Shown: positions 1 to 64,000 of the stretch, in pieces
Layout of the letters: each line of letters opens with the position of its first letter
How positions within the stretch are numbered: the stretch's first letter is position 1
Source: a virus
Virus record (IMG/VR): IMGVR_UViG_3300042691_027299
Coordinates: 1-64,000 of that record
DNA length: 64,000 nt
Reading direction: 5' to 3' (one strand)
Made by a program: the position numbers and the translations under genes
The notes under the pieces: generated by a model
Databases searched by the model: none
Told to the model about the DNA's origin: nothing
What the model saw: the letters and a program-made list of their open reading frames with translations, nothing else

Positions 1-66
1 CGACCGAAGCGGAGGCGCAAAGATTTGTTCGACTTCCAATGCACCATAACCAGCGAGGCCCCGTGA
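1..66 (+). CDS. C-terminal end of an upstream gene (partial)
   Basis: The first 21 codons are open and end at a TGA overlapping the GTG start of the next gene. The last residues read SEAP. In the homologous block of unit B the gene at 31021 ends KEAP and overlaps its neighbour the same way, so this is probably the end of the equivalent membrane-anchored protein. Only the tail is visible and it is too short for a functional call. Confidence 0.45.
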   Translation, partial: RPKRRRKDLFDFQCTITSEAP

Positions 67-287
67 GCCGCTACGCCAACCACCCCCACACCTGTCTGGG
101 CTGCTCGCAAGAATTCCAAGGCGCGTGGAATGCCAAGAGATGCGGGCCTTGTGCCTTCGACGCTGAAACAATTCGCAAGCGCAACTCTGCGAGAAAATCA
201 CATGCCAACGAAAAGTCTCGGAAAGTCCGTGAAGCTCAAGACCGACAAGGCCGGCAAGACCAAGCTAGAGCGGGTCCACTCCTATGA
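63..287 (+). CDS. Small zinc-ribbon-like protein (copy 1)
   Basis: A 74-residue protein starting at GTG 63. Its N-terminal third has two CxxC knuckles (CLGC and CGPC about 12 residues apart), a likely zinc-binding ribbon, followed by a very basic, charged tail. The gene at 31557 starts at the same GTG and matches over nearly the whole length, which supports this start over the upstream ATG at 39. The 3' half overlaps the next gene in another frame. Function is unknown; a small nucleic-acid-binding phage protein is an inference. Confidence 0.7.
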   Translation: MSRYANHPHTCLGCSQEFQGAWNAKRCGPCAFDAETIRKRNSARKSHANEKSRKVREAQDRQGRQDQARAGPLL

Positions 288-342
288 TGCGAGCAAGAAA
301 CGACGCATCGCCAAGAGCAAGAAGGTGAGGGTCAAGCGATGA
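202..342 (+). CDS. 46-residue highly basic protein (copy 1)
   Basis: Starts at ATG 202 inside the zinc-ribbon gene but in another frame. It encodes about 40 percent Lys/Arg and ends KKRRIAKSKKVRVKR. The counterpart at 31696 is nearly identical and keeps the same start and end. The stop overlaps the next ATG (ATGA), suggesting translational coupling. Such a basic peptide may bind nucleic acid, but this is inference. Confidence 0.65.
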   Translation: MPTKSLGKSVKLKTDKAGKTKLERVHSYDASKKRRIAKSKKVRVKR

Positions 343-479
343 ACACCCACTGCCGCATCGGCCGCATCACGCCGACAGAACAAGGCCTGCGCTGCAAAAC
401 CTTTATGGAATGGCTCTACTTGCGCCCGCTCAAATGGCCGACCGACTGGACCATGGGCCGTTTCATGAGCGTGAAATGA
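339..479 (+). CDS. 46-residue conserved small protein (copy 1)
   Basis: This ORF starts with an ATG overlapping the previous stop and ends with a TGA overlapping the next ATG. The N-terminal half (CRIGRITPTEQGLRC) is almost identical in the 47-residue counterpart at 31833, while the C-terminal half has diverged. A two-cysteine N-terminus followed by an aromatic tail is visible. No family is recognised. Confidence 0.65.
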   Translation: MNTHCRIGRITPTEQGLRCKTFMEWLYLRPLKWPTDWTMGRFMSVK

Positions 480-796
480 GCTGCCGCTACTGCTGCCACT
501 GGCTGGAGGCCGAAAGCACAAGCGCCCACACCTATTGGGAGCGCGTGCAAAAAGGCCCGCCATTGAAAGGCAAATGCACACGTTATCCGGTGTGGACGGA
601 AGCACTCAGTAACCATTGGTGCGGCGAGTTCGCGTTCCAGGCAACTGTCTGGCAACAATCGCCTCTGGAAAATCAAACGGCCCACATTGCGGACGCTGAA
701 AGCCGGATCAAAGCCCTACAGGAAGAACGCAAGACGCTCAAAGCCCGCGTTGCTGCGCTCAACGCCAAACTCAAGAAAGCAAAGGCCAGCACATGA
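476..796 (+). CDS. Cysteine-rich small protein with C-terminal coiled coil
   Basis: A 106-residue protein starting at ATG 476, coupled to the preceding stop. The N-terminal 55 residues contain CRYCCHW, GKCTRYP and HWCGEF, suggesting a metal-binding fold. The last 45 residues are a charged heptad-like helix ending KLKKAKAST. Its stop overlaps the NusG-like start. In unit B the gene in this position (31977) is unrelated, so this slot is variable. Function unknown. Confidence 0.65.
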   Translation: MSCRYCCHWLEAESTSAHTYWERVQKGPPLKGKCTRYPVWTEALSNHWCGEFAFQATVWQQSPLENQTAHIADAESRIKALQEERKTLKARVAALNAKLKKAKAST

Positions 797-1272
797 CCTG
801 GACCGTCTTGTTGACCGCACCACAGCGCGAGTTTAAGGTTCGCAACGAGCTGACGTTTAACTTCGTGCCTGCCTACGTGCCCATCGAATATCGCGACAGC
901 CAGCTAGAGCGCGCGAACAAGACGCCCGTTCCGTTGTTTCCGCGCTATGTGTTCGCGGTCATCACCGACTGGGGCATGCTGCGCAATGTCGACGGCCTGC
1001 AATCGCGGCCCGTGTATCTAGTTGACGGCAAGCCGGCGATGTTGAGCCAGCGGGAGATCGATGCGGTCGAAGCGCTATCTCAGCCCATCGTGAAAAACGA
1101 ACGGACGACGCGCCGAATTGGCATAGGCGCGCGCATTCCCATCCGGCGCAATCACCACGCCGTTATTGAGGCCTTAGTTGCCCGGCTCGATGCTCGCGGC
1201 CGCCCCGTTGCTGTGTTTGAAATGCTTGGCAAGACACATGAGGTAGTAGTTACGGAGGAAATGATAGACTAG
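793..1272 (+). CDS. NusG/RfaH-like transcription elongation protein (copy 1)
   Basis: A 159-residue protein with the NGN-type start TWTVLLTAPQREFKV, a central PLFPRYVFAVI (the 'P.fP.Y.F' signature of NusG N-terminal domains), and a C-terminal beta-rich segment ending in VFEMLGKTHEVVV, as in KOW domains. NusG-family proteins bind RNA polymerase and control pausing or termination. A distant homologue sits at 32279. Both lie last in a coupled small-gene operon just ahead of the late genes, which suits a phage late-gene antiterminator (inference from position). Confidence 0.8.
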   Translation: MTWTVLLTAPQREFKVRNELTFNFVPAYVPIEYRDSQLERANKTPVPLFPRYVFAVITDWGMLRNVDGLQSRPVYLVDGKPAMLSQREIDAVEALSQPIVKNERTTRRIGIGARIPIRRNHHAVIEALVARLDARGRPVAVFEMLGKTHEVVVTEEMID

Positions 1273-1275
1273 CTA

Positions 1276-1304
1276 TTGATTCAGCCCGCAAATCACGTTA
1301 GACG
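1276..1304 (+). promoter_or_regulatory. Conserved promoter-like element downstream of nusG-like gene
   Basis: TTGATT, 17 bases, TAGACG. The spacer contains CCGCAAATCACGT. The same layout (TTGCGC, 17 bases containing CCGCAAATCAATT, TAGACG) occurs at 34446 ahead of the homologous gene block, while flanking bases differ. Position and spacing fit a promoter for the membrane-protein/terminase operon, but the -10 match is weak, so a recruitment site for the NusG-like protein is an alternative. Confidence 0.4.
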
Positions 1305-1426
1305 GGCACACATAGGACGACCGTCGCCCCTGCCGCGTACCATCACCCTCTAGCGCTTGTAATCCGGGCAGCCTCGACGACCCTGCGGACATAGATTTCC
1401 GCCCCCATCCAGAAATGCGCCCGGAC

Positions 1427-1615
1427 ATGACGCCTCAAGCGGTCATCAGCCTTATCGCTGAATGGACCAAACGCATTGGCTTACTCGCTCTCGCCATTCT
1501 TGCCGCTCTGATGGCCGTTAAGGCCCTCGGGGCGCCGATTACTTGGCGAACCCCCAACCTTGACCAGAACGCCGGCATCGCCATGGCCGCGCTTGCTTAC
1601 GTGTTGAGCCGATGA
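1427..1615 (+). CDS. Small one-TM membrane protein (copy 1)
   Basis: A 62-residue protein starting at MTPQAVIS. One hydrophobic segment (about residues 15-30, GLLALAILAALMAVKAL) is followed by a hydrophilic loop and a second weakly hydrophobic stretch near the C-terminus. The counterpart at 34590 differs at only four or so residues and starts at the same Met, which selects 1427 over the upstream ATG at 1415. Its stop overlaps the next ATG. A holin is possible from size, but the gene is next to terminase rather than lysis genes. Confidence 0.65.
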   Translation: MTPQAVISLIAEWTKRIGLLALAILAALMAVKALGAPITWRTPNLDQNAGIAMAALAYVLSR

Positions 1616-1797
1616 GTGCCATTGACATCGACGACATCGATGAAACCGATCTCGACGACGTTGATTTGGTGTGCCTAGACCTTGCGGAAATCTTCATCGC
1701 GTTCGGCATCTCATCAAGCCAAGCCCTCGAAGTCATTAAAGAACGTTACCCCGTCATACATATCCAACTGATGTCCGAGTCAGACACCCTCCACTGA
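1612..1797 (+). CDS. Acidic small conserved protein (copy 1)
   Basis: A 61-residue protein with an acidic N-terminus (many Asp from residue 4 to 18), followed by LDLAEIFIAFGISSSQALE, which looks like a short helical, possibly helix-turn-helix-sized, segment. The homologue at 34775 is 55 residues and nearly identical from LDLAEIF onward; only the acidic leader varies in length. ATGA-coupled to the upstream gene. Function unknown. Confidence 0.65.
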   Translation: MSAIDIDDIDETDLDDVDLVCLDLAEIFIAFGISSSQALEVIKERYPVIHIQLMSESDTLH

Positions 1798-1807
1798 CCG
1801 AGGCCCC

Positions 1808-2827
1808 ATGGACCAACTCGCCCCCTTCCGCAAATACTTCCGCTACGCCGCGATCTCATGCTCGATTGCCTCGGCTGTGATGACTGCGTGGTTTGGTTTT
1901 CAACAGAACCCGTATTTCATCCTCGCCGGCATGTGCGCGCTGTTCCTGGTCGCCTGCTCGCTGGCCTCCGATTACATTATGCTGTTTGTCGTTGACGCCT
2001 GGCGCAGCAGCAACCGCCTCATGGCTGGCGTGGTCGCGCTCGGCGCTGCGTTCGTGTTCAGCCTCAACCTGCTAAGCAACCTCGGCGCCGTGGGCTGGCA
2101 ACGGGATGTAACTGCCTCTGCCGCTAAGGTCCAGAACGTCCGGTACGACAACGCGCAGGATCAGGTTGCCGAGAGCCGCGCCTCGCTCGCCATGTTTGAA
2201 AAGCATAAAGCCGACCTGGAAGCGGCAAATGGCTGGTCTGCATCCGTGACCGCCGAAGCACTCCGCGCCCAGCTCGCCAGCGCCAATCTTGCCATTGAGC
2301 AGGAAGCCGCCAAGGGTGGCTGCAAGGCACGATGCCTCGCCCGCACCAAAGAGCGCGACGACCTCGCCGCTCGCATTGCCATTGCCGAAAAGCGTGCGAC
2401 CCTGACCGAACAGATCGAGGCCACCAAGCGCGTGATCGCTCAATATCGCGACAAGGCCGCCACCCATGACAAGGTGGTTGCCGCGCCCGTCAGTCAGGCC
2501 TCGTTTTTCGCGTCCATGGTCAAAATCGATCTGAGCCCATCCGAAGAGGCGACCACATGGACCGATCGCGGCCTCGCCACATGGCTGGCGCTTGGCCTGT
2601 GCATTGCGCCGATGCTGTTTTCATTGCTCGGCTGGCGCTCCGACGACCACACTCCCGAGATTGGGCGGGTTGCCGAAGATAAGGAGCAAGTGATCTCCCT
2701 CACTGCGGCTCCCCCGGTGCCCGCCCAACCCACACAGGGTAAGGACCGCACAATCATCTTTGCCGATGAAATCACCCGCCGTTGGGCAGAGCGCCCCGAC
2801 GTACAGCAGTTGCTTAAGGCCGCGTGA
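1808..2827 (+). CDS. Multi-TM protein with long coiled coil (copy 1)
   Basis: A 339-residue protein. Residues 10-95 contain about three hydrophobic helices. Residues 105-225 form a charged coiled coil with a conserved cysteine pair (GGCKARC). Another TM follows at about 255-280 and then a cytoplasmic tail. The central 80 residues are almost identical to the homologue at 34954, while the N-terminal membrane part differs, suggesting exchange of the membrane domain. Topology suggests a coiled coil outside or across the inner membrane. Its role (superinfection exclusion, lysis control or other) cannot be read from the sequence. Confidence 0.7.
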   Translation: MDQLAPFRKYFRYAAISCSIASAVMTAWFGFQQNPYFILAGMCALFLVACSLASDYIMLFVVDAWRSSNRLMAGVVALGAAFVFSLNLLSNLGAVGWQRDVTASAAKVQNVRYDNAQDQVAESRASLAMFEKHKADLEAANGWSASVTAEALRAQLASANLAIEQEAAKGGCKARCLARTKERDDLAARIAIAEKRATLTEQIEATKRVIAQYRDKAATHDKVVAAPVSQASFFASMVKIDLSPSEEATTWTDRGLATWLALGLCIAPMLFSLLGWRSDDHTPEIGRVAEDKEQVISLTAAPPVPAQPTQGKDRTIIFADEITRRWAERPDVQQLLKAA

Positions 2828-2844
2828 CTGTTGCACGTGAAACG

Positions 2845-2880
2845 CGGCTAAGCCGTTTGATTATTTGAAATAAAATCAAA
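2845..2880 (+). promoter_or_regulatory. AT-rich hairpin element ahead of small terminase
   Basis: A palindrome CGGCTAAGCCG is followed directly by TTTGAT, a 13-base AT-only-like loop and ATCAAA. It stands out as an AT-rich island in GC-rich DNA. A similar layout (GGCTC/GAGCC hairpin with AT-rich AAATAAAAT) precedes the large terminase in unit B at 36659. Candidate promoter, packaging site or RNA structure. Confidence 0.35.
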
Positions 2881-2891
2881 GGAATTCAAAC

Positions 2892-3212
2892 GTGCGTGGT
2901 GGCAAGCGCAGCGGCGCGGGAAGAAAGAAGGGATCAGTCACTAAGGCGACAGTCTATCGCCAAGAGATGCTGGCCCGTGCCGCTGCTGATGGGCTCACGC
3001 CGCTCGAGTTCATGCTGAACGTGCTTCGCGACGAAGAGAAGCCGTTTGATGACAGGTTCGAAGCTGCCAAGGCCGCAGCACCTTATGTGCACCCGCGCCT
3101 TGCCGCAGTTGAGCACAGCGGAGACCAGGACAACCCGCTGTCCGTCATAGTTGCAAGTGGAGTCCCGTCTGAAGACGACGACGATCAACGGCCGAACGCA
3201 CCAAGTCATTGA
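2892..3212 (+). CDS. Terminase small subunit, unit A
   Basis: A 106-residue protein starting at GTG with a good Shine-Dalgarno (CAAAGGA). The N-terminus RGGKRSGAGRKKGS is typical of small terminases, followed by a helical region (LTPLEFMLNVLRDEEKPFDDRFEAAKAAAPYVHPRL) that is a hallmark of this family. It would recognise phage DNA for packaging and hand it to the large subunit, whose gene overlaps its 3' end. The TerS of unit B is a different type. Confidence 0.85.
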   Translation: MRGGKRSGAGRKKGSVTKATVYRQEMLARAAADGLTPLEFMLNVLRDEEKPFDDRFEAAKAAAPYVHPRLAAVEHSGDQDNPLSVIVASGVPSEDDDDQRPNAPSH

Positions 3213-4539
3213 TCTCGGCTATCGGCCTCGCGAACAGTTCATAGACTTCCACAAGCGCCGCCAGCGTTGGGCGTGCCTCGTTGCTCATAGACGAGCCGGC
3301 AAGACCGTGGCGTGCGTCATGGACCTCGTGGACAAGGCGCTGAGGTGCAAGAAGCAGGATGGGCGCTTTGCCTACGTGGCGCCTCACTGGAACCAGGCCA
3401 AGGACGTGGCTTGGCTCTATATCAAGCGGTTCACCGCGCCCATTCCAGGCGTGAAGCTCAACGAAAGCGAACTCTACGTTGAGTTCGAACACAACAAGGC
3501 CCGCGTTCGCCTCGCGGGTGCCGACAACTACGATCGGTTGCGCGGCGCATACCTCGACGGCGTGATCCTTGACGAATACGGGGATATGCACCCGGCGGCA
3601 TGGCCTGAAGTCATCCGGCCCATGCTCGCAGACCGCAAGGGATGGGCCACGTTTATCGGCACCCCCAAAGGCCGCAACGATTTCCACGCGAAGTGGGAGG
3701 AAAGCAGGACGATAGACGGCTGGTTTAGCCTCATGCTCCAGGGCTCAACTAGCGGCCTGCTGGACGATGAAGAACTAATCGACATGCGCCGCACCATGAC
3801 GCCGGAGCAGTACGAGCAAGAGATAGAATGCAATTTCGACTCTGCCGTGTTGGGCGCCTACTTCGGCAAGGAAATTGTAGAAGCTGAGCGCGCCGGCCGG
3901 ATTACAACTGTAGAGGTCGATCCGGCATTGCCTGTGCATTCGGCATGGGATCTCGGAATCGGCGACAGTACCGCCATCTGGTGCTTCCAGATTGCTCCCG
4001 ATGGGGTCCGCGTTGTCGATTGCTACGAGAACAACGCGCAACCGTTGAGCCATTACGTCTCCGTCTTGCGTGAAAAGGGATACCGGGGCCGCCTGTTTGT
4101 GCCTCATGACGCTCGAGCCCGCGAGCTTGGCACCGGGCGCACCCGAGTTGAGACGCTGCAATTGTTGGGGACCGATCCGCACCTAGTCCCTGCGCACACG
4201 ATCATGGACGGCATCAACGGCGCGCGTGTGAGCTTCCCGCGCTTCTGGTTCGATGCTCTGCGTTGCAAACCCGGTATTGAGGCCTTGCGCCAGTACCGCG
4301 CTGACTATGACGAGAAACTAAAGGTCTTCAAGAACACGCCCAAGCACGACTGGACCAGCCACTACGCCGACGCCTTCCGCTACATGGCCATGGCCTGGAA
4401 GGCAATGCAGCCGCCGCCAGTCGAGAAGTCCCGCAAGGACCAGCTCATTTACGAAGTCAAAGACGGCCGCTTGCAGGCCAACATGACGGTTCGGGAAATC
4501 ATCGAATTGAAGAAGAGAAAGCGCCTCGCTGATGGTTGA
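3151..4539 (+). CDS. Terminase large subunit, unit A
   Basis: A 462-residue packaging motor. The ATPase has Walker A AHRRAGKT (residues 45-52), Walker B VILDE (138-142) and the coupling motif FIGTPKGRN (168-176). The C-terminal RNase H-like nuclease has acidic residues in SAWDLGIGD (D267), FVPHD (D320) and HYADAFR (D407). The start is uncertain: the frame opens at TTG 3151, 62 bases inside the small subunit, and GTG 3157 is also possible. The end overlaps the portal start by 8 bases. It shares no obvious similarity with the unit B large subunit beyond these motifs. Confidence 0.93.
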   Translation: MQVESRLKTTTINGRTHQVIDLGYRPREQFIDFHKRRQRWACLVAHRRAGKTVACVMDLVDKALRCKKQDGRFAYVAPHWNQAKDVAWLYIKRFTAPIPGVKLNESELYVEFEHNKARVRLAGADNYDRLRGAYLDGVILDEYGDMHPAAWPEVIRPMLADRKGWATFIGTPKGRNDFHAKWEESRTIDGWFSLMLQGSTSGLLDDEELIDMRRTMTPEQYEQEIECNFDSAVLGAYFGKEIVEAERAGRITTVEVDPALPVHSAWDLGIGDSTAIWCFQIAPDGVRVVDCYENNAQPLSHYVSVLREKGYRGRLFVPHDARARELGTGRTRVETLQLLGTDPHLVPAHTIMDGINGARVSFPRFWFDALRCKPGIEALRQYRADYDEKLKVFKNTPKHDWTSHYADAFRYMAMAWKAMQPPPVEKSRKDQLIYEVKDGRLQANMTVREIIELKKRKRLADG

Positions 4540-6829
4540 CGCGACCGGCGGCCAACAGATTGACACGGACGTTAAAGCTCTTGCCCAAGGCATAGGGCCA
4601 ACCGATCTGTGGCTTAAGAAGATCGCCAAGGCCAAACTTGACGAGAAACCTTGGCGCACCGAGGCGGCCAGGGCCATTGCCATTTATGAAGGCGATGACG
4701 AGGCCATCAGCAAGGCCGGCGCCAAGCACATCAGCTTCAACATTTATCATTCGAACATCGAAACCATGGTGCCGGCGGTGTATAATTCATCGCCCATCCC
4801 GGACATCCGCCGACGCTACGACGACGCGCAGCAGGCCGCCCCGCAGCCAGCCCCGCCGCCCCCAGCGATGGGAGGCCAGCCGCCACAGGTCCAACCGCCT
4901 GCGATGCCCCCGCAGCAGCCGCAGATGGACATTCACAAGCTCGTGGTGGACGTGATCGAGCGGGCGCTGTCCTACAGCATTGACCAATACGACTTTGACG
5001 GGACAATGCGGTCAACCGTTCGCGGGGCGCTGGTCAGCGGTCGCGGTGTTCCGCGAGTGCGCTACGAGCCCACGGTTGAAGGCGACCAGAAGTCATATGA
5101 GGAAGTGACCTGCGAGGTTGTGCCGTGGGATCGCTTCATCCGTGGCCCGGCCCGCTCATGGGAGAAGGTGCCGTGGGTCGCATTCGAGCATGACATGACC
5201 CGTGAGGAGCTTGCGGAACTAGCCGGCCCGGAGAAGGCGGAAGACGCGAGGCTTGACGGCGAAAACACGGGCAAGAAGGGGGACGACGCGCAACCGGACG
5301 CCGGCATCTACAAGACCGTCAAGGTTTATGAGATCTGGGACAAGAAGACGGGCGCGGTCTTTTTCGTTGAGGACAAGAAAGACAGCCAGCCGCTCAAGCT
5401 TCAACCTGACCCGCTGCAGCTTCCGGGCTTTTTCCCGGTGCCGCGTCCTTTGCAGCCGGTTGTGCGCGAAACAAGCCTTACGCCAATCTGCCCCTATACG
5501 ATTTACGGGGCGCTGGTGGACGAGCTGGATCAGATCACCAAGCGCATTGCCAAGCTCGTTAAACAGCTTCGGGTGCGCGGCATCTATGACAGCGAGTTGA
5601 AGGCTGACATTGCGTCGCTTTCATCGGCTGAGGACGGCACATATTTGCCAGCCTCGGATGCCACCCGCTTTGCGCAGGGCGGCGGGCTCGAGAAGGCTCT
5701 GGCGCATTTCCCGATGGAGCCGACAGTGCTCGCCCTGCGCGAGCTGTATGTCCAGCGCGACCAGATTAAACAGACCATTTACGAAGTCACAGGCATGGCC
5801 GACGTGGTGCGCGGCGCTTCGGACGCCTCCGAAACCGCCACGGCGCAGCAGATCAAGGCCAACTATGCCGGGCTGCGCATTCAGTCGCTGCAAAAGGAAG
5901 TAGCCCGCGTCGCGCGCGATCTGTTTCGCATGAAGGCAGATATTTTCTGCCGCCACTTCTCAGTTGAAAACCTGTCCATGATGACCGGTCTGCCGGCACA
6001 CATGGCTGAACCTATCCTACGGTCGCCTGAAATGCGGGCTTACCGGATCGACATCGAAACCGACAGCACCGTTCGAGGCGATGTCACCCGCTCTCTTGAG
6101 CAGATCAATCAATTCATCGAAGGTACGGGCCAGTTTGTGCAATCGGTTGGCGCTTTGGTCCAGACTGTGCCGCCGCTGTTGCAGCCGATGATGGACGTTT
6201 ACGCAGCGTTTGCGCGCAAGTTTGACCTGGGCAAGCAAGCTGAGGACGCGCTTGATCGCATGCCGCAGCTTGTTCAACAGTTTGCCGCTCAACAGGCCGC
6301 AGCGCCGCCGCCCGAGCAAGCCAAAGCCGAAGCCGACGCCAAGGCGCGCGAAGCTGAAATGGGCATGAAGCAAGAAGCGGCGCGAATGGACATGGAGATG
6401 AAGGCGCAAGAGCGCGCCGCCGAACTCCAGCATAAGCAGCAAATGGCCGCGCTTGAGATGCAATCGCGTCAAGAGGCCCATGCCGCCGACATGCAGATGA
6501 AGCAAGAAGCCAACGCGCTGGCCATGCAGGAGCGGGAGCTTGCCGTGGGATCGAAGCGCGAGCTTGCCGACATCGATCGGCAGAAAGCAGCGCGCGAGGC
6601 CGGCATGGTGGAAGCACCGGATGGCTCGATCGTCGATCCGACCGTGACCGCCATTCAAGAAATGGCGCAGGCCGTGACGATGATGACCGCGACGGTCGCA
6701 GAACAGGTCGAGGTGAGTAAGGCGGTGCTTGCCACCGTGGCAGACGGGCAGGGGCGGCGCAAGCGCATGGCCGTTGTCCGTGACAAAGACGGCCGCATCG
6801 CTGGCCTTGATGACATCAGCATGAACTGA
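4532..6829 (+). CDS. Portal protein, unit A
   Basis: A 765-residue portal (head-tail connector) of the P22-like size class, directly behind the large terminase. The N-terminal 110 residues carry the typical portal segment (NIYHSNIETMVPAVYNSSPIPDIRRR), then a Pro/Gln-rich linker (residues 92-130). The core includes YTIYGALVDELDQITKRIAKLVKQLR and ends near residue 590, followed by a Gln/Glu/Met-rich coiled coil (about 590-690), probably the barrel or an internal extension. It is unrelated in sequence to the unit B portal. Only 9 bases separate its stop from a fibre-type gene; no scaffold or capsid gene follows. Confidence 0.85.
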   Translation: MVDATGGQQIDTDVKALAQGIGPTDLWLKKIAKAKLDEKPWRTEAARAIAIYEGDDEAISKAGAKHISFNIYHSNIETMVPAVYNSSPIPDIRRRYDDAQQAAPQPAPPPPAMGGQPPQVQPPAMPPQQPQMDIHKLVVDVIERALSYSIDQYDFDGTMRSTVRGALVSGRGVPRVRYEPTVEGDQKSYEEVTCEVVPWDRFIRGPARSWEKVPWVAFEHDMTREELAELAGPEKAEDARLDGENTGKKGDDAQPDAGIYKTVKVYEIWDKKTGAVFFVEDKKDSQPLKLQPDPLQLPGFFPVPRPLQPVVRETSLTPICPYTIYGALVDELDQITKRIAKLVKQLRVRGIYDSELKADIASLSSAEDGTYLPASDATRFAQGGGLEKALAHFPMEPTVLALRELYVQRDQIKQTIYEVTGMADVVRGASDASETATAQQIKANYAGLRIQSLQKEVARVARDLFRMKADIFCRHFSVENLSMMTGLPAHMAEPILRSPEMRAYRIDIETDSTVRGDVTRSLEQINQFIEGTGQFVQSVGALVQTVPPLLQPMMDVYAAFARKFDLGKQAEDALDRMPQLVQQFAAQQAAAPPPEQAKAEADAKAREAEMGMKQEAARMDMEMKAQERAAELQHKQQMAALEMQSRQEAHAADMQMKQEANALAMQERELAVGSKRELADIDRQKAAREAGMVEAPDGSIVDPTVTAIQEMAQAVTMMTATVAEQVEVSKAVLATVADGQGRRKRMAVVRDKDGRIAGLDDISMN

Positions 6830-6838
6830 GGGCGACTT

Positions 6839-7270
6839 ATGACAGCCATTTCCGACACAACCGAAAACGCTATTCTCAATCTGGTGTTCCGGGCCACCGC
6901 TTGGGCCAACTACGCAGACAACGCGGCAACGTCGCCGGAAACGAATATCGTCGTTGCGCTTGCGACTGCTGATTACACCGACAGCGGCACGCTTTCGTCG
7001 AACGAGACGACTTATACGTCATACGCTCGCGTGAACGTCGCGCGATCGACCGGATGGAACGCGGCTTCTGGCGGGTCGACTTCGCCAGCAGCAACAATTT
7101 CATTCCCGGCGGGGACCGGCGGATCTGGCACGGTCACACATTTCGCAACCGGCAAGAGCGGAGGCGGCGCAGCGGCGGTGCTTTGGTACGGAACTGTGAG
7201 TCCCAACATAGTCACTGGCAACGGGGTGACTCCGCAGCTCTCCACGGCCACGACCATCACCTTGGCTTGA
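6839..7270 (+). CDS. Fibre-associated structural protein (copy 1)
   Basis: A 143-residue beta-rich Ser/Thr/Gly/Ala protein (SLSSNETTYTSYARVNVARSTGWN region, then GGTGGSGTVTHFATG). A homologue more than 85 percent identical in protein starts at 63602, where it follows the giant ejection protein and a 115-residue gene. This family is seen near tail-fibre genes in related phages. The shared gene marks the point where units A and B realign. Exact role unknown; minor tail or fibre protein is the likely class. Confidence 0.7.
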   Translation: MTAISDTTENAILNLVFRATAWANYADNAATSPETNIVVALATADYTDSGTLSSNETTYTSYARVNVARSTGWNAASGGSTSPAATISFPAGTGGSGTVTHFATGKSGGGAAAVLWYGTVSPNIVTGNGVTPQLSTATTITLA

Positions 7271-7274
7271 CGAC

Positions 7275-7733
7275 ATGTCGATTGCAACCGCTGTTCGTCG
7301 CTGTCTCGTGGATCTCGATGTGCCGGGTATTCGCGCGCTGTGGGCGAAGATCTCGCCGCATCTGCCGCAACCCAAGTCTGATGCCGATACGCTGGCAGCA
7401 CTTCACGCCGCGCGCACGGCCTCGGAAAGCGTGCCGCTGCGGATGCGGGCCTATTCGCATCGGTGGCTGACCGAGCGGCAATTGCCATCACAATTGCCTG
7501 ACCGCTTGAAACCAAGCGCGGAGCAGATTTGCCCGCGCGTGGCCATGTCGGTTGGCATTGCGGTTGGCTCGCCCATCCCGGTCGTGCGCGATGGCATTCG
7601 GGGTGCCATGGAGTACGCGGTTCATGACTGCTATGCCAATGGCGATACTGACCCGGCGATCGTCAAGCCGCAAATGATGGAAGCGCGCAGACGGGAACGC
7701 AAGGCGCTCGGCATCATCGAGCGAGGAGAATAA
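7275..7733 (+). CDS. Hypothetical protein in the fibre cluster
   Basis: A 152-residue, mostly helical protein with a conserved-looking N-terminus (RRCLVDLDVPGIRALWAKISPHLPQP). It lies 4 bases behind its upstream neighbour and immediately before another structural gene, so it is co-transcribed with the fibre cluster. The composition (Arg-rich, many helices) differs from the beta-rich neighbours and could suit a chaperone or regulator. I do not recognise the family. Confidence 0.6.
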   Translation: MSIATAVRRCLVDLDVPGIRALWAKISPHLPQPKSDADTLAALHAARTASESVPLRMRAYSHRWLTERQLPSQLPDRLKPSAEQICPRVAMSVGIAVGSPIPVVRDGIRGAMEYAVHDCYANGDTDPAIVKPQMMEARRRERKALGIIERGE

Positions 7734-8183
7734 ATGCCGGCAAATACAGACCCCATTTATACCAGGACGCCAGACATCAGCATTGCAGGCTCGGTGGTTG
7801 GCTCAAGCGCCAACACCGCAACGGATGGAACGGGCGCCAACAGCTATCTCGTTTATACGGCGGACGCGACCAACGGCAGCTATGTGCGGTCGATTATCTT
7901 CAAGCCGATTAGCACAATCGCAGCCACGGTGGCGCGGGTGTTCTGGTGCTCGAATACGGGCTCATTCACGCCCGGCACGACCAACACAGCGGCCAACTCT
8001 ACAATCCTCGCTGAAATCACCATTGCAGCTTGGACGGCGAGCAACACCACGGCCAGCCCGCAATATGAACTGCAAATCAACATGGGCATGCCGGCAAGCA
8101 CCAAGCTATTCGTCACGTTCGGCACGTCCACGGGCGCCGGCACTACGGGATTTAATCCGTTGGTCATTGCAGGGAAATACTGA
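7734..8183 (+). CDS. Beta-rich structural protein
   Basis: A 149-residue protein, rich in Thr, Ser, Ala and Asn, with repeated short beta strands and no charged clusters, as in phage decoration or fibre proteins. It begins right after the upstream stop and its own stop overlaps the next ATG. General similarity in style to the post-capsid gene of unit B (43824) is apparent, but not a clear alignment. Assigned as a probable virion surface protein from composition and location. Confidence 0.55.
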   Translation: MPANTDPIYTRTPDISIAGSVVGSSANTATDGTGANSYLVYTADATNGSYVRSIIFKPISTIAATVARVFWCSNTGSFTPGTTNTAANSTILAEITIAAWTASNTTASPQYELQINMGMPASTKLFVTFGTSTGAGTTGFNPLVIAGKY

Positions 8184-8398
8184 TGGCATGGGTCTTCTGG
8201 CGGATACGCTTCAACGGCGGCGACACGTTCGGCTATCAAGTCATGAACGAAAACCTTGAGCCTCGGACGCCGTGCGCGATTTTCAAAGACGACGGCACGC
8301 CAGATCCGAACTGCGGCGACTACACGACCATAGATTCCGGCACCGAGCCTCACGTGGGCGTGACGCCGCCAGCATGGGCGCCCGACCTCGATGCTTGA
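8183..8398 (+). CDS. Small hypothetical structural-cluster protein
   Basis: A 71-residue protein (MAWVFWRIRFNGGDTFGYQV start) with two cysteines and a Pro-rich end. It overlaps both neighbours by a few bases, which supports a real coding role within the fibre operon. No family recognised. Confidence 0.55.
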   Translation: MAWVFWRIRFNGGDTFGYQVMNENLEPRTPCAIFKDDGTPDPNCGDYTTIDSGTEPHVGVTPPAWAPDLDA

Positions 8399-9302
8399 CG
8401 GTTTTGGACTGCCGAAATCACAGCCGTTTTCGTGGGAGGTATTCTACCCACCGAACAGCGCCACCACTACGGAAGGTTGGCGCTCGTGGAAAAAGCCGCG
8501 CGGCGCAAGCATGGTTTATATTATGATGATTGCGGCTGGTGGCGGCGGTGGTGGTGGTGTGTCTGGCAACGGCACCACGGGCGCTGGTGGCGGTGGCTCG
8601 GGTGGCATGTCGCGCTGGTTTGGTCCTTCGTTTGCGTTGCCCGACATGCTGTTCGTGCGCGCAGGCAGCGGCGGCGCGGGTGGTGCGGCGGCAGGCGCAG
8701 GAACAACAGGCACGACAAGCTTTGTGTCCGTGCAACCAAACAATACGGGCGCTAACCTCATTATGTCGCAGGCCGGCGGCGGCGGCGGCGCGTCGGCGAC
8801 CACGGCGGGAACGGCAGGCCCAATCGGAAGCTCCGGAAATTTTGCATGGGGCGCGTTAGGCTTGTGGGTTTCAATCCAAGGCCAAGCCGGTGCGGCGGGT
8901 GCAAACGCCAGCAACGGAACAGGAGTTAGCGTCACGTTTGGCGGCTCTGGCATAACTCTATGCGGCGGCGCGGGTGGCGGCAATGGAACGGGCTCGGGAG
9001 GCGCAGTAACGGGAGCCGGCTTGGTGCCGACAATTGCGGGCGCTACCACGACGAACCCCGGCAACCCCGGATTTCAGGCAAACCGACGAATTGACTTTGC
9101 CGACGTGCGCGCCGGCTTTCCTCCGTTGCTCTTCACGGGCGGCGCGGGCGGCGGTGGCGCTGGTGCTGCGACGGCTGGCCGTGGCGGTGATGGGGCTTAT
9201 GGATCGGGCGGCGGTGGCGGCGGCGGCACAAACAACGCGGCAGGCGTTGGTGGTGCTGGGGGCCGTGGTGGTGATGGCCTCATCATTATAGGGGCGTGGT
9301 AA
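8391..9302 (+). CDS. Glycine-rich fibre/tip protein
   Basis: A 303-residue protein. The first 50 residues are a short ordered segment (PFSWEVFYPPNSATTTEGWRSWKKP). The rest is dominated by Gly-rich runs (GGGGGGGVSG, GGAGGGNGTGSGG, GGGGGGGTNNAAG) interspersed with short beta strands, ending GGRGGDGLIIIGAW. Gly-rich sandwich domains of this kind cap receptor-binding adhesins of several phages (for example T2/S16-type tips, known to form polyglycine helices). A host-recognition role is therefore plausible. Confidence 0.65.
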   Translation: MLDGFGLPKSQPFSWEVFYPPNSATTTEGWRSWKKPRGASMVYIMMIAAGGGGGGGVSGNGTTGAGGGGSGGMSRWFGPSFALPDMLFVRAGSGGAGGAAAGAGTTGTTSFVSVQPNNTGANLIMSQAGGGGGASATTAGTAGPIGSSGNFAWGALGLWVSIQGQAGAAGANASNGTGVSVTFGGSGITLCGGAGGGNGTGSGGAVTGAGLVPTIAGATTTNPGNPGFQANRRIDFADVRAGFPPLLFTGGAGGGGAGAATAGRGGDGAYGSGGGGGGGTNNAAGVGGAGGRGGDGLIIIGAW

Positions 9303-9667
9303 TGTCTTGGGGATTTTACGATCGCGTCAAGGACACGTCGACAACCACCGGAACGGGCACTGTAACCGTAAGCGGCACTGCGCCCACGGGTTATCAGACG
9401 TTCTCGGCTGTGTATGCGGTCGGGGATCGCGTTCCCTACGTGATCGAGCATCAATCGGCAAACGAATGGGAAACCGGACGCGGCACGTATACGGCGGCTA
9501 ACCAGATCGAGCGCACGGAAGTCTGGTCTAGTACGAACTCCAACAACGCAGTGAACTTTTCGGCGGGCACCAAAAACGTTTTCGTGGACGCGATCTCGTT
9601 CTTCCTGAACGACGTGGACACGCACGGAATGAGCTTGGCCCGTTCTAACTTCCAGGCGCTGCCCTAA
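9302..9667 (+). CDS. Fibre-associated structural protein
   Basis: A 121-residue protein starting MSWGFYDRVKDTSTTTG at an ATG that overlaps the upstream TAA. It carries the pattern YAVGDRVPYVIEHQSANEWETGRGTYTAAN, common in phage proteins next to tail fibres in alphaproteobacterial phages, and ends beside the repeat protein with a TAATG overlap. Probably a small baseplate or fibre-attachment protein; the function is not established from sequence. Confidence 0.65.
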   Translation: MSWGFYDRVKDTSTTTGTGTVTVSGTAPTGYQTFSAVYAVGDRVPYVIEHQSANEWETGRGTYTAANQIERTEVWSSTNSNNAVNFSAGTKNVFVDAISFFLNDVDTHGMSLARSNFQALP

Positions 9668-11091
9668 TGGCGCTTGGCCATCGCCCAATCTCATCGCAGC
9701 CGATTGCGGGTCTTGAGAATGCCGCCGCGTCGTCTGTTGGGACGGGCACCGCTTCAGGGTCCGGGTCCGCGAGTGCGGTTGGATTATCCATTGTTACGGC
9801 GGTTGGCACTGCGGCGGCTTCTGGTGCCGCATCTGCTGTCGGAGCGGCGCTAGGGATTGGTGTTGGCTCTGCGGCTGGATCTGGAACGGCGTCCGGTGTT
9901 GGTGTTGCCGCTGCGATTTCGGTCGGTTCAGCGTCGGGATCTGGAACGGCTTCCGCCGTTGGTCGGTCCAACGCAGCCGGGGCAGGAACGGCCGCTGGCA
10001 CAGGCACGGCATCCGGTGTTGGTGCGTCGACTGCACGCTCTGACGGATCGGCCTCGGGCGCTGGCGCTGCGTCGGGCACGGGCGCCTCGACTGCGCGTGC
10101 TGACGGCTCCGCAAACGGTACGGGCACGGCCTCCGCTGTTGGCGCAGCCGCCACCTTAGCGGCCGGATCGGCCGCAGGATCGGGCACCGCTTCTGGTGTT
10201 GGTGCCCCGCTTGCGATCGGCGTTGGCAGTGCTGCCGGCACGAGTTCTGCGTCGGGCGTCTCTGTTGCCGGAGCTTCGGCCGGCACAGCGAGCGGAACCG
10301 GTACGGCCTCGGGTGTTGGTCAGGCCAATGCACTCGCGGCGGGTGCGGCCACAGGCACTGGCACTGCATCGGGTGTCGGCAACGCCAACTTCGCAGGCGT
10401 TGGCAGTGCGTCGGCTACAGGTGCCGCGTCTGGCGTTGGTCGTGCGAACTTCACCGGCACGGGCTCTGCGGCAGGAGCGGGAACGGCTTCGGGTGTTGGT
10501 CGGGCGTCAAGCGCTGGCGTGGGCAGTGCGGCCGGAACCGGCGCAGCAACTGCTACGGGTGCAGCGCTCGCCACGGGCACGGGCTCCGCATCGGGCACAG
10601 GCGCAGCCTCGGGTGTAAGCCTTGCCGGCGGCACTGGCGTTGGCACTGCGGCTGGAACCAGCACGGCCTCGGCCGTTGGGCAATCCACCGCGATTGCGAC
10701 AGGACTGGCGCAAGGCTCCGGCTCGGCCGAGGCCACGGGATCTGGATCGAGCAGCCGGCCGCCCAAGGCGGAAACCGGCGGCGCCGTTGTGGGTTCGGGC
10801 CGCTGGCGCCGGGCCGATGATGATACGGTTCACCTGCGGGCACAGGGAACAACCGGCCGGGGCCGAACGCCAGCGGTCTCTATCGAAGTCGGCCCGCCAA
10901 GCGTCGAGCTTGAGGCAGAGTGCGCGGAAGGCCGGGGCGTTACCTCGGATGTTGGTCTTACCCAGATTGTGCCGCTTGGCGTGGTGGCGTCGATCTCGGC
11001 CAAGTCCCGGACGGGTGCCGCCAAGGTGCGCACCGATGACACCATCGAAGTGTTGCGAATCATTGAAATGCTGACAAAGCGGGCAGCATAA
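9667..11091 (+). CDS. 20-residue-repeat Gly/Ala/Ser/Thr protein
   Basis: A 474-residue protein. Residues about 20-360 are built almost wholly from an imperfect 20-residue unit with core GTASGVG or GSASGVG, every second or third residue being Gly or Ala. The C-terminal 110 residues are normal and mixed, including GGAVVGSGRWRRADDD and IEVLRIIEMLTKRAA. The pattern resembles beta-helical or glycine-helix shafts of fibres. It is located between fibre-type genes, so a virion fibre shaft is a reasonable inference. Confidence 0.65.
   Translation: MALGHRPISSQPIAGLENAAASSVGTGTASGSGSASAVGLSIVTAVGTAAASGAASAVGAALGIGVGSAAGSGTASGVGVAAAISVGSASGSGTASAVGRSNAAGAGTAAGTGTASGVGASTARSDGSASGAGAASGTGASTARADGSANGTGTASAVGAAATLAAGSAAGSGTASGVGAPLAIGVGSAAGTSSASGVSVAGASAGTASGTGTASGVGQANALAAGAATGTGTASGVGNANFAGVGSASATGAASGVGRANFTGTGSAAGAGTASGVGRASSAGVGSAAGTGAATATGAALATGTGSASGTGAASGVSLAGGTGVGTAAGTSTASAVGQSTAIATGLAQGSGSAEATGSGSSSRPPKAETGGAVVGSGRWRRADDDTVHLRAQGTTGRGRTPAVSIEVGPPSVELEAECAEGRGVTSDVGLTQIVPLGVVASISAKSRTGAAKVRTDDTIEVLRIIEMLTKRAA
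9720..10750 (+). repeat. Tandem 60-bp coding repeats
   Basis: About 17 imperfect 60-base units encode the 20-residue repeats of the 9667 gene. Phrases such as GGCACGGC(A/C)TC(C/G)GGTGTTGG recur at 60-base spacing, with synonymous and conservative changes between copies. Such arrays can expand and contract by recombination, so the copy number here may vary or be misassembled. Confidence 0.75.
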
Positions 11092-11101
11092 ACAGTACCC
11101 C

Positions 11102-11142
11102 TTGACAACTAAATATGCTAGCTTTCGCCTCGACTGATTTGC
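11102..11142 (+). promoter_or_regulatory. Conserved intergenic element ahead of tail fibre (copy 1)
   Basis: In a 152-base gap, TTGACA is followed 11 bases later by TAGCTTTCGC and, 27 bases after TTGACA, by GACTGATTTGC. The gap at 63088 has the same three blocks with identical spacing (TTGACA, TAACGTTCGC, GACTGATTTGC). The 11-base spacing is wrong for a standard sigma-70 promoter. Conservation across two diverged units suggests a phage-specific promoter or binding site driving the genes that follow. Confidence 0.5.
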
Positions 11143-11243
11143 GCAGGACCGACGCTCTGTTTCGTCGATAATCCTCCCGGTCTTCCCCCCTTCCATGTCG
11201 TGCCGTTGCGTCGCGTTTTGATCAAAACACGCGAGGTCTGCGC

Positions 11244-12422
11244 ATGACTGTTGCCACGACCACCTATGCAGCGTTGGAATATGCTGGGAATAGCGCCACC
11301 ACGGCGTTTGCCGTCTCGTGGCCATTCCTGACCGGATCGCTCGTTGTCACGCTGATCGGTGCCGATGGTGTCGAGACCGTCCAAACGATCACCACTCATT
11401 ACACGGTGTCGGGGGGAGGCGCTTCGACGCCGGCCACGGGCACGGTAACGATGCTTACGGCGCCCGCAACAGGAACCACGCTGCGCATTGAGCGCGTCAC
11501 GCCGCAGACCCAGTCGACAAGCTGGGGTGCGTTTGATGCTTTCCCACAAGCCACGGTCGAATACAGCTTCGACAAGCTGACGCTCATGGTTCAGGAACGG
11601 GCCACCAAGGCTGAGCTTAACGATGTCGGCGAACTTAGCCTGGCAATTGGCACAGTGACGACGGGTGCGGCCGGCAGCAGCGCCAGCGCCACGTTGACGG
11701 GAGACGCACCGGATTACACGCTGAATCTGACCATCCCGCGTGGCAACACGGGTCTCAGCGGAAATGGGACTGGAGATGTTGTTGGACCCGCTTCGGCAAC
11801 TGCCAATGGCATTGTGCTGTTTGACGGGACCACAGGCAAGCTCGTCAAGGACAGCACGTATACGATCACGGCGGCGGGCGCGGCTCTGCTGGACGACGCC
11901 AACGCGGCGGCGCAACGCACGACGCTCGGCCTGGGCTCACTCGCCACGGCGTCCACGGTTGGCACCAGCGGCATCGATGCGGATGCTGTGACCTACGCGA
12001 AGCTGCAAAACGTCTCAGCGACCAGTCGCGTGCTGGGGCGCGTGACCTCGGGCGCGGGCGATGTTGAGGAAGTGACGGCAACGCAGGTGCTGGATTTTAT
12101 CAGCAGCACGCAAGGCGCAATCCTTTACCGCAATGCGTCCGCGTGGGTGGCCTTATCGCCGGGCACCAGTGGGCAGTTTCTCAAGACCAACGGAGCCGGC
12201 GCTAATCCGGCATGGGAGACGCAGGCGGGCGGGCAATCCGACACGCGGCTCGGCAGTGAGGCCAGTACGGCAACTACGGTGGATAACACGGACTACAGGG
12301 TCCCGACCGGCAACGTGATGACGGGCGTGCGCACGGGCACCAGTTTGGTCCTTGGCTTCATCTATTATCGCCCGCTCCAGAAAAATCTCGGAGCCGGATT
12401 TGTGACGGTGAGCCAGCTATGA
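11244..12422 (+). CDS. Tail fibre protein
   Basis: A 392-residue protein. Residues 1-115 resemble the N-terminal virion-attachment domain of T7-type tail fibres (YAGNSATTAFAVSWPFLTGSLVVTLIG). Then come a collagen-like or shaft region (TGLSGNGTGDVVGPASATANGIVLFDG) and the motif LLDDANAAAQRTTLGLG, shared with the unit B fibre at 44317 and common in alphaproteobacterial phage fibres. The C-terminal end is variable-looking. It would trimerise and bind the host surface. It is followed by an overlapping accessory gene. Confidence 0.75.
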   Translation: MTVATTTYAALEYAGNSATTAFAVSWPFLTGSLVVTLIGADGVETVQTITTHYTVSGGGASTPATGTVTMLTAPATGTTLRIERVTPQTQSTSWGAFDAFPQATVEYSFDKLTLMVQERATKAELNDVGELSLAIGTVTTGAAGSSASATLTGDAPDYTLNLTIPRGNTGLSGNGTGDVVGPASATANGIVLFDGTTGKLVKDSTYTITAAGAALLDDANAAAQRTTLGLGSLATASTVGTSGIDADAVTYAKLQNVSATSRVLGRVTSGAGDVEEVTATQVLDFISSTQGAILYRNASAWVALSPGTSGQFLKTNGAGANPAWETQAGGQSDTRLGSEASTATTVDNTDYRVPTGNVMTGVRTGTSLVLGFIYYRPLQKNLGAGFVTVSQL

Positions 12423-13111
12423 TCATCAATCACGGACGATTCGAGCTTTACACCCCCGACCTGCCCGAAGATCATCCGCACGTGCGGGCCAAAGCGCTGC
12501 ATCTGCGCAACGCCAAGGGCGTAGACTTTTATTCCATTGCCCACGCCAAGCCCTTGCCGGGCAGCACATTTGCCCAGGTTTTGCGGGGGCGAGTCAATTC
12601 GGTGTCTACGGACCCATCGTCGCTGTTCCCGGTTGATTGCATCCTGATTGAGACGGATCAGCCGGTTGAAGTAGGTTGGACGTATGACGGCGACACTCTG
12701 GCGCCCTACGTGCCAGCGTTGGACGACGTAAAAGCGCAATTGATCCGGCGTCTCGATGCTGATTCAGAGCGCGTTCGTCAATCCTATCTGACGGCTGGGG
12801 CGGGTCAGATTTTGACCTACCGCGAGAAAGTAGATCAAGCGCTGGCGGTTTTAGATCTTGGTGAGGCGGCGGCTAATGCGTTGTCGGACGCGGACTGCAT
12901 TGCGCAGTTTCCGATGTTGGCCGCGTCTATCGGAATCGAAGCCGACACCCTGCACGCCGCAGCGGTGCTGATCGCCAGTCGAAATGAATCGTGGTCCTCA
13001 ATCGGCGGGCTCATTGAGCGCACGCGGTTGCAAGGCAAGCAAGCAATTCGCGCGGCCGCAGACGCAGCCGCAGCGCAGGCAGCTTATGAGGCCGTGACAT
13101 GGCCGATGTGA
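12419..13111 (+). CDS. Probable tail-fibre accessory/assembly protein
   Basis: A 230-residue protein overlapping the fibre stop (ATGA). The N-terminal 100 residues are beta-rich (VDCILIETDQPVEVGWTYDGD is the typical 'v..Gw.ydg..f' of fibre-assembly proteins). The C-terminal half is helical and includes YLTAGAGQILTYREKVDQAL, as in DUF4376-like tail-assembly proteins. Likely chaperones or caps the fibre encoded just upstream. Confidence 0.6.
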   Translation: MIINHGRFELYTPDLPEDHPHVRAKALHLRNAKGVDFYSIAHAKPLPGSTFAQVLRGRVNSVSTDPSSLFPVDCILIETDQPVEVGWTYDGDTLAPYVPALDDVKAQLIRRLDADSERVRQSYLTAGAGQILTYREKVDQALAVLDLGEAAANALSDADCIAQFPMLAASIGIEADTLHAAAVLIASRNESWSSIGGLIERTRLQGKQAIRAAADAAAAQAAYEAVTWPM

Positions 13112-13302
13112 GAGCATGGCGACAACGCAAGCCTGGCAGTCACACGCGCGAGATCGTGCAGGAGCGATTGCCGGCGGAACTCATGCAGGCGGTAGCCGAA
13201 CTGCATAACGAAGTCACGCAGTTGCAGGCGCGAATGACCCGCATCGAGCAGTTTCTAGAGATGGTCAGTGCTGAGTACCGCAAGCGCGCGGAGGCTGCAT
13301 GA
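13099..13302 (+). CDS. Small coiled-coil protein
   Basis: A 67-residue protein. Residues 20-60 form a heptad-patterned helix (ELMQAVAELHNEVTQLQARMTRIEQFLEMV). It overlaps the fibre accessory gene upstream and the endolysin start downstream, so it is part of the fibre-lysis operon. Function unknown. Confidence 0.55.
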   Translation: MADVRAWRQRKPGSHTREIVQERLPAELMQAVAELHNEVTQLQARMTRIEQFLEMVSAEYRKRAEAA

Positions 13303-14057
13303 CACCGAACAAGATTTCCGACGCCGGCCTGGATTTTATCAAGGGGTTTGAGGGCTACCATCGCGCACTACCAAATGGTGATTGCGTCGCCTACCGCTGC
13401 CCAGCGGGTGTGTTGACGTTGGGCTATGGCTGCACGGTCGGCATCAAACCTGGCATGGTCTGGACGCGACAGCAAGCCGAAGATGCCTTGCGCCGGGAGA
13501 TCTCGACGTTCGAGGCGGGCGTGGTGCGCCTGGTCACGGTGCCCATCAACCAAAATGAATACGATGCGCTGGTGTCGTTTGCATATAACTGCGGGCTCGG
13601 CGCGCTCCAAAACTCCACCATCCTGCGCAAACTCAATGCGGGCGATCGGGTTGGCGCGGCGGCGGCGTTCAAAATGTGGACCAAGGGCGGGGGGCGGGTG
13701 TTGCCGGGCCTCGTGCGCCGCCGCGATCAGGAAGCCGCGCTATTCTTGACGCCAATGGTGCCTGCCGAGGATGAGGAGCCGGCCCAGCCCGACATGCCAC
13801 AGGCGGTGGAGCCCGTGCCCGAGCCGCCCAAGGCGGCGACTGTGGCAACCGTTGGCGCGGCCGGCGGTGCATCCATTGGAACGGTCGTCAACAGCATCCC
13901 CGCCGCTCCCGATCTAAGCGCGGCCGTTGGCTGGCAAGGGTTTGCGCAAACGCTTTCCGGGCTTTCCGGGTTTGTGACCTCGCGACCGCTGTTGGTGTTG
14001 GCCGTGATTGCGATTGTGGTTGGCGTTTGGCTGCTGCCGAAATGGAGGCAAGCATGA
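13299..14057 (+). CDS. Lysozyme-type endolysin with C-terminal membrane anchor
   Basis: A 252-residue protein. Residues 1-150 are a GH24 (T4/P22 lysozyme-like) muramidase with the catalytic Glu in GFEGYH (E18) and the C-x5-T signature CPAGVLT (C34, T40), followed by the usual helices (DALVSFAYNCG). Residues 160-225 are a Pro/Ala-rich linker. Residues 226-247 (PLLVLAVIAIVVGVWLLP) form a transmembrane helix at the extreme C-terminus. It cleaves peptidoglycan glycan strands for lysis. The overlap with the spanin gene places it in the lysis cassette. The C-terminal anchor is unusual. Confidence 0.88.
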   Translation: MTPNKISDAGLDFIKGFEGYHRALPNGDCVAYRCPAGVLTLGYGCTVGIKPGMVWTRQQAEDALRREISTFEAGVVRLVTVPINQNEYDALVSFAYNCGLGALQNSTILRKLNAGDRVGAAAAFKMWTKGGGRVLPGLVRRRDQEAALFLTPMVPAEDEEPAQPDMPQAVEPVPEPPKAATVATVGAAGGASIGTVVNSIPAAPDLSAAVGWQGFAQTLSGLSGFVTSRPLLVLAVIAIVVGVWLLPKWRQA

Positions 14058-14287
14058 GCGCAGTGTGGGTCTGGATCATCGGGCCAATTGGCCGATGGGT
14101 GGTGACAGCACTAGGAGTGGCCGGCCTTGTCGCGGCGTTCGCGGCCGATCAACGGGGCAAGGGCGCAGAAAAAGAGCGCGCCAGGATCGAGAAGAAGGCC
14201 GAGCAAAATGTCAAAAAAGCTGATGATGTCCGCGATCGTGTGCGCCGTGACACTGGCGGGATGCGCGACCCCGCCCGTCGTGACTGA
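14054..14287 (+). CDS. Rz-like inner-membrane spanin
   Basis: A 77-residue protein starting at an ATG overlapping the endolysin stop. It has one N-terminal TM helix (about residues 5-30) followed by a charged helix (GKGAEKERARIEKKAEQNVKKADDVRDRVRRD), the standard i-spanin layout. The o-spanin gene starts inside it in another frame. Spanins bridge and fuse the inner and outer membranes in the last step of lysis of Gram-negative hosts. Confidence 0.75.
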   Translation: MSAVWVWIIGPIGRWVVTALGVAGLVAAFAADQRGKGAEKERARIEKKAEQNVKKADDVRDRVRRDTGGMRDPARRD

Positions 14288-14459
14288 CACCGGGATCAAA
14301 TCGTTTAAGCCGATTAACTGGTCGTGCCTCGATACGCCGGAAACGCGCAAGCAGGTGATTGAGCACAACAGCGTGCACGCGACGCTGAGCACGGGCAAGC
14401 CGACGATTTACAAAGACGACTGCAAGGCTCCGACAAAGATCGCGAAGGCGAGCCAATGA
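14208..14459 (+). CDS. Rz1-like outer-membrane lipoprotein spanin
   Basis: An 83-residue protein beginning inside the Rz-like gene in a different frame. It has a short signal peptide (KKLMMSAIVCAVTLAG) with lipobox TLAGC, so Cys 20 or so would be lipidated. The mature part has two further cysteines (NWSCLD and KDDCKAP). This nested arrangement with Rz and the lipobox identify it as an o-spanin, though Rz1 proteins are usually more Pro-rich. Confidence 0.75.
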   Translation: MSKKLMMSAIVCAVTLAGCATPPVVTDTGIKSFKPINWSCLDTPETRKQVIEHNSVHATLSTGKPTIYKDDCKAPTKIAKASQ

Positions 14460-14696
14460 ATGACTGGATTGAACGGGTTGAAGCCGCCATTCTCGCCGAA
14501 CGAAATCAGCCGCGAGCACCGCATCACGGTGATCGAGATGAACGCGGAAGCACAACAGAAATCGCTTGGCCAGCACCACGAGCGCATCACGTACCTAGAG
14601 CGGGCAGTACAGGGGTTAATCTACGCGACGGCCTCGTTAGCCGTAATCAAGTCCGACAACCTGGTCGACGCGATTCTCAAAGTGGCGACGAAATGA
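14460..14696 (+). CDS. Lysis-cassette coiled-coil/TM protein
   Basis: A 78-residue protein. A coiled-coil segment (HRITVIEMNAEAQQKSLGQHHERITYLERAVQ) leads into a moderately hydrophobic helix (GLIYATASLAVI). The arrangement resembles XhlA-type holin-associated proteins. An alternative frame starting at ATG 14456 (107 residues) overlaps completely; I prefer this frame because of its structured helix-TM pattern and its ATGA link to the next small gene. A holin or holin partner is a guess from context. Confidence 0.5.
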   Translation: MTGLNGLKPPFSPNEISREHRITVIEMNAEAQQKSLGQHHERITYLERAVQGLIYATASLAVIKSDNLVDAILKVATK

Positions 14697-14779
14697 AAAG
14701 CCGAATGGTGTTCCATTCGCTGTTGGCTGTTGGCATGGTTGTGGCGGCCATGGCGTTCCAGATCGTCAGCCGGTTGTAG
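14693..14779 (+). CDS. 28-residue membrane peptide
   Basis: ATG overlaps the previous stop (ATGA). The product is almost only a TM helix (FHSLLAVGMVVAAMAFQIVS) flanked by basic residues. Its position at the end of the lysis cassette fits a tiny holin-like or regulatory peptide. Its end overlaps the convergent gene at 14766. Too short to be certain. Confidence 0.4.
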   Translation: MKSRMVFHSLLAVGMVVAAMAFQIVSRL

Positions 14780-15122
14780 GTTCGTTGCCGTAGGCGTTCG
14801 GCCCTGGCTGGCCTTTCAGGCAACACATCACGAACAGGACGATGAAGCCTGCCGGCACCAGCAGCAACAACTGCCACCAGCCGGTGCGCCCGGTGTCGTG
14901 CAGGCGCCGGGTGCCGAGGGCGAGGGTAGGGAAGCCTACGATCAAGCCCAAAATGCCATAAGATAGCCGTATGGTTGGCTCGTCAGGCATAACGATTGCA
15001 ATAAGCGACATCGGGATCATTAAGAACAGATGCCACCATAGAAACTCGGCTCGGCTTGAGCGCCCGGCATAGTCGGTGTATCGAGACATAACTGAGACGA
15101 TCGATCTGCCAAAGCCGCCCAT
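14766..15122 (-). CDS. DUF805 family membrane protein
   Basis: A 118-residue protein of the DUF805 (YhaH-like) family. Signature segments are YTDYAGRSSRAEFLWWHLF near the start, a central TALGTRRLHDTGRTGWWQLL, and KGQPGPNAYGNEP at the end. Four hydrophobic stretches indicate an inner-membrane protein. Starts at 15122 or, by comparison with the usual family start MSRYxDxxGR, at Met 13 (15086). It is last in the leftward accessory operon and converges on the lysis cassette. Members are common in bacteria, so it may be a moron acquired from a host. Confidence 0.85.
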   Translation of the reverse strand: MGGFGRSIVSVMSRYTDYAGRSSRAEFLWWHLFLMIPMSLIAIVMPDEPTIRLSYGILGLIVGFPTLALGTRRLHDTGRTGWWQLLLLVPAGFIVLFVMCCLKGQPGPNAYGNEPTTG

Positions 15123-15135
15123 CTGTCATCCCCAC

Positions 15136-15516
15136 TTAATCGTTGTCCCATGTAATGCGGGCGTACTCGGCCCACTTCTCAACAAGCCTCGGCAAAAGCG
15201 GTTCAAATTCGGGCGTCGGGAAGCATGTGCGCGGGCTCGTCCCGTAGGCACATAACCCGGCTGTGCACAGCATCTCGCGGAACATCTTGCCCGCAAGATC
15301 GTCTCGATGAAACGTTCGGTCCCGAACATCCGTCAGAACATCTAGGGCCAATTCGTCAAAGTCGCTGCTATAGGTGCCATACAACGAGGGGAACAGATCC
15401 CAAGGATCGAAGTGCGCCGCGTGGTCGTACATTTCCTCGCCTGCCGGCGGCGCGGGCTTTTCGAGCATACGTGCAACCGCTGCCGCCGCGTCCTTGTCCT
15501 TCTGGAACAGCGTCAC
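15136..15516 (-). CDS. Hypothetical protein
   Basis: A 126-residue protein. I place the start at GTG 15516 because AAAGGAGG lies at the right distance upstream; the frame is open further. It is acidic, with clusters such as FDPWDLFPSLYGTYSSDFDELALDVL. One of a run of leftward genes, each with its own strong Shine-Dalgarno. No family recognised. Confidence 0.6.
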   Translation of the reverse strand: MTLFQKDKDAAAAVARMLEKPAPPAGEEMYDHAAHFDPWDLFPSLYGTYSSDFDELALDVLTDVRDRTFHRDDLAGKMFREMLCTAGLCAYGTSPRTCFPTPEFEPLLPRLVEKWAEYARITWDND

Positions 15517-15530
15517 TGCCAAGCCTCCTT

Positions 15531-15758
15531 TTATGTGTTCGGCTTTGCCGCACCGCGCACCCACAACTCGAAACCCGCTTCCTCTAGCAATCGGCGCAAG
15601 ATCAGGCCCCGGTCGATAGCATCACCGACATCACGCCGACCCACGTCACCAGCGGCCAGCGCAATCGCGCCAAGCCTAGAAGCGAGCACGTTATCCATAG
15701 AGGACGTGAGCGCATGACGGTTGCGGGGATCGTGCACACCGAATGCCGGGTTGAGCAT
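15531..15758 (-). CDS. Hypothetical small protein
   Basis: A 75-residue protein starting at ATG 15758 behind AAGGAGG. It starts MLNPAFGVHDPRNRHALTSSMD and is otherwise helical with Arg and Leu (DRGLILRRLLEEAGFELWV). Member of the leftward small-gene operon; function unknown. Confidence 0.55.
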   Translation of the reverse strand: MLNPAFGVHDPRNRHALTSSMDNVLASRLGAIALAAGDVGRRDVGDAIDRGLILRRLLEEAGFELWVRGAAKPNT

Positions 15759-15778
15759 GATTGCCTCCTTGTCTTTGG

Positions 15779-16012
15779 TTAGGCATCGTTCCAGCGCATA
15801 AAGTAGTGCGCTCGGTGCACGCCATCGAACCTTCGCGTACTCCAATACCAATACAGCGTGTCTGCGTACAAAAGCTCTCCCTCCGGCACAGGATATCCCA
15901 AAAGATGGTCTCTACGGTTCCACGCAAGACACACGTCGAACATGCCGGGATCGCACCAAGACGGACCAATTTTGATCGCGAAGTTGGAACCCTCGAATAA
16001 GATCACCGTCAC
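15779..16012 (-). CDS. Hypothetical small aromatic-rich protein
   Basis: A 77-residue protein starting at GTG 16012 behind AAAGGAG. It is rich in Trp and Tyr (YADTLYWYWSTRRFDGVHRAHYFMRW), a composition typical of small phage accessory proteins. The Shine-Dalgarno lies inside the end of the preceding gene. Confidence 0.55.
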   Translation of the reverse strand: MTVILFEGSNFAIKIGPSWCDPGMFDVCLAWNRRDHLLGYPVPEGELLYADTLYWYWSTRRFDGVHRAHYFMRWNDA

Positions 16013-16019
16013 GTCTCCT

Positions 16020-16190
16020 TTATCGACCAAGCCGCGCGGGGGACACGTCCCAATAAGCGTAATCTCCCGCTGCTGGCAGCATCCATGTGCACCGCTTCGC
16101 GATCGGCCAAGGCAGCGTCAGATAAACGTAATAGGCAACGGCACCTTTGCTCCATGTAAGCCACCCGCGCAAGCCGGTCCATCGTGACAT
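16020..16190 (-). CDS. 56-residue hypothetical protein
   Basis: ATG 16190 lies behind AAGGAGGG and the frame ends at TAA 16020. The product begins MSRWTGLRGWLTWSK and is Trp/Tyr-rich, like the 15779 product, to which it may be distantly related (both contain Y-W-rich segments with a DVSPARLGR or STRRFDGV element). It fills what would otherwise be an empty 175-base stretch in an operon with no gaps. Confidence 0.55.
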   Translation of the reverse strand: MSRWTGLRGWLTWSKGAVAYYVYLTLPWPIAKRCTWMLPAAGDYAYWDVSPARLGR

Positions 16191-16200
16191 TTCTCCCTCC

Positions 16201-16458
16201 TTATTTGTTGGCCAGGGCTTCGGCTGCGATCGCCTTGGCCTTCTCGATCGTGATGTTGCCGTGACCGACGATGCGGTGCAGGGCGATCTCTAGCCGGTCC
16301 AGCCGTTCCTCGATGCTCTCATGCTCAATTGCTTCGCGGCACGTCGAACAGTAATCGGACCCAATGTCGCCGCGTTGGAAGTGCCAGCGGGCGGAACGCC
16401 CACAATTCTGCGATGCGCACTGTCGGTCGCCAAATGGCGTTATCCGCGCCCATTGCAT
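16201..16458 (-). CDS. Small zinc-finger-like protein
   Basis: An 85-residue protein starting at ATG 16458 behind GGAGGG. CASQNC and CSTC (about 25 residues apart) are likely metal ligands, followed by a C-terminal helical region with heptad character (SIEERLDRLEIALHRIVG). One of several cysteine-rich proteins in this operon. Confidence 0.55.
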   Translation of the reverse strand: MQWARITPFGDRQCASQNCGRSARWHFQRGDIGSDYCSTCREAIEHESIEERLDRLEIALHRIVGHGNITIEKAKAIAAEALANK

Positions 16459-16474
16459 GGTTCCCTCCATGGGT

Positions 16475-16735
16475 TTACTTGTCGGCCTTAGTAACAAATA
16501 CGGGCGCCGGCATTGCGCGCATTGCTCGCGTCAATAGCTCATGCGTATACCGGCTTGCGTCACGATGAACGGACTGCATGACTACTGCGAGATCGCCGGA
16601 CAGTTCGGCGGCGTCCCGCTTGTTCAGATCCATCTGTGTCGTCCACTTCTCAACGAACCATTGCATTTTCCGCTGCACGTCTCGCTCGTCTCGCGCGGCG
16701 TCGGATTGTCCCTGCATTGCGTTTGCTGATGTCAC
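16475..16735 (-). CDS. Hypothetical helical protein
   Basis: An 86-residue protein starting at GTG 16735 with GGGAGA upstream. All-helical, charged, with QRKMQWFVEKWTTQMDLNKRDAAELSGDLAVVM. No family recognised. Confidence 0.5.
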   Translation of the reverse strand: MTSANAMQGQSDAARDERDVQRKMQWFVEKWTTQMDLNKRDAAELSGDLAVVMQSVHRDASRYTHELLTRAMRAMPAPVFVTKADK

Positions 16736-16746
16736 TGCGTCTCTCC

Positions 16747-17019
16747 CTAGTTGCGAATCTTCCCGCTAATTCCTAAGAATGCCTCGGCCACCGCCAGCAT
16801 TGCCCTAGCGTGCTCAACGGATGCCGGCATCAGCACATAGTCGCCGCGTGTCAACTGCTCTAGCTTGGTCGCTTGCTCGCGACCACGGAAACACAGCTCG
16901 CACAACTCGTGCTCGCCTCCATCCTCGATACACATCTCTCCGCAGTCGACGCATTGATATCTCTGGGCGTCGCAGTGCTCACACGTCCAATCGATCCGCT
17001 CGGATTGACACCCTTCCAC
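16747..17019 (-). CDS. Cysteine-rich zinc-binding protein
   Basis: A 90-residue protein. Four CxxC-type pairs occur in the first 45 residues (CEHC, CVDC, CGEMC, CELC), a strong zinc-binding pattern resembling a small RING- or B-box-like fold, followed by a helix. Start: the AAAGGAGG sits best for GTG 17019; GTG 17025 is only one base from it. A nucleic-acid or protein-binding accessory protein is likely. Confidence 0.55.
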   Translation of the reverse strand: MEGCQSERIDWTCEHCDAQRYQCVDCGEMCIEDGGEHELCELCFRGREQATKLEQLTRGDYVLMPASVEHARAMLAVAEAFLGISGKIRN

Positions 17020-17032
17020 CGTCACTCCTCCT

Positions 17033-17218
17033 TTACTTCTGTTCGTGTTTCTTCTCTGCGGCGTCAGGCACCAACGGCGCGCCCGTTAATCCGATCTTCG
17101 GAAACTGCGGCGTGTATGTGTCCGGGTCAGACACGTTCGACGCCTCACGCGATCTTGCTTCCGCTTTGGCCCATTCGCGCATTTGGCGGGCACTCGTTTC
17201 GTTCATCCAGACGCCCAT
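17033..17218 (-). CDS. 61-residue hypothetical protein
   Basis: Starts at ATG 17218 behind AAGGAGG. The N-terminal half is a charged helix (ETSARQMREWAKAEARSREA); the C-terminal half is Pro-rich and disordered. Member of the leftward accessory operon. Confidence 0.5.
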   Translation of the reverse strand: MGVWMNETSARQMREWAKAEARSREASNVSDPDTYTPQFPKIGLTGAPLVPDAAEKKHEQK

Positions 17219-17230
17219 CGCGCTCCCTCC

Positions 17231-17431
17231 TTACTTGTTCATGGCTTGGGCAATGCCGAGCATGCGGCGCGCGGCTGTTCTATACCCACGCGCGAATGCC
17301 ATCTCGCCAAACTGTTTGATGAGTATCAAAGCCATCTCATCGTCGGCGGCTCTGATCTGTCCAAGGTACTGCGTTGCGTAGTTTGATGACTCCGCATCGC
17401 GCGCGGCTTCCACGTCCGCTTCCGTTGCCAT
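17231..17431 (-). CDS. 66-residue hypothetical helical protein
   Basis: Starts at ATG 17431 behind GGGAGGGG; the frame is open upstream but without a better start. Helical (EADVEAARDAESSNYATQYLGQ then KQFGEMAFARGYRTAARRMLGI). No family recognised. Confidence 0.5.
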   Translation of the reverse strand: MATEADVEAARDAESSNYATQYLGQIRAADDEMALILIKQFGEMAFARGYRTAARRMLGIAQAMNK

Positions 17432-17442
17432 CGTCCCCTCCC

Positions 17443-17745
17443 TCACTTCACACAGAACGCGCGCAGGTCGCGCAGGACTTCGTATTCCTCCGGCGAGGGC
17501 TCGCATGCGTGATCAAGCACGATGCCGGACAGTCGCCGTGCGCGAACTCGCTGGCCGCGATGATCGAGAACGGACGACGAGACAATCTCCAAATCCTCGC
17601 GACCGAGATGGCGCGCCAGATCCTTCGCGTAACTGATCGAGCCGTGCACCGGCCAGATGTAAAGCGCACCCTGCGGCGCTCGCTTCATTTGCGCGGTCGT
17701 GAACCCGTTTCCGCGCTGGCTTTCGTCCTGCTGTCGCACGCGCAT
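17443..17745 (-). CDS. Hypothetical protein
   Basis: A 100-residue protein starting at ATG 17745 (GGAG six bases upstream). It contains GALYIWPVHGSISYAKDLARHLGREDLEIVSSSVLDH, a mixed alpha/beta segment with an alternating pattern like small nucleotide-binding or restriction-related folds, but no clear motif. Function unknown. Confidence 0.55.
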   Translation of the reverse strand: MRVRQQDESQRGNGFTTAQMKRAPQGALYIWPVHGSISYAKDLARHLGREDLEIVSSSVLDHRGQRVRARRLSGIVLDHACEPSPEEYEVLRDLRAFCVK

Positions 17746-17753
17746 TGCCACTC

Positions 17754-18014
17754 CTATGTTGTGCGCTTTCCAATCGTGAACCGCCGGCCGTTAGTGGCCG
17801 CATCTTCCTCGATGCTCCAAGCATCTGGATACCCAAGAGCGACATCCATATGGCTGACCAAAATGCTCCCGCCAGCAGCGCGGACCATCGCCCACATAAA
17901 AATCTCGCGTTCGCGTAAATCTCGGCGCAGGTCGGAGATAATCGCTCCTGCCGTATCGGCGAGCTCGCGCGTATCTTTTTCGTAGTCCTCAAATTTTATG
18001 TCGCCGTGCTGCAC
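17754..18014 (-). CDS. Hypothetical protein
   Basis: An 86-residue protein starting at GTG 18014 behind TAGGAGG. An N-terminal acidic helix (IKFEDYEKDTRELADTAGAIISDLRRDLREREIF) is followed by a short beta-rich end. Part of the leftward accessory operon. Confidence 0.5.
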   Translation of the reverse strand: MQHGDIKFEDYEKDTRELADTAGAIISDLRRDLREREIFMWAMVRAAGGSILVSHMDVALGYPDAWSIEEDAATNGRRFTIGKRTT

Positions 18015-18023
18015 CGTCGCCTC

Positions 18024-18296
18024 CTATGTTGTGCGCTTGTTCCAAGCCGCCTCCGCGCTCTTGTGATCTCTCCCGCGAATATGGATGGCCGACGCCAGCA
18101 CGGGATAGTTGCCGTTCACGTCGACGCCGCGAGCACAATGGTGGTCGATCTGGACGGTGAAGATCGGCCAGCGCTTCCCGTCCATGCGCGGAGTATTGTT
18201 CGTCCGGTTTTCACGAACGTCGATGTTTAAGCCTCCGCAGAACGGGCAACACTTAAGCTTCATCGGAACCTCGGTATCCGTCACAATGACCTCCAC
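18024..18296 (-). CDS. Lar-like restriction alleviation family protein
   Basis: A 90-residue protein with the family layout: LKCCPFCGG near the N-terminus, a central beta region with a second metal pair (HHCARG), and a C-terminal EAAWNKR, which matches the EAWNxR ending of Lar/restriction-alleviation proteins. Family members moderate type I restriction in enterobacteria (Lar of Rac), and many phages carry small relatives of unproven function. It would help incoming DNA survive. Start at GTG 18296 behind AGGAGAGG. Confidence 0.65.
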   Translation of the reverse strand: MEVIVTDTEVPMKLKCCPFCGGLNIDVRENRTNNTPRMDGKRWPIFTVQIDHHCARGVDVNGNYPVLASAIHIRGRDHKSAEAAWNKRTT

Positions 18297-18305
18297 GTTC
18301 CTCTC

Positions 18306-18887
18306 CTACGATTTCCTGCGCCGCTTAGGCCACGGCCTGCCACTGGAACCCCAACGCCGCCTGCACATCTCGCGGCTCATGCCCGCATGCTTCGCGGCAA
18401 TTCTATCAGTCATGTAATCGCGCGAAAACCAAGCCGCGCGCCCGCGCTCTAGCTGTTCCTCGGAAAATTCAACCCGAGGCCGCCCCGGCGGAATGATGCC
18501 AGCCGGGAGCCGCCGCCCGCCGCCGCGCAATCCCCTGATCGCATCCTCTAACATCGCCTCGCGCTGGCGCTTGTTATCGCTGCGCCGTCCTGTGTGGACT
18601 TCCACGATCACCGCGCCGCGCTCGATCAGCTCCGACATGGCAGACGCGACCTGCGTTGTCGGGCTCATGCTGTCCTTGTGGCGAGACGCCGGCAGCATCA
18701 CCAAAGCAATCAACCAGATCGTATCGCCGCCGCGCGTAATCTTCACGACGTCGCGCCACGTCGGGCAGTCATCGCCGACGTGGATGATATTTGAGGCCCC
18801 GGCCGCCCGCAGGCGCCGTGATTGCTCCGACCGCTTCATGCGCTCGGATGCGAAGGTTAGGCCCATTTTTGACTTATCCACGATCAT
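18306..18887 (-). CDS. Resolvase-like DNA-binding protein, leaderless
   Basis: A 193-residue protein with the outline of a small serine recombinase: an N-terminal alpha/beta domain (residues 8-110, with GGDTIWLIALVMLP and MSELIERGAVIVEVHTGRRSD at the places of the resolvase 'gD.lvv..ldRl' and 'l...Gv.v.....' segments). A C-terminal GRPRVEFSEEQLERGRAAWF...YMTDRIAAKHAGMSREM helix-turn-helix like that of Hin/resolvases follows. The usual catalytic Ser motif (RVStxxQ) is not visible, so it may only bind DNA. First gene of the leftward operon. The promoter leaves almost no 5' leader. Confidence 0.6.
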   Translation of the reverse strand: MIVDKSKMGLTFASERMKRSEQSRRLRAAGASNIIHVGDDCPTWRDVVKITRGGDTIWLIALVMLPASRHKDSMSPTTQVASAMSELIERGAVIVEVHTGRRSDNKRQREAMLEDAIRGLRGGGRRLPAGIIPPGRPRVEFSEEQLERGRAAWFSRDYMTDRIAAKHAGMSREMCRRRWGSSGRPWPKRRRKS

Positions 18888-18895
18888 TTGCGTAA

Positions 18896-18939
18896 AGGGT
18901 ACGAAATCGCTTGCATTGCGTCAACGGTTAATTTATGTT
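18896..18939. promoter_or_regulatory. Divergent promoter pair
   Basis: Leftward: TTGACG (complement of 18919-18924), 17 bases, TACCCT (complement of 18896-18901), ending 8 bases before the ATG of the 18306 gene. Rightward: TTGCAT (18911-18916), 17 bases, TATGTT (18934-18939), serving the operon at 18988. The two promoters overlap, so their use is likely mutually exclusive or co-regulated, perhaps by the resolvase-like product. Confidence 0.55.
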
Positions 18940-18987
18940 TCTCCACATACCGGCGCCTCGCGGGACATCAGGGGCGGAGCAACGACC

Positions 18988-19191
18988 ATGACGAACCATC
19001 CGAACCGTAGCGGCACGTTTGAGCTTTCATTCTGGGGCCTCGTGCCGGTCAAGTATCGCCGCAAGCACAAGACAATCGAGGCGGCAAAGGCTGAGGCAGA
19101 GCGCGTTTTAGCCAAACTGCCGAACCGTGGCGCGCATCCTGCCGTTATCTATCAGGACGGCGCTCGCCAGCCCGTCGCGTCGGTTTTCTGA
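18988..19191 (+). CDS. 67-residue hypothetical protein
   Basis: Starts MTNHPNRS at 18988. First gene of a rightward operon of seven small genes. The leader just before it (CGGCGCCTCGCGGGACATCAG) is repeated before the gene at 19941, whose product starts MVTHPNRS. The remainder (ELSFWGLVPVKYRRKHKTIEAAKAEAERVL) is a beta hairpin plus helix. No family recognised. Confidence 0.6.
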   Translation: MTNHPNRSGTFELSFWGLVPVKYRRKHKTIEAAKAEAERVLAKLPNRGAHPAVIYQDGARQPVASVF

Positions 19192-19214
19192 ATCAACAGG
19201 AAAGGCCGCTTGCA

Positions 19215-19565
19215 ATGGGACGAGAAGCTGACGAGATGTGGGCCGCTGCAATAGGGATTGCCAAGTCGTTTACTAGATCACCCGAGATGCAAGCCTTCTA
19301 CCGGGAGCAGGGCCGCAAACGATCTGAGGCAATTCAGCGCGAGATCGCGGCACAGAAGGCAGCTCGCGAAGCGCGGGAGACCGAGCGCCAGCGCAGTCGA
19401 TCCTATGACGTATGGGCACTAAACGGCGGGGCTGATGAATGCACGCAGTTCGGCATCATGGACGGATGCAAGCCTAACTGTCCGGTGTTTGAGCGCGGAG
19501 AGTGCCCGATGCAAGAGGAGAACGAGGCTATATTTGCAGAGCCCGCGCACGGATCAACCCTGTAA
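19215..19565 (+). CDS. Hypothetical protein with C-terminal cysteine cluster
   Basis: A 116-residue protein behind CAGGAAAGGCC. A long charged helix (residues 20-65) is followed by a cysteine-rich end (ADECTQFGIMDGCKPNCPVFERGECP), four Cys likely binding metal. Function unknown. Confidence 0.55.
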   Translation: MGREADEMWAAAIGIAKSFTRSPEMQAFYREQGRKRSEAIQREIAAQKAAREARETERQRSRSYDVWALNGGADECTQFGIMDGCKPNCPVFERGECPMQEENEAIFAEPAHGSTL

Positions 19566-19579
19566 CGGAAAGGCCACAA

Positions 19580-19846
19580 ATGAGCGACTTATCAAATGAT
19601 GCCTATATTGTTCGCGTTGCTATCATCGAAGAGGCCGCGTCTATCCGCGCTGCTCTCACGGCGCCGCATGTCATCTACAAGCCGGCGCTATATCCAGACG
19701 GCACAAAATGGTGCGCGTTGTTCGGGGATGATTTGATGAGCGGCGTCGCAGGGTTTGGCGACACGCCTGCCGAAGCAATGGCAGACTTCGACAAAGCATG
19801 GACTGCCGCTCGGACACCCGCCGCAACTCTGCGCGCGAAACTGTAA
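19580..19846 (+). CDS. Hypothetical protein
   Basis: An 88-residue protein starting at ATG 19580 behind GGAAAGGCC. It contains ALYPDGTKWCALFGDDLMSGVAGFGDTPAEAMADFDKAW, an alpha/beta pattern resembling HicB-like or DUF1902-like small domains (gdTpaEAmadFdkaw is the typical ending), but without an adjacent toxin gene. Hypothetical. Confidence 0.6.
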   Translation: MSDLSNDAYIVRVAIIEEAASIRAALTAPHVIYKPALYPDGTKWCALFGDDLMSGVAGFGDTPAEAMADFDKAWTAARTPAATLRAKL

Positions 19847-19865
19847 AGCGAAGGCCGGCCTCGCG

Positions 19866-19935
19866 TTCAACATTCGCGCAGGACGGGTTATAATAGGAAT
19901 ATCGGCGCCTCGCGGTTCAATCAGGGGCAGGAGAA
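19866..19935 (+). promoter_or_regulatory. Promoter plus repeated leader element
   Basis: TTCAAC (19866-19871), 17 bases, TATAAT (19889-19894), followed at 19903 by CGGCGCCTCGCGG and CAATCAGGGGCAGGAG. The same leader follows the promoter at 18911-18939 (CGGCGCCTCGCGG, CATCAGGGGCGGAG at 18952). The shared piece lies in the 5' untranslated region of both transcripts and could be a regulatory RNA or a duplicated promoter-leader cassette. Confidence 0.5.
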
Positions 19936-19940
19936 GTGAA

Positions 19941-20141
19941 ATGGTTACGCATCCGAACAGGTCACGAAAGACGATCAGCGTGAAGCTGACAGAGGATGAG
20001 TTGAGTTGGCTTATCTATGCTCAAGGTATGATGCAGGAAGATTTGACAGAAGGCGACGACCAGCCCGGCGCAACGCCTGAGATCGGCAAGAAACTTGTCA
20101 ACGCGCGGTCACAGCTTCGCGCTCGTCACCCAAAGCGCTAA
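19941..20141 (+). CDS. 66-residue hypothetical protein
   Basis: Starts MVTHPNRSRKTISVKLTEDEL; the segment SVKLTEDELSWLIYAQGMM resembles a short ribbon-helix-helix-like strand plus helix. The first eight residues match those of the 18988 product, and the upstream leader is also shared, suggesting duplication of a promoter-leader-start cassette. Confidence 0.55.
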   Translation: MVTHPNRSRKTISVKLTEDELSWLIYAQGMMQEDLTEGDDQPGATPEIGKKLVNARSQLRARHPKR

Positions 20142-20160
20142 CCACAGGAAAGGCCCGGCG

Positions 20161-20427
20161 ATGAAACAATGGCTCCCAGTCGAAACGCTTCCGCCTCCCG
20201 GCGAGCGTCCGGGCAAAGTTTGGGTATTGGTCGAAGGAAGCCAAGAACACAGCGGCTTGCGCTGGCGGCGCCGAATGGCTGGGCTTGCTCGCACTCATAA
20301 CGGAGGCTTTGAGTACGCCGATGTCCGGTCCATTGAGGAACAGGATCAGATGGACAAGGGGACGGGGAAGGTGACGCATTGGCTCCCGATCGACTTGCCG
20401 CACTATCCCGACGATTTGGAAAAGTAA
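20161..20427 (+). CDS. DUF551-like protein
   Basis: An 88-residue protein behind AGGAAAGGCCC. The start (QWLPVETLPPPGERPGKVWVLVEG) and end (THWLPIDLP) fit the DUF551 pattern 'W.pv.e.LP..g..vlv' with 'v.hW.pl..pP'. These are common in phages and prophages; the function is unknown. Confidence 0.65.
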   Translation: MKQWLPVETLPPPGERPGKVWVLVEGSQEHSGLRWRRRMAGLARTHNGGFEYADVRSIEEQDQMDKGTGKVTHWLPIDLPHYPDDLEK

Positions 20428-20443
20428 AGGAAAGGCCAGGATC

Positions 20444-20674
20444 ATGACGTTACGCATCAAATGGATTTGCGGCATGGAGCCGATGCGCGAAGGCGAGTAT
20501 CCGTCAATGTTCGAGGTTGGCAAGAATGGCGTAACCGAGATCACGGCCGAAACGGAAAACTACGGCGATCACGGTATTGGTTGGTTTAACGTGCACTTCG
20601 GAGAGCATGTGCTGCAACGCTTGCAGATGCGAGCTACATCCGAGGTCCGCTACTTTCAACCCGGCGACCAGTAA
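20444..20674 (+). CDS. 76-residue hypothetical protein
   Basis: Behind AAAGGAAAGGCCAGG. Beta-rich (IKWICGMEPMREGEYPSMFEVGKNGVTEI). Part of the AGGAAAGGCC-spaced operon. No family recognised. Confidence 0.55.
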   Translation: MTLRIKWICGMEPMREGEYPSMFEVGKNGVTEITAETENYGDHGIGWFNVHFGEHVLQRLQMRATSEVRYFQPGDQ

Positions 20675-20690
20675 AGGAAAGGCCAGACAG

Positions 20691-20972
20691 ATGAGCCGAG
20701 CCAACAACTACGGATCAAAGTTCTTCGCCGTCGAAACGGAAACAGAGACAGACATGGTGTTTGCTGACCGCGCAGAGTGCCGCGACGGTGTGTTAATGCT
20801 GCATGGTGGGTTTCGGAAAGAAAACGAAACCGCCTTATCAGGCGCCGAAATCATTCTTGCTGCCTATGCGCCCGGTTGCTGGCGGCGTGTTAGTGCCGCG
20901 TCAGTGATTGACGGTCACGCTGTCGCCATTGACAGCACAAACAAGAAATCAGTTGCGAAGCATTGTAAATGA
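20691..20972 (+). CDS. 93-residue hypothetical protein
   Basis: Starts at ATG 20691 behind AAAGGAAAGGCC. Mixed alpha/beta (YGSKFFAVETETETDMVFADRAECRDGVLMLHGGF). No family recognised. Confidence 0.55.
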   Translation: MSRANNYGSKFFAVETETETDMVFADRAECRDGVLMLHGGFRKENETALSGAEIILAAYAPGCWRRVSAASVIDGHAVAIDSTNKKSVAKHCK

Positions 20973-20984
20973 AAGGCCGGAGCC

Positions 20985-21221
20985 ATGCCAAAGTTCAAAG
21001 TCACGCGACTTGAGCGAGTTGAGGTGTACGCAACAATTGAGGCGGATGACGCCAATGCAGCCATCTCGTTATTCGACGAGCACTATCCCGGTCTCACAAA
21101 CTTTGCCGGAAACGGCGGCAGCAATAAGTTGATCGGCATCTCCCCATGCGACGAGGTGAACTACGGCGTCGAAAGCGTTGAGGATTATCTTGAGTCCCAA
21201 TGCAAAGAGTTGAAGCCGTAA
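20985..21221 (+). CDS. 78-residue hypothetical protein
   Basis: Behind ATGAAAGGCCGG. KFKVTRLERVEVYATIEADDANAAISLFDEHYPG has the strand-helix pattern of small DpnD/PcfM-like proteins ('y.V...e.....i.A.d.eeAi....') seen in phages and mobile elements. Last gene before a terminator. Confidence 0.6.
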   Translation: MPKFKVTRLERVEVYATIEADDANAAISLFDEHYPGLTNFAGNGGSNKLIGISPCDEVNYGVESVEDYLESQCKELKP

Positions 21222-21243
21222 AGGAAATGCCGCCACCTACACA

Positions 21244-21268
21244 GCCCGGCATCAGCGCCGGGCTTTTT
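21244..21268 (+). terminator. Rho-independent terminator
   Basis: Perfect 7-bp stem GCCCGGC/GCCGGGC with a 6-base loop (ATCAGC), followed by TTTTT. It ends the rightward accessory operon (18988-21221). The T tract abuts the end of the convergent gene at 21268. Confidence 0.85.
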
Positions 21269-21696
21269 CATTCGACCTTGAGGACGGATCTTAGAACAGG
21301 GTGCTTCTCAAGATGGTCCTCGACGTAATCGGCTTCACGCAGCGAGACCTTCCCGTCATGTCGGGAGATGTAAGCCAGATCTCGGGTTGCAACCTCAAGG
21401 CTAGTCGGCGCGCTGGCGTTTGGTTTGAAGGCTGCAAACGCTTCCGTCAGCCCCATGTCTTTGGCGTAGGCCTGAAAGACGGGGTTGTCTCCCCAACTGG
21501 CAACAATCTGCTGCAAGGCGTTCTCTGATCGCCGATAGATGGTTAGTTCGGAATACGCTGCCGACGCTTGGGCGCGAATAAACTCGGCCTCGATCTCGGT
21601 TGTCGTCATTTTCCGCCTGCTGGGACTCACTGTTGGGGATTTCCGCGATTCGTTCATGCCCTGTCCATTCCTGTTCATGCCACGAGAACGCGGCAT
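21268..21696 (-). CDS. Hypothetical protein beside the attachment core
   Basis: Up to 142 residues; possible starts at 21696, Met 14 (21657) and Met 30 (21609). The well-ordered part begins at MTTTEIEAEFIRAQASAAYSELTIYRR and is helical. It lies between the terminator and the tRNA fragment, convergent with unit A's rightward operon. Because it lies on the left of the attachment core, it would belong to the right end of unit A in the tandem-prophage reading. Function unknown. Confidence 0.55.
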   Translation of the reverse strand: MPRSRGMNRNGQGMNESRKSPTVSPSRRKMTTTEIEAEFIRAQASAAYSELTIYRRSENALQQIVASWGDNPVFQAYAKDMGLTEAFAAFKPNASAPTSLEVATRDLAYISRHDGKVSLREADYVEDHLEKHPVLRSVLKVE

Positions 21697-21734
21697 TTAT
21701 CCAACAAAATCAACGCACTTAGCCCGTTTTGACT

Positions 21735-21784
21735 GCTGACTCTTAATCAGCGGGTCGAAGGTTCGAGTCCTTCATCACCCACCA
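21735..21784 (+). other. Attachment core: 3' half of tRNA-Lys(CUU)
   Basis: Fifty bases match the 3' part of a tRNA: a 5-bp anticodon stem (GCTGA/TCAGC) around loop CTCTTAA (anticodon CTT at 21742-21744), a T arm (GAAGG/CCTTC around TTCGAGT), the 3' acceptor strand ATCACCC, discriminator A and an encoded CCA. The 5' acceptor strand and D arm are missing, so it is not a functional gene. A tRNA 3' fragment about 500 bases from a tyrosine integrase gene is the classic form of a phage attachment site. Phage genes lie on both sides. Confidence 0.85.
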
Positions 21785-21793
21785 ATTTTACTC

Positions 21794-22294
21794 TTAATTT
21801 TCAACGCTTTCTGGCCTTGTTAACTTTTGCCGCTTTTTGCTGTTGGGGGTTTGTGTTGGTCCCGGCTGCATCGGCGCGTGCGTGGGCCGATGACTCCGAA
21901 GCCCCGAATAGTGGAACGTATGCAGGCACAGGATGTGCTCTAGCTGATCGTTCAGGTGAAACCATTCCCCGTGCACCCAGACGTGGCGCAGCGCCTTTTT
22001 GATCATGTCCTCGGCCACCGCACCACCCAACAGCACCCCCAACACAACGACCTGGTAAGGGCAGTGTCCTTGGATCTGTCGAAGCCGAAAGCCGGGGTTG
22101 TTGCTCATGCCGACTTTCACCCGATCACGGCAGGTCATGAAGTAGACTAACGGCTCGTTGTTGTTGCCGATTGGGAATGTCGGCTCGCGCGTGGCGATCG
22201 GTGCCCGCCGCTTAATTGCTTCGATCAATGTCTCGGCCGTGTAGAAGCGGCGCTCCTCATCCCAGATGTCCGGGACGGTGTGATCAATCCTCAT
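21794..22294 (-). CDS. GIY-YIG (T5orf172/MUG113-like) nuclease-fold protein
   Basis: A 166-residue protein starting at ATG 22294 (MRIDHTVPDIWDE) behind GGAGAAAG; it overlaps the integrase end. Residues 48-125 contain LVYFMTCRDRVKVGMSNNPGFRLRQIQ, where VYF...VKVG is the GIY-YIG-like core of the T5orf172/Mug113 group, followed by AEDMIKKALRHVWVHGEWFHL, whose Glu and GEWF are typical. The C-terminal 40 residues are disordered and basic. DNA endonuclease activity is inferred from the family. Confidence 0.7.
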   Translation of the reverse strand: MRIDHTVPDIWDEERRFYTAETLIEAIKRRAPIATREPTFPIGNNNEPLVYFMTCRDRVKVGMSNNPGFRLRQIQGHCPYQVVVLGVLLGGAVAEDMIKKALRHVWVHGEWFHLNDQLEHILCLHTFHYSGLRSHRPTHAPMQPGPTQTPNSKKRQKLTRPESVEN

Positions 22295-23297
22295 TCTTTC
22301 TCCGCATCGCGACGACCTTGCCGTCTGTATCCAGCAAGCGCGGCATCTTGCCAAGCGCCGACCTAACTTCCGTGCCGATGACGTGCCGGTACTTCTCCGT
22401 CACCGATACCGAGCTGTGGCCAAGATGGTCCTTGATTACTTCCAGTGCAGCGCCGGACTGGCCGAGCCACGTTGCGAAAGAGTGCCGGATGTCGTGCCAT
22501 CGAAAATTGGTGATTTGCGCTCGATCCAACGCGGTCTCAAAATGCCGGCGCCAGTTTGTCGTGTCGAAGACGTGTTCGCGGTCCTTGGGCAAGGACGCCA
22601 GCAGCAGGATTGCTTCATCGCTGAGTGCAACCGTCCGCTCGTATCCACCCTTCACCCTGACCGTAATAGAGCTAGCCTTGACGTTCTCCCATCGCAGGTT
22701 AAAAGCCTCACGCTTTCGGAGGCCGGTCATGAACATGAACTGGCAGACCTGTCGGATGTGAAGCGGCAGCGCGTCGATCAATCGGGCTGCCTCGGCAGGA
22801 TCCAGATGGCGCACGCGGGCGCGCTCTTTAGTCTTCATCGCAGACCAGTCAATCACCTTGACGGGCTGTTCCCATCGCTTTGCTGCAATGCTGTGGACGC
22901 CGTGGAGCGTGGTGACGGTGCGGTTGATAGATATTTCCCCGATGCCCTTGGCTCTCATCGCGGCGACCATAGCCGCGACATGCTTTGCCGACAGATCAGC
23001 TAGCGGCGTTCGCGCGTCGATAAAGTCGCAACAATATCTTAACCAGCGTTGCACGTTGCGGGCGTCTTTCAGTCGCCGTCCGTGCTCGATCCAGTACCGA
23101 CCGCAGGCGTGATCAAGCGTAAGGACCGGGACCGCTGACGAGGCAGGAAGCTGGCGGATCGCTTGTTCTCTAAGCTGCTTTTCAAACTGTTCCGCGTCCC
23201 GGCGGGTGCGCGCGCCAGTGCTTCGGACAATCCGACGCCCTTTGACGATAATTTCTGTGTACCAATATGGGGAGTTGGTCCGCTTGAAGAGTGACAC
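22284..23297 (-). CDS. int: Tyrosine site-specific integrase
   Basis: A 337-residue phage integrase. Catalytic residues are visible: R194 in TGLRKREAF, K216 in VKGGYER, H268-x-x-R271 in WHDIRHSF, H294 in HLGHSSVSVT and the nucleophile Y303 in EKYRH. N-terminal arm-binding and core-binding domains cover residues 1-160. Start at GTG 23297 behind GAGAGG; an in-frame stop lies just upstream, fixing the start. It is expected to recombine the tRNA-Lys core at 21735. It is last but two in the leftward operon, and its 5' 229 bases overlap the excisionase-like gene. Confidence 0.95.
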   Translation of the reverse strand: MSLFKRTNSPYWYTEIIVKGRRIVRSTGARTRRDAEQFEKQLREQAIRQLPASSAVPVLTLDHACGRYWIEHGRRLKDARNVQRWLRYCCDFIDARTPLADLSAKHVAAMVAAMRAKGIGEISINRTVTTLHGVHSIAAKRWEQPVKVIDWSAMKTKERARVRHLDPAEAARLIDALPLHIRQVCQFMFMTGLRKREAFNLRWENVKASSITVRVKGGYERTVALSDEAILLLASLPKDREHVFDTTNWRRHFETALDRAQITNFRWHDIRHSFATWLGQSGAALEVIKDHLGHSSVSVTEKYRHVIGTEVRSALGKMPRLLDTDGKVVAMRRKNED

Positions 23298-23449
23298 TTG
23301 GACCTCTCAATGTGCTGTTCCACGTCCTTTGGATCATACAGCCGTCGCCGGTCGATTCTGACCACCGGGATCTTGAGGTTGCGCACATGGCGCGGGGTGC
23401 ACCGAAGATGCTCCGCAACTTCCTGAATTGTCCATAGCCGGTGCGTCAT
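23069..23449 (-). CDS. Excisionase-like helix-turn-helix protein
   Basis: A 126-residue frame. Residues 1-50 are a MerR/excisionase-type winged helix (HRLWTIQEVAEHLRCTPRHVRNLKIPVVRIDRRRLYDPKDVEQHI), as in HTH_17 proteins that direct excision. The remaining 75 residues are read from the integrase gene in another frame and are low-complexity, so the functional part may be only the first third. Its position directly before the integrase supports an Xis role. Confidence 0.7.
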   Translation of the reverse strand: MTHRLWTIQEVAEHLRCTPRHVRNLKIPVVRIDRRRLYDPKDVEQHIERSKCHSSSGPTPHIGTQKLSSKGVGLSEALARAPAGTRNSLKSSLENKRSASFLPRQRSRSLRLITPAVGTGSSTDGD

Positions 23450-23763
23450 AGCCCCTTACCCCATGGATCGTGTCGCTTCGGAAACGGGCGTTTCTTGCGC
23501 AGCCCGGCGCGCTTTGCCTCGATGCGAGCGGCTTTCGCAATGCGAGGCACGTCTACGTTTGCCGTGATCTTGCGATGGCAATTCGCGTCCAGCACCCGGC
23601 AATTGTCGAGCGTGTTGCTGCCCCCGAACGAGTAGGGCACCGGATAGTGGTCATATTCGGCGCTTGTGATCTTGAGCGGGATCGCGTGCGCACCGCACTC
23701 GCAATGGCCGCCGGATCGTGCCCAAGCCGCGCGCTTTACAGACTCAGGGAAAGCGCGGGTCAT
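23446..23763 (-). CDS. HNH endonuclease
   Basis: A 105-residue protein with start ATG 23763 coupled to the previous stop. Core: GGHCECGAHAIPL (a zinc-binding CxC pair), then ITSAEYDHYPVPYSFGGSNTLDNCRVLDANCHRKIT, the HNH signature with the His of EYDHY, the Asn of DNCRVL and the last HRK. The C-terminal tail is basic. In this leftward operon with ERF and exonuclease genes it may assist recombination, or be selfish. HNH proteins often act in packaging, but this one is far from terminase. Confidence 0.85.
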   Translation of the reverse strand: MTRAFPESVKRAAWARSGGHCECGAHAIPLKITSAEYDHYPVPYSFGGSNTLDNCRVLDANCHRKITANVDVPRIAKAARIEAKRAGLRKKRPFPKRHDPWGKGL

Positions 23764-24032
23764 TCCGTCACCTTTGGACGGGCGGCAATGGCAGCGCTGA
23801 AGCCTTTTACCGGCCAATCGTAATAGGTCTTGAGCATCTCCACCATTGGGCCTGTCGGCTCCACCGGCACCACGACATGCGTTCCGCTGGCTTCGATGAC
23901 TGCAATAGCAATGCAAGCCTTTGCCTTCCATTCGTCCCACGTTTCGTAAGCAAGCTGGTCCCACAAAGAAAAACCCCCGTGGTAGTCGCGTTCTAAAGCT
24001 CGCGCGATCTTCTCAATCAGTTCCTCGCTCAT
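23760..24032 (-). CDS. 90-residue hypothetical phage protein
   Basis: Begins MSEELIEKIARALERDYHGGFSLWDQLAYETWDEWKAKACIAIAVIEASG, a pattern frequent in alphaproteobacterial phage proteins of unknown function ('ia.al......W..l.......A.aai.ale'). Coupled by overlapping ATGA to both neighbours. Confidence 0.65.
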   Translation of the reverse strand: MSEELIEKIARALERDYHGGFSLWDQLAYETWDEWKAKACIAIAVIEASGTHVVVPVEPTGPMVEMLKTYYDWPVKGFSAAIAARPKVTE

Positions 24033-24274
24033 GTCTCGCGCCTCCGTTTGCGCTCGGCAAGCATGGCTTCTGCGAGATCATACGCCCGAGAAGAAATAAC
24101 GCTTGAGTAACCGTTGCCAGTCGCGGCGCACAGCCCCTGCATTGCAATCTCTGCAAGGCGATCAAGTTCCCGCCAGTCTGCTTCCGTTCGATGGCACTCC
24201 AGGTGATATTCCTTGCCATCTATATGCACACGACTGCGGGGCAACTCTCCGTTACATCGGGCGCAGTTACTCAT
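24029..24274 (-). CDS. 81-residue protein with N-terminal zinc motif
   Basis: CARCNGELPRSRVHIDGKEYHLECHRTEADW carries CxxC and H-x-x-C at LIM-half-finger spacing, followed by a helical region. Coupled to neighbours by overlapping start/stop codons. Function unknown. Confidence 0.6.
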   Translation of the reverse strand: MSNCARCNGELPRSRVHIDGKEYHLECHRTEADWRELDRLAEIAMQGLCAATGNGYSSVISSRAYDLAEAMLAERKRRRET

Positions 24275-24675
24275 GCTGCCTTCTCCCGTAACAGCGCCTC
24301 GGGATCAAGGCCGGTTTCTACGCGGATTACCTCGTCAACGTCATCGTTCAACTTGCAAAACGCATTGTGCCCGAGCTTCTCAAATGCGATGGACTGCGGC
24401 ACGCAGACGGCCACGTTATTGCCGATGACCTTGGTCCACGAATGACACCGAAACATCATGAAGCCGATGATCGGGATGAGCTTTGCAAACTGCTCGGCAT
24501 CGGCGCCAACCTCAAACTCGTGAATGTAGCAATGTTCCGCGCGGACCAGCAGCCACGCGCGCAAGTGCTCGGCATCCTTGGGCTTGAACTTGTGCCACTC
24601 CGGCCAATGATGAAACGTGGCCGCGATGACCGCAAAGAAGCGTTTATGTTGGTCAAGGCTTCTCGGCTTGCTCAT
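24271..24675 (-). CDS. Recombination-operon hypothetical protein
   Basis: A 134-residue protein starting at ATG 24675 (MSKPRSLDQHKRFFAVIAATFHHWPE). The pattern 'dqhrr.Fa.i...f..wpe......s...Lr..l' followed by HCYIHEFEVGADAEQF recalls the phage DUF1367-type family that accompanies recombination genes. I could not verify this without a search. Function unknown. Confidence 0.6.
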   Translation of the reverse strand: MSKPRSLDQHKRFFAVIAATFHHWPEWHKFKPKDAEHLRAWLLVRAEHCYIHEFEVGADAEQFAKLIPIIGFMMFRCHSWTKVIGNNVAVCVPQSIAFEKLGHNAFCKLNDDVDEVIRVETGLDPEALLREKAA

Positions 24676-24959
24676 GGCAACCCCATGCTTGCCCGGCACA
24701 TCTTGTGTGCGCTGCGAACTTGTTCCCGAGCCGATGGGCTCAAGCCTTCCGCTTCAAGACAACGGCCTAGCGCTCGCATAGCTGAGGCAATGACAAGCTG
24801 ATCGTTGACGCGCTCGCGTCGCTGGAGAGATTCGAGGGCTCCGAGCAGTTCGGCGTTGGAGCGCTCGGCATCTTTGATGAGGGCGGCAAGTTCAACACTT
24901 GATTGCGCACCGTCACTTCCTTGACGTTGATGCGCCACCGCTGGTGCAATTCTCGGCAT
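24672..24959 (-). CDS. Helical hypothetical protein, extensively overlapped
   Basis: About 95 residues from ATG 24959; the ordered part is VELAALIKDAERSNAELLGALESLQRRERVNDQLVIASAMRALG, a coiled coil. The 5' two thirds overlap the next gene in another frame, so the true start may be internal. Its stop is coupled to the following gene. Confidence 0.5.
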   Translation of the reverse strand: MPRIAPAVAHQRQGSDGAQSSVELAALIKDAERSNAELLGALESLQRRERVNDQLVIASAMRALGRCLEAEGLSPSAREQVRSAHKMCRASMGLP

Positions 24960-25072
24960 ATGTCCTCCCACCCGAGGCCCTTGGCCCGGTAGCTTTCAAT
25001 GAGGTTGTGGACGCGACATGCTTCGACTGAATAGAGTTGAGACTTGCGGGGCCGGCGCTTGTTGGTAAGCAT
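24767..25072 (-). CDS. Helix-turn-helix-like small protein
   Basis: A 101-residue frame starting at ATG 25072 behind GGAGGG. Residues 18-62 (RVHNLIESYRAKGLGWEDICRELHQRWRINVKEVTVRNQVLNL) resemble a DNA-binding helix-turn-helix of GcrA/Sigma-70 region 4 style. The last 35 residues are Ser/Pro-rich and read across the neighbouring gene, so only the first part may matter. Confidence 0.5.
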   Translation of the reverse strand: MLTNKRRPRKSQLYSVEACRVHNLIESYRAKGLGWEDICRELHQRWRINVKEVTVRNQVLNLPPSSKMPSAPTPNCSEPSNLSSDASASTISLSLPQLCER

Positions 25073-25692
25073 CACGCCGCCCTCCGATACGCGGTGTTGA
25101 GCGCTGCAATCGTTTCGTCGACTTCCTGCAAGAACTCGACAATCGCGCCGCTCAACCCGGCAATGGTTTCCTCGTCACGCTCCAGGCGCTTCACGAACAG
25201 CCGAAGGTCTTCCGGCATGCGCGGATCGTAGGAGACGAAATCGCACCAGGAACGATCAGTGCAGGCCATTTGCCACTGCATTTGCAGGGCGTACTTGCCC
25301 GGCACCGACTTGCCTAGAAGCGTCTCGATGTGCGTTGCCGTGTTCGGGCACTTAATCTCGACAAGACCATTCGTGCCGATCAAGCCGTCCGGGCTGGCGC
25401 CGCTCATGGCAATGGTCGGGTGCTGCGCAAACGCTATCTGCTCAACGTCGGTGTTTTGATAAAAGCAGTATGCCTCGCGAGCTTCGGCCTCAGTGGCAAC
25501 GCCCCATTCCATCGCGGCGTTCGTGTAGCTCTCACCAAGGATGCCGGTCAGGCGTTCGGCCACCAGTTGCGCGCGATAGTTGGCGCGGCTGGCGCTCCAT
25601 CCCGTTTTTGTTTTGGCAACCACATCTGCAACGCGCGAGGCCGTCACCTTGCCGAGCCTGATTGCCTTCCATTCGTCCGAACCTTGTTCCAT
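25072..25692 (-). CDS. YqaJ/lambda-type 5'-3' exonuclease
   Basis: A 206-residue protein starting MEQGSDEWKAIRLGKVTASR, the family's N-terminal 'qgs.eWl..R.gkiTaSr'. Nuclease residues: D102 in SGASPDGLIG, then E112-x-K114 in GLVEIKCP (the D...ExK active site), with LQMQWQMACT further on. It would degrade one DNA strand and hand the single strand to the ERF annealing protein encoded upstream, as in lambda Exo-Beta pairs. Confidence 0.92.
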   Translation of the reverse strand: MEQGSDEWKAIRLGKVTASRVADVVAKTKTGWSASRANYRAQLVAERLTGILGESYTNAAMEWGVATEAEAREAYCFYQNTDVEQIAFAQHPTIAMSGASPDGLIGTNGLVEIKCPNTATHIETLLGKSVPGKYALQMQWQMACTDRSWCDFVSYDPRMPEDLRLFVKRLERDEETIAGLSGAIVEFLQEVDETIAALNTAYRRAA

Positions 25693-25693
25693 G

Positions 25694-26581
25694 TCAGCCC
25701 GCCTTTTTCTTGAGGGCTGCAATGGCGCGCTCGTAGTCGGATGCTTTTAGGTCGGGCAGCTTCTCAATCTTGAAGTAGCCGCAAAACTTCGGCAAATCCG
25801 CTTCCGTTGCCTCGATCAGATCGCGCAACGTTGACTCTTGTTCTTCGGTAATGAATTGAGACGGGGCCGCGCCGTCCGTGTCTTTGTCGTCATGGCCAAC
25901 CAGATTGAGCAGGGCGAACGCGGCGTAGCGCTTGCCGTAGGACACAGACGAACCCCACCCCTGCACGTTGTTCTTGGCCCCACCCGTATCAATCGGCAGT
26001 GCCAGTTGCGAGCGCTCGGAATGCCCGTCAACGTGGGTGAGAACTGCCGTCACGTTCACGCGATCCGCTGCGGTTTGCGCGGTTTCGAACGTCAGCACCA
26101 ATTCCTCGGAGGCCAACACCGGCTCGATTTGCGCGCAAACTTCCTCCCACTTTGCATAAGTCGATTGCTTAACCTTGCCGACCTTTGCGCCGCGATCGTC
26201 TTTGACGTTGCCCTCGATAACGCCCGTCTTGATGAGCTTGGGCATTTTGGATTTGGCACGCATCAGCGCCGATACGAATGATGACTTTGCCGCTCGCGCC
26301 GTGGCGCGCTCATACATGGCATACATGCGCTCAACGCGCTCGACATCAGCGCCAGACGCAATCGCGCGGTCAATCATGCTGATGAGTGCGGCGGATTCCG
26401 AGCTTGCCGCAGACGGCAGGCGCACTAGCCGATCAGCGCCGCGAGATACCTCGCCAGATCCGCCATTCCCTTGCCGATCAACAACCCGATCACCAGTGTC
26501 ACCGCTACGATCAGCAGGTGCGCTATCGCTCCCGCTATGCCCCGCAGCCAAATCAGCCTGTCCATCCGTTGCCCTGTCCAT
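25694..26581 (-). CDS. erf: ERF family single-strand annealing protein
   Basis: A 295-residue protein. Start ATG 26581 behind AGGGAG. The first 60 residues are acidic and disordered (many Asp/Gly/Ser). The ERF core begins at LISMIDRAIASGADVERVERMYAMYERATARAAKSSF and includes KQSTYAKWEEVCAQIEPVL and the family signature GWGSSVSYGKRYAAFALLNLVGHDDKD. It anneals complementary strands in phage recombination and pairs with the exonuclease immediately downstream. Confidence 0.92.
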   Translation of the reverse strand: MDRATDGQADLAAGHSGSDSAPADRSGDTGDRVVDRQGNGGSGEVSRGADRLVRLPSAASSESAALISMIDRAIASGADVERVERMYAMYERATARAAKSSFVSALMRAKSKMPKLIKTGVIEGNVKDDRGAKVGKVKQSTYAKWEEVCAQIEPVLASEELVLTFETAQTAADRVNVTAVLTHVDGHSERSQLALPIDTGGAKNNVQGWGSSVSYGKRYAAFALLNLVGHDDKDTDGAAPSQFITEEQESTLRDLIEATEADLPKFCGYFKIEKLPDLKASDYERAIAALKKKAG

Positions 26582-26664
26582 TAGCTCGCGCTCCCTATGA
26601 GGTATCCGCAGACAAAAACGGCCGACAAAAGCACGGCCCATGCAAACGCAACATCCACTTCCAT
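26581..26664 (-). CDS. 27-residue membrane peptide
   Basis: TGATG overlap with the upstream stop and TAATG overlap with the ERF start. The product is MEVDVAFAWAVLLSAVFVCG followed by YLIGSAS, nearly all a single TM helix. Coupling to both sides supports translation, but the size makes it uncertain. A longer version from ATG 26691 is in frame. Confidence 0.4.
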   Translation of the reverse strand: MEVDVAFAWAVLLSAVFVCGYLIGSAS

Positions 26665-26825
26665 CACCCCTCGCACTCGATGCGATGACATGCCCAATCA
26701 TCCGGTGATCTGTTTTGATCGAGGGCGAGCTTGCGTATTGCCTGCCGCGCCTCGCACTCCGTTTGGTAATCTGCGGGCTCTGGGAAGCCGCTTGTCAGGT
26801 CGATGATGATCCAGACCACCCGCAT
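26664..26825 (-). CDS. 53-residue hypothetical protein
   Basis: Starts at ATG 26825 with an excellent CAGGAGG six bases upstream and ends in a TGATG overlap. Product MRVVWIIIDLTSGFPEPADY then a helix with two cysteines (ECEARQAIRKLALD) and a C-terminal Cys pair. The first strand 'vvwiIiD' followed by a helix is common in tiny phage proteins. Function unknown. Confidence 0.6.
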   Translation of the reverse strand: MRVVWIIIDLTSGFPEPADYQTECEARQAIRKLALDQNRSPDDWACHRIECEG

Positions 26826-26846
26826 GATCGGCCTCCTGAAAAAGTC

Positions 26847-26933
26847 GGCGGGGGCGGTCCCCGTCCGCTGTAAGCAGCCGCCCCCGCCTGACCGACGCTG
26901 CCCTCAAGGCAACCCCCGATGCCCCGCGTCGGT
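26847..26933 (-). terminator. Two tandem perfect hairpins; the distal one terminator-like
   Basis: On the minus strand, an 8-bp stem (ACCGACGC/GCGTCGGT, 26891-26898 with 26926-26933) is followed by an 11-bp stem (GGCGGGGGCGG/CCGCCCCCGCC, 26847-26857 with 26878-26888) and then a T4 run. The structure lies between two leftward genes and just before the Shine-Dalgarno of the 26664 gene, so it would attenuate transcription into the ERF/exonuclease/integrase genes unless antiterminated. Confidence 0.65.
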
Positions 26934-26943
26934 GTTCGAATGG

Positions 26944-27252
26944 TCAAGCAACGGCGCTTTGAACTCTGCTCTCAAGCAGAGCAACGCGCTGGCGAAGCCG
27001 AGCGTTTTCGGCTGTTAGGTCGGCCATTTGTTGCGGATAGACGCTCGGTCCATCGAGGTAGGACCATCGCGACGGCTCGCCAAATGCAGCAATCGCGCGC
27101 CCGATAAATTCGTCGGGGAGATTGAAAACTGTAATCTCAAAGCTGCCGCTCTCGACAGTTTCTATCTTGATCGTGAGGCACCGCGCGTTGTCGTAAATAA
27201 TGGAATTCAACGTCGCGGAATGTGCCGAATGAATCATCATGATGGTGCTCAT
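26944..27252 (-). CDS. Hypothetical protein with C-terminal leucine-zipper-like helix
   Basis: A 102-residue protein from ATG 27252 (CGGAGCC upstream). A beta-rich first half (RCLTIKIETVESGSFEITVFNLPDEF) is followed by a short coiled coil at the end (MADLTAENARLRQRVALLESRV). Second gene of the leftward operon. Function unknown. Confidence 0.55.
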   Translation of the reverse strand: MSTIMMIHSAHSATLNSIIYDNARCLTIKIETVESGSFEITVFNLPDEFIGRAIAAFGEPSRWSYLDGPSVYPQQMADLTAENARLRQRVALLESRVQSAVA

Positions 27253-27286
27253 TGCATGGCTCCGTTCGATGCAAATAGAGGTTGAG

Positions 27287-27622
27287 TTAAAGCGGAACGG
27301 CGTCGCCCCACTTTTTCGGGCGTGCCACAAAGCGCTCAAATGCGCGCTCGCGCAGAGCTTCGTTGATCCTGTCTTTGTACTCGCGCTCGATGGCCTCCGT
27401 GAGCGCCCACCAAAGCTGTGTGTCGCGCTTCACGTCCTGCCAGCGCTCGTTGATGCCTGGGCCGTCGTCGACCTTCTGGCGCAGCTCGGTGACTTGTCCG
27501 CGCGCGTCGACGCTGAACTCGCCATCGAAAATGAAGGGTGAAATCCAGTGGTCGCAGAGAAGGACGTGGGTCAGCTCATCCACGATAAGCCCGTCAATGA
27601 CTGAATCCGTTTCGTTGGTCAT
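27287..27622 (-). CDS. First gene of the leftward early operon
   Basis: A 111-residue protein starting at ATG 27622 behind CAGGGG. Acidic, with ELTHVLLCDHWISPFIFDGEFSVDARGQVTELRQKVD. It is preceded by a structured leader and the leftward promoter/operators, the location of lambda N, but the protein is not Arg-rich and does not look like an N-type antiterminator. Function unknown. Confidence 0.55.
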   Translation of the reverse strand: MTNETDSVIDGLIVDELTHVLLCDHWISPFIFDGEFSVDARGQVTELRQKVDDGPGINERWQDVKRDTQLWWALTEAIEREYKDRINEALRERAFERFVARPKKWGDAVPL

Positions 27623-27642
27623 GTGCTTGCCCCTGATTTGCA

Positions 27643-27711
27643 ATCCACCGGGGCGGGTATGGGGGAACGATGCTTGTCGGCCGGATCACGCTTCCGGTTG
27701 CCCCGGTGGAT
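27643..27711 (-). other. Structured 5' untranslated region
   Basis: A perfect 12-bp stem (ATCCACCGGGGC at 27643-27654 with GCCCCGGTGGAT at 27700-27711) encloses 45 bases that contain a smaller CCGGA/TCCGG hairpin (27681-27697). It lies between the leftward promoter and the first gene, so it would form at the 5' end of the transcript. Candidate attenuator, nut-like site or riboregulator. Confidence 0.6.
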
Positions 27712-27718
27712 GTGTTAA

Positions 27719-27770
27719 GGGATACATAACGAACTGTGATACGTCAAGCGTAAAAATCACGGCGCGTTAT
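27719..27770 (-). promoter_or_regulatory. Leftward early promoter with two operators
   Basis: On the minus strand: TTGACG (27742-27747), 17 bases, TATCCC (27719-27724). One operator, ATAACGAACTGTGAT (27726-27740), sits inside the spacer; a second, ATCACGGCGCGTTAT (27756-27770), lies just upstream. Both fit the palindrome ATnAC-N5-GTnAT found also at 28162 and 28211. Repressor binding would block the promoter. This is the OL/PL equivalent. Confidence 0.7.
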
Positions 27771-27843
27771 TTTTATGTGTGCAACGAGCATACAAAGACA
27801 CGCGCCAGCGCGAAGGCGGGAGCCAAGTAGTCTTACGACTTTC

Positions 27844-27856
27844 GGGGGGGGGGGGG
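27844..27856. repeat. Thirteen-G homopolymer
   Basis: A run of 13 G just beyond the 3' end of the repressor gene (which ends at 27863). It is the longest homopolymer I noticed here. It could slip during replication, form a quadruplex, or reflect a length error in sequencing. It is not in a coding sequence. Confidence 0.9.
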
Positions 27857-27862
27857 TGTGAG

Positions 27863-28147
27863 TTACGCTCGACGCTCTGCCCGCAAAGCATCAACGAGAC
27901 GCTTGGGCAGTCCGCTCGGGTCGCCACGATACAGCCAGTCTAGAGTCAAATGGTAGCGTTCGCAGAGTACCAAGGCCGCCGCCAGCGTCAGACAACGCGC
28001 GCCGGTTTCATATTGATTATAGCGCGGCTGGCTCAAGTCTGCGCCTCTCCCGAATTCCTCTTGCTCCATGCCCAACGCTCTGCGCGTCCGCGCAAGGCGG
28101 CGCGCCACGTTGTTTGCGAGTTCGGGGCCATCGTCGGGGTCGATCAT
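27863..28147 (-). CDS. XRE-family repressor (CI-like)
   Basis: A 94-residue protein with a Cro/CI helix-turn-helix (ARRLARTRRALGMEQEEFGRGADLSQPRYNQYETGARCLTLAAALVLCERYHLTLDWLYRG), the layout of short XRE repressors. It lacks the peptidase domain of lambda CI, so it is unlikely to self-cleave through RecA. Divergent from the Cro-like gene, flanked by two operator regions; its own promoter contains an operator (28162). The start ATG 28147 lies 9 bases behind the -10, giving a nearly leaderless mRNA. Confidence 0.82.
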   Translation of the reverse strand: MIDPDDGPELANNVARRLARTRRALGMEQEEFGRGADLSQPRYNQYETGARCLTLAAALVLCERYHLTLDWLYRGDPSGLPKRLVDALRAERRA

Positions 28148-28156
28148 AGATCGGAA

Positions 28157-28230
28157 TATAAATCACATTGGGTTATCCACGTCCAATAACACTCTGACGC
28201 TTGTCAATTCATAACGGACTGTGATATGCG
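28157..28230. promoter_or_regulatory. Central operator region with divergent promoters
   Basis: Leftward promoter for the repressor: TTGGAC (complement of 28181-28186), 18 bases, TTTATA (complement of 28157-28162), with operator ATCACATTGGGTTAT (28162-28176) overlapping the -10 and spacer. Rightward promoter: TTGTCA (28201-28206), 17-18 bases, ATATGC/TATGCG, with operator ATAACGGACTGTGAT (28211-28225) in the spacer. Equivalent to lambda OR. Confidence 0.7.
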
Positions 28231-28237
28231 TAGCTTC

Positions 28238-28492
28238 ATGATGATCGAGACCATCAACGATTTGATCGAGGCTTACGGCGGCGCCAGCGCGCTTGGCGAA
28301 AAGCTCGGCATCACCCAGGAGGCGGTGTCCATGTGGCGGGCACGGGGCGAGATCCCTGGTGGCTGGCACATGGAGTTGTTTGTCGACGGGCGTTCTCGCG
28401 GTTGGGAAATGGCCCCGTCCGTTTTTGGTTTTCACGACCCCGACAGCGCTCAGAAATTCCTACAGGCCACACGCCAGCGCTGCGTCGCCTAA
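28238..28492 (+). CDS. Cro-like helix-turn-helix protein
   Basis: About 84 residues. The frame opens at ATG 28226, but that codon abuts the operator and overlaps the probable -10; ATG 28238 or 28241 lies at the expected transcription start, so a leaderless message is likely. The domain LIEAYGGASALGEKLGITQEAVSMWRARGEIPGGWHMEL is a YdaS/Cro-type HTH. Opposite to the repressor and sharing its operators. It would shut off repressor synthesis and tune early genes. Confidence 0.78.
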   Translation: MMIETINDLIEAYGGASALGEKLGITQEAVSMWRARGEIPGGWHMELFVDGRSRGWEMAPSVFGFHDPDSAQKFLQATRQRCVA

Positions 28493-28521
28493 GCGTCCCC
28501 GTATCCGTTGCTTTGCGTCAA

Positions 28522-28543
28522 CGCCCGGCCGCAGCGCCGGGCG
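28522..28543 (+). terminator. GC hairpin, possible weak terminator
   Basis: An 8-bp stem CGCCCGGC/GCCGGGCG with a short loop, 30 bases behind the Cro-like gene. No T run follows, so it is not a standard intrinsic terminator; it may be a pause site, an RNA 3' stabiliser or tR1-like. Confidence 0.4.
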
Positions 28544-28638
28544 CTTGGGATTCCGTTGCCGCGCGCTCCCGGCAACTTCTTCCTGGCCTCGTCCCAAGCG
28601 CCTCGCCCTACGACTAGGCAAGCAAAAGGGGCAACTGC

Positions 28639-29166
28639 ATGCTTTGGAAGCCTGAAGAAGACCAGCAGCTCGTTGACTACTGGAAAAGCGGACAATCGGC
28701 GTCACTCATTGCGGAACGGTTTCCAGGCCGGACCCGAAACGCGGTCATCGGCCGCGTGCACCGGCTGGGAATGTCGAAAAAGCGCACGGCCGAAACCCAC
28801 CGACGCATCAGCCGCACGATGACACGGCTGCGCAAGATCGAGCGCCAAGAGCGCGAAGCCCGGCAACCGAAAGTCACGCAAGCCAGCCGCATTCAAGCGC
28901 TTTTGAAATCCGAGCCGCTTCCGGAAGACATTGCCACCGACATCGCCAAGGTCAGCATCACCGATCTTGAGCCGCATCATTGCCGTTGGGTTTGCGCGCC
29001 CGTGAAAAATATTTTCGAGCCGGTGCATTGCGGCAACAGTCGCGTGCTCGGCACGCCCTATTGCGAGGCTCACGCGCGGCGAGCTTACAAACCCGCTGCA
29101 CCACCGCAACCGCGTCCGCTCACTACCAACAGCCTGACGCCGGCGGGCCTCAAAGTCGAAGCCTGA
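28639..29166 (+). CDS. gcrA: GcrA-like cell cycle regulator
   Basis: A 175-residue protein. The N-terminal DNA-binding part LWKPEEDQQLVDYWKSGQSASLIAERFPGRTRNAVIGRVHRLGMS is the GcrA signature. The C-terminal RNA-polymerase-binding part contains ITDLEPHHCRWVC and HCGNSRVLGTPYCEAHARRAY, also family-typical. In Caulobacter, GcrA acts with sigma-70 at promoters methylated by CcrM. A phage copy directly behind the Cro-like gene suggests early reprogramming of host cell-cycle transcription or of phage promoters. Confidence 0.92.
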   Translation: MLWKPEEDQQLVDYWKSGQSASLIAERFPGRTRNAVIGRVHRLGMSKKRTAETHRRISRTMTRLRKIERQEREARQPKVTQASRIQALLKSEPLPEDIATDIAKVSITDLEPHHCRWVCAPVKNIFEPVHCGNSRVLGTPYCEAHARRAYKPAAPPQPRPLTTNSLTPAGLKVEA

Positions 29167-29174
29167 AACGAATG

Positions 29175-29215
29175 ACGGCCCGCTCGAAGTCCGGGGCGGG
29201 ACAGGAGCGGGCCGT
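29175..29215 (+). other. 11-bp perfect hairpin after gcrA
   Basis: ACGGCCCGCTC (29175-29185) pairs perfectly with GAGCGGGCCGT (29205-29215) across a 19-base loop. It lies 8 bases behind the gcrA stop. There is no T tract, so an RNA-stabilising or pausing structure is as likely as termination. Confidence 0.55.
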
Positions 29216-29312
29216 TGGGAAGCGTGTTTGGAGTGGTACGCCAAGCGTACTAATGACCGACAAGCGAGAGACATATGCAACATATTCGCGACAATTTCAA
29301 GGCGGTGCTGCC

Positions 29313-30242
29313 ATGAGCGGCCCGCGCTTTGTTCGCTTTTACGCTTCCGACTGGCGCTCTGGCTGCATCGGCATGACGCCCGAGGAAGAAGGCTTCTACA
29401 TTCGCGTGTGCGCGCACTTCTGGGAAACCGGAGTTCGCGTGCCGTTGGATGACATGATTGCCGCCGGCCGGCTCATGCTGGACGTGCGCAAGTATCGGAG
29501 GCTCAAAACCAAGCTCATAGAGAAGGGGAAGCTGCATGTCGCGGAAGACGGAATTTATAGCCCACGATCCGAAACCGAATACTCCGCAGCAACCCGAGCC
29601 ATCGGCAAGGAAGCCGAGGCAGAGCCCATGGCAACCGCACGGGGACAGCATGATCGTCAACACGCGGACGGGCGAAATCAGGTGGAAGGACGGGACACCA
29701 GCGCGCATCCCGTAGCCGCACTTCCGGGAGACATCGGCGAGACATCGGCAAGAAGTCTCGGAGAAGTCTCGGAGAACTTTGCCAATAAACCGAACGAAAT
29801 CAATGGCCCTCTAAAGAGCCGTAACCAGAGCCTAAAAGGAAAGATTATCCCCCTTACCCCCAAAGGGGGACCGACACCATCGCAGGCTCTTGAAGCTTTC
29901 AACGCCTACAACGAGACGGCGTTGCGCTGCGGACTGCCGCAAGCCTCGCGGATGACGCCGGATCGCCAACGCAAGATTATCGCCCGGCTTCGCGACTACG
30001 GCCTGGATGGTTGGGGCCGTGCTCTCAAAAATATCGAAACCTGCGATTTCCTCCGGGGCAGCAACAACACCGGATGGCGGGCAAGCCTCGACTTTCTGTT
30101 GCAGGCGTCGAGCTTCGCGAAAGCGCATGACGGCGTCTATGGCCGAGGCGAAGCGCGGCCTAAGCCCATATCGGACGCTGCACGAAAGACGCAAAACGCC
30201 TTCGACGTGCTGGCTCGCATGCGCATGGAGGCCGCCCAATGA
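29313..30242 (+). CDS. Replication initiator-like protein with DUF1376 domain
   Basis: A 309-residue protein starting at ATG 29313 behind AAGGCGG; an in-frame ATG at 29172 would add 47 weakly structured residues. Residues 1-90 are DUF1376 (RFVRFYASDWRSGCIGMTPEEEGFYIRVCAHFWETG), a winged-helix domain of phage replication proteins. A low-complexity linker follows, then a C-terminal domain (SQALEAFNAYNETALRCGLPQ...WRASLDFLLQASSFAKAHDG) typical of lambda O/DnaT-like partners. Likely binds the phage origin; followed by a loader-like gene. Confidence 0.78.
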   Translation: MSGPRFVRFYASDWRSGCIGMTPEEEGFYIRVCAHFWETGVRVPLDDMIAAGRLMLDVRKYRRLKTKLIEKGKLHVAEDGIYSPRSETEYSAATRAIGKEAEAEPMATARGQHDRQHADGRNQVEGRDTSAHPVAALPGDIGETSARSLGEVSENFANKPNEINGPLKSRNQSLKGKIIPLTPKGGPTPSQALEAFNAYNETALRCGLPQASRMTPDRQRKIIARLRDYGLDGWGRALKNIETCDFLRGSNNTGWRASLDFLLQASSFAKAHDGVYGRGEARPKPISDAARKTQNAFDVLARMRMEAAQ

Positions 30243-31024
30243 ACGCGCGATCCGACGCCCATGTCATGGCGATGCTGGAGCGGTTGGCGGCCGTTTTCGG
30301 TATGCCGCAGAATTTGACCGAAGAGGCTATCCCAAAATTCTTCGCGGAATACGTGGCCGCGCTCTCCGGCTTCGACGCCATGACGCTGCGCAAGGCCGGC
30401 GACCGCGCGCTGAGGCATTGCAAGTGGTGGCCCAAGCCTGCCGAACTGATTGACTTCTGCGAGGCCGCGTTGCCGACCCCAACAGGCGACAGCGAGGCGC
30501 ATCGACTGATTAAGCACCGCGACGAAATGGTGAAGCAGGCTGCCCGCGAGTACATGAAGCACAGCAAGTCATCGTTGGTCGACATGGCGATGTCGCAGGG
30601 CTGGGGCCGGAGCCTGGAGGATGTGGCGCGCGATGTCATCCGCCAGTGCTACGACCGAGACGGGCAATTGCCGACGCCGGCCATGATGATGGCTTTCCGC
30701 ATGCCAAGCCAGGACGTGGAATACTACGCTCGCCACGGTCAATCGCATCTCGATTACGACGTTGCGGTCATTCTCGCCGCACGCGGCAAGGGGCCTCCGG
30801 TTGCGCCGCTGAAACCGATCTCACGCGAGGAAGCCCCGGCCATCACCGCCGCACTGGTTGAAGCAATGAAAGGCGGCGGCAAGATTTCAGGCGAAGCGGT
30901 CAAGGCGCAATGGGAACGGGGCCGCGCGGCTGAGTTCGAGGCTATGCAGCAAGCCAGCCCCAACGCGGTGCATCGCCAGCGGCTTACGCCAACGTCCAGG
31001 CGCATGATGGGGGATCGAGAATGA
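30239..31024 (+). CDS. Putative helicase-loader/replication protein
   Basis: A 261-residue protein overlapping the initiator stop. Its N-terminal 85 residues (MLERLAAVFG...EEAIPKFFAEYVAALSGFDAMTLRKAGDRALRHCKWWPKPAELIDFCE) match the general pattern of lambda P-type and phage loader N-termini ('l...fg..........Y..al..........a...l......W.P...e'). No Walker motifs are seen, so it is not a DnaC-type ATPase. Role inferred from position behind the initiator. Confidence 0.6.
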   Translation: MNARSDAHVMAMLERLAAVFGMPQNLTEEAIPKFFAEYVAALSGFDAMTLRKAGDRALRHCKWWPKPAELIDFCEAALPTPTGDSEAHRLIKHRDEMVKQAAREYMKHSKSSLVDMAMSQGWGRSLEDVARDVIRQCYDRDGQLPTPAMMMAFRMPSQDVEYYARHGQSHLDYDVAVILAARGKGPPVAPLKPISREEAPAITAALVEAMKGGGKISGEAVKAQWERGRAAEFEAMQQASPNAVHRQRLTPTSRRMMGDRE

Positions 31025-31560
31025 CCGAAGCTCTCAAATGGTTTGTCATCGCTGCCATTGTCACGGGTTTGCTGATCCTTGCAGCCCTGGTGCCAGCTCA
31101 TGCGGATGAGACGAGATATTCAACGGATCGCTACTGGACGAAAAACTATGAGGACTTTGTGAGGGAACGCACAGCCGAGCGGCATCGGCCCTATCGAGCA
31201 CGCCCGCAAGTCAGAGCATGGCGCCGGCATCACCACCACCACAAGCCGGAGCCGCTGCCGCCTAGCAACCACTCGGCAATGTGCCTGGGCGAGATAAGAG
31301 CCCATGGGACTCCGCACCTGACCGAAGCCGACGCCATGGCATCCGCGAAAAGGCACTGGCAGGCCATCGCGCGCTACGACTTCGGCGAAAAATATATGTC
31401 CATCGACACCGCGCGGCACGTGAAATTTAGGTGTGCAAGGGCCGAGACCAACGAAACCGCCGCCGGTCGCCTTGCGGAAGCTGTAAGCGGTGAAGCGTGG
31501 CGCATGCGATGCGAAGTCGTCGCCCATCCATGCCGCAGCGAACTGAAGGAGGCGCCGTGA
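31021..31560 (+). CDS. Membrane-anchored or secreted His-rich protein
   Basis: A 179-residue protein with an N-terminal hydrophobic segment (residues 6-28, KWFVIAAIVTGLLILAALVPAHA) ending in an AHA-like signal peptidase site. It is followed by a basic region with a HHHHH run (about residues 70-75) and three cysteines. Probably exported to the periplasm or anchored. Its end overlaps the zinc-ribbon gene; the visible end of the homologous slot in unit A is at 1-66. Confidence 0.6.
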   Translation: MTEALKWFVIAAIVTGLLILAALVPAHADETRYSTDRYWTKNYEDFVRERTAERHRPYRARPQVRAWRRHHHHHKPEPLPPSNHSAMCLGEIRAHGTPHLTEADAMASAKRHWQAIARYDFGEKYMSIDTARHVKFRCARAETNETAAGRLAEAVSGEAWRMRCEVVAHPCRSELKEAP

Positions 31561-31781
31561 GCCGCTACGCCAACCATTCTCACGTCTGCGCCGACTGCTC
31601 CGTCGAATTTCAGGGCGCCTACAATGCCAAGCGGTGCGGACCATGCGCCTTTGCAAAAGAGACAATTCGCAAACGCGACAACGCAAGGAAATCTCATGCC
31701 AACGAAAAGTCTCGGAAAGTTCGTGAAGCTTACGACCGACAAGACCGGCAAGACCAAGCTGTCCCGAGTGCACGCTTATGA
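31557..31781 (+). CDS. Small zinc-ribbon-like protein (copy 2)
   Basis: 74 residues from GTG 31557 behind AAGGAGG, counterpart of the gene at 63. CADC and CGPC are the paired zinc knuckles. The charged tail matches copy 1 (RKSHANEKSRKVREA is identical). Overlaps the 31696 gene in a different frame. Confidence 0.7.
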   Translation: MSRYANHSHVCADCSVEFQGAYNAKRCGPCAFAKETIRKRDNARKSHANEKSRKVREAYDRQDRQDQAVPSARL

Positions 31782-31836
31782 TGCGAGCAAGAAGCGCCGC
31801 ATCGCGAAGTCCAAGAAAGTGAGGGTCAAGAGATGA
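31696..31836 (+). CDS. 46-residue highly basic protein (copy 2)
   Basis: Starts at ATG 31696 behind AAGGAA, inside the zinc-ribbon gene. Differs from copy 1 at six residues or so and shares the whole C-terminus KKRRIAKSKKVRVKR. Strict conservation of the start, end and frame in two diverged units supports expression. Confidence 0.68.
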   Translation: MPTKSLGKFVKLTTDKTGKTKLSRVHAYDASKKRRIAKSKKVRVKR

Positions 31837-31976
31837 GCAACCCTCACTGCCGCATCGGCCGCATCACGCCAACCGAGCAAGGTCTGCGCTGCCCGCAGTT
31901 CATGGCGTTTCTATTCCATCGACCTCTCGCGCCCGCTCGCGATTGGATCACAAGTCGGTTCCTGGAGGTTCGATAA
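31833..31976 (+). CDS. 47-residue conserved small protein (copy 2)
   Basis: ATG overlaps the previous stop. HCRIGRITPTEQGLRC is identical to copy 1 (339); the C-terminal half has diverged (FLFHRPLAPARDW). TAAATG links it to the next gene. Function unknown. Confidence 0.65.
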   Translation: MSNPHCRIGRITPTEQGLRCPQFMAFLFHRPLAPARDWITSRFLEVR

Positions 31977-32279
31977 ATGACACGAGACCAAGCCCTGATC
32001 ATCGCCAAGCGCATCATGCGCCGCATCGAGGACGATCAAGCCATCCACATGGACAGCCTCGCCGATGAGCTGGTGATGGCGATGGCCGTGCAAAAACCGG
32101 CCATTGTGCAATCGTTTGTGGGGGCTAACAAGGTGCCGCTGCCAACGATGGCTTGGGGAACGATGACGGATGAGCCCGCCGAATCCAAAGATTTGCTGAG
32201 AGCCAAGCAAGAGAAATTCGATCAATGGGCCGCCGCAGTCCAGGCTGCACGGCAACGCGGCTATCTCATGGGGGTTTGA
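31977..32279 (+). CDS. Hypothetical protein
   Basis: A 100-residue helical protein (RDQALIIAKRIMRRIEDDQAIHMDSLADELVMAM). It takes the place of the cysteine-rich gene at 476 in unit A, to which it is unrelated. Stop overlaps the NusG-like start (TGATG). Function unknown. Confidence 0.6.
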   Translation: MTRDQALIIAKRIMRRIEDDQAIHMDSLADELVMAMAVQKPAIVQSFVGANKVPLPTMAWGTMTDEPAESKDLLRAKQEKFDQWAAAVQAARQRGYLMGV

Positions 32280-32779
32280 TGACCACAACCTGGCGCATCC
32301 TCATGGTGGCCCCGCAACGCGAACTCCGCGTCGCCGCTGAAATCAAGCGCGGGCTGGGCTTGTTCACCATGGTCCCGACGCAACGACATAAGGTGCGCAC
32401 CCGTGGCCGTGGCAATCAGGTCATCATCACCGATCGCAGCCTGCCCATCATGCCGAGATACGTTTTTGTCGGTTCGAACTTTGGAGACATCCCGTACCGC
32501 GACGTGATGGAAATCCAGCATGTGCAGTCCGTCGTGCAATTCGGGGGCGAGCCTGCCCGCCTGACTGGCGCCGACGTGCATGCCATCCGCCGCATGGCCG
32601 CCGATTTTGTCACGGGCTGGAAGGCGGGCGATAAGGGCATCATCACGGACGGCCCCTTCAGGTCGATCGAGGCGTTGATCGCCCACGTCAAGACCGAGAC
32701 GATGAGCGTGCGCGTGCCCATGTTTGGGTCGGAACGTGTCGTGGAAATCCGAGCCGACCAAATCGAAAAGGTTGCCTGA
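32279..32779 (+). CDS. NusG/RfaH-like transcription elongation protein (copy 2)
   Basis: A 166-residue protein. The NGN domain begins TWRILMVAPQRELRVAAEIKRGLGLFTMVPTQRHK and includes LPIMPRYVFVG, the NusG family 'p.fP.Y.Fv' signature; then FGGEPARLTGADV and a C-terminal KOW-like segment (GPFRSIEALIAHVKTETMSVRVPMFGSERVVEIRADQIEKV). Only distantly similar to copy 1. It likely travels with RNA polymerase through the late genes downstream (inference). Confidence 0.85.
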   Translation: MTTTWRILMVAPQRELRVAAEIKRGLGLFTMVPTQRHKVRTRGRGNQVIITDRSLPIMPRYVFVGSNFGDIPYRDVMEIQHVQSVVQFGGEPARLTGADVHAIRRMAADFVTGWKAGDKGIITDGPFRSIEALIAHVKTETMSVRVPMFGSERVVEIRADQIEKVA

Positions 32780-32852
32780 CGTTTTCCGGGCCTTGCCGCC
32801 CATAAACAGGACTCTTTCCAGCCTTGGAAAACCTCGAAGCGCCAGCGCCAAG

Positions 32853-32890
32853 CAAAGAAAAAGCCCGGCGAGGATTTCTCCCGGCCGGGC
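32853..32890 (-). terminator. Rho-independent terminator (leftward)
   Basis: On the minus strand GCCCGGC (complement of 32884-32890) pairs with GCCGGGC (complement of 32863-32869), followed by TTTTTCTTT. It ends the leftward gene(s) of the inserted cluster (33760-32912) and would also protect the rightward NusG block from convergent transcription. Confidence 0.8.
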
Positions 32891-32911
32891 GTTGATTGTG
32901 CAGGCTAACCC

Positions 32912-33760
32912 TTAGTGCAACGTGATCGCCACCTGCCGGCCATCGCGTTCCTTGCGAAGCAAACCGGCGGCAACTGCATCCGCCACCCGCTTGGAACATT
33001 CCCCGTCACTGATGCCCGCCAACCGGGCCAGTTCCGAGTTGTTGACCGGTCGACCGATAGAGCGCAGCAACCGCCGCAATTCCTCGATCTCCGTGTCCGT
33101 GATCGGCTCGACCTTCGCATCCCGCTCGGTAATGGCAACATGAGCGGGACGCGTGTGTGTGAAGGGTCCGAGGCCAAAGAACAATGCAGCCCATGCACAC
33201 AACTCAAGTCCGATCGGCAGTGTCGCCGGGTGCCAGTCTGGAAGCCAGGGCTTGGTTGTCGGCTTTGCAGCCTCGACCTTGCCGGCCAGCTCCTTCTGAA
33301 AGGCTTGCCGCTGTTGGAGCGTGAACGTCACGCCTTCGCAGCGCTTGCCTTTCCCGGTCTTGCATTCCGACGCCGCCCAGGCTTCGGCCTCGGCCACGAG
33401 CTTGTCTGCTTTCGCGAGATCAGCCCGGACCTTGGCCTGGTCGGCCTGGGTCGTTTGCGCGGCTACTCGGCGCTGCTCCTGGGCTTCACCCAATCGCGAC
33501 ACGCCCGAAGGCAGCACAAACGCCAGCAGCACCAAAACGGGGAGAAGCAGAAGCCCGGCCTTGAGCTTTGCGCCTTCCCGGAAGGCCGCCTCGGCGAGCA
33601 CCGGAAGAAGTGCGGCCGAAACGGTTGCCAGCGGAACGCCTAACTTGGTGACGGTGGAGACGCCAACCAGCGACTCCCAAATCACCGCCGTTTGATAACT
33701 GACACACGCGACTGCAATGGCTGTTGCTGCAACGTGTGTCCAACGGATAGAATAACCCAT
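32912..33760 (-). CDS. Membrane coiled-coil protein with C-terminal winged helix
   Basis: A 282-residue protein from ATG 33760 behind CAGGAGA. About three TM helices lie in residues 8-95, then a charged coiled coil with two cysteines (SECKTGKGKRC), another TM (about 190-210), and a C-terminal winged-helix domain (EIEELRRLLRSIGRPVNNSELARLAGISDGECSKRVADAVAAGLLRKERDGRQVAI). The membrane-coil-TM plan matches the 1808 and 34954 proteins, but here the tail is DNA-binding-like. Opposite to the surrounding genes, in an inserted cluster. Confidence 0.65.
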   Translation of the reverse strand: MGYSIRWTHVAATAIAVACVSYQTAVIWESLVGVSTVTKLGVPLATVSAALLPVLAEAAFREGAKLKAGLLLLPVLVLLAFVLPSGVSRLGEAQEQRRVAAQTTQADQAKVRADLAKADKLVAEAEAWAASECKTGKGKRCEGVTFTLQQRQAFQKELAGKVEAAKPTTKPWLPDWHPATLPIGLELCAWAALFFGLGPFTHTRPAHVAITERDAKVEPITDTEIEELRRLLRSIGRPVNNSELARLAGISDGECSKRVADAVAAGLLRKERDGRQVAITLH

Positions 33761-33899
33761 AGTCGTCTCTCCTGGCTTCATCAGGGGGATGATCAGGGCC
33801 GGGGAGGGTGCGCTAACACCCCACTCGGCCCGCCTGCTTTTTGATGGGCAGGAAAAGGACGCCCAGTTAAGGGCGTCTATCTGCTGCTCACTTACGCCG

Positions 33900-34091
33900 T
33901 CACTTTACTGTAGTGAGATCCGCAGCAACGGCTGGTGTCCGTACACCGCTATCCCATGCTACGAGAACATCGCATTTGCCGACAGGCGCGGCGAGAACCT
34001 CAAGAATAATCCCCGTGTCGTGATCGGCTCCGACGCCACCTTCTACGCGAGTGCGCTGCTTGATGGCGGTGCGTGCTTCTGCTTCGGTCAT
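33900..34091 (-). CDS. 63-residue hypothetical protein
   Basis: Starts at ATG 34091 behind ACAGGAGAGACGACA, the same leader as the 32912 gene (CCAGGAGAGACGACT). Beta-rich (DTGIILEVLAAPVGKCDVLVAWDSGVRTPA), possibly an SH3-like fold. Part of the inserted cluster. Function unknown. Confidence 0.55.
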   Translation of the reverse strand: MTEAEARTAIKQRTRVEGGVGADHDTGIILEVLAAPVGKCDVLVAWDSGVRTPAVAADLTTVK

Positions 34092-34126
34092 TGTCGTCTC
34101 TCCTGTGGTTAATAATCCGAATATAA

Positions 34127-34215
34127 GTGATTTTTCGTCACCCGTCAATAGGGGTGGCGTAGATATTCAATCACTTTTTCGTGATTTGTCGTCCGTCGCA
34201 ATGGCGGGATACAAT
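34127..34215 (+). promoter_or_regulatory. Promoter and inverted-repeat operators of the RHH gene
   Basis: TTGTCG (34186-34191), 18 bases, TACAAT (34210-34215), then 7 bases to the ATG. Two related inverted repeats lie upstream: GTGAT-N5-GTCAC (34127-34141) and AATCAC-N6-GTGATT (34169-34186), the second overlapping the -35. Likely autoregulatory sites for the ribbon-helix-helix protein, also able to control the leftward gene at 34091. Confidence 0.6.
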
Positions 34216-34222
34216 AAACCCC

Positions 34223-34435
34223 ATGGAAAACATCGACCCAGAGCGTCTTCGCTACAAGCGCGGCCCCGGCCGGCCCAAGCAGGCTGAGGTCATGCCGCAA
34301 ATCTCCATCCGCATCCCGCAATGGATGCTGGATAACCTCGATGCCATTAACGAGCACGAGCGGCACGGACAGAGCGACAGGGCGAGCCTGATCCGCGAGG
34401 CGATCGCAGCATGGATTGATGCGGGTAGGAAGTAA
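34223..34435 (+). CDS. Ribbon-helix-helix transcription regulator, leaderless
   Basis: A 70-residue protein starting at ATG 34223. After a basic KRGPGRPKQAE hook, MPQISIRIPQWMLDNLDAINEHERHGQSDRASLIREAIAAWIDAG is a CopG/MetJ/Arc-type ribbon-helix-helix: strand for the major groove, then two helices. No Shine-Dalgarno is present, and the -10 ends 7 bases before the ATG, pointing to a leaderless mRNA. Probably autorepresses and regulates the divergent inserted genes. Confidence 0.72.
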   Translation: MENIDPERLRYKRGPGRPKQAEVMPQISIRIPQWMLDNLDAINEHERHGQSDRASLIREAIAAWIDAGRK

Positions 34436-34445
34436 CAGTAACCCC

Positions 34446-34474
34446 TTGCGCCATCCCGCAAATCAATTTAGACG
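34446..34474 (+). promoter_or_regulatory. Conserved promoter-like element (copy 2)
   Basis: TTGCGC, 17 bases containing CCGCAAATC, TAGACG. Same layout and core as the element at 1276. It stands just behind the inserted gene cluster, so in unit A it directly follows the nusG-like gene and here it is separated from it by 1.65 kb, which suggests it belongs to the downstream operon. Confidence 0.4.
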
Positions 34475-34589
34475 AAATTAAGAGACGAGCGATCCCCCCG
34501 GCCTGCACCCCATAGCCGGCAGAAGTCAGTTTCGGGACGCCCTCGGTCGCAATGGCGACCACCCCATCCAAAAATACGCCCGGTCATCC

Positions 34590-34778
34590 ATGACACCCCA
34601 AGCGGTCATCGGCCTTATCGCCGATTGGACTAAGCGCATCGGCTTACTCGCTCTTGCTATTCTCGCCGCCCTGATGGCCCTTAAGGCTCTCGGGGCTCCT
34701 ATCGCTTGGCGAACCCCCAACCTTGATCAGAACGCCGGCATTGCCATGGCCGCGCTTGCTTACGTGCTCTCTCGATGA
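34590..34778 (+). CDS. Small one-TM membrane protein (copy 2)
   Basis: 62 residues, nearly identical to the gene at 1427. TM segment GLLALAILAALMALKAL. ATGA coupling to the next gene. Function unknown; holin-sized but remote from the lysis genes. Confidence 0.65.
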   Translation: MTPQAVIGLIADWTKRIGLLALAILAALMALKALGAPIAWRTPNLDQNAGIAMAALAYVLSR

Positions 34779-34942
34779 CCGAAACCGAGATTGATGACGT
34801 TGACTTGTTGTTCCTCGACCTTGCGGAAATCTTCATTGCGTTTGGCATCTCGTCCAGCCAAGCGCTTGAACTCATTAAAGAACGTTACCCGGTGATCCAC
34901 ATTCAGCTTCTGTCCGAGTCAGACCCCGAAACCTTGCACTGA
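34775..34942 (+). CDS. Acidic small conserved protein (copy 2)
   Basis: 55 residues. It shares LDLAEIFIAFGISSSQALE-IKERYPVIHIQL with the gene at 1612, with a shorter acidic start (MTETEIDDVDLLF) and a two-residue insertion near the end. Function unknown. Confidence 0.65.
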   Translation: MTETEIDDVDLLFLDLAEIFIAFGISSSQALELIKERYPVIHIQLLSESDPETLH

Positions 34943-34953
34943 CGAGGCCCCCG

Positions 34954-36036
34954 ATGAAAGCCCTTGATAACTTCATTCGAGCCATGCTCGGCAACTTGGA
35001 TGCCACCGGCCGCATGTGGGCCAGGATCGGCGTTGTTGTTCTGATCGTCGCCGCTGCGATGAGCTGGGGATTTGGAAGCGAAGTCTCGTGGAAACACGCT
35101 TCATTCCTTGCCGCCCTGACGTTCGTCGCCGCATTTGGACCTGATGCCGCGCATCGAGCTTGGCACAAAGGGCGCCCAATCGTTGCGTGCAGTCTGATGG
35201 TCGGCTGCGCCGGCTTGCTTTGGATCGAGTTTTATACCCACGCTGGATATACGGCCGGCCTTCGTGGTTATAACATCGAGACCGCATCCGTTCAGAACGT
35301 CAGGTACGACCAGCGCCAAGACGACGTGCGCGAGGGCAAGGCCAGCCTCGCGCTGTGGGAAAAGCGCTTAACCGACCTCGAAACCGCAAACGCTTGGTCA
35401 GCCACTGTCACCGCCGAAGCGCTCCGCGCGCAGCTTGCCAGCGCCAACTTGGCGATCGAGCAGGAAGCCGCGAAGGGTGGCTGCAAAGCGCGCTGCCTCG
35501 CCCGCACGAAAGAGCGCGACGACTTGGCCGCTCGCATCGCCATTGCCGAGGAACGCGCCACCCTGACCAGCCAGATCGAGGCGACCAAGCGCCTTCTGGC
35601 TAAAGCCAGGGACACGGCGGCCGTCACCGAGCACAAGTCCAGCGCCGTGGTTCACCAGAACCAGTTCTTGGCTAAAGCCATCACGCTCGTGAGCACCGGC
35701 AGCCTTGAGCCGACCCCCTATGTCCAGGCCGCTGCTGAGCAGAGCGCTAACCTCGCCATGGCACTGGCCGCAACGGGCATGCCGGCTTTTTGCTTGTTCA
35801 TTGCCGGTCTCTATCGCCGGCCGGATGACGAAAACCACGAGATTGGGCGGGCTGCCGAAGATAAAGGACGCCCCCACTCCCTGGGCCAGCCTCAACTGGC
35901 ACCCGCCCAACCCACCAAGACCACCACCCAACTGGTGCCTGTCCCCGAAACCCGCGTGATCAAGACCACCATTACCGATCGCGCCTGGGCTGAAGCCTGG
36001 GAATCCGCCATGCGTCAATCTCGGCTCGCCGCATGA
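34954..36036 (+). CDS. Multi-TM protein with long coiled coil (copy 2)
   Basis: A 360-residue protein. The N-terminal membrane part (residues 15-100) is unlike that of the 1808 homologue. The coiled coil from about residue 110 to 230, with GGCKARCLARTKERDDLAARIAIAE, is almost identical. Another TM follows near residue 275-290, and a longer Pro/Thr-rich cytoplasmic tail. The mosaic boundary between a swapped membrane domain and a conserved coil is clear by eye. Function unknown. Confidence 0.7.
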   Translation: MKALDNFIRAMLGNLDATGRMWARIGVVVLIVAAAMSWGFGSEVSWKHASFLAALTFVAAFGPDAAHRAWHKGRPIVACSLMVGCAGLLWIEFYTHAGYTAGLRGYNIETASVQNVRYDQRQDDVREGKASLALWEKRLTDLETANAWSATVTAEALRAQLASANLAIEQEAAKGGCKARCLARTKERDDLAARIAIAEERATLTSQIEATKRLLAKARDTAAVTEHKSSAVVHQNQFLAKAITLVSTGSLEPTPYVQAAAEQSANLAMALAATGMPAFCLFIAGLYRRPDDENHEIGRAAEDKGRPHSLGQPQLAPAQPTKTTTQLVPVPETRVIKTTITDRAWAEAWESAMRQSRLAA

Positions 36037-36212
36037 ACGACGGCATCGATATGACCGCCGTCCGCAAGGCCCTGCAAGACGCCGCTCAATCTTCCGAAAG
36101 CTGGTGGACCGATCCCGCCTGCCTCGTCAGCATTACAGACGAAGAACCCGACGAATATGATCTCCTTGATGAGAGCGACAAGGCCCAACTTGCCGCCCTG
36201 ATGAGGCTCTAA
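36033..36212 (+). CDS. 59-residue acidic protein
   Basis: Starts at ATG 36033 overlapping the previous stop and ends at TAA 36212. Acidic (SITDEEPDEYDLLDESDKAQL). No counterpart at this position in unit A. It could be a small DNA mimic, but this is only suggested by charge. Confidence 0.5.
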   Translation: MNDGIDMTAVRKALQDAAQSSESWWTDPACLVSITDEEPDEYDLLDESDKAQLAALMRL

Positions 36213-36246
36213 ACTCCCCAGCGGACAATCGGAGACGACCCGCACG

Positions 36247-36654
36247 ATGGATATGCAAGTCAGCGTCGACAAAAACCAAGACAAGAACAAGGGGAACCAA
36301 GACGGAAGGGCGCGGAGCCTAGCCAACCTCCGTCCGCAGCGTCCTGGGGAGCCATCCCGCAACCCTAGCGGTCGCCCGAAAAAGGACTATGACCTCGCCG
36401 CTATGGCGCAGGCTCACGCCAAGAAAGCGGTCGAAGTTCTGGTTGAAGTCATGTCGGACGTGGGTGCAACGCCATCGGCACGGGTCGCGGCTGCGTCGGA
36501 GATCTTGGATCGAGGCTTTGGCTCGGCTCCGAAGTCGCTCGACATCAACCACACGATGACGATCTCGGAGGCGTTCGAGGATTTCATCCGGTCGCTGGGC
36601 CACAATAATAGGGCGCCTGTGCTAGAGGCGACCATTGTGGACGCGGCAGAGTAG
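36247..36654 (+). CDS. Terminase small subunit-like, unit B
   Basis: A 135-residue protein with a basic N-terminus containing GEPSRNPSGRPKKD (a DUF5681-type motif often found before large terminases). A helical region (AHAKKAVEVLVEVMSDVGATPSARVAAASEILDRGFG) typical of phage small terminases follows. It precedes the large subunit. Different family from the unit A small subunit. Confidence 0.75.
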   Translation: MDMQVSVDKNQDKNKGNQDGRARSLANLRPQRPGEPSRNPSGRPKKDYDLAAMAQAHAKKAVEVLVEVMSDVGATPSARVAAASEILDRGFGSAPKSLDINHTMTISEAFEDFIRSLGHNNRAPVLEATIVDAAE

Positions 36655-36658
36655 AAAA

Positions 36659-36688
36659 TTTTTACATCGGCTCACGAGCCAGTAAAAA
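36659..36688. repeat. Nested inverted repeat between small and large terminase
   Basis: TTTTTAC...GTAAAAA encloses GGCTC...GAGCC, making one near-perfect 30-base palindrome, followed by AAATAAAAT. It could be a bidirectional terminator, a promoter operator or part of a packaging site. A similar AT-rich hairpin precedes the unit A small terminase. Confidence 0.6.
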
Positions 36689-36709
36689 TAAAATACCCCA
36701 AAGGCAGGA

Positions 36710-38233
36710 ATGGACTGGCAAACCCTGGTGGCCCGTTGGACGGCAAGCCCGTTCCATTTCGTGCTTGAAGCATTGTTTCACATGAAAGAGGAGGAGTGGC
36801 GCCCGTGGGTTCCGGGCACGCCGCGCCCGGCATACTCGCCCAAGGGTATGGAGTTGTGGCAGGCGGACTTTCTCAAGGACGTGGCTCGCGCCCAAGTCGA
36901 AGGCAAGCGCCGGTTCACGGTGCGAAGCGGTCACGGCACGGGCAAGTCGACCACGCAGGCGTGGCTGATCCTCTGGTTTTTGCTTTTTTATCGCGACTTG
37001 AAGATCCCCGTCACGGCTAACTCATCCGACCAGCTTCGGGATGTGCTCTTCGCTGAAATCGCCAAGTGGCACCGGGAACTGCCGCCGTTCTTGAGGGATC
37101 TGCTGGAGCTGAACACGGAGCGTGTGTTCGTCAAGTCCGATCCGGAATCGAGCTTCGCGGTGGCACGCACGGCCCGACCGGAACGGCCCGAAGCCCTGCA
37201 AGGCTTTCACGCTAATACGTTGGTGTTCTTCGTCGAAGAAGCCTCGGCCATCGAGGATGTGATTTTCGAAGTCGCCGGCGGCGCACTCTCAAGCGAAGGC
37301 TCGTGGGTGTTTCTCTTCGGCAACCCGACACGGACCTCTGGTTATTTCCATCGGTCGTTTCACGCCAACCGCGACCAGTGGCGCACCTATCATATCCCTT
37401 GCCAGATCTCGTCTCGGGTGTCTGAGGATTACCCAAAGCAGATCGCGGCGGAATACGGCGAGCAGTCCAACGTCTACCGCGTCCGTGTGCTCGGCGAGTT
37501 TCCACTCTCAGACGACAACTCTGTCATCTCGCTGGGCTTGATCGAGGCCGCCGTTAATCGCGAAGTCTCGCCGAATGACATGGCGATTGTCTGGGGCTTG
37601 GACGTGGCGCGGTTTGGCGACGATACGACGGCTCTGGCCAAGCGACGCGGCAATGTGTTGTTGGAGCCGGTGGTCGAGTGGAAGAAGCTCGACCTGATGC
37701 AGACGACTGGGGTGATTATGAAGCTCTGGCATGAGACGCCGATCGAGAAGCGGCCCGCTGCGATCAATGTCGACGTGATCGGTCTCGGTGCTGGTGTGGT
37801 GGATCGTTTGCGTGAACTGGGCTTGCCCGTGCGCGGCGTCAATGTGGGTGAAGCGGCTGCCACAAGCCCCGAGCGCTTCATGCGCCTGAGAGACGAACTG
37901 TGGTGGAAGGCCCGCGACTGGTTCGATAGCCGCTCGGTGGTAATCCCGAAGGATGATGCGCTGATCTCGGAACTGGTCGGCCCGACGTACAAGCTCGAAA
38001 GCAGCGGCAAGATTAAGATCGAGTCCAAAGACGACATGAAAAAACGCGGCATCAAGAGCCCGAACAAGGCCGATGCCTTCTGCCTGACCTTTGCGGGTGG
38101 CGACTTCGCCAATGCCGTGCTGCGCCGCGCGACGGCTGTCAGCGAGTACGATCCGTTCAACGTCTCCTCGGCCGAGTTTGAACGCCATGTGCGCCGCGCC
38201 TCGACCAGCGGCATGGATTACGCTCCGTTCTGA
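36710..38233 (+). CDS. Terminase large subunit, unit B
   Basis: A 507-residue packaging ATPase-nuclease. Walker A SGHGTGKST (73-81), Walker B LVFFVEEAS (171-179), coupling motif FLFGNPTR (201-208). Nuclease acidic residues in VWGLDVARFGDD (D298), INVDVIGLG (D355) and NKADAFCLT (D455). It starts at ATG 36710, with the TerS gene 55 bases upstream. It differs from the unit A enzyme in length, motif sequence (GHGTGKS versus HRRAGKT) and neighbours. Confidence 0.93.
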   Translation: MDWQTLVARWTASPFHFVLEALFHMKEEEWRPWVPGTPRPAYSPKGMELWQADFLKDVARAQVEGKRRFTVRSGHGTGKSTTQAWLILWFLLFYRDLKIPVTANSSDQLRDVLFAEIAKWHRELPPFLRDLLELNTERVFVKSDPESSFAVARTARPERPEALQGFHANTLVFFVEEASAIEDVIFEVAGGALSSEGSWVFLFGNPTRTSGYFHRSFHANRDQWRTYHIPCQISSRVSEDYPKQIAAEYGEQSNVYRVRVLGEFPLSDDNSVISLGLIEAAVNREVSPNDMAIVWGLDVARFGDDTTALAKRRGNVLLEPVVEWKKLDLMQTTGVIMKLWHETPIEKRPAAINVDVIGLGAGVVDRLRELGLPVRGVNVGEAAATSPERFMRLRDELWWKARDWFDSRSVVIPKDDALISELVGPTYKLESSGKIKIESKDDMKKRGIKSPNKADAFCLTFAGGDFANAVLRRATAVSEYDPFNVSSAEFERHVRRASTSGMDYAPF

Positions 38234-38775
38234 TGCCCGTCGACAGCCAATACCTGACCGACATCGACCTTCAGTCGGTGTGTTACATTTGCGACCACAT
38301 GCGCGAGCAGGACCGGCGCGAGATCTACGCGACGCTACCACATGACAATGCGTACCGCCTGGGCTGGGAAGCCTATCACCAGATCCGCAACATGGGACGA
38401 GGCCGCATCGCCTGGCACAAGGGTCGGCCCGCTGCGCTCGGAGCGTTCTGCGAGGATTACCCGACCGTTTGGCAGGTCATCATGTTCGGAACGGATGAGT
38501 TCAAAGCTGGCGCGTTCGAACTGCTGAAATGGTTTCGCCGCGAGGCGGCCGACATCCTGACCACGCAGAAGGCCAATAGACTGTATTGCAACTCGCACAT
38601 CGACCACGCCGAGGCGCACAAGATGATTGTGGCGCTCGGGGCCGAGCCCGAAGGCCCGCCGATGCGTGGCTTCGGCAAGGACGGGTCAAGCTTTCAGCGG
38701 TTTGTCTGGTTCCCGGACACGGGTGTGCGTGTGCTCCGTCCCGATTACGTGCGTCCCAAAGAGGCTGCGGCATGA
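38233..38775 (+). CDS. GNAT-like/gp13-like virion-associated protein
   Basis: A 180-residue protein overlapping the terminase stop. It has an acetyltransferase-like outline (GRIAWHKGRPAALGAFCEDYPTVWQVIMFGTDEFKAGAFELLKWFRREAADIL) with HIDHAEAHKMIVALGAEPEG and a C-terminal FVWFPDTGVRVLRP. Podoviruses carry GNAT-fold proteins of this size (T7 gp13, DUF2833 class) as minor internal proteins. Match is to layout only; not verified. Confidence 0.55.
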   Translation: MPVDSQYLTDIDLQSVCYICDHMREQDRREIYATLPHDNAYRLGWEAYHQIRNMGRGRIAWHKGRPAALGAFCEDYPTVWQVIMFGTDEFKAGAFELLKWFRREAADILTTQKANRLYCNSHIDHAEAHKMIVALGAEPEGPPMRGFGKDGSSFQRFVWFPDTGVRVLRPDYVRPKEAAA

Positions 38776-39020
38776 CTGCGCCCGTTCTGACTGTCGTTCC
38801 ACCTGTCGCGAACGAGCCGGATGAATATGTCCTGATGGCACTGCACAGCATGCTGAAGCTGGCCATGGACGGAACGATCACGGCCATCGCCATCGCAGGC
38901 GTCGGCCGGGACGGTGTGACCGCCACAAATTATGCCGCCAATCGACAATCGGTGGCGCTGATGGGCGCGCTACAAGTCGCCCAAACACGTGTCATGAACG
39001 AATATCTAGGAGGCCAATGA
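38772..39020 (+). CDS. 82-residue hypothetical protein
   Basis: Starts at ATG 38772, overlapping the previous stop (ATGA). It contains DEYVLMALHSMLKLAMDGTITAIAIAGVGRDGV and ENYAANRQSVALMGALQVAQTRVM-like helices, and ends overlapping the next ATG. Such proteins are frequent between terminase and portal genes of podoviruses. Function unknown. Confidence 0.6.
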   Translation: MTAPVLTVVPPVANEPDEYVLMALHSMLKLAMDGTITAIAIAGVGRDGVTATNYAANRQSVALMGALQVAQTRVMNEYLGGQ

Positions 39021-39214
39021 TGTGTTTCGGGGGATCGAGCAAGCCTAAGACCACGGTGCCGCCCGAGCCGATGCAGCCCACGACGTTCGATTTCCGGGCC
39101 GGCAACGACAGTCTGAAACAACAGCAGCAGCAGATGGCAGCGCAACGCCAACCGCAGGCGCCAAGCTTTGGTTCTGAGCTGGGCACCAGCACTACCGCGC
39201 CGGCAGCCTACTAA
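39017..39214 (+). CDS. Met-Cys-start small protein, paralogue 1 of 3
   Basis: 65 residues, MMCFGGSSKPKTTVPP, then a Gln-rich helix and FGSELGTSTTAPAAY. The ending FGSELGTS is shared with the next gene. First of three tandem small proteins starting M(M)C, just before the portal. Function unknown; a minor virion component is plausible. Confidence 0.6.
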   Translation: MMCFGGSSKPKTTVPPEPMQPTTFDFRAGNDSLKQQQQQMAAQRQPQAPSFGSELGTSTTAPAAY

Positions 39215-39227
39215 ACGGAGGCAAGAT

Positions 39228-39422
39228 ATGTGTTTCGGATCTAAGAAAAGTTCCGCCCCGCCAGCGCCAGCACCTGTGGTCCAGACCACGGCGGCCAACG
39301 CTGTGCCGGATCAGTCCAACACGCAGCAGCAGCGCCAGCAGCAGCTTGCCGCAACGGGTGGCACGCAGCGGCCGGCCGCTTTCGGCTCTGAGCTTGGCAC
39401 GTCAATGTCGGGAGGTGTTTAA
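39228..39422 (+). CDS. Met-Cys-start small protein, paralogue 2 of 3
   Basis: 64 residues, MCFGSKKSSAPPAPAP, Gln-rich centre (NTQQQRQQQLAATGG) and FGSELGTSMSGGV. Clearly a duplicate of the previous gene. Behind GGAGG. Function unknown. Confidence 0.6.
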   Translation: MCFGSKKSSAPPAPAPVVQTTAANAVPDQSNTQQQRQQQLAATGGTQRPAAFGSELGTSMSGGV

Positions 39423-39619
39423 TGTGCATGGCTAAAGCTCCGCCCGCTCCGCCGCCGCCGCAGGCTCCGCCGCCGCCGCCGACAGTGCAGGCCACTAAGA
39501 TCGAGGCGACCCGCAACCGTCAATCCCGCGCGGCTGTGCAAGGTGGCCCGTCGAGTGCCATGACTGGCGCTGGCCTCAGTCCGCAGGTGGCTGGCGCGTC
39601 TCCTGTGTTGGGCACCTGA
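39422..39619 (+). CDS. Met-Cys-start small Pro-rich protein, paralogue 3 of 3
   Basis: 65 residues, MCMAKAPPAPPPPQAPPPPPT, then RQSRAAVQGGPSSAMTGAGL. Shares the MC start and low-complexity style with the two upstream genes but lacks FGSELG. Adjacent to the portal start. Confidence 0.55.
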   Translation: MCMAKAPPAPPPPQAPPPPPTVQATKIEATRNRQSRAAVQGGPSSAMTGAGLSPQVAGASPVLGT

Positions 39620-39620
39620 C

Positions 39621-41405
39621 ATGGAGTATGACGAGAAGATCATCCACCTTAAGGAGCGTTACGATGGGCTGAAAAGCGCGTCGGAACGCACGAACTGCGA
39701 AAGCCATTGGCAGGAGGTTGGAGAACTCGTCTCGCCGCGCAAGATCGATTTCGTCGGGATGCGCACGCCCGGCGAAAAGAAGATGAACCGCGTCTATGAC
39801 AGCACGGGCATCCACGCCAACGAGATGCTGGCGGCCGGTCTGCATGGCATGGCCACCAACCCGGCAAGCCGGTGGTTCTCGCTGCGCCTCATGACGGACG
39901 ATGTCGTCAACCAGGACGGGACGCAGACCCCGGTCAATGAAGCGCCGGCCGTGCAGAAGTATCTCTCCGATGTCGAAGAGAAAATGTGGACGAAGTTGTA
40001 CCAACCGGGCACCAACTTCACCACGACACTGCATGAGGCCTATCTAGACCTCGGCGCGTTTGGAACGGCGGTCATCTACATCGGCCAGCGGGATGACAAC
40101 GGGTTGCTGTTCGAGTCCCGCCCGCTCGCTGAGTGCGTGATTGCAGAAAACGTTGATGGGCGCGTTGACACGCTGATGCGCTGCACGGCCTACACCGTGC
40201 GCCAAATGATCCAGATGGAGCGCAAAGGCGTTTGGAAAGTCTCGGAAGAGGTAAAGAAAAAATACGACGACAAATTGTATGATGAGACCGTGAAGGTCAT
40301 TCACAGCGTCCACCCGCGCGAGGACAACGAGCGCGAATACAAGGTGAAGAACGCAAAGAATATGCCGTTCGCGTCGATCTATTTCGAGCACGAGACGTGC
40401 CATCTGCTTGAAGAAAGCGGCTTCCCCGAGTTCCCGTATCTGGTGCCGCGCTGGTCGCGCTACGGTGGCGAGGTCTATGGCCGTTCGCCTGCGATGACGG
40501 CGCTGCCGGACATCAAGATGCTTCAGGCGATGGAGCTGACCAAGATTAAGCTCCTGCAAAAAGCCGCCGATCCGCCGATGGGAATCCGCGACGACAGCCT
40601 GATTGGCCAGGCGCGCACGGTGCCGGGCGGCTTGATGTATTTTAGGGGCAATCCCTCGGACAGCGTGTTCCAAATGCCGGTCAGCCTGCAAGGCATCCAG
40701 GCGATGATGGAGGACCAGTTGGCGCTGCGCGAGCGCATCCTGCGCACGTTCTTCGCTGACATCATGAGGATGACCGACCGCGCCAACATGACGGCCACCG
40801 AGGTGATGCAGCGCACGGCCGAGCAGATGCGGCTGTTTGGTCCGCTGATTGGACGGCTGGAAAGCGAGATGCTCGGGCCTCTGGTCGATCGCGTCTTTGG
40901 TATCCTCTCCCGGTTGGGCGAGCTGCCGCCGGCCCCGAAGGAAATTCAAGGCCAGGATTTCACAGTTGAGTATGTGTCGCCCATCGCCACGGCCCAGAAG
41001 CAGCAGGCGATCAGCGGCATCATGCAAACCTTCCAAGTCCTTTCGGCCTTCGGCCCCGAGGTCATGGCGCAGATCGTCCAGAAGCGCGTCGATGTGGATG
41101 CCTTGGTCTCGTGGCTGTGGGATTTGTTCAACAACGATCCAGACCTGCTGCGCGATGAAGAAGCGATGGAGCAGGGCGCGCAAATGGAGCAGATGCAGCA
41201 GCAGTTGGCTGTGGCTGGCCCAGCGGCCAACATCATGGCGACCGGCGCGCGTGGCATTAAGGATCTGAGTGCTGGGGCTGAGAAGGGTGGCAACCTGGCC
41301 GCGCTGATCTCGCAGTTTGCCGGCGAAGCCCAGGAAAACCCGCGCGCTCGCTACGAGATGAGCCAACTGGCTCAAGGTGAAATGCCAGAGCCGGCGGTTA
41401 TGTAA
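39621..41405 (+). CDS. Portal (head-tail connector) protein, unit B
   Basis: A 594-residue protein of the T7 gp8-like connector family. The N-terminus has the typical RYDGLKSASERTNCESHWQEVGELVSPRK and NRVYDSTGIHANEMLAAGLHGMATNPASRWFSL. Then YLDLGAFGTAVIYIGQRDDNG, YGRSPAMTALPDIKMLQAMEL and FFADIMRMTDRANMTATEVMQR, all diagnostic. The C-terminal 120 residues are helical. It forms the dodecameric ring for DNA passage. Different family from the unit A portal. Confidence 0.92.
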   Translation: MEYDEKIIHLKERYDGLKSASERTNCESHWQEVGELVSPRKIDFVGMRTPGEKKMNRVYDSTGIHANEMLAAGLHGMATNPASRWFSLRLMTDDVVNQDGTQTPVNEAPAVQKYLSDVEEKMWTKLYQPGTNFTTTLHEAYLDLGAFGTAVIYIGQRDDNGLLFESRPLAECVIAENVDGRVDTLMRCTAYTVRQMIQMERKGVWKVSEEVKKKYDDKLYDETVKVIHSVHPREDNEREYKVKNAKNMPFASIYFEHETCHLLEESGFPEFPYLVPRWSRYGGEVYGRSPAMTALPDIKMLQAMELTKIKLLQKAADPPMGIRDDSLIGQARTVPGGLMYFRGNPSDSVFQMPVSLQGIQAMMEDQLALRERILRTFFADIMRMTDRANMTATEVMQRTAEQMRLFGPLIGRLESEMLGPLVDRVFGILSRLGELPPAPKEIQGQDFTVEYVSPIATAQKQQAISGIMQTFQVLSAFGPEVMAQIVQKRVDVDALVSWLWDLFNNDPDLLRDEEAMEQGAQMEQMQQQLAVAGPAANIMATGARGIKDLSAGAEKGGNLAALISQFAGEAQENPRARYEMSQLAQGEMPEPAVM

Positions 41406-41671
41406 TGGCACGAAGGCCCCCGGAAGGCGCGCTCTCAGCCGCGTGGAAATCGTTTTACGGCACCCCAGAGGGCCGCACGGCAATCGCGCATCTGTTTTCG
41501 GAGTTTCATGTCTATTCGCCGATCCAGGGCCGCGATCCCATTGAGATCGCAACGGCCAACGGCGAGCGAAATGTCGCGCTGCGTATCGCACAACTGCTGG
41601 CGCTCAAACCCGAGCGCTTTGCTGAAACCGCGACCGAGGACATAGACCTCGTGGATCGCCTAATACGATGA
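41405..41671 (+). CDS. Bbp19-like small head protein
   Basis: 88 residues overlapping the portal stop. FYGTPEGRTAIAHLFSEFHVYSPIQGRDPIEIATANGERNVALRIAQLLAL matches the layout of Bordetella phage BPP-1 Bbp19-type proteins ('f.t..Gr..l..L......p........... .eG.R.v.l.il..l'), which lie between portal and scaffold. Function not known. Confidence 0.65.
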   Translation: MARRPPEGALSAAWKSFYGTPEGRTAIAHLFSEFHVYSPIQGRDPIEIATANGERNVALRIAQLLALKPERFAETATEDIDLVDRLIR

Positions 41672-41678
41672 GGATTGC

Positions 41679-42566
41679 ATGAGTTTGGATGCAGGGTCGT
41701 CTATCCTGACGGCTGGCGTTGAGCCAGGCGCGGGGCAAGGCGGCAACCCGGCCGACGCTGGTGGCACCGCGCCTCCGCCGGGGAGTGCGGCAGCAACGGT
41801 TCAAGCGGTCCAGGATGGACCGCCTGAGTATATCCCGGCGAAATTCTGGGACCCGGAACGCAAGGCCCCGAAGATCGAGGACTTGGGAAAAAGTTACCAA
41901 AGCCTAGAAAAGCTTCTCGGCCGGGAAAAGGTTCCTGTTCCTGCCGGCGACGACGACGAGGAAGGCTGGCAACGCTGGTACGCGGCCACGGGCCGCCCTG
42001 AAAAGCCGGATGACTATGAGATTGAGCGCCCGGCCAATCTGCCGATCGAATATGATGAGGATGGCGAGAAAGCGTTTCGCAATTGGGCACACCAGAACGG
42101 CCTCAACAAGCGCCAGACGAAAAATCTGTACGACTCCTATGTGAAGTCGCGGATCGAGGCGCACAACAACTGGCAGAAGCTTCAGGAAGAAAGCAAGGTC
42201 CAGGCGCAGCACGCGCTGCAACGGGAATACGGCTCGCGCTACGACGCCAAGGTGCAACTGGCCAAGGCTGCGCTGTCGCAGTTTGCCGATCCCGATTACA
42301 TCAAATATCTCGATGAAACCGGCCTTGGAAACGACCCGCGCACCATTCGCGCCTGGGTCAAGATCGGCGAGGAGCGGTTAGGCGAAACCCGATTGAAGGG
42401 CACGGCACCGCAGGCTCCGAACCATGCCGACCTCGATCGCGCCATTGCCGACTTCATGCGCAAAAACACCGAGGCCTTGTTTAACAAGGGCCACCCGCAA
42501 CACGAATGGGCGGTGAAAGAGCGCCAGAAATTGTTCGATGCTCGCTATCCGGATGCGGCGACGTGA
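41679..42566 (+). CDS. Scaffolding protein
   Basis: A 295-residue protein between portal and capsid. A Gly/Ala/Pro-rich N-terminus (residues 1-45), an acidic middle (PVPAGDDDEEGWQRWYAATGRPEKPDDYEI, the usual 'P....d..We..y...GrPe.pd.Y' motif of phage scaffold proteins) and a helical C-terminus. It guides procapsid assembly. Confidence 0.82.
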   Translation: MSLDAGSSILTAGVEPGAGQGGNPADAGGTAPPPGSAAATVQAVQDGPPEYIPAKFWDPERKAPKIEDLGKSYQSLEKLLGREKVPVPAGDDDEEGWQRWYAATGRPEKPDDYEIERPANLPIEYDEDGEKAFRNWAHQNGLNKRQTKNLYDSYVKSRIEAHNNWQKLQEESKVQAQHALQREYGSRYDAKVQLAKAALSQFADPDYIKYLDETGLGNDPRTIRAWVKIGEERLGETRLKGTAPQAPNHADLDRAIADFMRKNTEALFNKGHPQHEWAVKERQKLFDARYPDAAT

Positions 42567-42754
42567 CGGAGATCGAGCGACTAGCGCGGGCGCATGGCGT
42601 GTGGGTCGATCAACCCACGCCGGCACCGCCTTTACCTGAAATTGCGGCGCCGACTGTAGAGGCTGCGGGACACGCCATCGAGCCCCCGCGTCGAGGTCCT
42701 GGTCGGCCGCGCAAAAGCCCGGACAATCCGCCCGTTGGCGGCCCGGCATCCTGA
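42563..42754 (+). CDS. 63-residue AT-hook-like protein
   Basis: Starts at GTG 42563 overlapping the scaffold stop (GTGA). It ends PPRRGPGRPRKSPDNPPVGG, containing an AT-hook core (GRPRK). Might bind DNA or the capsid interior. Followed by a 119-base gap (42755-42873) in which I see only an AGGAGG ahead of the capsid gene. Confidence 0.5.
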   Translation: MTEIERLARAHGVWVDQPTPAPPLPEIAAPTVEAAGHAIEPPRRGPGRPRKSPDNPPVGGPAS

Positions 42755-42873
42755 CGCAGTTCCGTAGCGTCTCACGCGCGTATCTAGTCACGCGGACGGC
42801 CGGCACTCTGCCGATACCCGACTGAGCGGACGACACCCCCTTATCTCAACATCTTGATAGGAGGCTCGACGCC

Positions 42874-43776
42874 ATGTCGACCCAAATCACCACGTCTATG
42901 GTGGAACAGTATCGTTCCACAGTCTACCACCTGTCGCAGCAGAAAGGCTCCAAGCTGCGCCGGGCTGTTCGCAATGAAACCGTGAACGGCAAAAACGCCT
43001 ATTTCGAGCAGCTTGGCGCGGTTTCTGCTCGCCTGCGCACGTCTCGGCATTCCGACACGCCGCGCATGGACACGCCGCACCAGCGTCGCCGCGTGTCGCT
43101 CAGTGACTACGACTGGGCCGACATCATCGACAGCGAAGACCAGATCCGCATGCTCATCGACCCGACCTCGCAGTATGCCGAGGCAGGTGCGATGGCTATG
43201 GGTCGCGCCATGGACGACGCGATCATTGCGGCGGCCGACGGCACAGCCTACACGGGCGTTGACGGTGGCACCGCTACGTCGTTCGATAGCAACATGGTCG
43301 TGGACGTGCAGGTCAGGTGGCCTGGCGTGACGGCCGCCGATCTCGGACTCAACGTCGCCAAGCTGCTGGAAGCCAAGAAGCTCCTCAGCGCCGGCAACGT
43401 TGATCCGGATGACGAGTGCTGGGCCGTCATCAACGCGGCGCAGGTCAAGTCACTGCTGATGGATACGCGCGTTTCGTCGCACGATTACAACGCGATCAAG
43501 CCGCTCGTGAATGGCCAGGTCGCTCAATTCGCCGGCTTCAACATCATCGTGACTGAGCGCATCGGTGTCGACAGCAACTCCGACCACAAGTGCCTGTTTT
43601 GGGCCAAGGGCGGCATGCTGCTCGGCGTCGGCAAAGACATCTCGTCTCGCATCAGCGAGCGCGCGGATAAGAACTATGCCACGCAGGTGTTCTTGAGCAT
43701 GACCATCGGTGCGACCCGCATGGAAGAGGCTCGCGTGGGCTATATCGAGTGCGATCCGACCGCCGGTCCCGGCTAA
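42874..43776 (+). CDS. Major capsid protein
   Basis: A 300-residue protein behind AGGAGG, following scaffold. The N-arm (SMVEQYRSTVYHLSQQKGSKLRRAVRNETVNGKNAYFEQLGAV), RMDTPHQRRRVSLSDYDWADIID, and the C-terminal ERIGVDSNSDHKCLFWAKGGMLLGVGKDISSRISERADKNYATQVF match HK97-fold capsids of the BPP-1 Bbp17/P22-like podovirus group. It forms the head shell. No equivalent gene is present in unit A. Confidence 0.88.
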   Translation: MSTQITTSMVEQYRSTVYHLSQQKGSKLRRAVRNETVNGKNAYFEQLGAVSARLRTSRHSDTPRMDTPHQRRRVSLSDYDWADIIDSEDQIRMLIDPTSQYAEAGAMAMGRAMDDAIIAAADGTAYTGVDGGTATSFDSNMVVDVQVRWPGVTAADLGLNVAKLLEAKKLLSAGNVDPDDECWAVINAAQVKSLLMDTRVSSHDYNAIKPLVNGQVAQFAGFNIIVTERIGVDSNSDHKCLFWAKGGMLLGVGKDISSRISERADKNYATQVFLSMTIGATRMEEARVGYIECDPTAGPG

Positions 43777-43823
43777 TCGGTAGCCATCTGATCCCTCTTC
43801 CTCTCATCTAAAGGAACTCTCAT

Positions 43824-44252
43824 ATGGCAGTTCTCTACGCTTCCGAGGCCAACGGGTATTTGAACACAACCCCGCCGTCTCTCGCCTCCGGCGCCGTGCA
43901 CGAAGCGCGCGTGCGTCGCTATCGGGCCAAAATCACGTTGGCCACGCAAACCACGTCGGACACGATCGTCCTGGCGCGCGTGCCGCAGGGCTCTGCGTTC
44001 ATGTACGGCGTATTGAACACGACGGTATCTCTCGGCACGTCGACTATCGCGATCGGCATCACCGGCACCACCGGCAAATACCGCGCGGCGGCGACGTTTA
44101 CGGCGACGGACACGCCGACGCTGTTTGGACCGGCCGCGATTGCTGGCGCCGATCCGCTGACGGCGGCGGAAACGATCTTCATCACCATCGCCACGGCCAA
44201 CCTTCCATCCAGCGGTACGCTGGTGGTGGATCTCTATTTCTCGGCTACCTGA
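43824..44252 (+). CDS. Head decoration-like protein
   Basis: A 142-residue beta-rich protein following the capsid gene, behind AAAGGAAC. Composition is high in Ala/Thr with regular strands (KITLATQTTSDTIVLARVPQGSAFMYGVLNTTVSLGTSTIAIGI). Similar genes lie behind capsid in BPP-1-like phages. Decoration role inferred from position. Confidence 0.6.
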   Translation: MAVLYASEANGYLNTTPPSLASGAVHEARVRRYRAKITLATQTTSDTIVLARVPQGSAFMYGVLNTTVSLGTSTIAIGITGTTGKYRAAATFTATDTPTLFGPAAIAGADPLTAAETIFITIATANLPSSGTLVVDLYFSAT

Positions 44253-44257
44253 CACCA

Positions 44258-44295
44258 GTCGAAGAAGCGGGGCCAACGCTCCGCTTCTTCTTTTC
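44258..44295 (+). terminator. Rho-independent terminator
   Basis: A 10-bp stem GAAGAAGCGG/CCGCTTCTTC, with possible extra pairing in the loop, followed by TTTTCTTT. It directly follows the decoration-like gene, so it may cap a highly expressed capsid transcript, with partial read-through to tail genes. Confidence 0.8.
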
Positions 44296-44316
44296 TTTAT
44301 CAGGACGAGGTGAGAT

Positions 44317-45264
44317 GTGACCGGCCCGATCCGCTCCCAAATTTTTGGTTTCCCCGTCAACATGGACGAGGCCGACGTTACGCGCGCCAAGGTGTTAAAA
44401 GACGGGCAACTGCGTGATCTTGTCGATGTGATCTATGACGCGCAGACCGGCGCGCTTGCCGGGCTGACGCCAACGGCTGACAGCATGCCGTATTTCACGG
44501 GGGCGACGACAGCCGACACAACACCAATCACGGCGTTTGCGCGGACGTTGCTCGACGATGCAAACGCTGCGGATGCGCGGGCAACGCTTGGCGTAAGTGC
44601 GAGCACAACCGCATCGGGTGTTACAAACGATAGTGGTGTGTCAGGCGCCACGGTTGCGGCGGCGCTTGATACGCTTTCTTCTGGCAAACAGGCTGCATCT
44701 GCCAACCTGTCTTCATGGTCCGCCCTGGCCACCTCGGCCAAAGCGGATACGTCACACGTCCACTCTGCTGCTGACCTGACCTCGGGTACGCTGCCTATCG
44801 CTCGTCTACCTGCCGGCTCGATAGTTCAAATCGTCGAGACGAAGAACACGGGTGTGTTCTCGACCGCGACGACGATCCCGGCTGACAATACTGTTCCGCA
44901 AAACACGGAGGGTGTCGAGGCATTCACTTTGAATGTCACGCCCAAAGAGTCCACCAGCAAGATCTTAGTCGAATGCTGGGGTATGTTTTCGGCCAGCACC
45001 ACGGCAGCCGCGACGTTCGCTCTGTTCAAAGACAGCGACGCCTCCGCCTTTGCTGCTCAGTTGTTGAACGCGGCGGGCGCAAACTTCGCCGTGCCGTTCT
45101 ACTTCGCCGGGTCTTTCACGGCGGGCACCACCTCGGCCATCACGATCAAGTTCAGGTTTGGCGGCAACGGCACAAACACGGTGCAACTCAATCAGATAAA
45201 CAGTGTCGCCTACCTCGACACATCCGACGGCTGCCACATCAAGATCACCGAGATCAAGGTCTAA
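44317..45264 (+). CDS. Tail fibre-like protein, unit B
   Basis: A 315-residue protein starting at GTG 44317 behind GAGGTGAG. Residues 1-60 form an attachment segment. LLDDANAADARATLGVSAS matches the motif of the unit A fibre. SKADTSHVHSAADLTSGTLP-like shaft repeats follow (residues 130-165), then a beta-rich C-terminal head (about 190-315). Probably a receptor-binding fibre or appendage. Confidence 0.65.
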   Translation: MTGPIRSQIFGFPVNMDEADVTRAKVLKDGQLRDLVDVIYDAQTGALAGLTPTADSMPYFTGATTADTTPITAFARTLLDDANAADARATLGVSASTTASGVTNDSGVSGATVAAALDTLSSGKQAASANLSSWSALATSAKADTSHVHSAADLTSGTLPIARLPAGSIVQIVETKNTGVFSTATTIPADNTVPQNTEGVEAFTLNVTPKESTSKILVECWGMFSASTTAAATFALFKDSDASAFAAQLLNAAGANFAVPFYFAGSFTAGTTSAITIKFRFGGNGTNTVQLNQINSVAYLDTSDGCHIKITEIKV

Positions 45265-45270
45265 TCGCAT

Positions 45271-45726
45271 ATGTATACAATCACCTCGTTGCGCTGGCTC
45301 AACCAGGCACAGACCCTGATCGAGGCAGTAACCGAAGAAGCTGGGGTCGTCCTCTACAACCCCAGCCGCCCGGAGTGGCCAGACGTTAGTGCCCGTCAAG
45401 ACATCGCGACCTACGTCCCGCCGCAAGTAAGCCCTGCACAAGTCAAGGCAGAGGCCTCACGGCGCATCTTGGAGGCGTTTCCTCTTTGGAAGCAAATGAA
45501 CATGAATGCGCGATCCAACGAGTTGTTTCGCATTCAAGCGGGCTACATGCGGGATTCCGACAATACCTTCCAGCCGGCCCGCGCGTTGACCTCTGAAGAA
45601 ACCGCAGAAGAGGTGGCGTTGCGGGAGGCCTGGGATTGGGTGAAGGCGGTGCGCGCCGCGTCCAATACCATCGAGGCAATGAACCCTATTCCGCAGGACT
45701 ACACCGCAGACGCGCGGTGGCCGTAA
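45271..45726 (+). CDS. Fibre accessory/assembly-like protein
   Basis: A 151-residue protein. The first half is loop-rich. The second half contains ASRRILEAFPLWKQMNMNARSNELFRIQ and EAWDWVKAVRAASNTIEAMNPIPQDYTADARWP, the common ending ('W..i..iRaasN.ie......p.Dy..d.rWP') of phage fibre-associated proteins. Directly behind the fibre gene, so likely its chaperone or connector. Confidence 0.65.
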   Translation: MYTITSLRWLNQAQTLIEAVTEEAGVVLYNPSRPEWPDVSARQDIATYVPPQVSPAQVKAEASRRILEAFPLWKQMNMNARSNELFRIQAGYMRDSDNTFQPARALTSEETAEEVALREAWDWVKAVRAASNTIEAMNPIPQDYTADARWP

Positions 45727-45758
45727 GCGGTTGGCGCCTGCCCATCTGAGGATCGCAA

Positions 45759-46361
45759 ATGGCCTCCGAAACCGACATCTGCAATCTTGCCCTGACCCGG
45801 TTGGGTCACAGCATGATTTCCGCTCTCAACGAGGGAACCAAGGCGGCAGATCTGTGCAATCTGCACTACCCTTTGGCGCGAGATTTCATGTTGCGCGATC
45901 ACCATTGGAATTTTGCCATTAGGCGATCGACGCTGGCCTTGTCGGCCACAACGCCCAACCACGAGTTTGCCTATCAGCACGCCTTGCCGGCGGATTGCCT
46001 CAAGGTGATCCGCACGGACCTTGACGATATCGCGGGCGGGATCGAGTACGGCTATCCGTATTCGACGGGGGCTCCTTACAAGATCGAGGGGCGGTATTTG
46101 CTGTCAGATGAAACGACCGTCAGGCTTGAATACGTCGCGCGGGTGACGGACGCAGCGCAATTCGACACGCTGTTTGTCGATTGCTTGGCGCAGCGATTGG
46201 CCGCCGAGCTGGCTATGCCGCTGGCCGACAACGCCAGTCTCGCAAAAACGATGTGGGATATGTACGCGGCCAAGATCCGCGATGCGCGCAGCGTCAACGC
46301 GCAAGAAGGCACGCCGCGTGAGTTTGTTGACGCCACCGGCTGGCTGACAGCGAGGCTCTGA
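45759..46361 (+). CDS. Tail tubular protein A (T7 gp11-like)
   Basis: A 200-residue protein. Start SETDICNLALTRLGHSMISALNEGTKAADLCNLHYPLARDFMLRDHHWNFAIRR is the classic podovirus gatekeeper/tail tube A pattern ('ic.lAL..lG...i.s..d.s..a..c...y...r...L....w.fa'), continuing with ALPADCLKVIR and YVARVTDAAQFDTLFVDCLAQRLAAELA. It forms the ring under the portal. Confidence 0.88.
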   Translation: MASETDICNLALTRLGHSMISALNEGTKAADLCNLHYPLARDFMLRDHHWNFAIRRSTLALSATTPNHEFAYQHALPADCLKVIRTDLDDIAGGIEYGYPYSTGAPYKIEGRYLLSDETTVRLEYVARVTDAAQFDTLFVDCLAQRLAAELAMPLADNASLAKTMWDMYAAKIRDARSVNAQEGTPREFVDATGWLTARL

Positions 46362-46363
46362 TC

Positions 46364-48829
46364 TTGGCTAAAGTCACCTATCCGATTACGAATTTTAGTG
46401 GCGGTGAGCTATCGCCCCGGCTGCGCGGCCGTACCGATATCAAGAAATACGCCTCCGGTTGCCGCACGCTGGAGAACTTCGACATCGTTCCGCACGGTGG
46501 CGCCCGTAAGCGCTCGGGCACGCGGTTCGTGTGCGAGCATTTCAGCGCGCTCCGGCTAGTGCCGTTCGTGTACAGCACCGAGCAGAGCTATTGCCTCGGG
46601 TTCGGGCACGAGTTCGTGTGGTTTTTCAAAGATCGGGGCGTCATCACGTTTACCCCGGTTGCCATCACCGGCATCACGCAGGCCGCCAATGGCGTGGTGA
46701 CGGCAACATCGCACGGGCTGACGACCGGAGACTATGTGCAAATCCTTTCGGTCGGAGGAATGACCGAGGTCAATAATCGGATTTTTGAAGTCACGGTGCT
46801 GACCGCCAACACGTTTGAACTCAACGTCGATACCTCGGGATATACCGCCTACACGTCCGGCGGCACAGTGGGAGAGGTCGTCAACTTGGTCACGACCTAC
46901 TCGATGGCCGATGTCGACGAGATGACCTTCGCTCAGGTTTACGATACGCTCTACATTGCGCATCGATCGCATCCGCTTCGCAAGATCACCCGGTTTTCGG
47001 ACACGTCCTGGACGCTGACGGCTCCAACAATCACAACGGGGCCGTTCCGGACGATTAACGGCAATCCCGATCTCAAGATCACGCCGAGCGCATTTTCCCT
47101 TGCTGCGACAGCGTATGGCACTTACACGGTCGGCACCAGTTGCACACTGACGGCCACCACGAACGCCTTCGATTCGGATATGATCGGCGGGCTGTTCCGG
47201 CTCAACGAGGAAGGCGCAGTTGGCGTGTCTTCGGCGCCGCTGGGATCGTCGGGCATTACCATCTCAGCCGGCTCGACCTATACCAATGCGGGAAACGTGT
47301 ACGGGGTTGCCAGCGTCGCGGGCACTGCCAACTGGGGGCAATACACGAGGGTCCCCGATCACACGTCCGGTCGCGTCCGGGTGTTTGGACCAACGGCATC
47401 AAACTACTTCGACTCTGACTTCCTGCATCCAGGCTATTGCATCGTACGGATCACGGCCGTCACGTCGGCCACCGTCGCGACTGCCGAAATTGTGCGGTAT
47501 CAGATGCCCGAGTCTGTCGTCCGCGCCGGCACAAGCCTTTGGGAAGAGGGCGCCTGGTCGGATTATCGTGGTTATCCGGGAGCGCTGGCGTTCTACGAGC
47601 AGCGTCTATTCCTGGCCGGGTCGACTTCGGAGCCGTCGGTTATTTGGGGCACGCGATCGGGCGGCTATGAGGATTTCACCGACGGCAGCGAAGACGACAA
47701 AGCGGTGACGTATCGCATTGCCGGCGGCTCGGCCGATGTGATCCGGTGGCTGGCCTCGGGCCGCGTCTTGATGGCGGGCACCAGCGCGTCGGAATATGCG
47801 ATTGCGGCGAGCAACCAGAACGAGGCGCTGACCCCTACCAACTTTAAGGCCGTCGTGCAGACCTCCTATGGCACGTCGGAAGCGCATCCGGTGCGCGTCA
47901 ATCAGCTTGTGCTCTATCCGCAGCGCGATGGCGCGGCAAACAACCCCGCCCGCAAGCTCCGGGAGTACCAATACAGCTATGCCGATGATGCCTTCCAATC
48001 CACGGATCTCACGATTTTTTCTGAACACATCATGGGCGCCGGCTTCACCGAGGTGGCTTATGAACTCGTGCCGGATAGCGTGATCTGGTGCCGGCGCACG
48101 GATGGCACGCTGGCAGCCTGCACCTATGAGCGGGCGCAAGAGATTATTGCCTGGGGCCGGCATATCCTGGGCGGCAGTGGCGAGGCGCAATCGATCTGCG
48201 TCATCCCATCCGATGAGGGCGATGAGTTGTGGCTGTCCGTGCTGCGCAACGGAGCGTATTCTATCGAGGTGATGCTGCCGCCATTCCAGGATGACGCCGA
48301 CAAAGAAGACGCGGTGTTGCTGGATAGCTCGTTGACCTATTCGGGCACATCGACCTCGACACTCTCGGGGCTCTGGCATCTGCGCGGGCAGGATGTGAAG
48401 GTGCTGAACAACGGCGCTGTCGAAAGCCACACAGTGACGAGCGCTGGCCGCGTCACGCTCAACCGAGCCACGACCAAAGCGCACGTTGGCTATGGCTACA
48501 CGGCGGTTCTGGAAACCCAGGATCTAGAAGCGGGCGCCCAGGCGGGAACGGCGCAAAGCCGGGCCAAGCGCATCAGCCAGGTCTACCCGCGACTGGTCGC
48601 GTCCCTTGGTGGCAGCATGGGGCCGGATGCGTCCAACCAAAAGGCGCTGCTGTATCGGCGCGCAACGCAGCCGATGGATGCAAGTCCGCCGCTGTTTACG
48701 GGTATTTCTCAGGAAAGCGTGGATTTTCCATCGGGCTGGGATCGTGAAGCTGTGGTAAGAATTGAGCACGACGATCCATTGCCGTTTCACGTTATCGCGT
48801 TGGTCGCTGAACTCTCGACTTCGGGGTGA
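46364..48829 (+). CDS. Tail tubular protein B (T7 gp12-like nozzle)
   Basis: An 821-residue protein starting at TTG 46364. YPITNFSGGELSPRLRGRTDIKKYASGCRTLENFDIVPHGGARKRSGTRFV is the diagnostic N-terminus of podovirus tail nozzle proteins. Further segments VPFVYSTEQSYCLGFGHEFVWFFKD, YDTLYIAHRSHPLRKITR and ASEYAIAASNQNEALTPTNFKAVVQTSYGTSEAHPVRVNQLVLYPQRDGA also fit. Large beta-propeller-like protein that closes the tail. Confidence 0.92.
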   Translation: MAKVTYPITNFSGGELSPRLRGRTDIKKYASGCRTLENFDIVPHGGARKRSGTRFVCEHFSALRLVPFVYSTEQSYCLGFGHEFVWFFKDRGVITFTPVAITGITQAANGVVTATSHGLTTGDYVQILSVGGMTEVNNRIFEVTVLTANTFELNVDTSGYTAYTSGGTVGEVVNLVTTYSMADVDEMTFAQVYDTLYIAHRSHPLRKITRFSDTSWTLTAPTITTGPFRTINGNPDLKITPSAFSLAATAYGTYTVGTSCTLTATTNAFDSDMIGGLFRLNEEGAVGVSSAPLGSSGITISAGSTYTNAGNVYGVASVAGTANWGQYTRVPDHTSGRVRVFGPTASNYFDSDFLHPGYCIVRITAVTSATVATAEIVRYQMPESVVRAGTSLWEEGAWSDYRGYPGALAFYEQRLFLAGSTSEPSVIWGTRSGGYEDFTDGSEDDKAVTYRIAGGSADVIRWLASGRVLMAGTSASEYAIAASNQNEALTPTNFKAVVQTSYGTSEAHPVRVNQLVLYPQRDGAANNPARKLREYQYSYADDAFQSTDLTIFSEHIMGAGFTEVAYELVPDSVIWCRRTDGTLAACTYERAQEIIAWGRHILGGSGEAQSICVIPSDEGDELWLSVLRNGAYSIEVMLPPFQDDADKEDAVLLDSSLTYSGTSTSTLSGLWHLRGQDVKVLNNGAVESHTVTSAGRVTLNRATTKAHVGYGYTAVLETQDLEAGAQAGTAQSRAKRISQVYPRLVASLGGSMGPDASNQKALLYRRATQPMDASPPLFTGISQESVDFPSGWDREAVVRIEHDDPLPFHVIALVAELSTSG

Positions 48830-48834
48830 TTTGA

Positions 48835-49326
48835 ATGTGCATGATGGCCGTCGGCGCGATTGCTGGACTTGCCGGATCGATGGTCAGCGCGATGGGTGCC
48901 AAGCAGCAGGCCGACGCGCAGGCACAGCAAATGGAATACAACGCAACGGTGTCCAAGATCAACGCGCGGCAGAACCGCATGCAGGGCATGGCCGAGCAGG
49001 AAAAGCTCGGCATGAAGTACGACAAGGTTGAAGGCACCGGCATTGCTAACGCGGCCAAGGGTGGCGTCGATCCGACGTATGGAAGCGCGGCGCTGACGAT
49101 CTTCGGGTCCAACTGGCAAGACAGAACGATGGACCAGGGCACCGCTTACGTGAACGCGGAAAGCGCGGCGGTCGGCAACGAGAACAAGGCCAAGGATCTC
49201 GAAGCCCAGGCAGCTTCGACGCGGCAGGCGGGCAAGATCGCGGCGGCGGGTACGTTCCTGAGTGGTATTGCCGGGACCATCAAGGGGTTCGGCGGCAGTG
49301 GCGGCGCATTGAAGATCAACGCATAA
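48835..49326 (+). CDS. Internal virion protein B-like (T7 gp14-like)
   Basis: A 163-residue protein, MCMMAVGAIAGLAGSMVSAMGAKQQADAQAQQMEYNATVSKINARQNRM. A short hydrophobic N-terminal segment then a long Gln/Ala-rich helix, which is the gp14-type pattern. Ends with a Gly-rich tail (AGTIKGFGGSGG). First of the ejection proteins that build the channel through the host envelope. Confidence 0.75.
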   Translation: MCMMAVGAIAGLAGSMVSAMGAKQQADAQAQQMEYNATVSKINARQNRMQGMAEQEKLGMKYDKVEGTGIANAAKGGVDPTYGSAALTIFGSNWQDRTMDQGTAYVNAESAAVGNENKAKDLEAQAASTRQAGKIAAAGTFLSGIAGTIKGFGGSGGALKINA

Positions 49327-49354
49327 GGCGGGGGCTGCTATTCCCAAGATCCCT

Positions 49355-52300
49355 GTGACTGAGCAGACGGTTGGCTATGAGCCCCGTCCGCAACCGTTCT
49401 CGACGGGTGATGGCTATGAAGCTCCCGGCCGCGCCATGCAGGCGCTTGGGCGGGGCATCGCGTCGTTGGGCGATGCGTTCGGGTCGTTCGCGGCGGAGCA
49501 GGACAAGGAAGCCGAGTTTGACGACAAGCTCCGCGTGGCAAAGGCGCTGAACAACGCCGATGCGGAGCTGTTGCAATTCAAGGAGACGTATCAGGGCGAC
49601 GGCTCGGATTTCGAGGGCCGGTCGCAGGACATCTACAAGAAGCACATGGACCCGGTGACGGGGGAACTGCGATCCAAGCGGATGCAGCAATCTTATCCGT
49701 TGTTCTATGAGCAGCAGCGCGGCAATCGCTACGAGCGGGCGATTGAGCACGGGTCTAAGCTGCGCACGCAGACGCGGGTGATTGCGACGCAAAGCCTGCT
49801 GGAAACGCAGATCGGCGCGCTGGACTGGTCGACTGCGGAAGCGGCTGAGCAGTCGATGACCACGGCGGTCGGGCTCGGCCAACGCATGATCGATGAGATC
49901 CCCGGCCTGACGCCAAAGCAGCGCGAAGAACAATACAAAAATGTGCGCGCGATGTTCGATCAGTCGATCAACAACCTGATGGCCAAGGGTAAGATCCCGG
50001 CCGGTGTGGTTGGCCCGACGCTGGAGCGCATTCGGGAAAAGCTCGGCGGTATGGTCGAGACGGAGCCGGTTGTGCCGACTGGCCCGGTTTCCGACATTCG
50101 GGACTTTACGTCGAAGCCGGGGCGCGGGTTTGGCCGCCTGGAAAAGCCGACGCATATCGTGCTGCATGACGTGTCGGGGGACGATCCCGGCCGCAAGCGG
50201 GTGCCGCAGGGCGGCAACATCCCGCAGTATCACATCACCTTCGACAAGAGCGGCATCAATCTTGAGGTGCCTTTTGATCGGCAGGCGCCACACGCGCGCG
50301 ACTTCAACAAGCACTCGATCGGCATCTCGCACATCGGCTATGAAGGCGACACCCTTGATCCGCAGGCGATCAGGAACGGCGCCAAGGCCGTGCTCATGGT
50401 GCAGGAGAAGTTCGGCATTCCGGCCGAAAACATCCTGACGCATCCCGAAGGCGGCCCGCGCGCCACCAAAAGCGGCGGCAAAGATCCAAAGGAAGCCGCC
50501 TGGCGCAAGGATGTGCTGGACTATATCGGCGCGAACCGGGCGCAATTGCTGGCCGAACTGCAAGGCGGTGGAGCCGCGCCGCAGGTCGCGGGCACGGCCG
50601 CTCGCGCGGTCAGCCAGTCCGGCCTGGACTTCATCAAGAAGGAAGAAGGCTGGAGGCCGCAAGCCTACGCTGACGGGCGGCAGACCTCGGTCGGCTGGGG
50701 CACGCGCGGACGGCCCGGCGAAAAGATCGACGAGGCGGAAGGCGAGCGGCGGTTGCAGGCCGAGCTTGCTGAGGCCAACGCGGCGATCGACAAGGCGGTC
50801 AAGGTGCCGCTGGCCCAGCCGCAACGGGATGCGCTGGTGTCTTACGTGTTCAACGCGGGACCCAACGGCGCGGCGCGCAACGTGTTCGCGGCGATCAACG
50901 ACGGCGACATGAAGAAGGCCGCCGATCTGATGCGGGCCGACGACAAGGGGGGCGTCGTTGCCAACCGTCGCGGGCGCGAAGTGCAGATGTTCCTGGCGGG
51001 TGGCGCGCCGACAGGTGAAGACCTGAAAGCCCGGTCCCTGACGGCGGGCCGGGTTCCGGCCAATGATCGGGGCGAACCACGCGAAGCCAACGCCATTCCT
51101 GGCGCCCCGGTGCGGGTGGCGGATGCTGGTGGTTCTGTAACCACGGACGCCACCAAGCCCGGCGCACTGACACCCGCACCCGGCCAGCGTCTCAAGAACT
51201 CGCTTGCGCTTGAAATGCTGCGCCATCTTGATGAGAAGGGTCCGACCTGGATCGACATGGACAAGAAGCGCGTCCAGGGCGCGATCAAAAGCGCCCGCGA
51301 TAAGGTATTGGACGGCTACCCGCTGGATGAACCGACCGAAGCCGCGCTGTCCGCAGCGGTGCAGGGCGCTCGCGATCCCGCGCTGGCGTTGGAGCTTGGC
51401 GCCCTGACCTCGATGCGCGATGAAATCCGCAAGGCGCAGATCGCCCCAATGCCACAGACGCAGGCAATGATCGCGCAATGGCAGCGCGCGTTCCAGAACC
51501 GGACACCGACCGACGTTGAGAAAAAGGCCCTGGAGACGCTGCAAGATCTGGTCGTGAAGAAGGAAACCAAGCTGCGTGAAGACCCGTTGTCGTGGGCGCG
51601 GTCAACCGGCATCACCTTGCCTGGCGTCGACATCACGACGCAACTCAACAATCCCTCGGCCATTGACGCTCGGCTGGCAGAAGCGACCGTTGTGGCGCAG
51701 CAATTCCAGATCCCGATGCAGTATTTCACGGAAGCTGAGCGCAAGGGGATGGCCAAGCTGATCGAGCAGGGCGCCGATCCGTTGAGCATTGCCGCGCCGA
51801 TTGTCGAGCGATGGGGGCCGATGCACGCCACGCAGGCCATGCGTGAGCTGTCCGACAAGATCCCCGAAGCGGCTATTGCGGGCTATCTGCTGCCAACCAA
51901 CCCGCAGTTGGCCATGGACATCTCGACCGACATGAAGAACCGGCAGGTCACGGGCTACAAGCCGATTGACCCGGACAAGATCATGGTGGAGAGCGCCAAG
52001 TCAGCGCTCGGCGATACGTTCGCGCAATTCCCGAAGGCCCAGCAAGACATGGTGATGGCGGCGGCAACCGCAGCCTGGAGAACGCGCGCCCACAAGACGG
52101 GACAGGCAACGCAAGAGACCTTGTTGCAGGCCATGCGTGAGGTGCTGGGCGAGCGCAAGGACGCCAAGGGCGAGGTCTACGGCGGCATCACCGAGACGGG
52201 CAAGAAGACCGACCCGGTGCTTGGGAGGCGGCCGCACACGATTGTTCTGCCGCCGCAATGGAAGCAGGAGAGTTTTACGTCGCGCTGGACGCCGGGCGAT

Positions 52301-52660
52301 GGGGAAAACTGGAAAACCGTCCTGCAAAAAGTCACGGACGAGGATCTGATTGCCGCCGGCATTGCGCCACCCGTCAACAGTCGAGGCGAACGCATCCCGA
52401 TGGCGAGCCTGTTGAGCAAGGGCACGCTCTCCCACGCCCGCGATGGCAATGCCAACGGGCGCTACGAGGTGGCGATGGGCGCGCTCGGGTCCAGTAAAGA
52501 GGATTGGGCGTTCGCGGGCGCGTGGGTCACGGACCCCTCGGCTCCGGGCCGCCCAACAGCGGGCAAGACGGCCAAGCCCAGTGGTCTGTTCGTGCTCGAT
52601 CTCAACAAGCTCTATCCGATCCTGAAGCGCCGCTATCCCGGCGCCTTCTTCCCGGAGTGA
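49355..52660 (+). CDS. 1101-residue ejection protein with amidase and lysozyme domains
   Basis: Starts at GTG 49355. Residues 20-250 are helical, internal-virion-protein-like. Residues 264-375 form an amidase_2/PGRP-like domain: THIVLHDVSG near 266, QYHITFDKSGINLEV around 291-305 and LTHPEGGPRATKSGGKDP around 361-378 as zinc and active-site regions. Residues 421-550 are a GH24 lysozyme (LDFIKKEEGWRPQAYADGRQ; Glu 431, Asp 440, Ser 445 in the Thr position; then DALVSYVFNAGPNGA). The rest is helical. Two peptidoglycan-cutting activities would open the wall during DNA ejection. Confidence 0.85.
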   Translation: MTEQTVGYEPRPQPFSTGDGYEAPGRAMQALGRGIASLGDAFGSFAAEQDKEAEFDDKLRVAKALNNADAELLQFKETYQGDGSDFEGRSQDIYKKHMDPVTGELRSKRMQQSYPLFYEQQRGNRYERAIEHGSKLRTQTRVIATQSLLETQIGALDWSTAEAAEQSMTTAVGLGQRMIDEIPGLTPKQREEQYKNVRAMFDQSINNLMAKGKIPAGVVGPTLERIREKLGGMVETEPVVPTGPVSDIRDFTSKPGRGFGRLEKPTHIVLHDVSGDDPGRKRVPQGGNIPQYHITFDKSGINLEVPFDRQAPHARDFNKHSIGISHIGYEGDTLDPQAIRNGAKAVLMVQEKFGIPAENILTHPEGGPRATKSGGKDPKEAAWRKDVLDYIGANRAQLLAELQGGGAAPQVAGTAARAVSQSGLDFIKKEEGWRPQAYADGRQTSVGWGTRGRPGEKIDEAEGERRLQAELAEANAAIDKAVKVPLAQPQRDALVSYVFNAGPNGAARNVFAAINDGDMKKAADLMRADDKGGVVANRRGREVQMFLAGGAPTGEDLKARSLTAGRVPANDRGEPREANAIPGAPVRVADAGGSVTTDATKPGALTPAPGQRLKNSLALEMLRHLDEKGPTWIDMDKKRVQGAIKSARDKVLDGYPLDEPTEAALSAAVQGARDPALALELGALTSMRDEIRKAQIAPMPQTQAMIAQWQRAFQNRTPTDVEKKALETLQDLVVKKETKLREDPLSWARSTGITLPGVDITTQLNNPSAIDARLAEATVVAQQFQIPMQYFTEAERKGMAKLIEQGADPLSIAAPIVERWGPMHATQAMRELSDKIPEAAIAGYLLPTNPQLAMDISTDMKNRQVTGYKPIDPDKIMVESAKSALGDTFAQFPKAQQDMVMAAATAAWRTRAHKTGQATQETLLQAMREVLGERKDAKGEVYGGITETGKKTDPVLGRRPHTIVLPPQWKQESFTSRWTPGDGENWKTVLQKVTDEDLIAAGIAPPVNSRGERIPMASLLSKGTLSHARDGNANGRYEVAMGALGSSKEDWAFAGAWVTDPSAPGRPTAGKTAKPSGLFVLDLNKLYPILKRRYPGAFFPE

Positions 52661-55600
52661 TGATGTTTTTCACCAAACCGAACTTTTCCCCGATCATACT
52701 CCCGGACGACGCGGCCCTGGACAAGCCGGACCAGCCGACGGCTGGCGTTGGCGAGGTGTTCCGCACGCAGGAAGAGGCGGTCGACAAGTCGCGGCAATGG
52801 TTTTCATTCGAGGAAAACCGCAAGGACGTGTTTCGCGAGCACCGGAAAAAGATCAAAGATCTGACCGGCGAGGATATGCCGTTTGGCGAGGACTCGTCCG
52901 GCCTGATTTCCAGCATGAAATTCCAGGTCACGCCTGAGAAGGAAGTGGACCTCTACAAAGACTGGCACCAATACCAGCGCGACGGCGGAACGCTCGGGTT
53001 CAAGTCGTTCTATTGGAGCCGCTACGAGCAGGGCTATCGCGAGCGCTTGCAGTATTTGGCGGATAAGTATCCCCAGCACCGTGATGCGATCCTGCCGCCG
53101 GAGATGTCCTTCGAAAGCCAGGCGCGGCAGATGGGTGCGGACGCTGAGAAGCAGGCGGAGGAAGCGTGGGCGCGTTCCAAGGGCGTGGCGCCGTATCTGG
53201 CGTGGCTGGGTGCCGAAGTAAAAGGCACGTTCAAAGACCCGCTGATGGTCGGCAGCTTGCCCTTGCAGAGCATGGTCTGGGCCGGCCGCTCGGCTGCGGG
53301 CATGAAGGGCATCGTTGAATCGTTCCTGAAGTCGGGCGCCGTCAACGCGGGCGTCGAGGTTGGCATGGCGCCGCTGCGCCAGGGCGCCCGTAAGGAATTA
53401 GGCCTCGACTATGGGGCGGGTCAGGCGGCTGTCGACATTGGCGCCGCGTTTGCGTTGGGCGGTGGATTGGATGCCGCGATACGTGGCACGTCGCGCGCCG
53501 GACGCTGGGCCTTTGGCTACGAGCCCGTGCTGGATGAAGCCGGCAAGGTGATGGCCTATCGCAAGAAGCTTGCGGATGGCCGCACCGTGGACGTGGCGCC
53601 GACCGTTCATGAGAAGGCCGAAGCCGGGGATGCGGCGGCTATCCGCCAACTGGCCGAAAAGGAAGGGCTCAACGACCCGCTCGCAATCCAGGCGCTCGAT
53701 GCGCTGGAAGCCGATCAGCGGTTGGCCCAGAAGCCTTCATCCAAAATTCACGACGTTGAGCATGATGCGGCGCTCGCGCAGGCCACCCGCCACATCGACA
53801 CGCCGGAGCTTGAGCCGGTGCCGGTCGTGCGTGAGGTCTCGACCACGCAACTCCGTGAAATCACCGACATGCAGGCCGATGCGCGCGTGGAATTGAAGCG
53901 GCTGGAAGCAGACATCGAGGCACGGCTACGCGACGAGGCCAGCGTCGACACGGCACGGGCAGACGCCAAGGCGCGTGACGAGGTGCTGAGGCTGCGCACC
54001 GAGGCCGAGAAGGCACGGGCTGACCTGGAAACACAGATCGCGGCGCGCGAGCTTGAGATCCTGCGGCTCCGCGACGGCCTGATGAGCAAAGAGCTTCAGG
54101 ATCTTCAGGACACAGGTCAATTCCGCGAGGACTACATCGAGGCCGTGATTGACCACGTTCCGGCCATGGAGATGCAGGCGCGGGCGCTTCAGGACTTGGC
54201 CAAGCGCGCACCCGGCACGCCGGCCGAGGTGCGGCATGTGCTGTCGGAACTGCTGCAATCGCCAGACTACCGAGCCCCGACCGTGGACATCGGGCCAACC
54301 CCGCAAAGCCGGGGCCTCAAAGACAAGGCTCTGGATGACCCCTATGGCCCCGATGCCAAGGCGCAGGTCGACGCCTTGATGGCCGACCAGGCGCAGGAGT
54401 TGGGCCTAGCCCCGGTCCAGCGCGGCAAGGGCAAAGGGAAGCAAGCGGGAACCGCAGCGAAGTCGCCGGAAATCGACGCGAATTCGCCGGCACGCCAGCC
54501 GACAGCGCGGGAGTTGACGCCGGACCCGATCGAGCGGGCCGCCAATGTGGCGCGAGCCGTGGATGAGGCGGTTGCCGAAGCCGTTCAGGACGCAGCGATC
54601 TACCGCGACCCGGTGACGGGCGACATCATGAGCGAGGGCGAGGTTGTCGACCTCATTGGACTCTGGCGGTACGTCAAAGAAGAAAAGCGGCCGAAGCGTC
54701 CTCAAGGGCTGCAAGCCTTCATCATGGACACGGGCCGGCTCAAGGACCAAGGCGGCGAGATTACCGCCATGCTTGGCGGCAAAAACCGGCAACTGATTTC
54801 GGAGAAGGGCTCCACGCTCGACGACGCGGCACTGCGAGCCTATGAGGCCGGATTTTTCCCCGAGCGGCCGTCAATTTCCGAGTTCCTTGACGCACTGTCG
54901 CGGGACATCAATGGCGAGCCTGTGATACGATTGCAGGATGCGGCCGATCTTGAGGCATGGCGCGCCTTCCGGGATTTGGAGACCCAGCTTGACCAACTTG
55001 GCATCGCAGGACTTAGAGACGAAACCGCAATCCGAGACCATTTCCGTGCGCGAGCGGTTGAAGGAAATGCGCTTGCTGGTCGCCAAGATCGAGTCGTGGA
55101 AGCGCGACCAGACGACGACATCCCATTCTTCCGAGTCACCCAAGACACCCAAGTAACCGACCCGACGCAACGCTTGGTCGATGCGGCCACGTCCGAATTC
55201 AATTGGATGGCGGGTGATGCAGGCGTCGGGTTCAACGTCTATGCCAATGCCAGGGCGTTGCCGGAGCGCTTGCGGGCTGCGGTTGAATTGCGCGAAGCAG
55301 CCGGCGGCCGTGTTGCTGCCTTTGACGATCCTCAAACCAATGCCGTCTATGTCTCGCTTGCCGCACTGCAAGACGGCGAGATTGCGCGCGTGGCGCATGA
55401 AGTGACGCATGCCCTGGAACGGCTCGGCATCCTACAGAGCGGCGATGTGGCGTTGCTGGCGGAACGGGCCAAGCTGGTTGGCGATGATGTGCTGGCCTTT
55501 GACCGGGCCTCGTATGAAGCGGACTTCCGGGCGCGGGGACTGAGCGAGAACCAGATTGCGGCGCGCGTCCAATCAGAAGAAGCGGCGCATCTGATCGAAG

Positions 55601-58600
55601 CCCGCCGGGCTGGACGTGACTTCGGCCGTGAGATCAACGGCATCATCGACCGGGTGTTGCAGTTTTTTGAACGCCTGCGCAACAAGCTCTCCGGCTACGG
55701 GTTCCAGACCGCAGACGATGTGATCGAAGCCGTACTCTCAGGTGAGATGGCCAAGCGGAAAATTGTTCGCGATGCCATGGTGCAAGAGGACATTACAGCG
55801 TTTGCGCTGCGACCGACGCTCGACATGAGCCGCGAGGCCCGTATGGCACGAGCACAAGCCATGGGCTTTGACACATCAACGGTCTGGTATCACGGCTCGG
55901 CCCGCACAGATCGCATTGCCGATAAAAGCCAGTTCGACCCGAAGCGCGCAACCAGCGGGCCGATGGCGTTCTTTTCGGACAGCCCGGACATTGCATCGAA
56001 CTATGCGCGCGGAAAGCCTGATACGTCGATCGTCGACGAGGGGAACATCCCGAATTACTACACGGTCGATCCGAAGGCGCTAGGGACCGGGGGGCGCTCG
56101 CCCATTTCGGTCGAGCAATCGTGGTATTTTCTGACCCCGGAGCAGAAACAAGTCATCGTGTCGCGGATGCGCCGCGTCGGATATGAAAATATCGATGAAG
56201 CGACCGGGCCTTGGACACTCCATCCCGAAGGCGTTGAGGCATCGCTGAACGGCGAGCATTTGATGTACTTGATGCGTGAGTCACGCGGCAATCCGCTGGC
56301 CGCGCTGCGCAAGATGTGGCTTGAAGGCGGCGATCTGGTCGGCCGTGAGGATGAGCTGGCCAAGATTTTCGAGTTGGCCGGATACCCGCATCAGATCAGC
56401 CAAAAGACGGCGCCATGGTACGAGGCTCAGGGCGTCGTGCCGGTTTACCTCAAGATGACGAAGCCGCTGAAGACGGACGACACGGCGACTCTCCGCGACG
56501 TTGTGGTTCCGTATCTTGAGCAGAAATTCCGCAACGATCGAAGCCGAAAAAAGGAGTTCGGCGCGGATGATTGGGACAAGAATACCCGCTGGACGCCGAA
56601 GGAATGGGTTGCCGAACTCAAGCAGAACGTCGCGGACGACAAAGCTGGTTACGTTTGGACATCGATCCCCGACAAGGTGACGGCCGCGCTTCGAGAACTT
56701 GGCTATGACGGCATCCTCGACATGGGGAACAAGGGCGGCGGTGGGACAGATCACCGCGTCGCCATTCCGTTCGGGCCGCAGCAGGTGCGCAGCGTCAACG
56801 CCCGCTTCGATTCCGCCAAAGCTGACAGCCCTAATCTGATGTTCGCCTTTGCTGGCGAGCGTGCCAAGACGGCTGACCTTGATAAACTTGCCAAGGCCAA
56901 GACACTAGAAGCTGAAGGCGCAGATCGGACCAAGATCTGGAAGGAAACAGGCTGGTTCCGGGGCGTGGATCAGAAATGGCGCTTTGAGATTGATGATAGC
57001 CAAGCCCGGATGGCCAATTTCTACCGGGACGACACCTATCCCAATATTTTGAGGGCTCACGTCCCAAAGAACAGAGCCGACTATCTCCCGCAGGCGTTGC
57101 CGCTTGAAGACTATATCAACCATGCTGGGCTAGAGCAGGCCTATTGGCCGACGCGCGAACAAGCCCCGTCCGTGATCTTCGACGACCTTGGCAACCGTGT
57201 ACGGGGGCGCTATTCGCGCGGCTCCGATCTGATCACGATGGACAGCGGATCGTTTCTCGCCAAGGACGAAGGCAAGTCAACGGTGCTGCATGAGTTGCAG
57301 CATCGTATCCAGTACGATGAAGGCTTTCCCACGGGCGGCAATGAGAAGTCCGGCGTGGCCGCCTACAATGAAATATCGGCGCGTATCACCCGTCTGATCG
57401 ACGAAGCTGGCGGCAACTTGCGTAATGCATCGCCTGATATTCGCCAGCAAGTCGAAGCGCTAAAAGCTGAACAGAAAGCGCTGCCGTTCGACCCATACGA
57501 ATACTACCGCCGTCTCGCCGGCGAGGTCGAAGCCCGCACTGTCCAGAAGCGCATGAACATGACCCCAGAAGAGAGGGCCAAACGCCCGCCCTGGGAGGAC
57601 TACGACGTTTCCGAGAAAGACCAGATCGTCCGCATGCCGGAAGATCAAGGCCCCATGTTCGCGATGAGCCAGGACATCGAGACCGGCCAGTCCATGCGCC
57701 GGGATCTGGATGCTCTGGCAAATTGGGTGCCACCGTATGCAAAGGCTGACGGCATAGCGGCCATTGATGACCTTGCAAAGAAGGTCGATCCAACCGGGAA
57801 GTTTTTCGACCGTCCGACGACGTGGGTGGTCAGAAGCCACATTCGCGGAGAATTTAGAAACTTCCGTGCGCTGCTATCTTCCGAAGGAGACACGCACTCC
57901 ATCGAGCAGATAGGGCCGAGCAGGTATCTTTTAAGAAGTCCATCTGGCAGCTCCAGCTACAACAGCCTGGAGTCAGTCGAAAAGGCATTGTCTGACGTTC
58001 GGAGCACAGCCGCCGGCCAAAGGATGGCATTGCGCCATGCCGCACGGCAGATGGTGGACTACGCGATCGATCGCAATCCACAGCGCAAGAAGCAAACCGT
58101 CTATCGCTTCGTCGCTCACCCGACATACGACGCATTGAAGGCTGGCGATACGTTCACCGACCCGGCGTTCATGTCGACGACCAGGATGGTGGTTGAGACT
58201 GCCAAACTTGAGCAAGGCCATTCTGATACCGTGCTTCGGATCAAGCATTGGAGCGGCTTCGACATCGAGGCGTCTCCGTTCATTGCGGATACAAGTCTCA
58301 ATCGAGGCGAACTGGAAGTCTTGATCCCGGCTGGGCAACAGTTCGTTGTCACCAAAGTCGAGATGAACAAAAACGGCGTCAGGATCATCGACCTCGATGA
58401 AGTCAGCGATCAACAGCCGATGTTCGCGATTGGCAATGGGACTCAGTATGTCGCGCGTGATTTGGATAGCCTTGGGTATTATTCCAAAGCCCTGGAAGCC
58501 GCTCGTGGCCTCAAACAAGCCAAAGGCACGCCAGAGCAAATGCTGGCGCAGTTGAAGAAAGCAGGCGTCAAGGATGCGGAGATTGCGGCCACCCGTCTTG

Positions 58601-61600
58601 GCGAGGCCATGTCCGGCAAATCCTCCATCACCCGTGACGAGATCATCAAGCATCTGGAAGAGAATAGAGTCGGACTGAAGGAGGTTGTGCGCGAGGCAAA
58701 GAACGCAAAGCCTGATCGACTCCGCAACTACATTGCAGAAGAGTTTGGCAATCCGTCTCCTGGCTACAGGATCGAGGAGACCAAATGGTCTCAATTCTCC
58801 CTCGACCCCTCCAACCCGACGTATCGAGAGACTGTTCTGCATCTGCCGGAAGGCCAACCCGACCCGGTGCAGAAGGCCGCCTATGATGCGGCATCGCAGC
58901 GCTATAAAAACGCGCTTGCCAAGCAGGAAACCATCGACCGCAGAAAGCCGAACCTGACGCCTGACGAGCAGGCAATCATCGATGAAGTCAAGGCTGCGCA
59001 AGTCGTATTGCAAAACACCTCGGCCCCGATCGCCGCAATAAATTTCCAATCCGGCCACTTCTCCGAGCCTAACATCATTGGCCACATGATGACGAGCCTG
59101 ACTCGTCATGAGGGCAAGCCCGTCTTCTTGATTGACCAGATTCAATCGGACTGGGGACAGAAGCTCAGGGATGGGGGAGTCCGGGACGAGGCCAAGATTG
59201 CGGAGTTGAAGGCAAAGCTAACAGCGGCAAAGGCCAAATTCTTCGACGACGTGCGAAAGGCGTTTCCGGGCGAAGACCCGATGTATATTCCCGAACCGAA
59301 GCTCAACAATGCGGGCATAAGTTCGTCGGATTGGGACCGGCTGCAAGCCGAACTCCGCACCGCAGAAGCCTCATCTCCAGGCAATCCCCTTGTTAACACT
59401 ACAGACCAATGGACAACGACAACTCTCCGTCGTGCCATTCGTCAGGCCATCGAAGCCGATGCGGATTACATTGCCATCCCTCATGGCGATACGGTGCTGA
59501 GCTATAACCCCGGTGATACGAACGGGATGCGAGGCTTCTACGGCTCGCGCGCGACTGAGGGCATCGTGCCCAAGAACCTGCGCAAGCTTCTGCAATCCAT
59601 CGATAAGGAAGCGCAGCCGCAGAAGGTGGAAACGCTGACCACGCCAGCCGGCGAGCGCGGCTATAAGCCCGGCGCGGATAGCGAGTTTGAGCCCAACGAA
59701 ACCGGCTTCACGCTGTTCCCTCTGACCCCGACCGTCAAGGACAAGGTGCGGGCCGAGGGCATGCCGATGTTTGCCATGGCGCGGCAGGAAGCCTCGGAGC
59801 CCAGGCCTCAGCAACTCGATCCAGAAACCCTGATCGAGCAACTGGCCAACCTCGCCGAGCCGGTGCGGCAAGCCCTGCGCGCAGCGGACCAGACCAAGGT
59901 CGCCAGACAATTCAACTTCCTCACGGATGAAACGGGCCTTGTCTCATCCATGACCGAGGATGCGTCTCTGCGTATCCTGCGCAACGACGAGGGCATCATT
60001 TCAGGTGTCGAATATCGGGGCGTACCCTACCAGATCGGCCGCGACGAAATCGGCAACATCACTGGCCTGCTGACGGCCGCGCAGAAGGAAGCGCTAGACC
60101 AGCAGAACGCCGTCACGCAAACGGTGGCGGATCTTATTGCCACCAACACGGGACTTGCGCCCGAGCGGGCCAAGCTCATTGCCGATGAGGCCATGGGCAT
60201 CGTCACGCAGAACCTTGCCGATCCCGATGCCATCCGCACCGGCCTTGCCGATCTGGTGCAGCGGACCATTGACGAAATTCAAGGCCCGATGTTTGCGATG
60301 ACCGACGACCGGGGCCGCATGAAGCCCGGCGCGGAGATGCGCAAGCGCGAACTGGCCGCCGATCTGGCCGAAATCGAACTACGCTTTCAGAACTCGCAAG
60401 GCGACGAGCGCGTGAAGCTTCAGCAGCAGCGCGCGGCGTTGCTGGGCGCCAAGGCGCTGGAAGAACGCATCGACGTGGTGAACAGCTTTGTTGACGCCAA
60501 AGGCCGGCACGATCCCGCCAAGGCACTGTTGTTTATCCAAGAGGCCAACCCGTATCAGACGGCGGGCAAGGATCTGGTGACGCTGCGCAACGTCATCGAA
60601 AAGACCGCCTGGGAGAAATTGAGCGAAGTTCTGTGGAACTTCCGCAAGGGTGCGGTGACGGGCGATTTGCGGCGCCGCTCGGCCTCGATGCAGACCGACA
60701 TGGCCGACATGATCCGCGCAGCAGCCGGGGAAAAGGTGGAAAACCCTGCGGCAAAGGTTTTTGCTGACGCATGGCTCGGCGTGGCGGAGATGCTGCGCCA
60801 GCGCTTCAACGCGGCGGGCGGGGATATTCCCAAGCTGCAAGGCTGGTTCGCACCGCAGTTCCACGATGCGGAAGCACTTCTCAAGGTCGGCCGCGACACC
60901 TGGATCAGCTATCTGATGCAACCGGGGGTGCTCGATCGAGCGCGCATGGTGGACAACCTATCGGGCGCGCCGCTGACCGACGACCAGTTGCGCCAGGCGC
61001 TGCGCAATGTCTACGAGGCCGTGACCACGGCTGGCCAGGCCAAGCTTGATCCGGGCGAAGTCGCCCCCGGCCGGGGTGCGCTCTACAAGCAGCACGCCGA
61101 ACATCGGTTCATTCACTTCAAGAACGCGGATGCGTATCTGGCCTATAACAAGCTCTATGGCGGCGGCGACGTGTATGCGGCCATGATCGGCCATGTGCAT
61201 CGGATGGCCCGCGACATCGCCGCGATGGAGATCCTTGGCCCCAACCCGCACCTGACGTGGACCCGGCTCAAGGCCTACGTGCAGAACCAAGTGATGACCG
61301 ATCCGTCCTTGCGCGTGCCGACCTTGGTCAGCGACCTTGGCGAGCGGGTTCAGGACTTTAGTGCGGCCACCAACGGAGCCGGAACACTCGATCCGCTGAT
61401 GGCCAACATCGACGCGACGACCACCCGCCTTGAAGCCTTGCGCAATGCCGACCGCAACCGGATCAAGAAGCGCCACACGACCGAGATTGCCAAGCTTGAA
61501 ACCGAGTTGGCCGATGCGGCGTCGCAGATCGAGGATGCGATGACGGCGCTGACGACGGAGCCCAGGCATCACACGCTGGCTGGCGAGGTGCAAACCTTGC

Positions 61601-63087
61601 TGAATGACCTGACCTCGATCCAGGGCTACGGCATCAAGCCGGCCTGGAGCTCGATCAGTCCGCGCGATCCGCAGTCCCGGACCAATCACCTGATAAAGCG
61701 CGCCGACGCCATGTGGGCCATGTATATGGGCACAAGCGGCGTTCCCGTTTACAAAGAGTTTGCCGCGTTTATGTCAGGCGCCCGCAACTGGATCTCGTCG
61801 TCGGCACTGGCTTTCGCGCCGATGTCCTCAATCACGGATCAGACGACGCAGATGGCGGCTCGCCTTATGAGCAGCGTTCCCGTGACGAAGCAACTCGGAT
61901 CGTTTGTGAAAGCCTTCGGCAAGCAGGATCGGCAGTTGGCGCTCTCGACGAGTCTCGGCCTCGACACCGTGCGCAATGCGTTCGCCGAGCAGGCGGCCAT
62001 GGTCGACCGCATGAACGCGCAGGGCTGGACCTCCTACATCGCGGATCGCACGCATGCGCTGTCGTTCCTGTCGCCGATGACCTCGGCGCAGAAGTTGGCC
62101 TATGGACTGGATTTTCAGCGGCACATGGCGACCCTGATGGACATGGGCTATCAAAGGCTCGGCCCCGCCACGCGGCGCATGTTCGAGCGCCACGACATTA
62201 CGCCGGCCGATTGGGATCTAATTCGCTCGGCCACGCCGGAGCCAGACAACTCCGGCACGCCCATGCTGACCCGTGCCGCCATTGAGGATGCGGTCGGCAT
62301 CGATCTGGCCGAAAAATATCTGATGATGCTTTACCGCGAGGGATCAGGCTCGACGCTGGAAGCCTCAGCACGGGGGCGCACCTTTTACATTGGCGAGACG
62401 CAGCCGGGCACCTTGCAAGGTGAAGTATGGCGTAGCATAGCCATGCTCAAGAGCTTCCCGACTACGTTCACCATGAACGTCATAGGACGCATCTACTATG
62501 AGATCATGGCCGGTCGTGGCTTTGCGGCGCAGACGGTTGGGTATGCCGCAGCCATCTTTATTGGCGGAACACTGCTTGGAGGCGTGGCAAAGCAGTTGAA
62601 AGCTATCGGCCAGGGGCGCGACCCGCAGGACATGACGACTCCAAAATTTTGGGCGCAGGCCTGGATGCAATCGGGCGGCGTCGGCATCCTCGGCGACTTC
62701 ATTGGATCAAGTGTCAGTCGCACGGGCGTCGGCCAGATTGAAACGCTGGCGGGACCGGTGGCCTCAAACCTCTTCAATCCCATAATTGGCCTGACAGCCG
62801 GCAACCTCTGGCAATACGGTCAAGACCAGAAAACCAACCTTGGCCGCGAAAGCGTGAACGCTCTGCGCCGCAATACGCCGGGCGCCTTCGTGCCCTGGTA
62901 TCTGCGTCTCGCCTATGAGCGTCAGATCCTCGATGCGCTACAGGAACAGGTCGACCCCGAGGCCTATCGGGACTTCGCTCGGAAGCGGGCCTATTGGCGG
63001 CGCACGGCCAACCAGGATTTCTACTGGCCGCCGGGGGCCTCTACTCCACAGACGCCTGTCAATTTCGACCGCGCCGTGGGGCGTTAG
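52660..63087 (+). CDS. 3475-residue polyvalent ejection protein
   Basis: Starts at ATG 52660 in a TGATG overlap. N-terminal 850 residues: virion-protein-like, with a coiled coil near residues 400-480. Then a zincin-like segment with HEVTH (913-917) and an ART-PolyVal-like segment starting WYHGSARTDR (1076). Next come a second HExxH-like site HELQH (1544-1548, LPD23-like) and an ADP-ribosyltransferase-like domain with R1816, STT 1839-1841 and E1884-L-E1886. A domain with IDQIQSDWGQKL follows, then a long C-terminal region (about 2545-3475) ending YWPPGAST, typical of podovirus gp16-like proteins, with one hydrophobic stretch near 3285-3305. Motif PMFA(M/I) marks module borders. Confidence 0.88.
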   Translation: MMFFTKPNFSPIILPDDAALDKPDQPTAGVGEVFRTQEEAVDKSRQWFSFEENRKDVFREHRKKIKDLTGEDMPFGEDSSGLISSMKFQVTPEKEVDLYKDWHQYQRDGGTLGFKSFYWSRYEQGYRERLQYLADKYPQHRDAILPPEMSFESQARQMGADAEKQAEEAWARSKGVAPYLAWLGAEVKGTFKDPLMVGSLPLQSMVWAGRSAAGMKGIVESFLKSGAVNAGVEVGMAPLRQGARKELGLDYGAGQAAVDIGAAFALGGGLDAAIRGTSRAGRWAFGYEPVLDEAGKVMAYRKKLADGRTVDVAPTVHEKAEAGDAAAIRQLAEKEGLNDPLAIQALDALEADQRLAQKPSSKIHDVEHDAALAQATRHIDTPELEPVPVVREVSTTQLREITDMQADARVELKRLEADIEARLRDEASVDTARADAKARDEVLRLRTEAEKARADLETQIAARELEILRLRDGLMSKELQDLQDTGQFREDYIEAVIDHVPAMEMQARALQDLAKRAPGTPAEVRHVLSELLQSPDYRAPTVDIGPTPQSRGLKDKALDDPYGPDAKAQVDALMADQAQELGLAPVQRGKGKGKQAGTAAKSPEIDANSPARQPTARELTPDPIERAANVARAVDEAVAEAVQDAAIYRDPVTGDIMSEGEVVDLIGLWRYVKEEKRPKRPQGLQAFIMDTGRLKDQGGEITAMLGGKNRQLISEKGSTLDDAALRAYEAGFFPERPSISEFLDALSRDINGEPVIRLQDAADLEAWRAFRDLETQLDQLGIAGLRDETAIRDHFRARAVEGNALAGRQDRVVEARPDDDIPFFRVTQDTQVTDPTQRLVDAATSEFNWMAGDAGVGFNVYANARALPERLRAAVELREAAGGRVAAFDDPQTNAVYVSLAALQDGEIARVAHEVTHALERLGILQSGDVALLAERAKLVGDDVLAFDRASYEADFRARGLSENQIAARVQSEEAAHLIEARRAGRDFGREINGIIDRVLQFFERLRNKLSGYGFQTADDVIEAVLSGEMAKRKIVRDAMVQEDITAFALRPTLDMSREARMARAQAMGFDTSTVWYHGSARTDRIADKSQFDPKRATSGPMAFFSDSPDIASNYARGKPDTSIVDEGNIPNYYTVDPKALGTGGRSPISVEQSWYFLTPEQKQVIVSRMRRVGYENIDEATGPWTLHPEGVEASLNGEHLMYLMRESRGNPLAALRKMWLEGGDLVGREDELAKIFELAGYPHQISQKTAPWYEAQGVVPVYLKMTKPLKTDDTATLRDVVVPYLEQKFRNDRSRKKEFGADDWDKNTRWTPKEWVAELKQNVADDKAGYVWTSIPDKVTAALRELGYDGILDMGNKGGGGTDHRVAIPFGPQQVRSVNARFDSAKADSPNLMFAFAGERAKTADLDKLAKAKTLEAEGADRTKIWKETGWFRGVDQKWRFEIDDSQARMANFYRDDTYPNILRAHVPKNRADYLPQALPLEDYINHAGLEQAYWPTREQAPSVIFDDLGNRVRGRYSRGSDLITMDSGSFLAKDEGKSTVLHELQHRIQYDEGFPTGGNEKSGVAAYNEISARITRLIDEAGGNLRNASPDIRQQVEALKAEQKALPFDPYEYYRRLAGEVEARTVQKRMNMTPEERAKRPPWEDYDVSEKDQIVRMPEDQGPMFAMSQDIETGQSMRRDLDALANWVPPYAKADGIAAIDDLAKKVDPTGKFFDRPTTWVVRSHIRGEFRNFRALLSSEGDTHSIEQIGPSRYLLRSPSGSSSYNSLESVEKALSDVRSTAAGQRMALRHAARQMVDYAIDRNPQRKKQTVYRFVAHPTYDALKAGDTFTDPAFMSTTRMVVETAKLEQGHSDTVLRIKHWSGFDIEASPFIADTSLNRGELEVLIPAGQQFVVTKVEMNKNGVRIIDLDEVSDQQPMFAIGNGTQYVARDLDSLGYYSKALEAARGLKQAKGTPEQMLAQLKKAGVKDAEIAATRLGEAMSGKSSITRDEIIKHLEENRVGLKEVVREAKNAKPDRLRNYIAEEFGNPSPGYRIEETKWSQFSLDPSNPTYRETVLHLPEGQPDPVQKAAYDAASQRYKNALAKQETIDRRKPNLTPDEQAIIDEVKAAQVVLQNTSAPIAAINFQSGHFSEPNIIGHMMTSLTRHEGKPVFLIDQIQSDWGQKLRDGGVRDEAKIAELKAKLTAAKAKFFDDVRKAFPGEDPMYIPEPKLNNAGISSSDWDRLQAELRTAEASSPGNPLVNTTDQWTTTTLRRAIRQAIEADADYIAIPHGDTVLSYNPGDTNGMRGFYGSRATEGIVPKNLRKLLQSIDKEAQPQKVETLTTPAGERGYKPGADSEFEPNETGFTLFPLTPTVKDKVRAEGMPMFAMARQEASEPRPQQLDPETLIEQLANLAEPVRQALRAADQTKVARQFNFLTDETGLVSSMTEDASLRILRNDEGIISGVEYRGVPYQIGRDEIGNITGLLTAAQKEALDQQNAVTQTVADLIATNTGLAPERAKLIADEAMGIVTQNLADPDAIRTGLADLVQRTIDEIQGPMFAMTDDRGRMKPGAEMRKRELAADLAEIELRFQNSQGDERVKLQQQRAALLGAKALEERIDVVNSFVDAKGRHDPAKALLFIQEANPYQTAGKDLVTLRNVIEKTAWEKLSEVLWNFRKGAVTGDLRRRSASMQTDMADMIRAAAGEKVENPAAKVFADAWLGVAEMLRQRFNAAGGDIPKLQGWFAPQFHDAEALLKVGRDTWISYLMQPGVLDRARMVDNLSGAPLTDDQLRQALRNVYEAVTTAGQAKLDPGEVAPGRGALYKQHAEHRFIHFKNADAYLAYNKLYGGGDVYAAMIGHVHRMARDIAAMEILGPNPHLTWTRLKAYVQNQVMTDPSLRVPTLVSDLGERVQDFSAATNGAGTLDPLMANIDATTTRLEALRNADRNRIKKRHTTEIAKLETELADAASQIEDAMTALTTEPRHHTLAGEVQTLLNDLTSIQGYGIKPAWSSISPRDPQSRTNHLIKRADAMWAMYMGTSGVPVYKEFAAFMSGARNWISSSALAFAPMSSITDQTTQMAARLMSSVPVTKQLGSFVKAFGKQDRQLALSTSLGLDTVRNAFAEQAAMVDRMNAQGWTSYIADRTHALSFLSPMTSAQKLAYGLDFQRHMATLMDMGYQRLGPATRRMFERHDITPADWDLIRSATPEPDNSGTPMLTRAAIEDAVGIDLAEKYLMMLYREGSGSTLEASARGRTFYIGETQPGTLQGEVWRSIAMLKSFPTTFTMNVIGRIYYEIMAGRGFAAQTVGYAAAIFIGGTLLGGVAKQLKAIGQGRDPQDMTTPKFWAQAWMQSGGVGILGDFIGSSVSRTGVGQIETLAGPVASNLFNPIIGLTAGNLWQYGQDQKTNLGRESVNALRRNTPGAFVPWYLRLAYERQILDALQEQVDPEAYRDFARKRAYWRRTANQDFYWPPGASTPQTPVNFDRAVGR

Positions 63088-63096
63088 CACTATCTC

Positions 63097-63137
63097 TTGA
63101 CAGGAAATTTTGGTAACGTTCGCGCAGACTGATTTGC
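63097..63137 (+). promoter_or_regulatory. Conserved intergenic element (copy 2)
   Basis: TTGACA (63097), TAACGTTCGC (63114) and GACTGATTTGC (63127-63137), at the same spacing as in the element at 11102. It stands in a 148-base gap between the giant ejection gene and the 63236 gene, so it may start a separate late transcript for fibre genes. Confidence 0.5.
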
Positions 63138-63235
63138 CCTGACCGGCCATGCGCCGACAATCCCGGCAACCGTCGCTCCCCCCATTTCTGCCGTTGCTGT
63201 TGCGTTGCGTCCGGGATTCCAGCCAAGGGCACCGC

Positions 63236-63583
63236 ATGATCGGCGACACCGTATTGGATAACGGTCTCTCTGTTATCGCCAAGACGCTTTCAAAGATCGA
63301 CATCTGCGAGCGCGAGCCGACTTCCTTTGCCGACATCCAGGCCGCAAGTCTTGGCTCGGTCACGGGTGCTTTCAAGGTCTCCCGTATTGAGCCGTGCAGC
63401 GAGGGCCGCAAGGTCACGGTGGACGGGGTTGAAGGCCAGGCGTCCCGACAAGGCCGCCCGCAGTATTGGGCGCTCTCCGGCCAATCGCAACTGCTGGCCA
63501 CGGGTCAAATCACGGACGCCAAGTCTGTAGCCCCTGGCGTGCTGTTTCGGCTCCCCTCGCTTGAGGTCGAACTTCTGCGCTAA
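63236..63583 (+). CDS. 115-residue hypothetical structural-cluster protein
   Basis: Starts at ATG 63236 (MIGDTVLDNGLSVIAKTLSKIDICERE). Mixed alpha/beta with two cysteines. It sits between the giant ejection protein and the fibre-associated gene. No counterpart is found in unit A at this position. Function unknown. Confidence 0.6.
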   Translation: MIGDTVLDNGLSVIAKTLSKIDICEREPTSFADIQAASLGSVTGAFKVSRIEPCSEGRKVTVDGVEGQASRQGRPQYWALSGQSQLLATGQITDAKSVAPGVLFRLPSLEVELLR

Positions 63584-63601
63584 CGAAAGGACAGATTTGC
63601 C

Positions 63602-64000
63602 ATGACGGCAATTTCCGACACAACCGAAAACGCCATCCTCAATCTGGTGTTCCGGGCCACCGCTTGGGCCAACTACGCAGACAACGCGGCAACATCGCCG
63701 GAGACAAATATTGTCGTGGCAGGGGCCACCGCCGATTACACCGACACCGGCACTTTGTCTTCGAACGAGGTCACTTACACGTCTTATGCTCGCGTGAACG
63801 TCGCTCGATCGACCGGCTGGAACGCCGCGTCGGGTGGTTCAACGTCGCCAGCGGCAACGATCAGCTTCCCGGCTGGTACGGGTGGCTCCGGCACAATGAC
63901 ACATTTCGCAACCGGCAAGAGCGGAGGCGGTGCGGCGGCGGTGCTTTGGTACGGCACAGTCAGCCCGAACATTGTGACGGGTAACGGCGTCACGCCGCAG
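63602..64000 (+). CDS. Fibre-associated structural protein (copy 2, partial)
   Basis: Starts MTAISDTTENAILNLVFRAT at ATG 63602 behind AAAGGAC and is still open at the window edge (133 codons). It matches the 6839 protein almost residue for residue; DNA is roughly 85-90 percent identical with one perfect stretch of more than 50 bases (63640 region). It marks the point where unit B re-enters the gene order seen in unit A. Confidence 0.8.
   Translation, partial: MTAISDTTENAILNLVFRATAWANYADNAATSPETNIVVAGATADYTDTGTLSSNEVTYTSYARVNVARSTGWNAASGGSTSPAATISFPAGTGGSGTMTHFATGKSGGGAAAVLWYGTVSPNIVTGNGVTPQ

Follow-up and report, generated by a model that had tools for sequence, protein, structure and literature searches.

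Phage polyvalent proteins, as described by Iyer et al. (2017; PMC5512222), are large multidomain products of late genes that can carry zincin-like metallopeptidases, ADP-ribosyltransferases (ARTs) of the ART-PolyVal type, and LPD domains. The same study predicted that these proteins are processed by their embedded peptidases, and it described HYD2 ARTs inside polyvalent proteins and R-S-E ARTs outside them (PMC5512222). T4 Alt is both packaged and injected (PMC5512222).

The protein considered here, referred to below as the giant, is encoded by one uninterrupted open frame of 3,475 amino acids at positions 52660-63087 (+ strand) of the window, the 64,000-nucleotide stretch of viral DNA that was analyzed. 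The ATG start codon of the frame overlaps the stop codon of the upstream gene. The open frame, Pfam, and PHROG matches identify a polyvalent virion-type protein that resembles the described ones in its size, late-gene position, zincin-like metallopeptidases, ART-PolyVal, and LPD domain. A sequence-only reading had proposed two ART-like and two zincin-like segments in a polyvalent protein. The motifs on which it relied (HEVTH at residue 913, HELQH at 1544, WYHGS at 1076, R1816, S-T-T at 1839, and E-L-E at 1884) were all found at those residues, and Pfam matches and family alignments bear out all four segments at the sequence level. At the level of fold, the segment at residues 1667-1920 was clear (Z up to 12.6), and the zincin segments were matched weakly (Z up to 6.6 and 4.8). 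The polyvalent assignment agrees with the presence of several domains of disparate activities in one polypeptide (LPD23, ART-PolyVal, ART PF01129, and two conserved HExxH families) together with a virion-structural C terminus. Two HExxH motifs were obtained in 6 of 5,000 residue shuffles of the giant (mean, 0.05), and the R..F.STT..ExE pattern was obtained in none of 2,000.

The account of the whole locus that we consider fairly probable is that a temperate phage of the podovirus type encodes the giant as a polyvalent virion protein, which would be packaged and ejected, with ARTs that modify the host and zincins that process the protein itself.

Genomic setting and modules of the giant

The source record is a linear virus record of 64,595 bases, and the presence of an integrase and an Erf-like gene suggests a temperate phage. 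A podovirus-type module starts at ∼36.7 kb with genes for terminase, a portal-like head-tail adaptor, protease, the major head protein, and two tail proteins (45759-46361, phrog_394, and 46364-48829, phrog_376; both + strand). It continues with an internal virion protein (48835-49326, +; phrog_418, 3.6e-22) and a 1,101-amino-acid companion virion-type protein with amidase_2 and phage lysozyme domains (49355-52660, +; phrog_992, head protein), followed by the giant. We take this gene order to be that of the ejected proteins gp14, gp15, and gp16 of T7, with the giant in the position of gp16. Furthermore, gp60 of phage H66, which shares the LPD23-zincin region with the giant, is annotated in its record as detected in virions by mass spectrometry. 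Gene position and this annotation suggest, by analogy, that the giant is probably a virion component that enters the host together with the DNA.

The record also contains two large-terminase and two portal-type genes (window positions 3151-6829 and 36710-41405). The first portal gene had no match in 12 related records, and the doubled set probably represents two neighboring prophages or a joined contig.

In the proposed arrangement, N- and C-terminal virion-type regions would flank a series of exchangeable payload modules: zincin-like segment 1, ART1, LPD23 with zincin-like segment 2, ART2, and the IQSDWG module. The C-terminal virion structural region (residues 2548-3475; 60301-63084, +) matched phrog_684 at 3.2e-124, with the best stretch at residues 3008-3472, and has homologs in 111 phage records; a sequence search against the PDB gave no relative for it. 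The IQSDWG module (residues 1925-2368; 58432-59763, +), which had no confident Pfam family, is common to many giants and contains the conserved motifs IQSDWG and HGDTVLSYNPG. LPD23 (residues 1396-1451; 56845-57012, +) was recognized with Pfam PF18838 (3.9e-24).

Zincin-like segment 1 (residues 880-1050; 55297-55809, +) contains HEVTH at residues 913-917 (55396-55410) and a third ligand, E973 (55576-55578). H913, E914, H917, and E973 were invariant in a 10-sequence alignment, and the core of the model had a pLDDT of ∼80-94, with a weak match (Z 4.8) to lethal-factor metalloproteinase. Zincin-like segment 2 (residues 1452-1664; 57013-57651, +) contains HELQH at residues 1544-1548 (57289-57303) and E1622 (57523-57525); H1544, E1545, and H1548 were kept with E1622/E1624 in a 13-sequence alignment. 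One relative of segment 2 (L060) matched DUF6782, a putative metallopeptidase, at 6e-4. The VIA matches of segment 2 to IrrE/PprI, SPRTN, ArdC, and selecase were weak (Z 5.3 to 6.6). No Z value for either zincin reaches the range in which Z becomes distinctive, and the fact that unrelated HExxH folds gather at the top of the matches of the segment 2 model is suggestive only. Both HExxH motifs were located in confident helices of a 785-residue model. Profile searches with the zincins against the PDB gave no sequence relative and one chance-level match to a designed protein. A joint row alignment of zincin-like segment 2 and ART2 was misaligned and was discarded. It is possible that the zincins process the giant itself instead of host proteins. 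A related giant (L060:4379-12826) combines a PBECR5 RNase-like domain with LPD23 and zincin segments.

Cassette exchange and the recurring joint motif

Close relatives, whose tail protein is 92% identical to that of the window, matched residues 644-1116 and 1921-2406 of the giant at ∼50 to 55% and were without LPD23, zincin-like segment 2, and ART2. The LPD23-zincin2-ART2 part was missing from G010; at this place, G010 has MFAVQQDIETGRSMRRDLDSLGYYSK, and the window has MFAMSQDIETGQSMRRDLDAL, then ART2, then PMFAIGNGTQYVARDLDSLGYYSK. Relative to G010, the ART2 cassette is bordered by a duplicated MFA...RDLD sequence. G016 has the same two ends as G010 with ∼260 amino acids between them. In a comparison of the genome of the window with 38 related records, ART2 was present only in the former. 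These sequence comparisons show that the middle of the giant has been exchanged as cassettes, and the giant illustrates the swapping of payload cassettes between virion-type ends.

The sequence [PL]MFA[MIF] occurs five times in the giant (mean of 0.004 in shuffles), as LMFAF at residues 1393-1397 (56836-56850), PMFAM at 1665-1669 (57652-57666), PMFAI at 1920-1924 (58417-58431), PMFAM at 2369-2373 (59764-59778), and PMFAM at 2543-2547 (60286-60300), all on the + strand. Across 24 giants, 29 related motifs of the form [PA][ML]F[AS] were found, compared to 5.6 in shuffled sequences. Twenty-four of the 29 were within 5 amino acids of a homology-block boundary, compared to 4.4 for random positions (0 of 5,000 draws), and 11% of other phenylalanines were near such boundaries; these statistics are descriptive, as the proteins compared are related. 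The same motif was kept where the module before or after it changed. No mention of a recurring [PA][ML]F[AS] joint, or of any interdomain site, was found in Iyer et al. (2017; PMC5512222). A motif that recurs at module seams at the protein level offers specific positions to examine for self-processing.

One serious possibility, which in our judgment still falls short of probable, is that the joint motif is a recombination seam only, at which modules were exchanged through short shared sequences, and that it has no role in the protein. The coincidence of breakpoints with the motif and the duplication flanking the ART2 cassette are consistent with such an origin. However, the codons of the joints vary freely (CCG/CCT/CCC/CCA, GCG/GCC/GCA/GCT, and TTC/TTT), which argues that what has been kept is the sequence of the protein and not that of the DNA, although old exchanges followed by synonymous drift would give the same picture. 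It is somewhat doubtful that the joint is instead an uncleaved structural or packaging element, such as a flexible hinge or a docking peptide for unfolding and passage through the portal and tail. In both models, the joints fall in stretches of low confidence that are probably flexible, as might be expected of such an element, and the virion RNA polymerase of N4, which likewise contains a metallopeptidase domain, is packaged without being processed (PMC5512222). However, the large giants of H66, 8P, G019, and G023, which were included in the same survey, are without the motif.

In the self-processing account that we favor, the zincins would most likely act on the giant itself, freeing modules at or near the flexible [PA][ML]F[AS] joints. 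A more specific version, in which the joints are cleavage sites of zincin-like segment 1 and the giant is a self-cutting phage polyprotein that yields separate effectors, including two ARTs of different clades, during or after ejection, seems unlikely to us. If it were true, the motif would predict fragment ends for a whole group of such proteins. In the discovery set, zincin-like segment 1 was present in 12 of 12 testable motif-bearing giants versus 0 of 11 others, a count biased by the choice of giants through the IQSDWG module, since the motif forms the end of that module; zincin-like segment 2 had no such association in this set. In the subset chosen by the tail gene alone, segment 1 was present in 5 of 5 motif-bearing giants versus 0 of 6 others. 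However, only 1 of 4 proteins in a later, independent set selected by segment 1 had the joint motif, and the association was no longer considered established, because the other three were without it. Thus, cleavage at the joints by segment 1 is a testable idea rather than a result.

A separate record (L042+L043, record G022) contains a 7,891-amino-acid phage open frame with LPD23, ART-PolyVal, zincin-like segment 1, and a joint motif, and it has a long region in common with the giant of Pseudomonas phage 8P.

Two types of ADP-ribosyltransferase in one protein

ART1 (residues 1070-1385; 55867-56814, +) is of the ART-PolyVal/HYD type, with H1078, Y1115, and D1350 as active-site residues. The match to Pfam PF18760 (5.9e-9; 37.3 bits versus a curated cutoff of 31.2) is in two stretches, the better one at residues 1258-1380, split by an insertion of ∼135 amino acids. 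All three active-site columns are kept in G010. The model of ART1 was too poor (pLDDT mostly <50) for its fold to be judged.

ART2 (residues 1690-1914; 57727-58401, +) was assigned to the R-S-ExE arginine type by Pfam, alignment, PDB profile, model, and fold matches. Its active-site codons are those of R1816 (58105-58107), S1839 (58174-58176), and E1884 to E1886 (58309-58317), on the + strand. Pfam ART PF01129 matched residues 1810-1917 at 2.2e-5, above the cutoff, and R1816, G1829, S1839, T1840, E1884, and E1886 were invariant in a 21-sequence alignment of viral ARTs, for which R-S-E relatives were collected with a degenerate DNA pattern scan. A profile search against the PDB with ART2 gave 50 sequences, including Vip2, CdtA, Vis, HopU1, ExoS/T, and XopAI. 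The core of the AlphaFold model (∼1784-1914) had a pLDDT of mostly 70 to 95, and its N-terminal part was poor. Foldseek returned 122 PDB matches at E ≤ 0.001 (one at 8e-9), and the 50 listed were ART entries. The best VIA match of the model was to 6drh (Z 12.6; root mean square deviation, 2.5; 132 residues aligned), a fold match that in part reflects the ART rows in the alignment of the model.

Arginine-specific ARTs have the E-x-E form. Conservation of the motif and the modeled fold clearly place ART2 among the R-S-E ARTs of the arginine type by fold, and transfer of ADP-ribose to arginine is predicted. Both ARTs would use NAD and ADP-ribosylate host proteins early in infection.

With ART2 as the query, no close relative was found in phage records, plasmids, or IMG/VR or GTDB contigs. 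PF01129 had 18 matches in 398 genomes of one phylum, all in frames of ≤469 amino acids and none in a giant frame. It seems improbable that ART2 is a toxin-like domain of recent acquisition with a role in the lysogen or in bacterial competition rather than in infection. Such an origin would fit the identity of 6drh, the closest solved fold, which is the structure of an antibacterial ART toxin from a bacterial toxin/immunity pair, and the lack of ART2 in all other related records searched, but ART2 sits in frame inside a late virion-type gene. There is similarly little to recommend the view that one or both ARTs and zincins are catalytically inactive and have been retained as structural domains, as might be thought from the long insertion in ART1, because catalytic positions are all kept in all four segments.

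R-S-E ARTs were also seen in other viral proteins. Four are in tandem in a 1,276-amino-acid protein (L125:6833-10660), and one follows a zeta-toxin-type domain (L107:1-2535). Three phage portal proteins (L114:290-5059, L140:4511-8347, and L101:6900-9791) have a C-terminal R-S-E ART, one of them also with a NUDIX domain.

Comparison with described phage proteins

The giant of Pseudomonas phages H66 and F116 (Hollowayvirus gp60; ∼3,790 amino acids) is likewise encoded in a late position, and its LPD23-zincin2 region is ∼30% identical to that of the giant described here. However, it has no ART2, zincin-like segment 1, or joint motif, and its ends are different. The virion structural protein of SPN1S (phrog_684) has a homologous C-terminal region and a similar gene order but consists of 824 amino acids with no payload modules seen. 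Phormidium phage Pf-WMP4 gp32, a 1,459-amino-acid podovirus protein encoded after tail and internal-protein genes, contains an R-S-ExE ART at residues 1242-1404. Thus, this locus is not unique in having a large podovirus protein with an R-S-E ART encoded beside internal-protein genes. Unlike the giant, gp32 had no LPD, ART-PolyVal, or HExxH zincin that could be found.

The T4 Alt/VIP2-type ARTs have the R-S-E active site in common with ART2 but are not embedded among zincins and LPD domains. ART2 matched many R-S-E families at a similar level, from which T4 Alt/VIP2 was not set apart. The comparison with T4 Alt is an analogy by clade only. The giant differs from the previously described polyvalent proteins by carrying an R-S-E ART. 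In uniting two ART clades formerly described as separate, it is an exception to that division.
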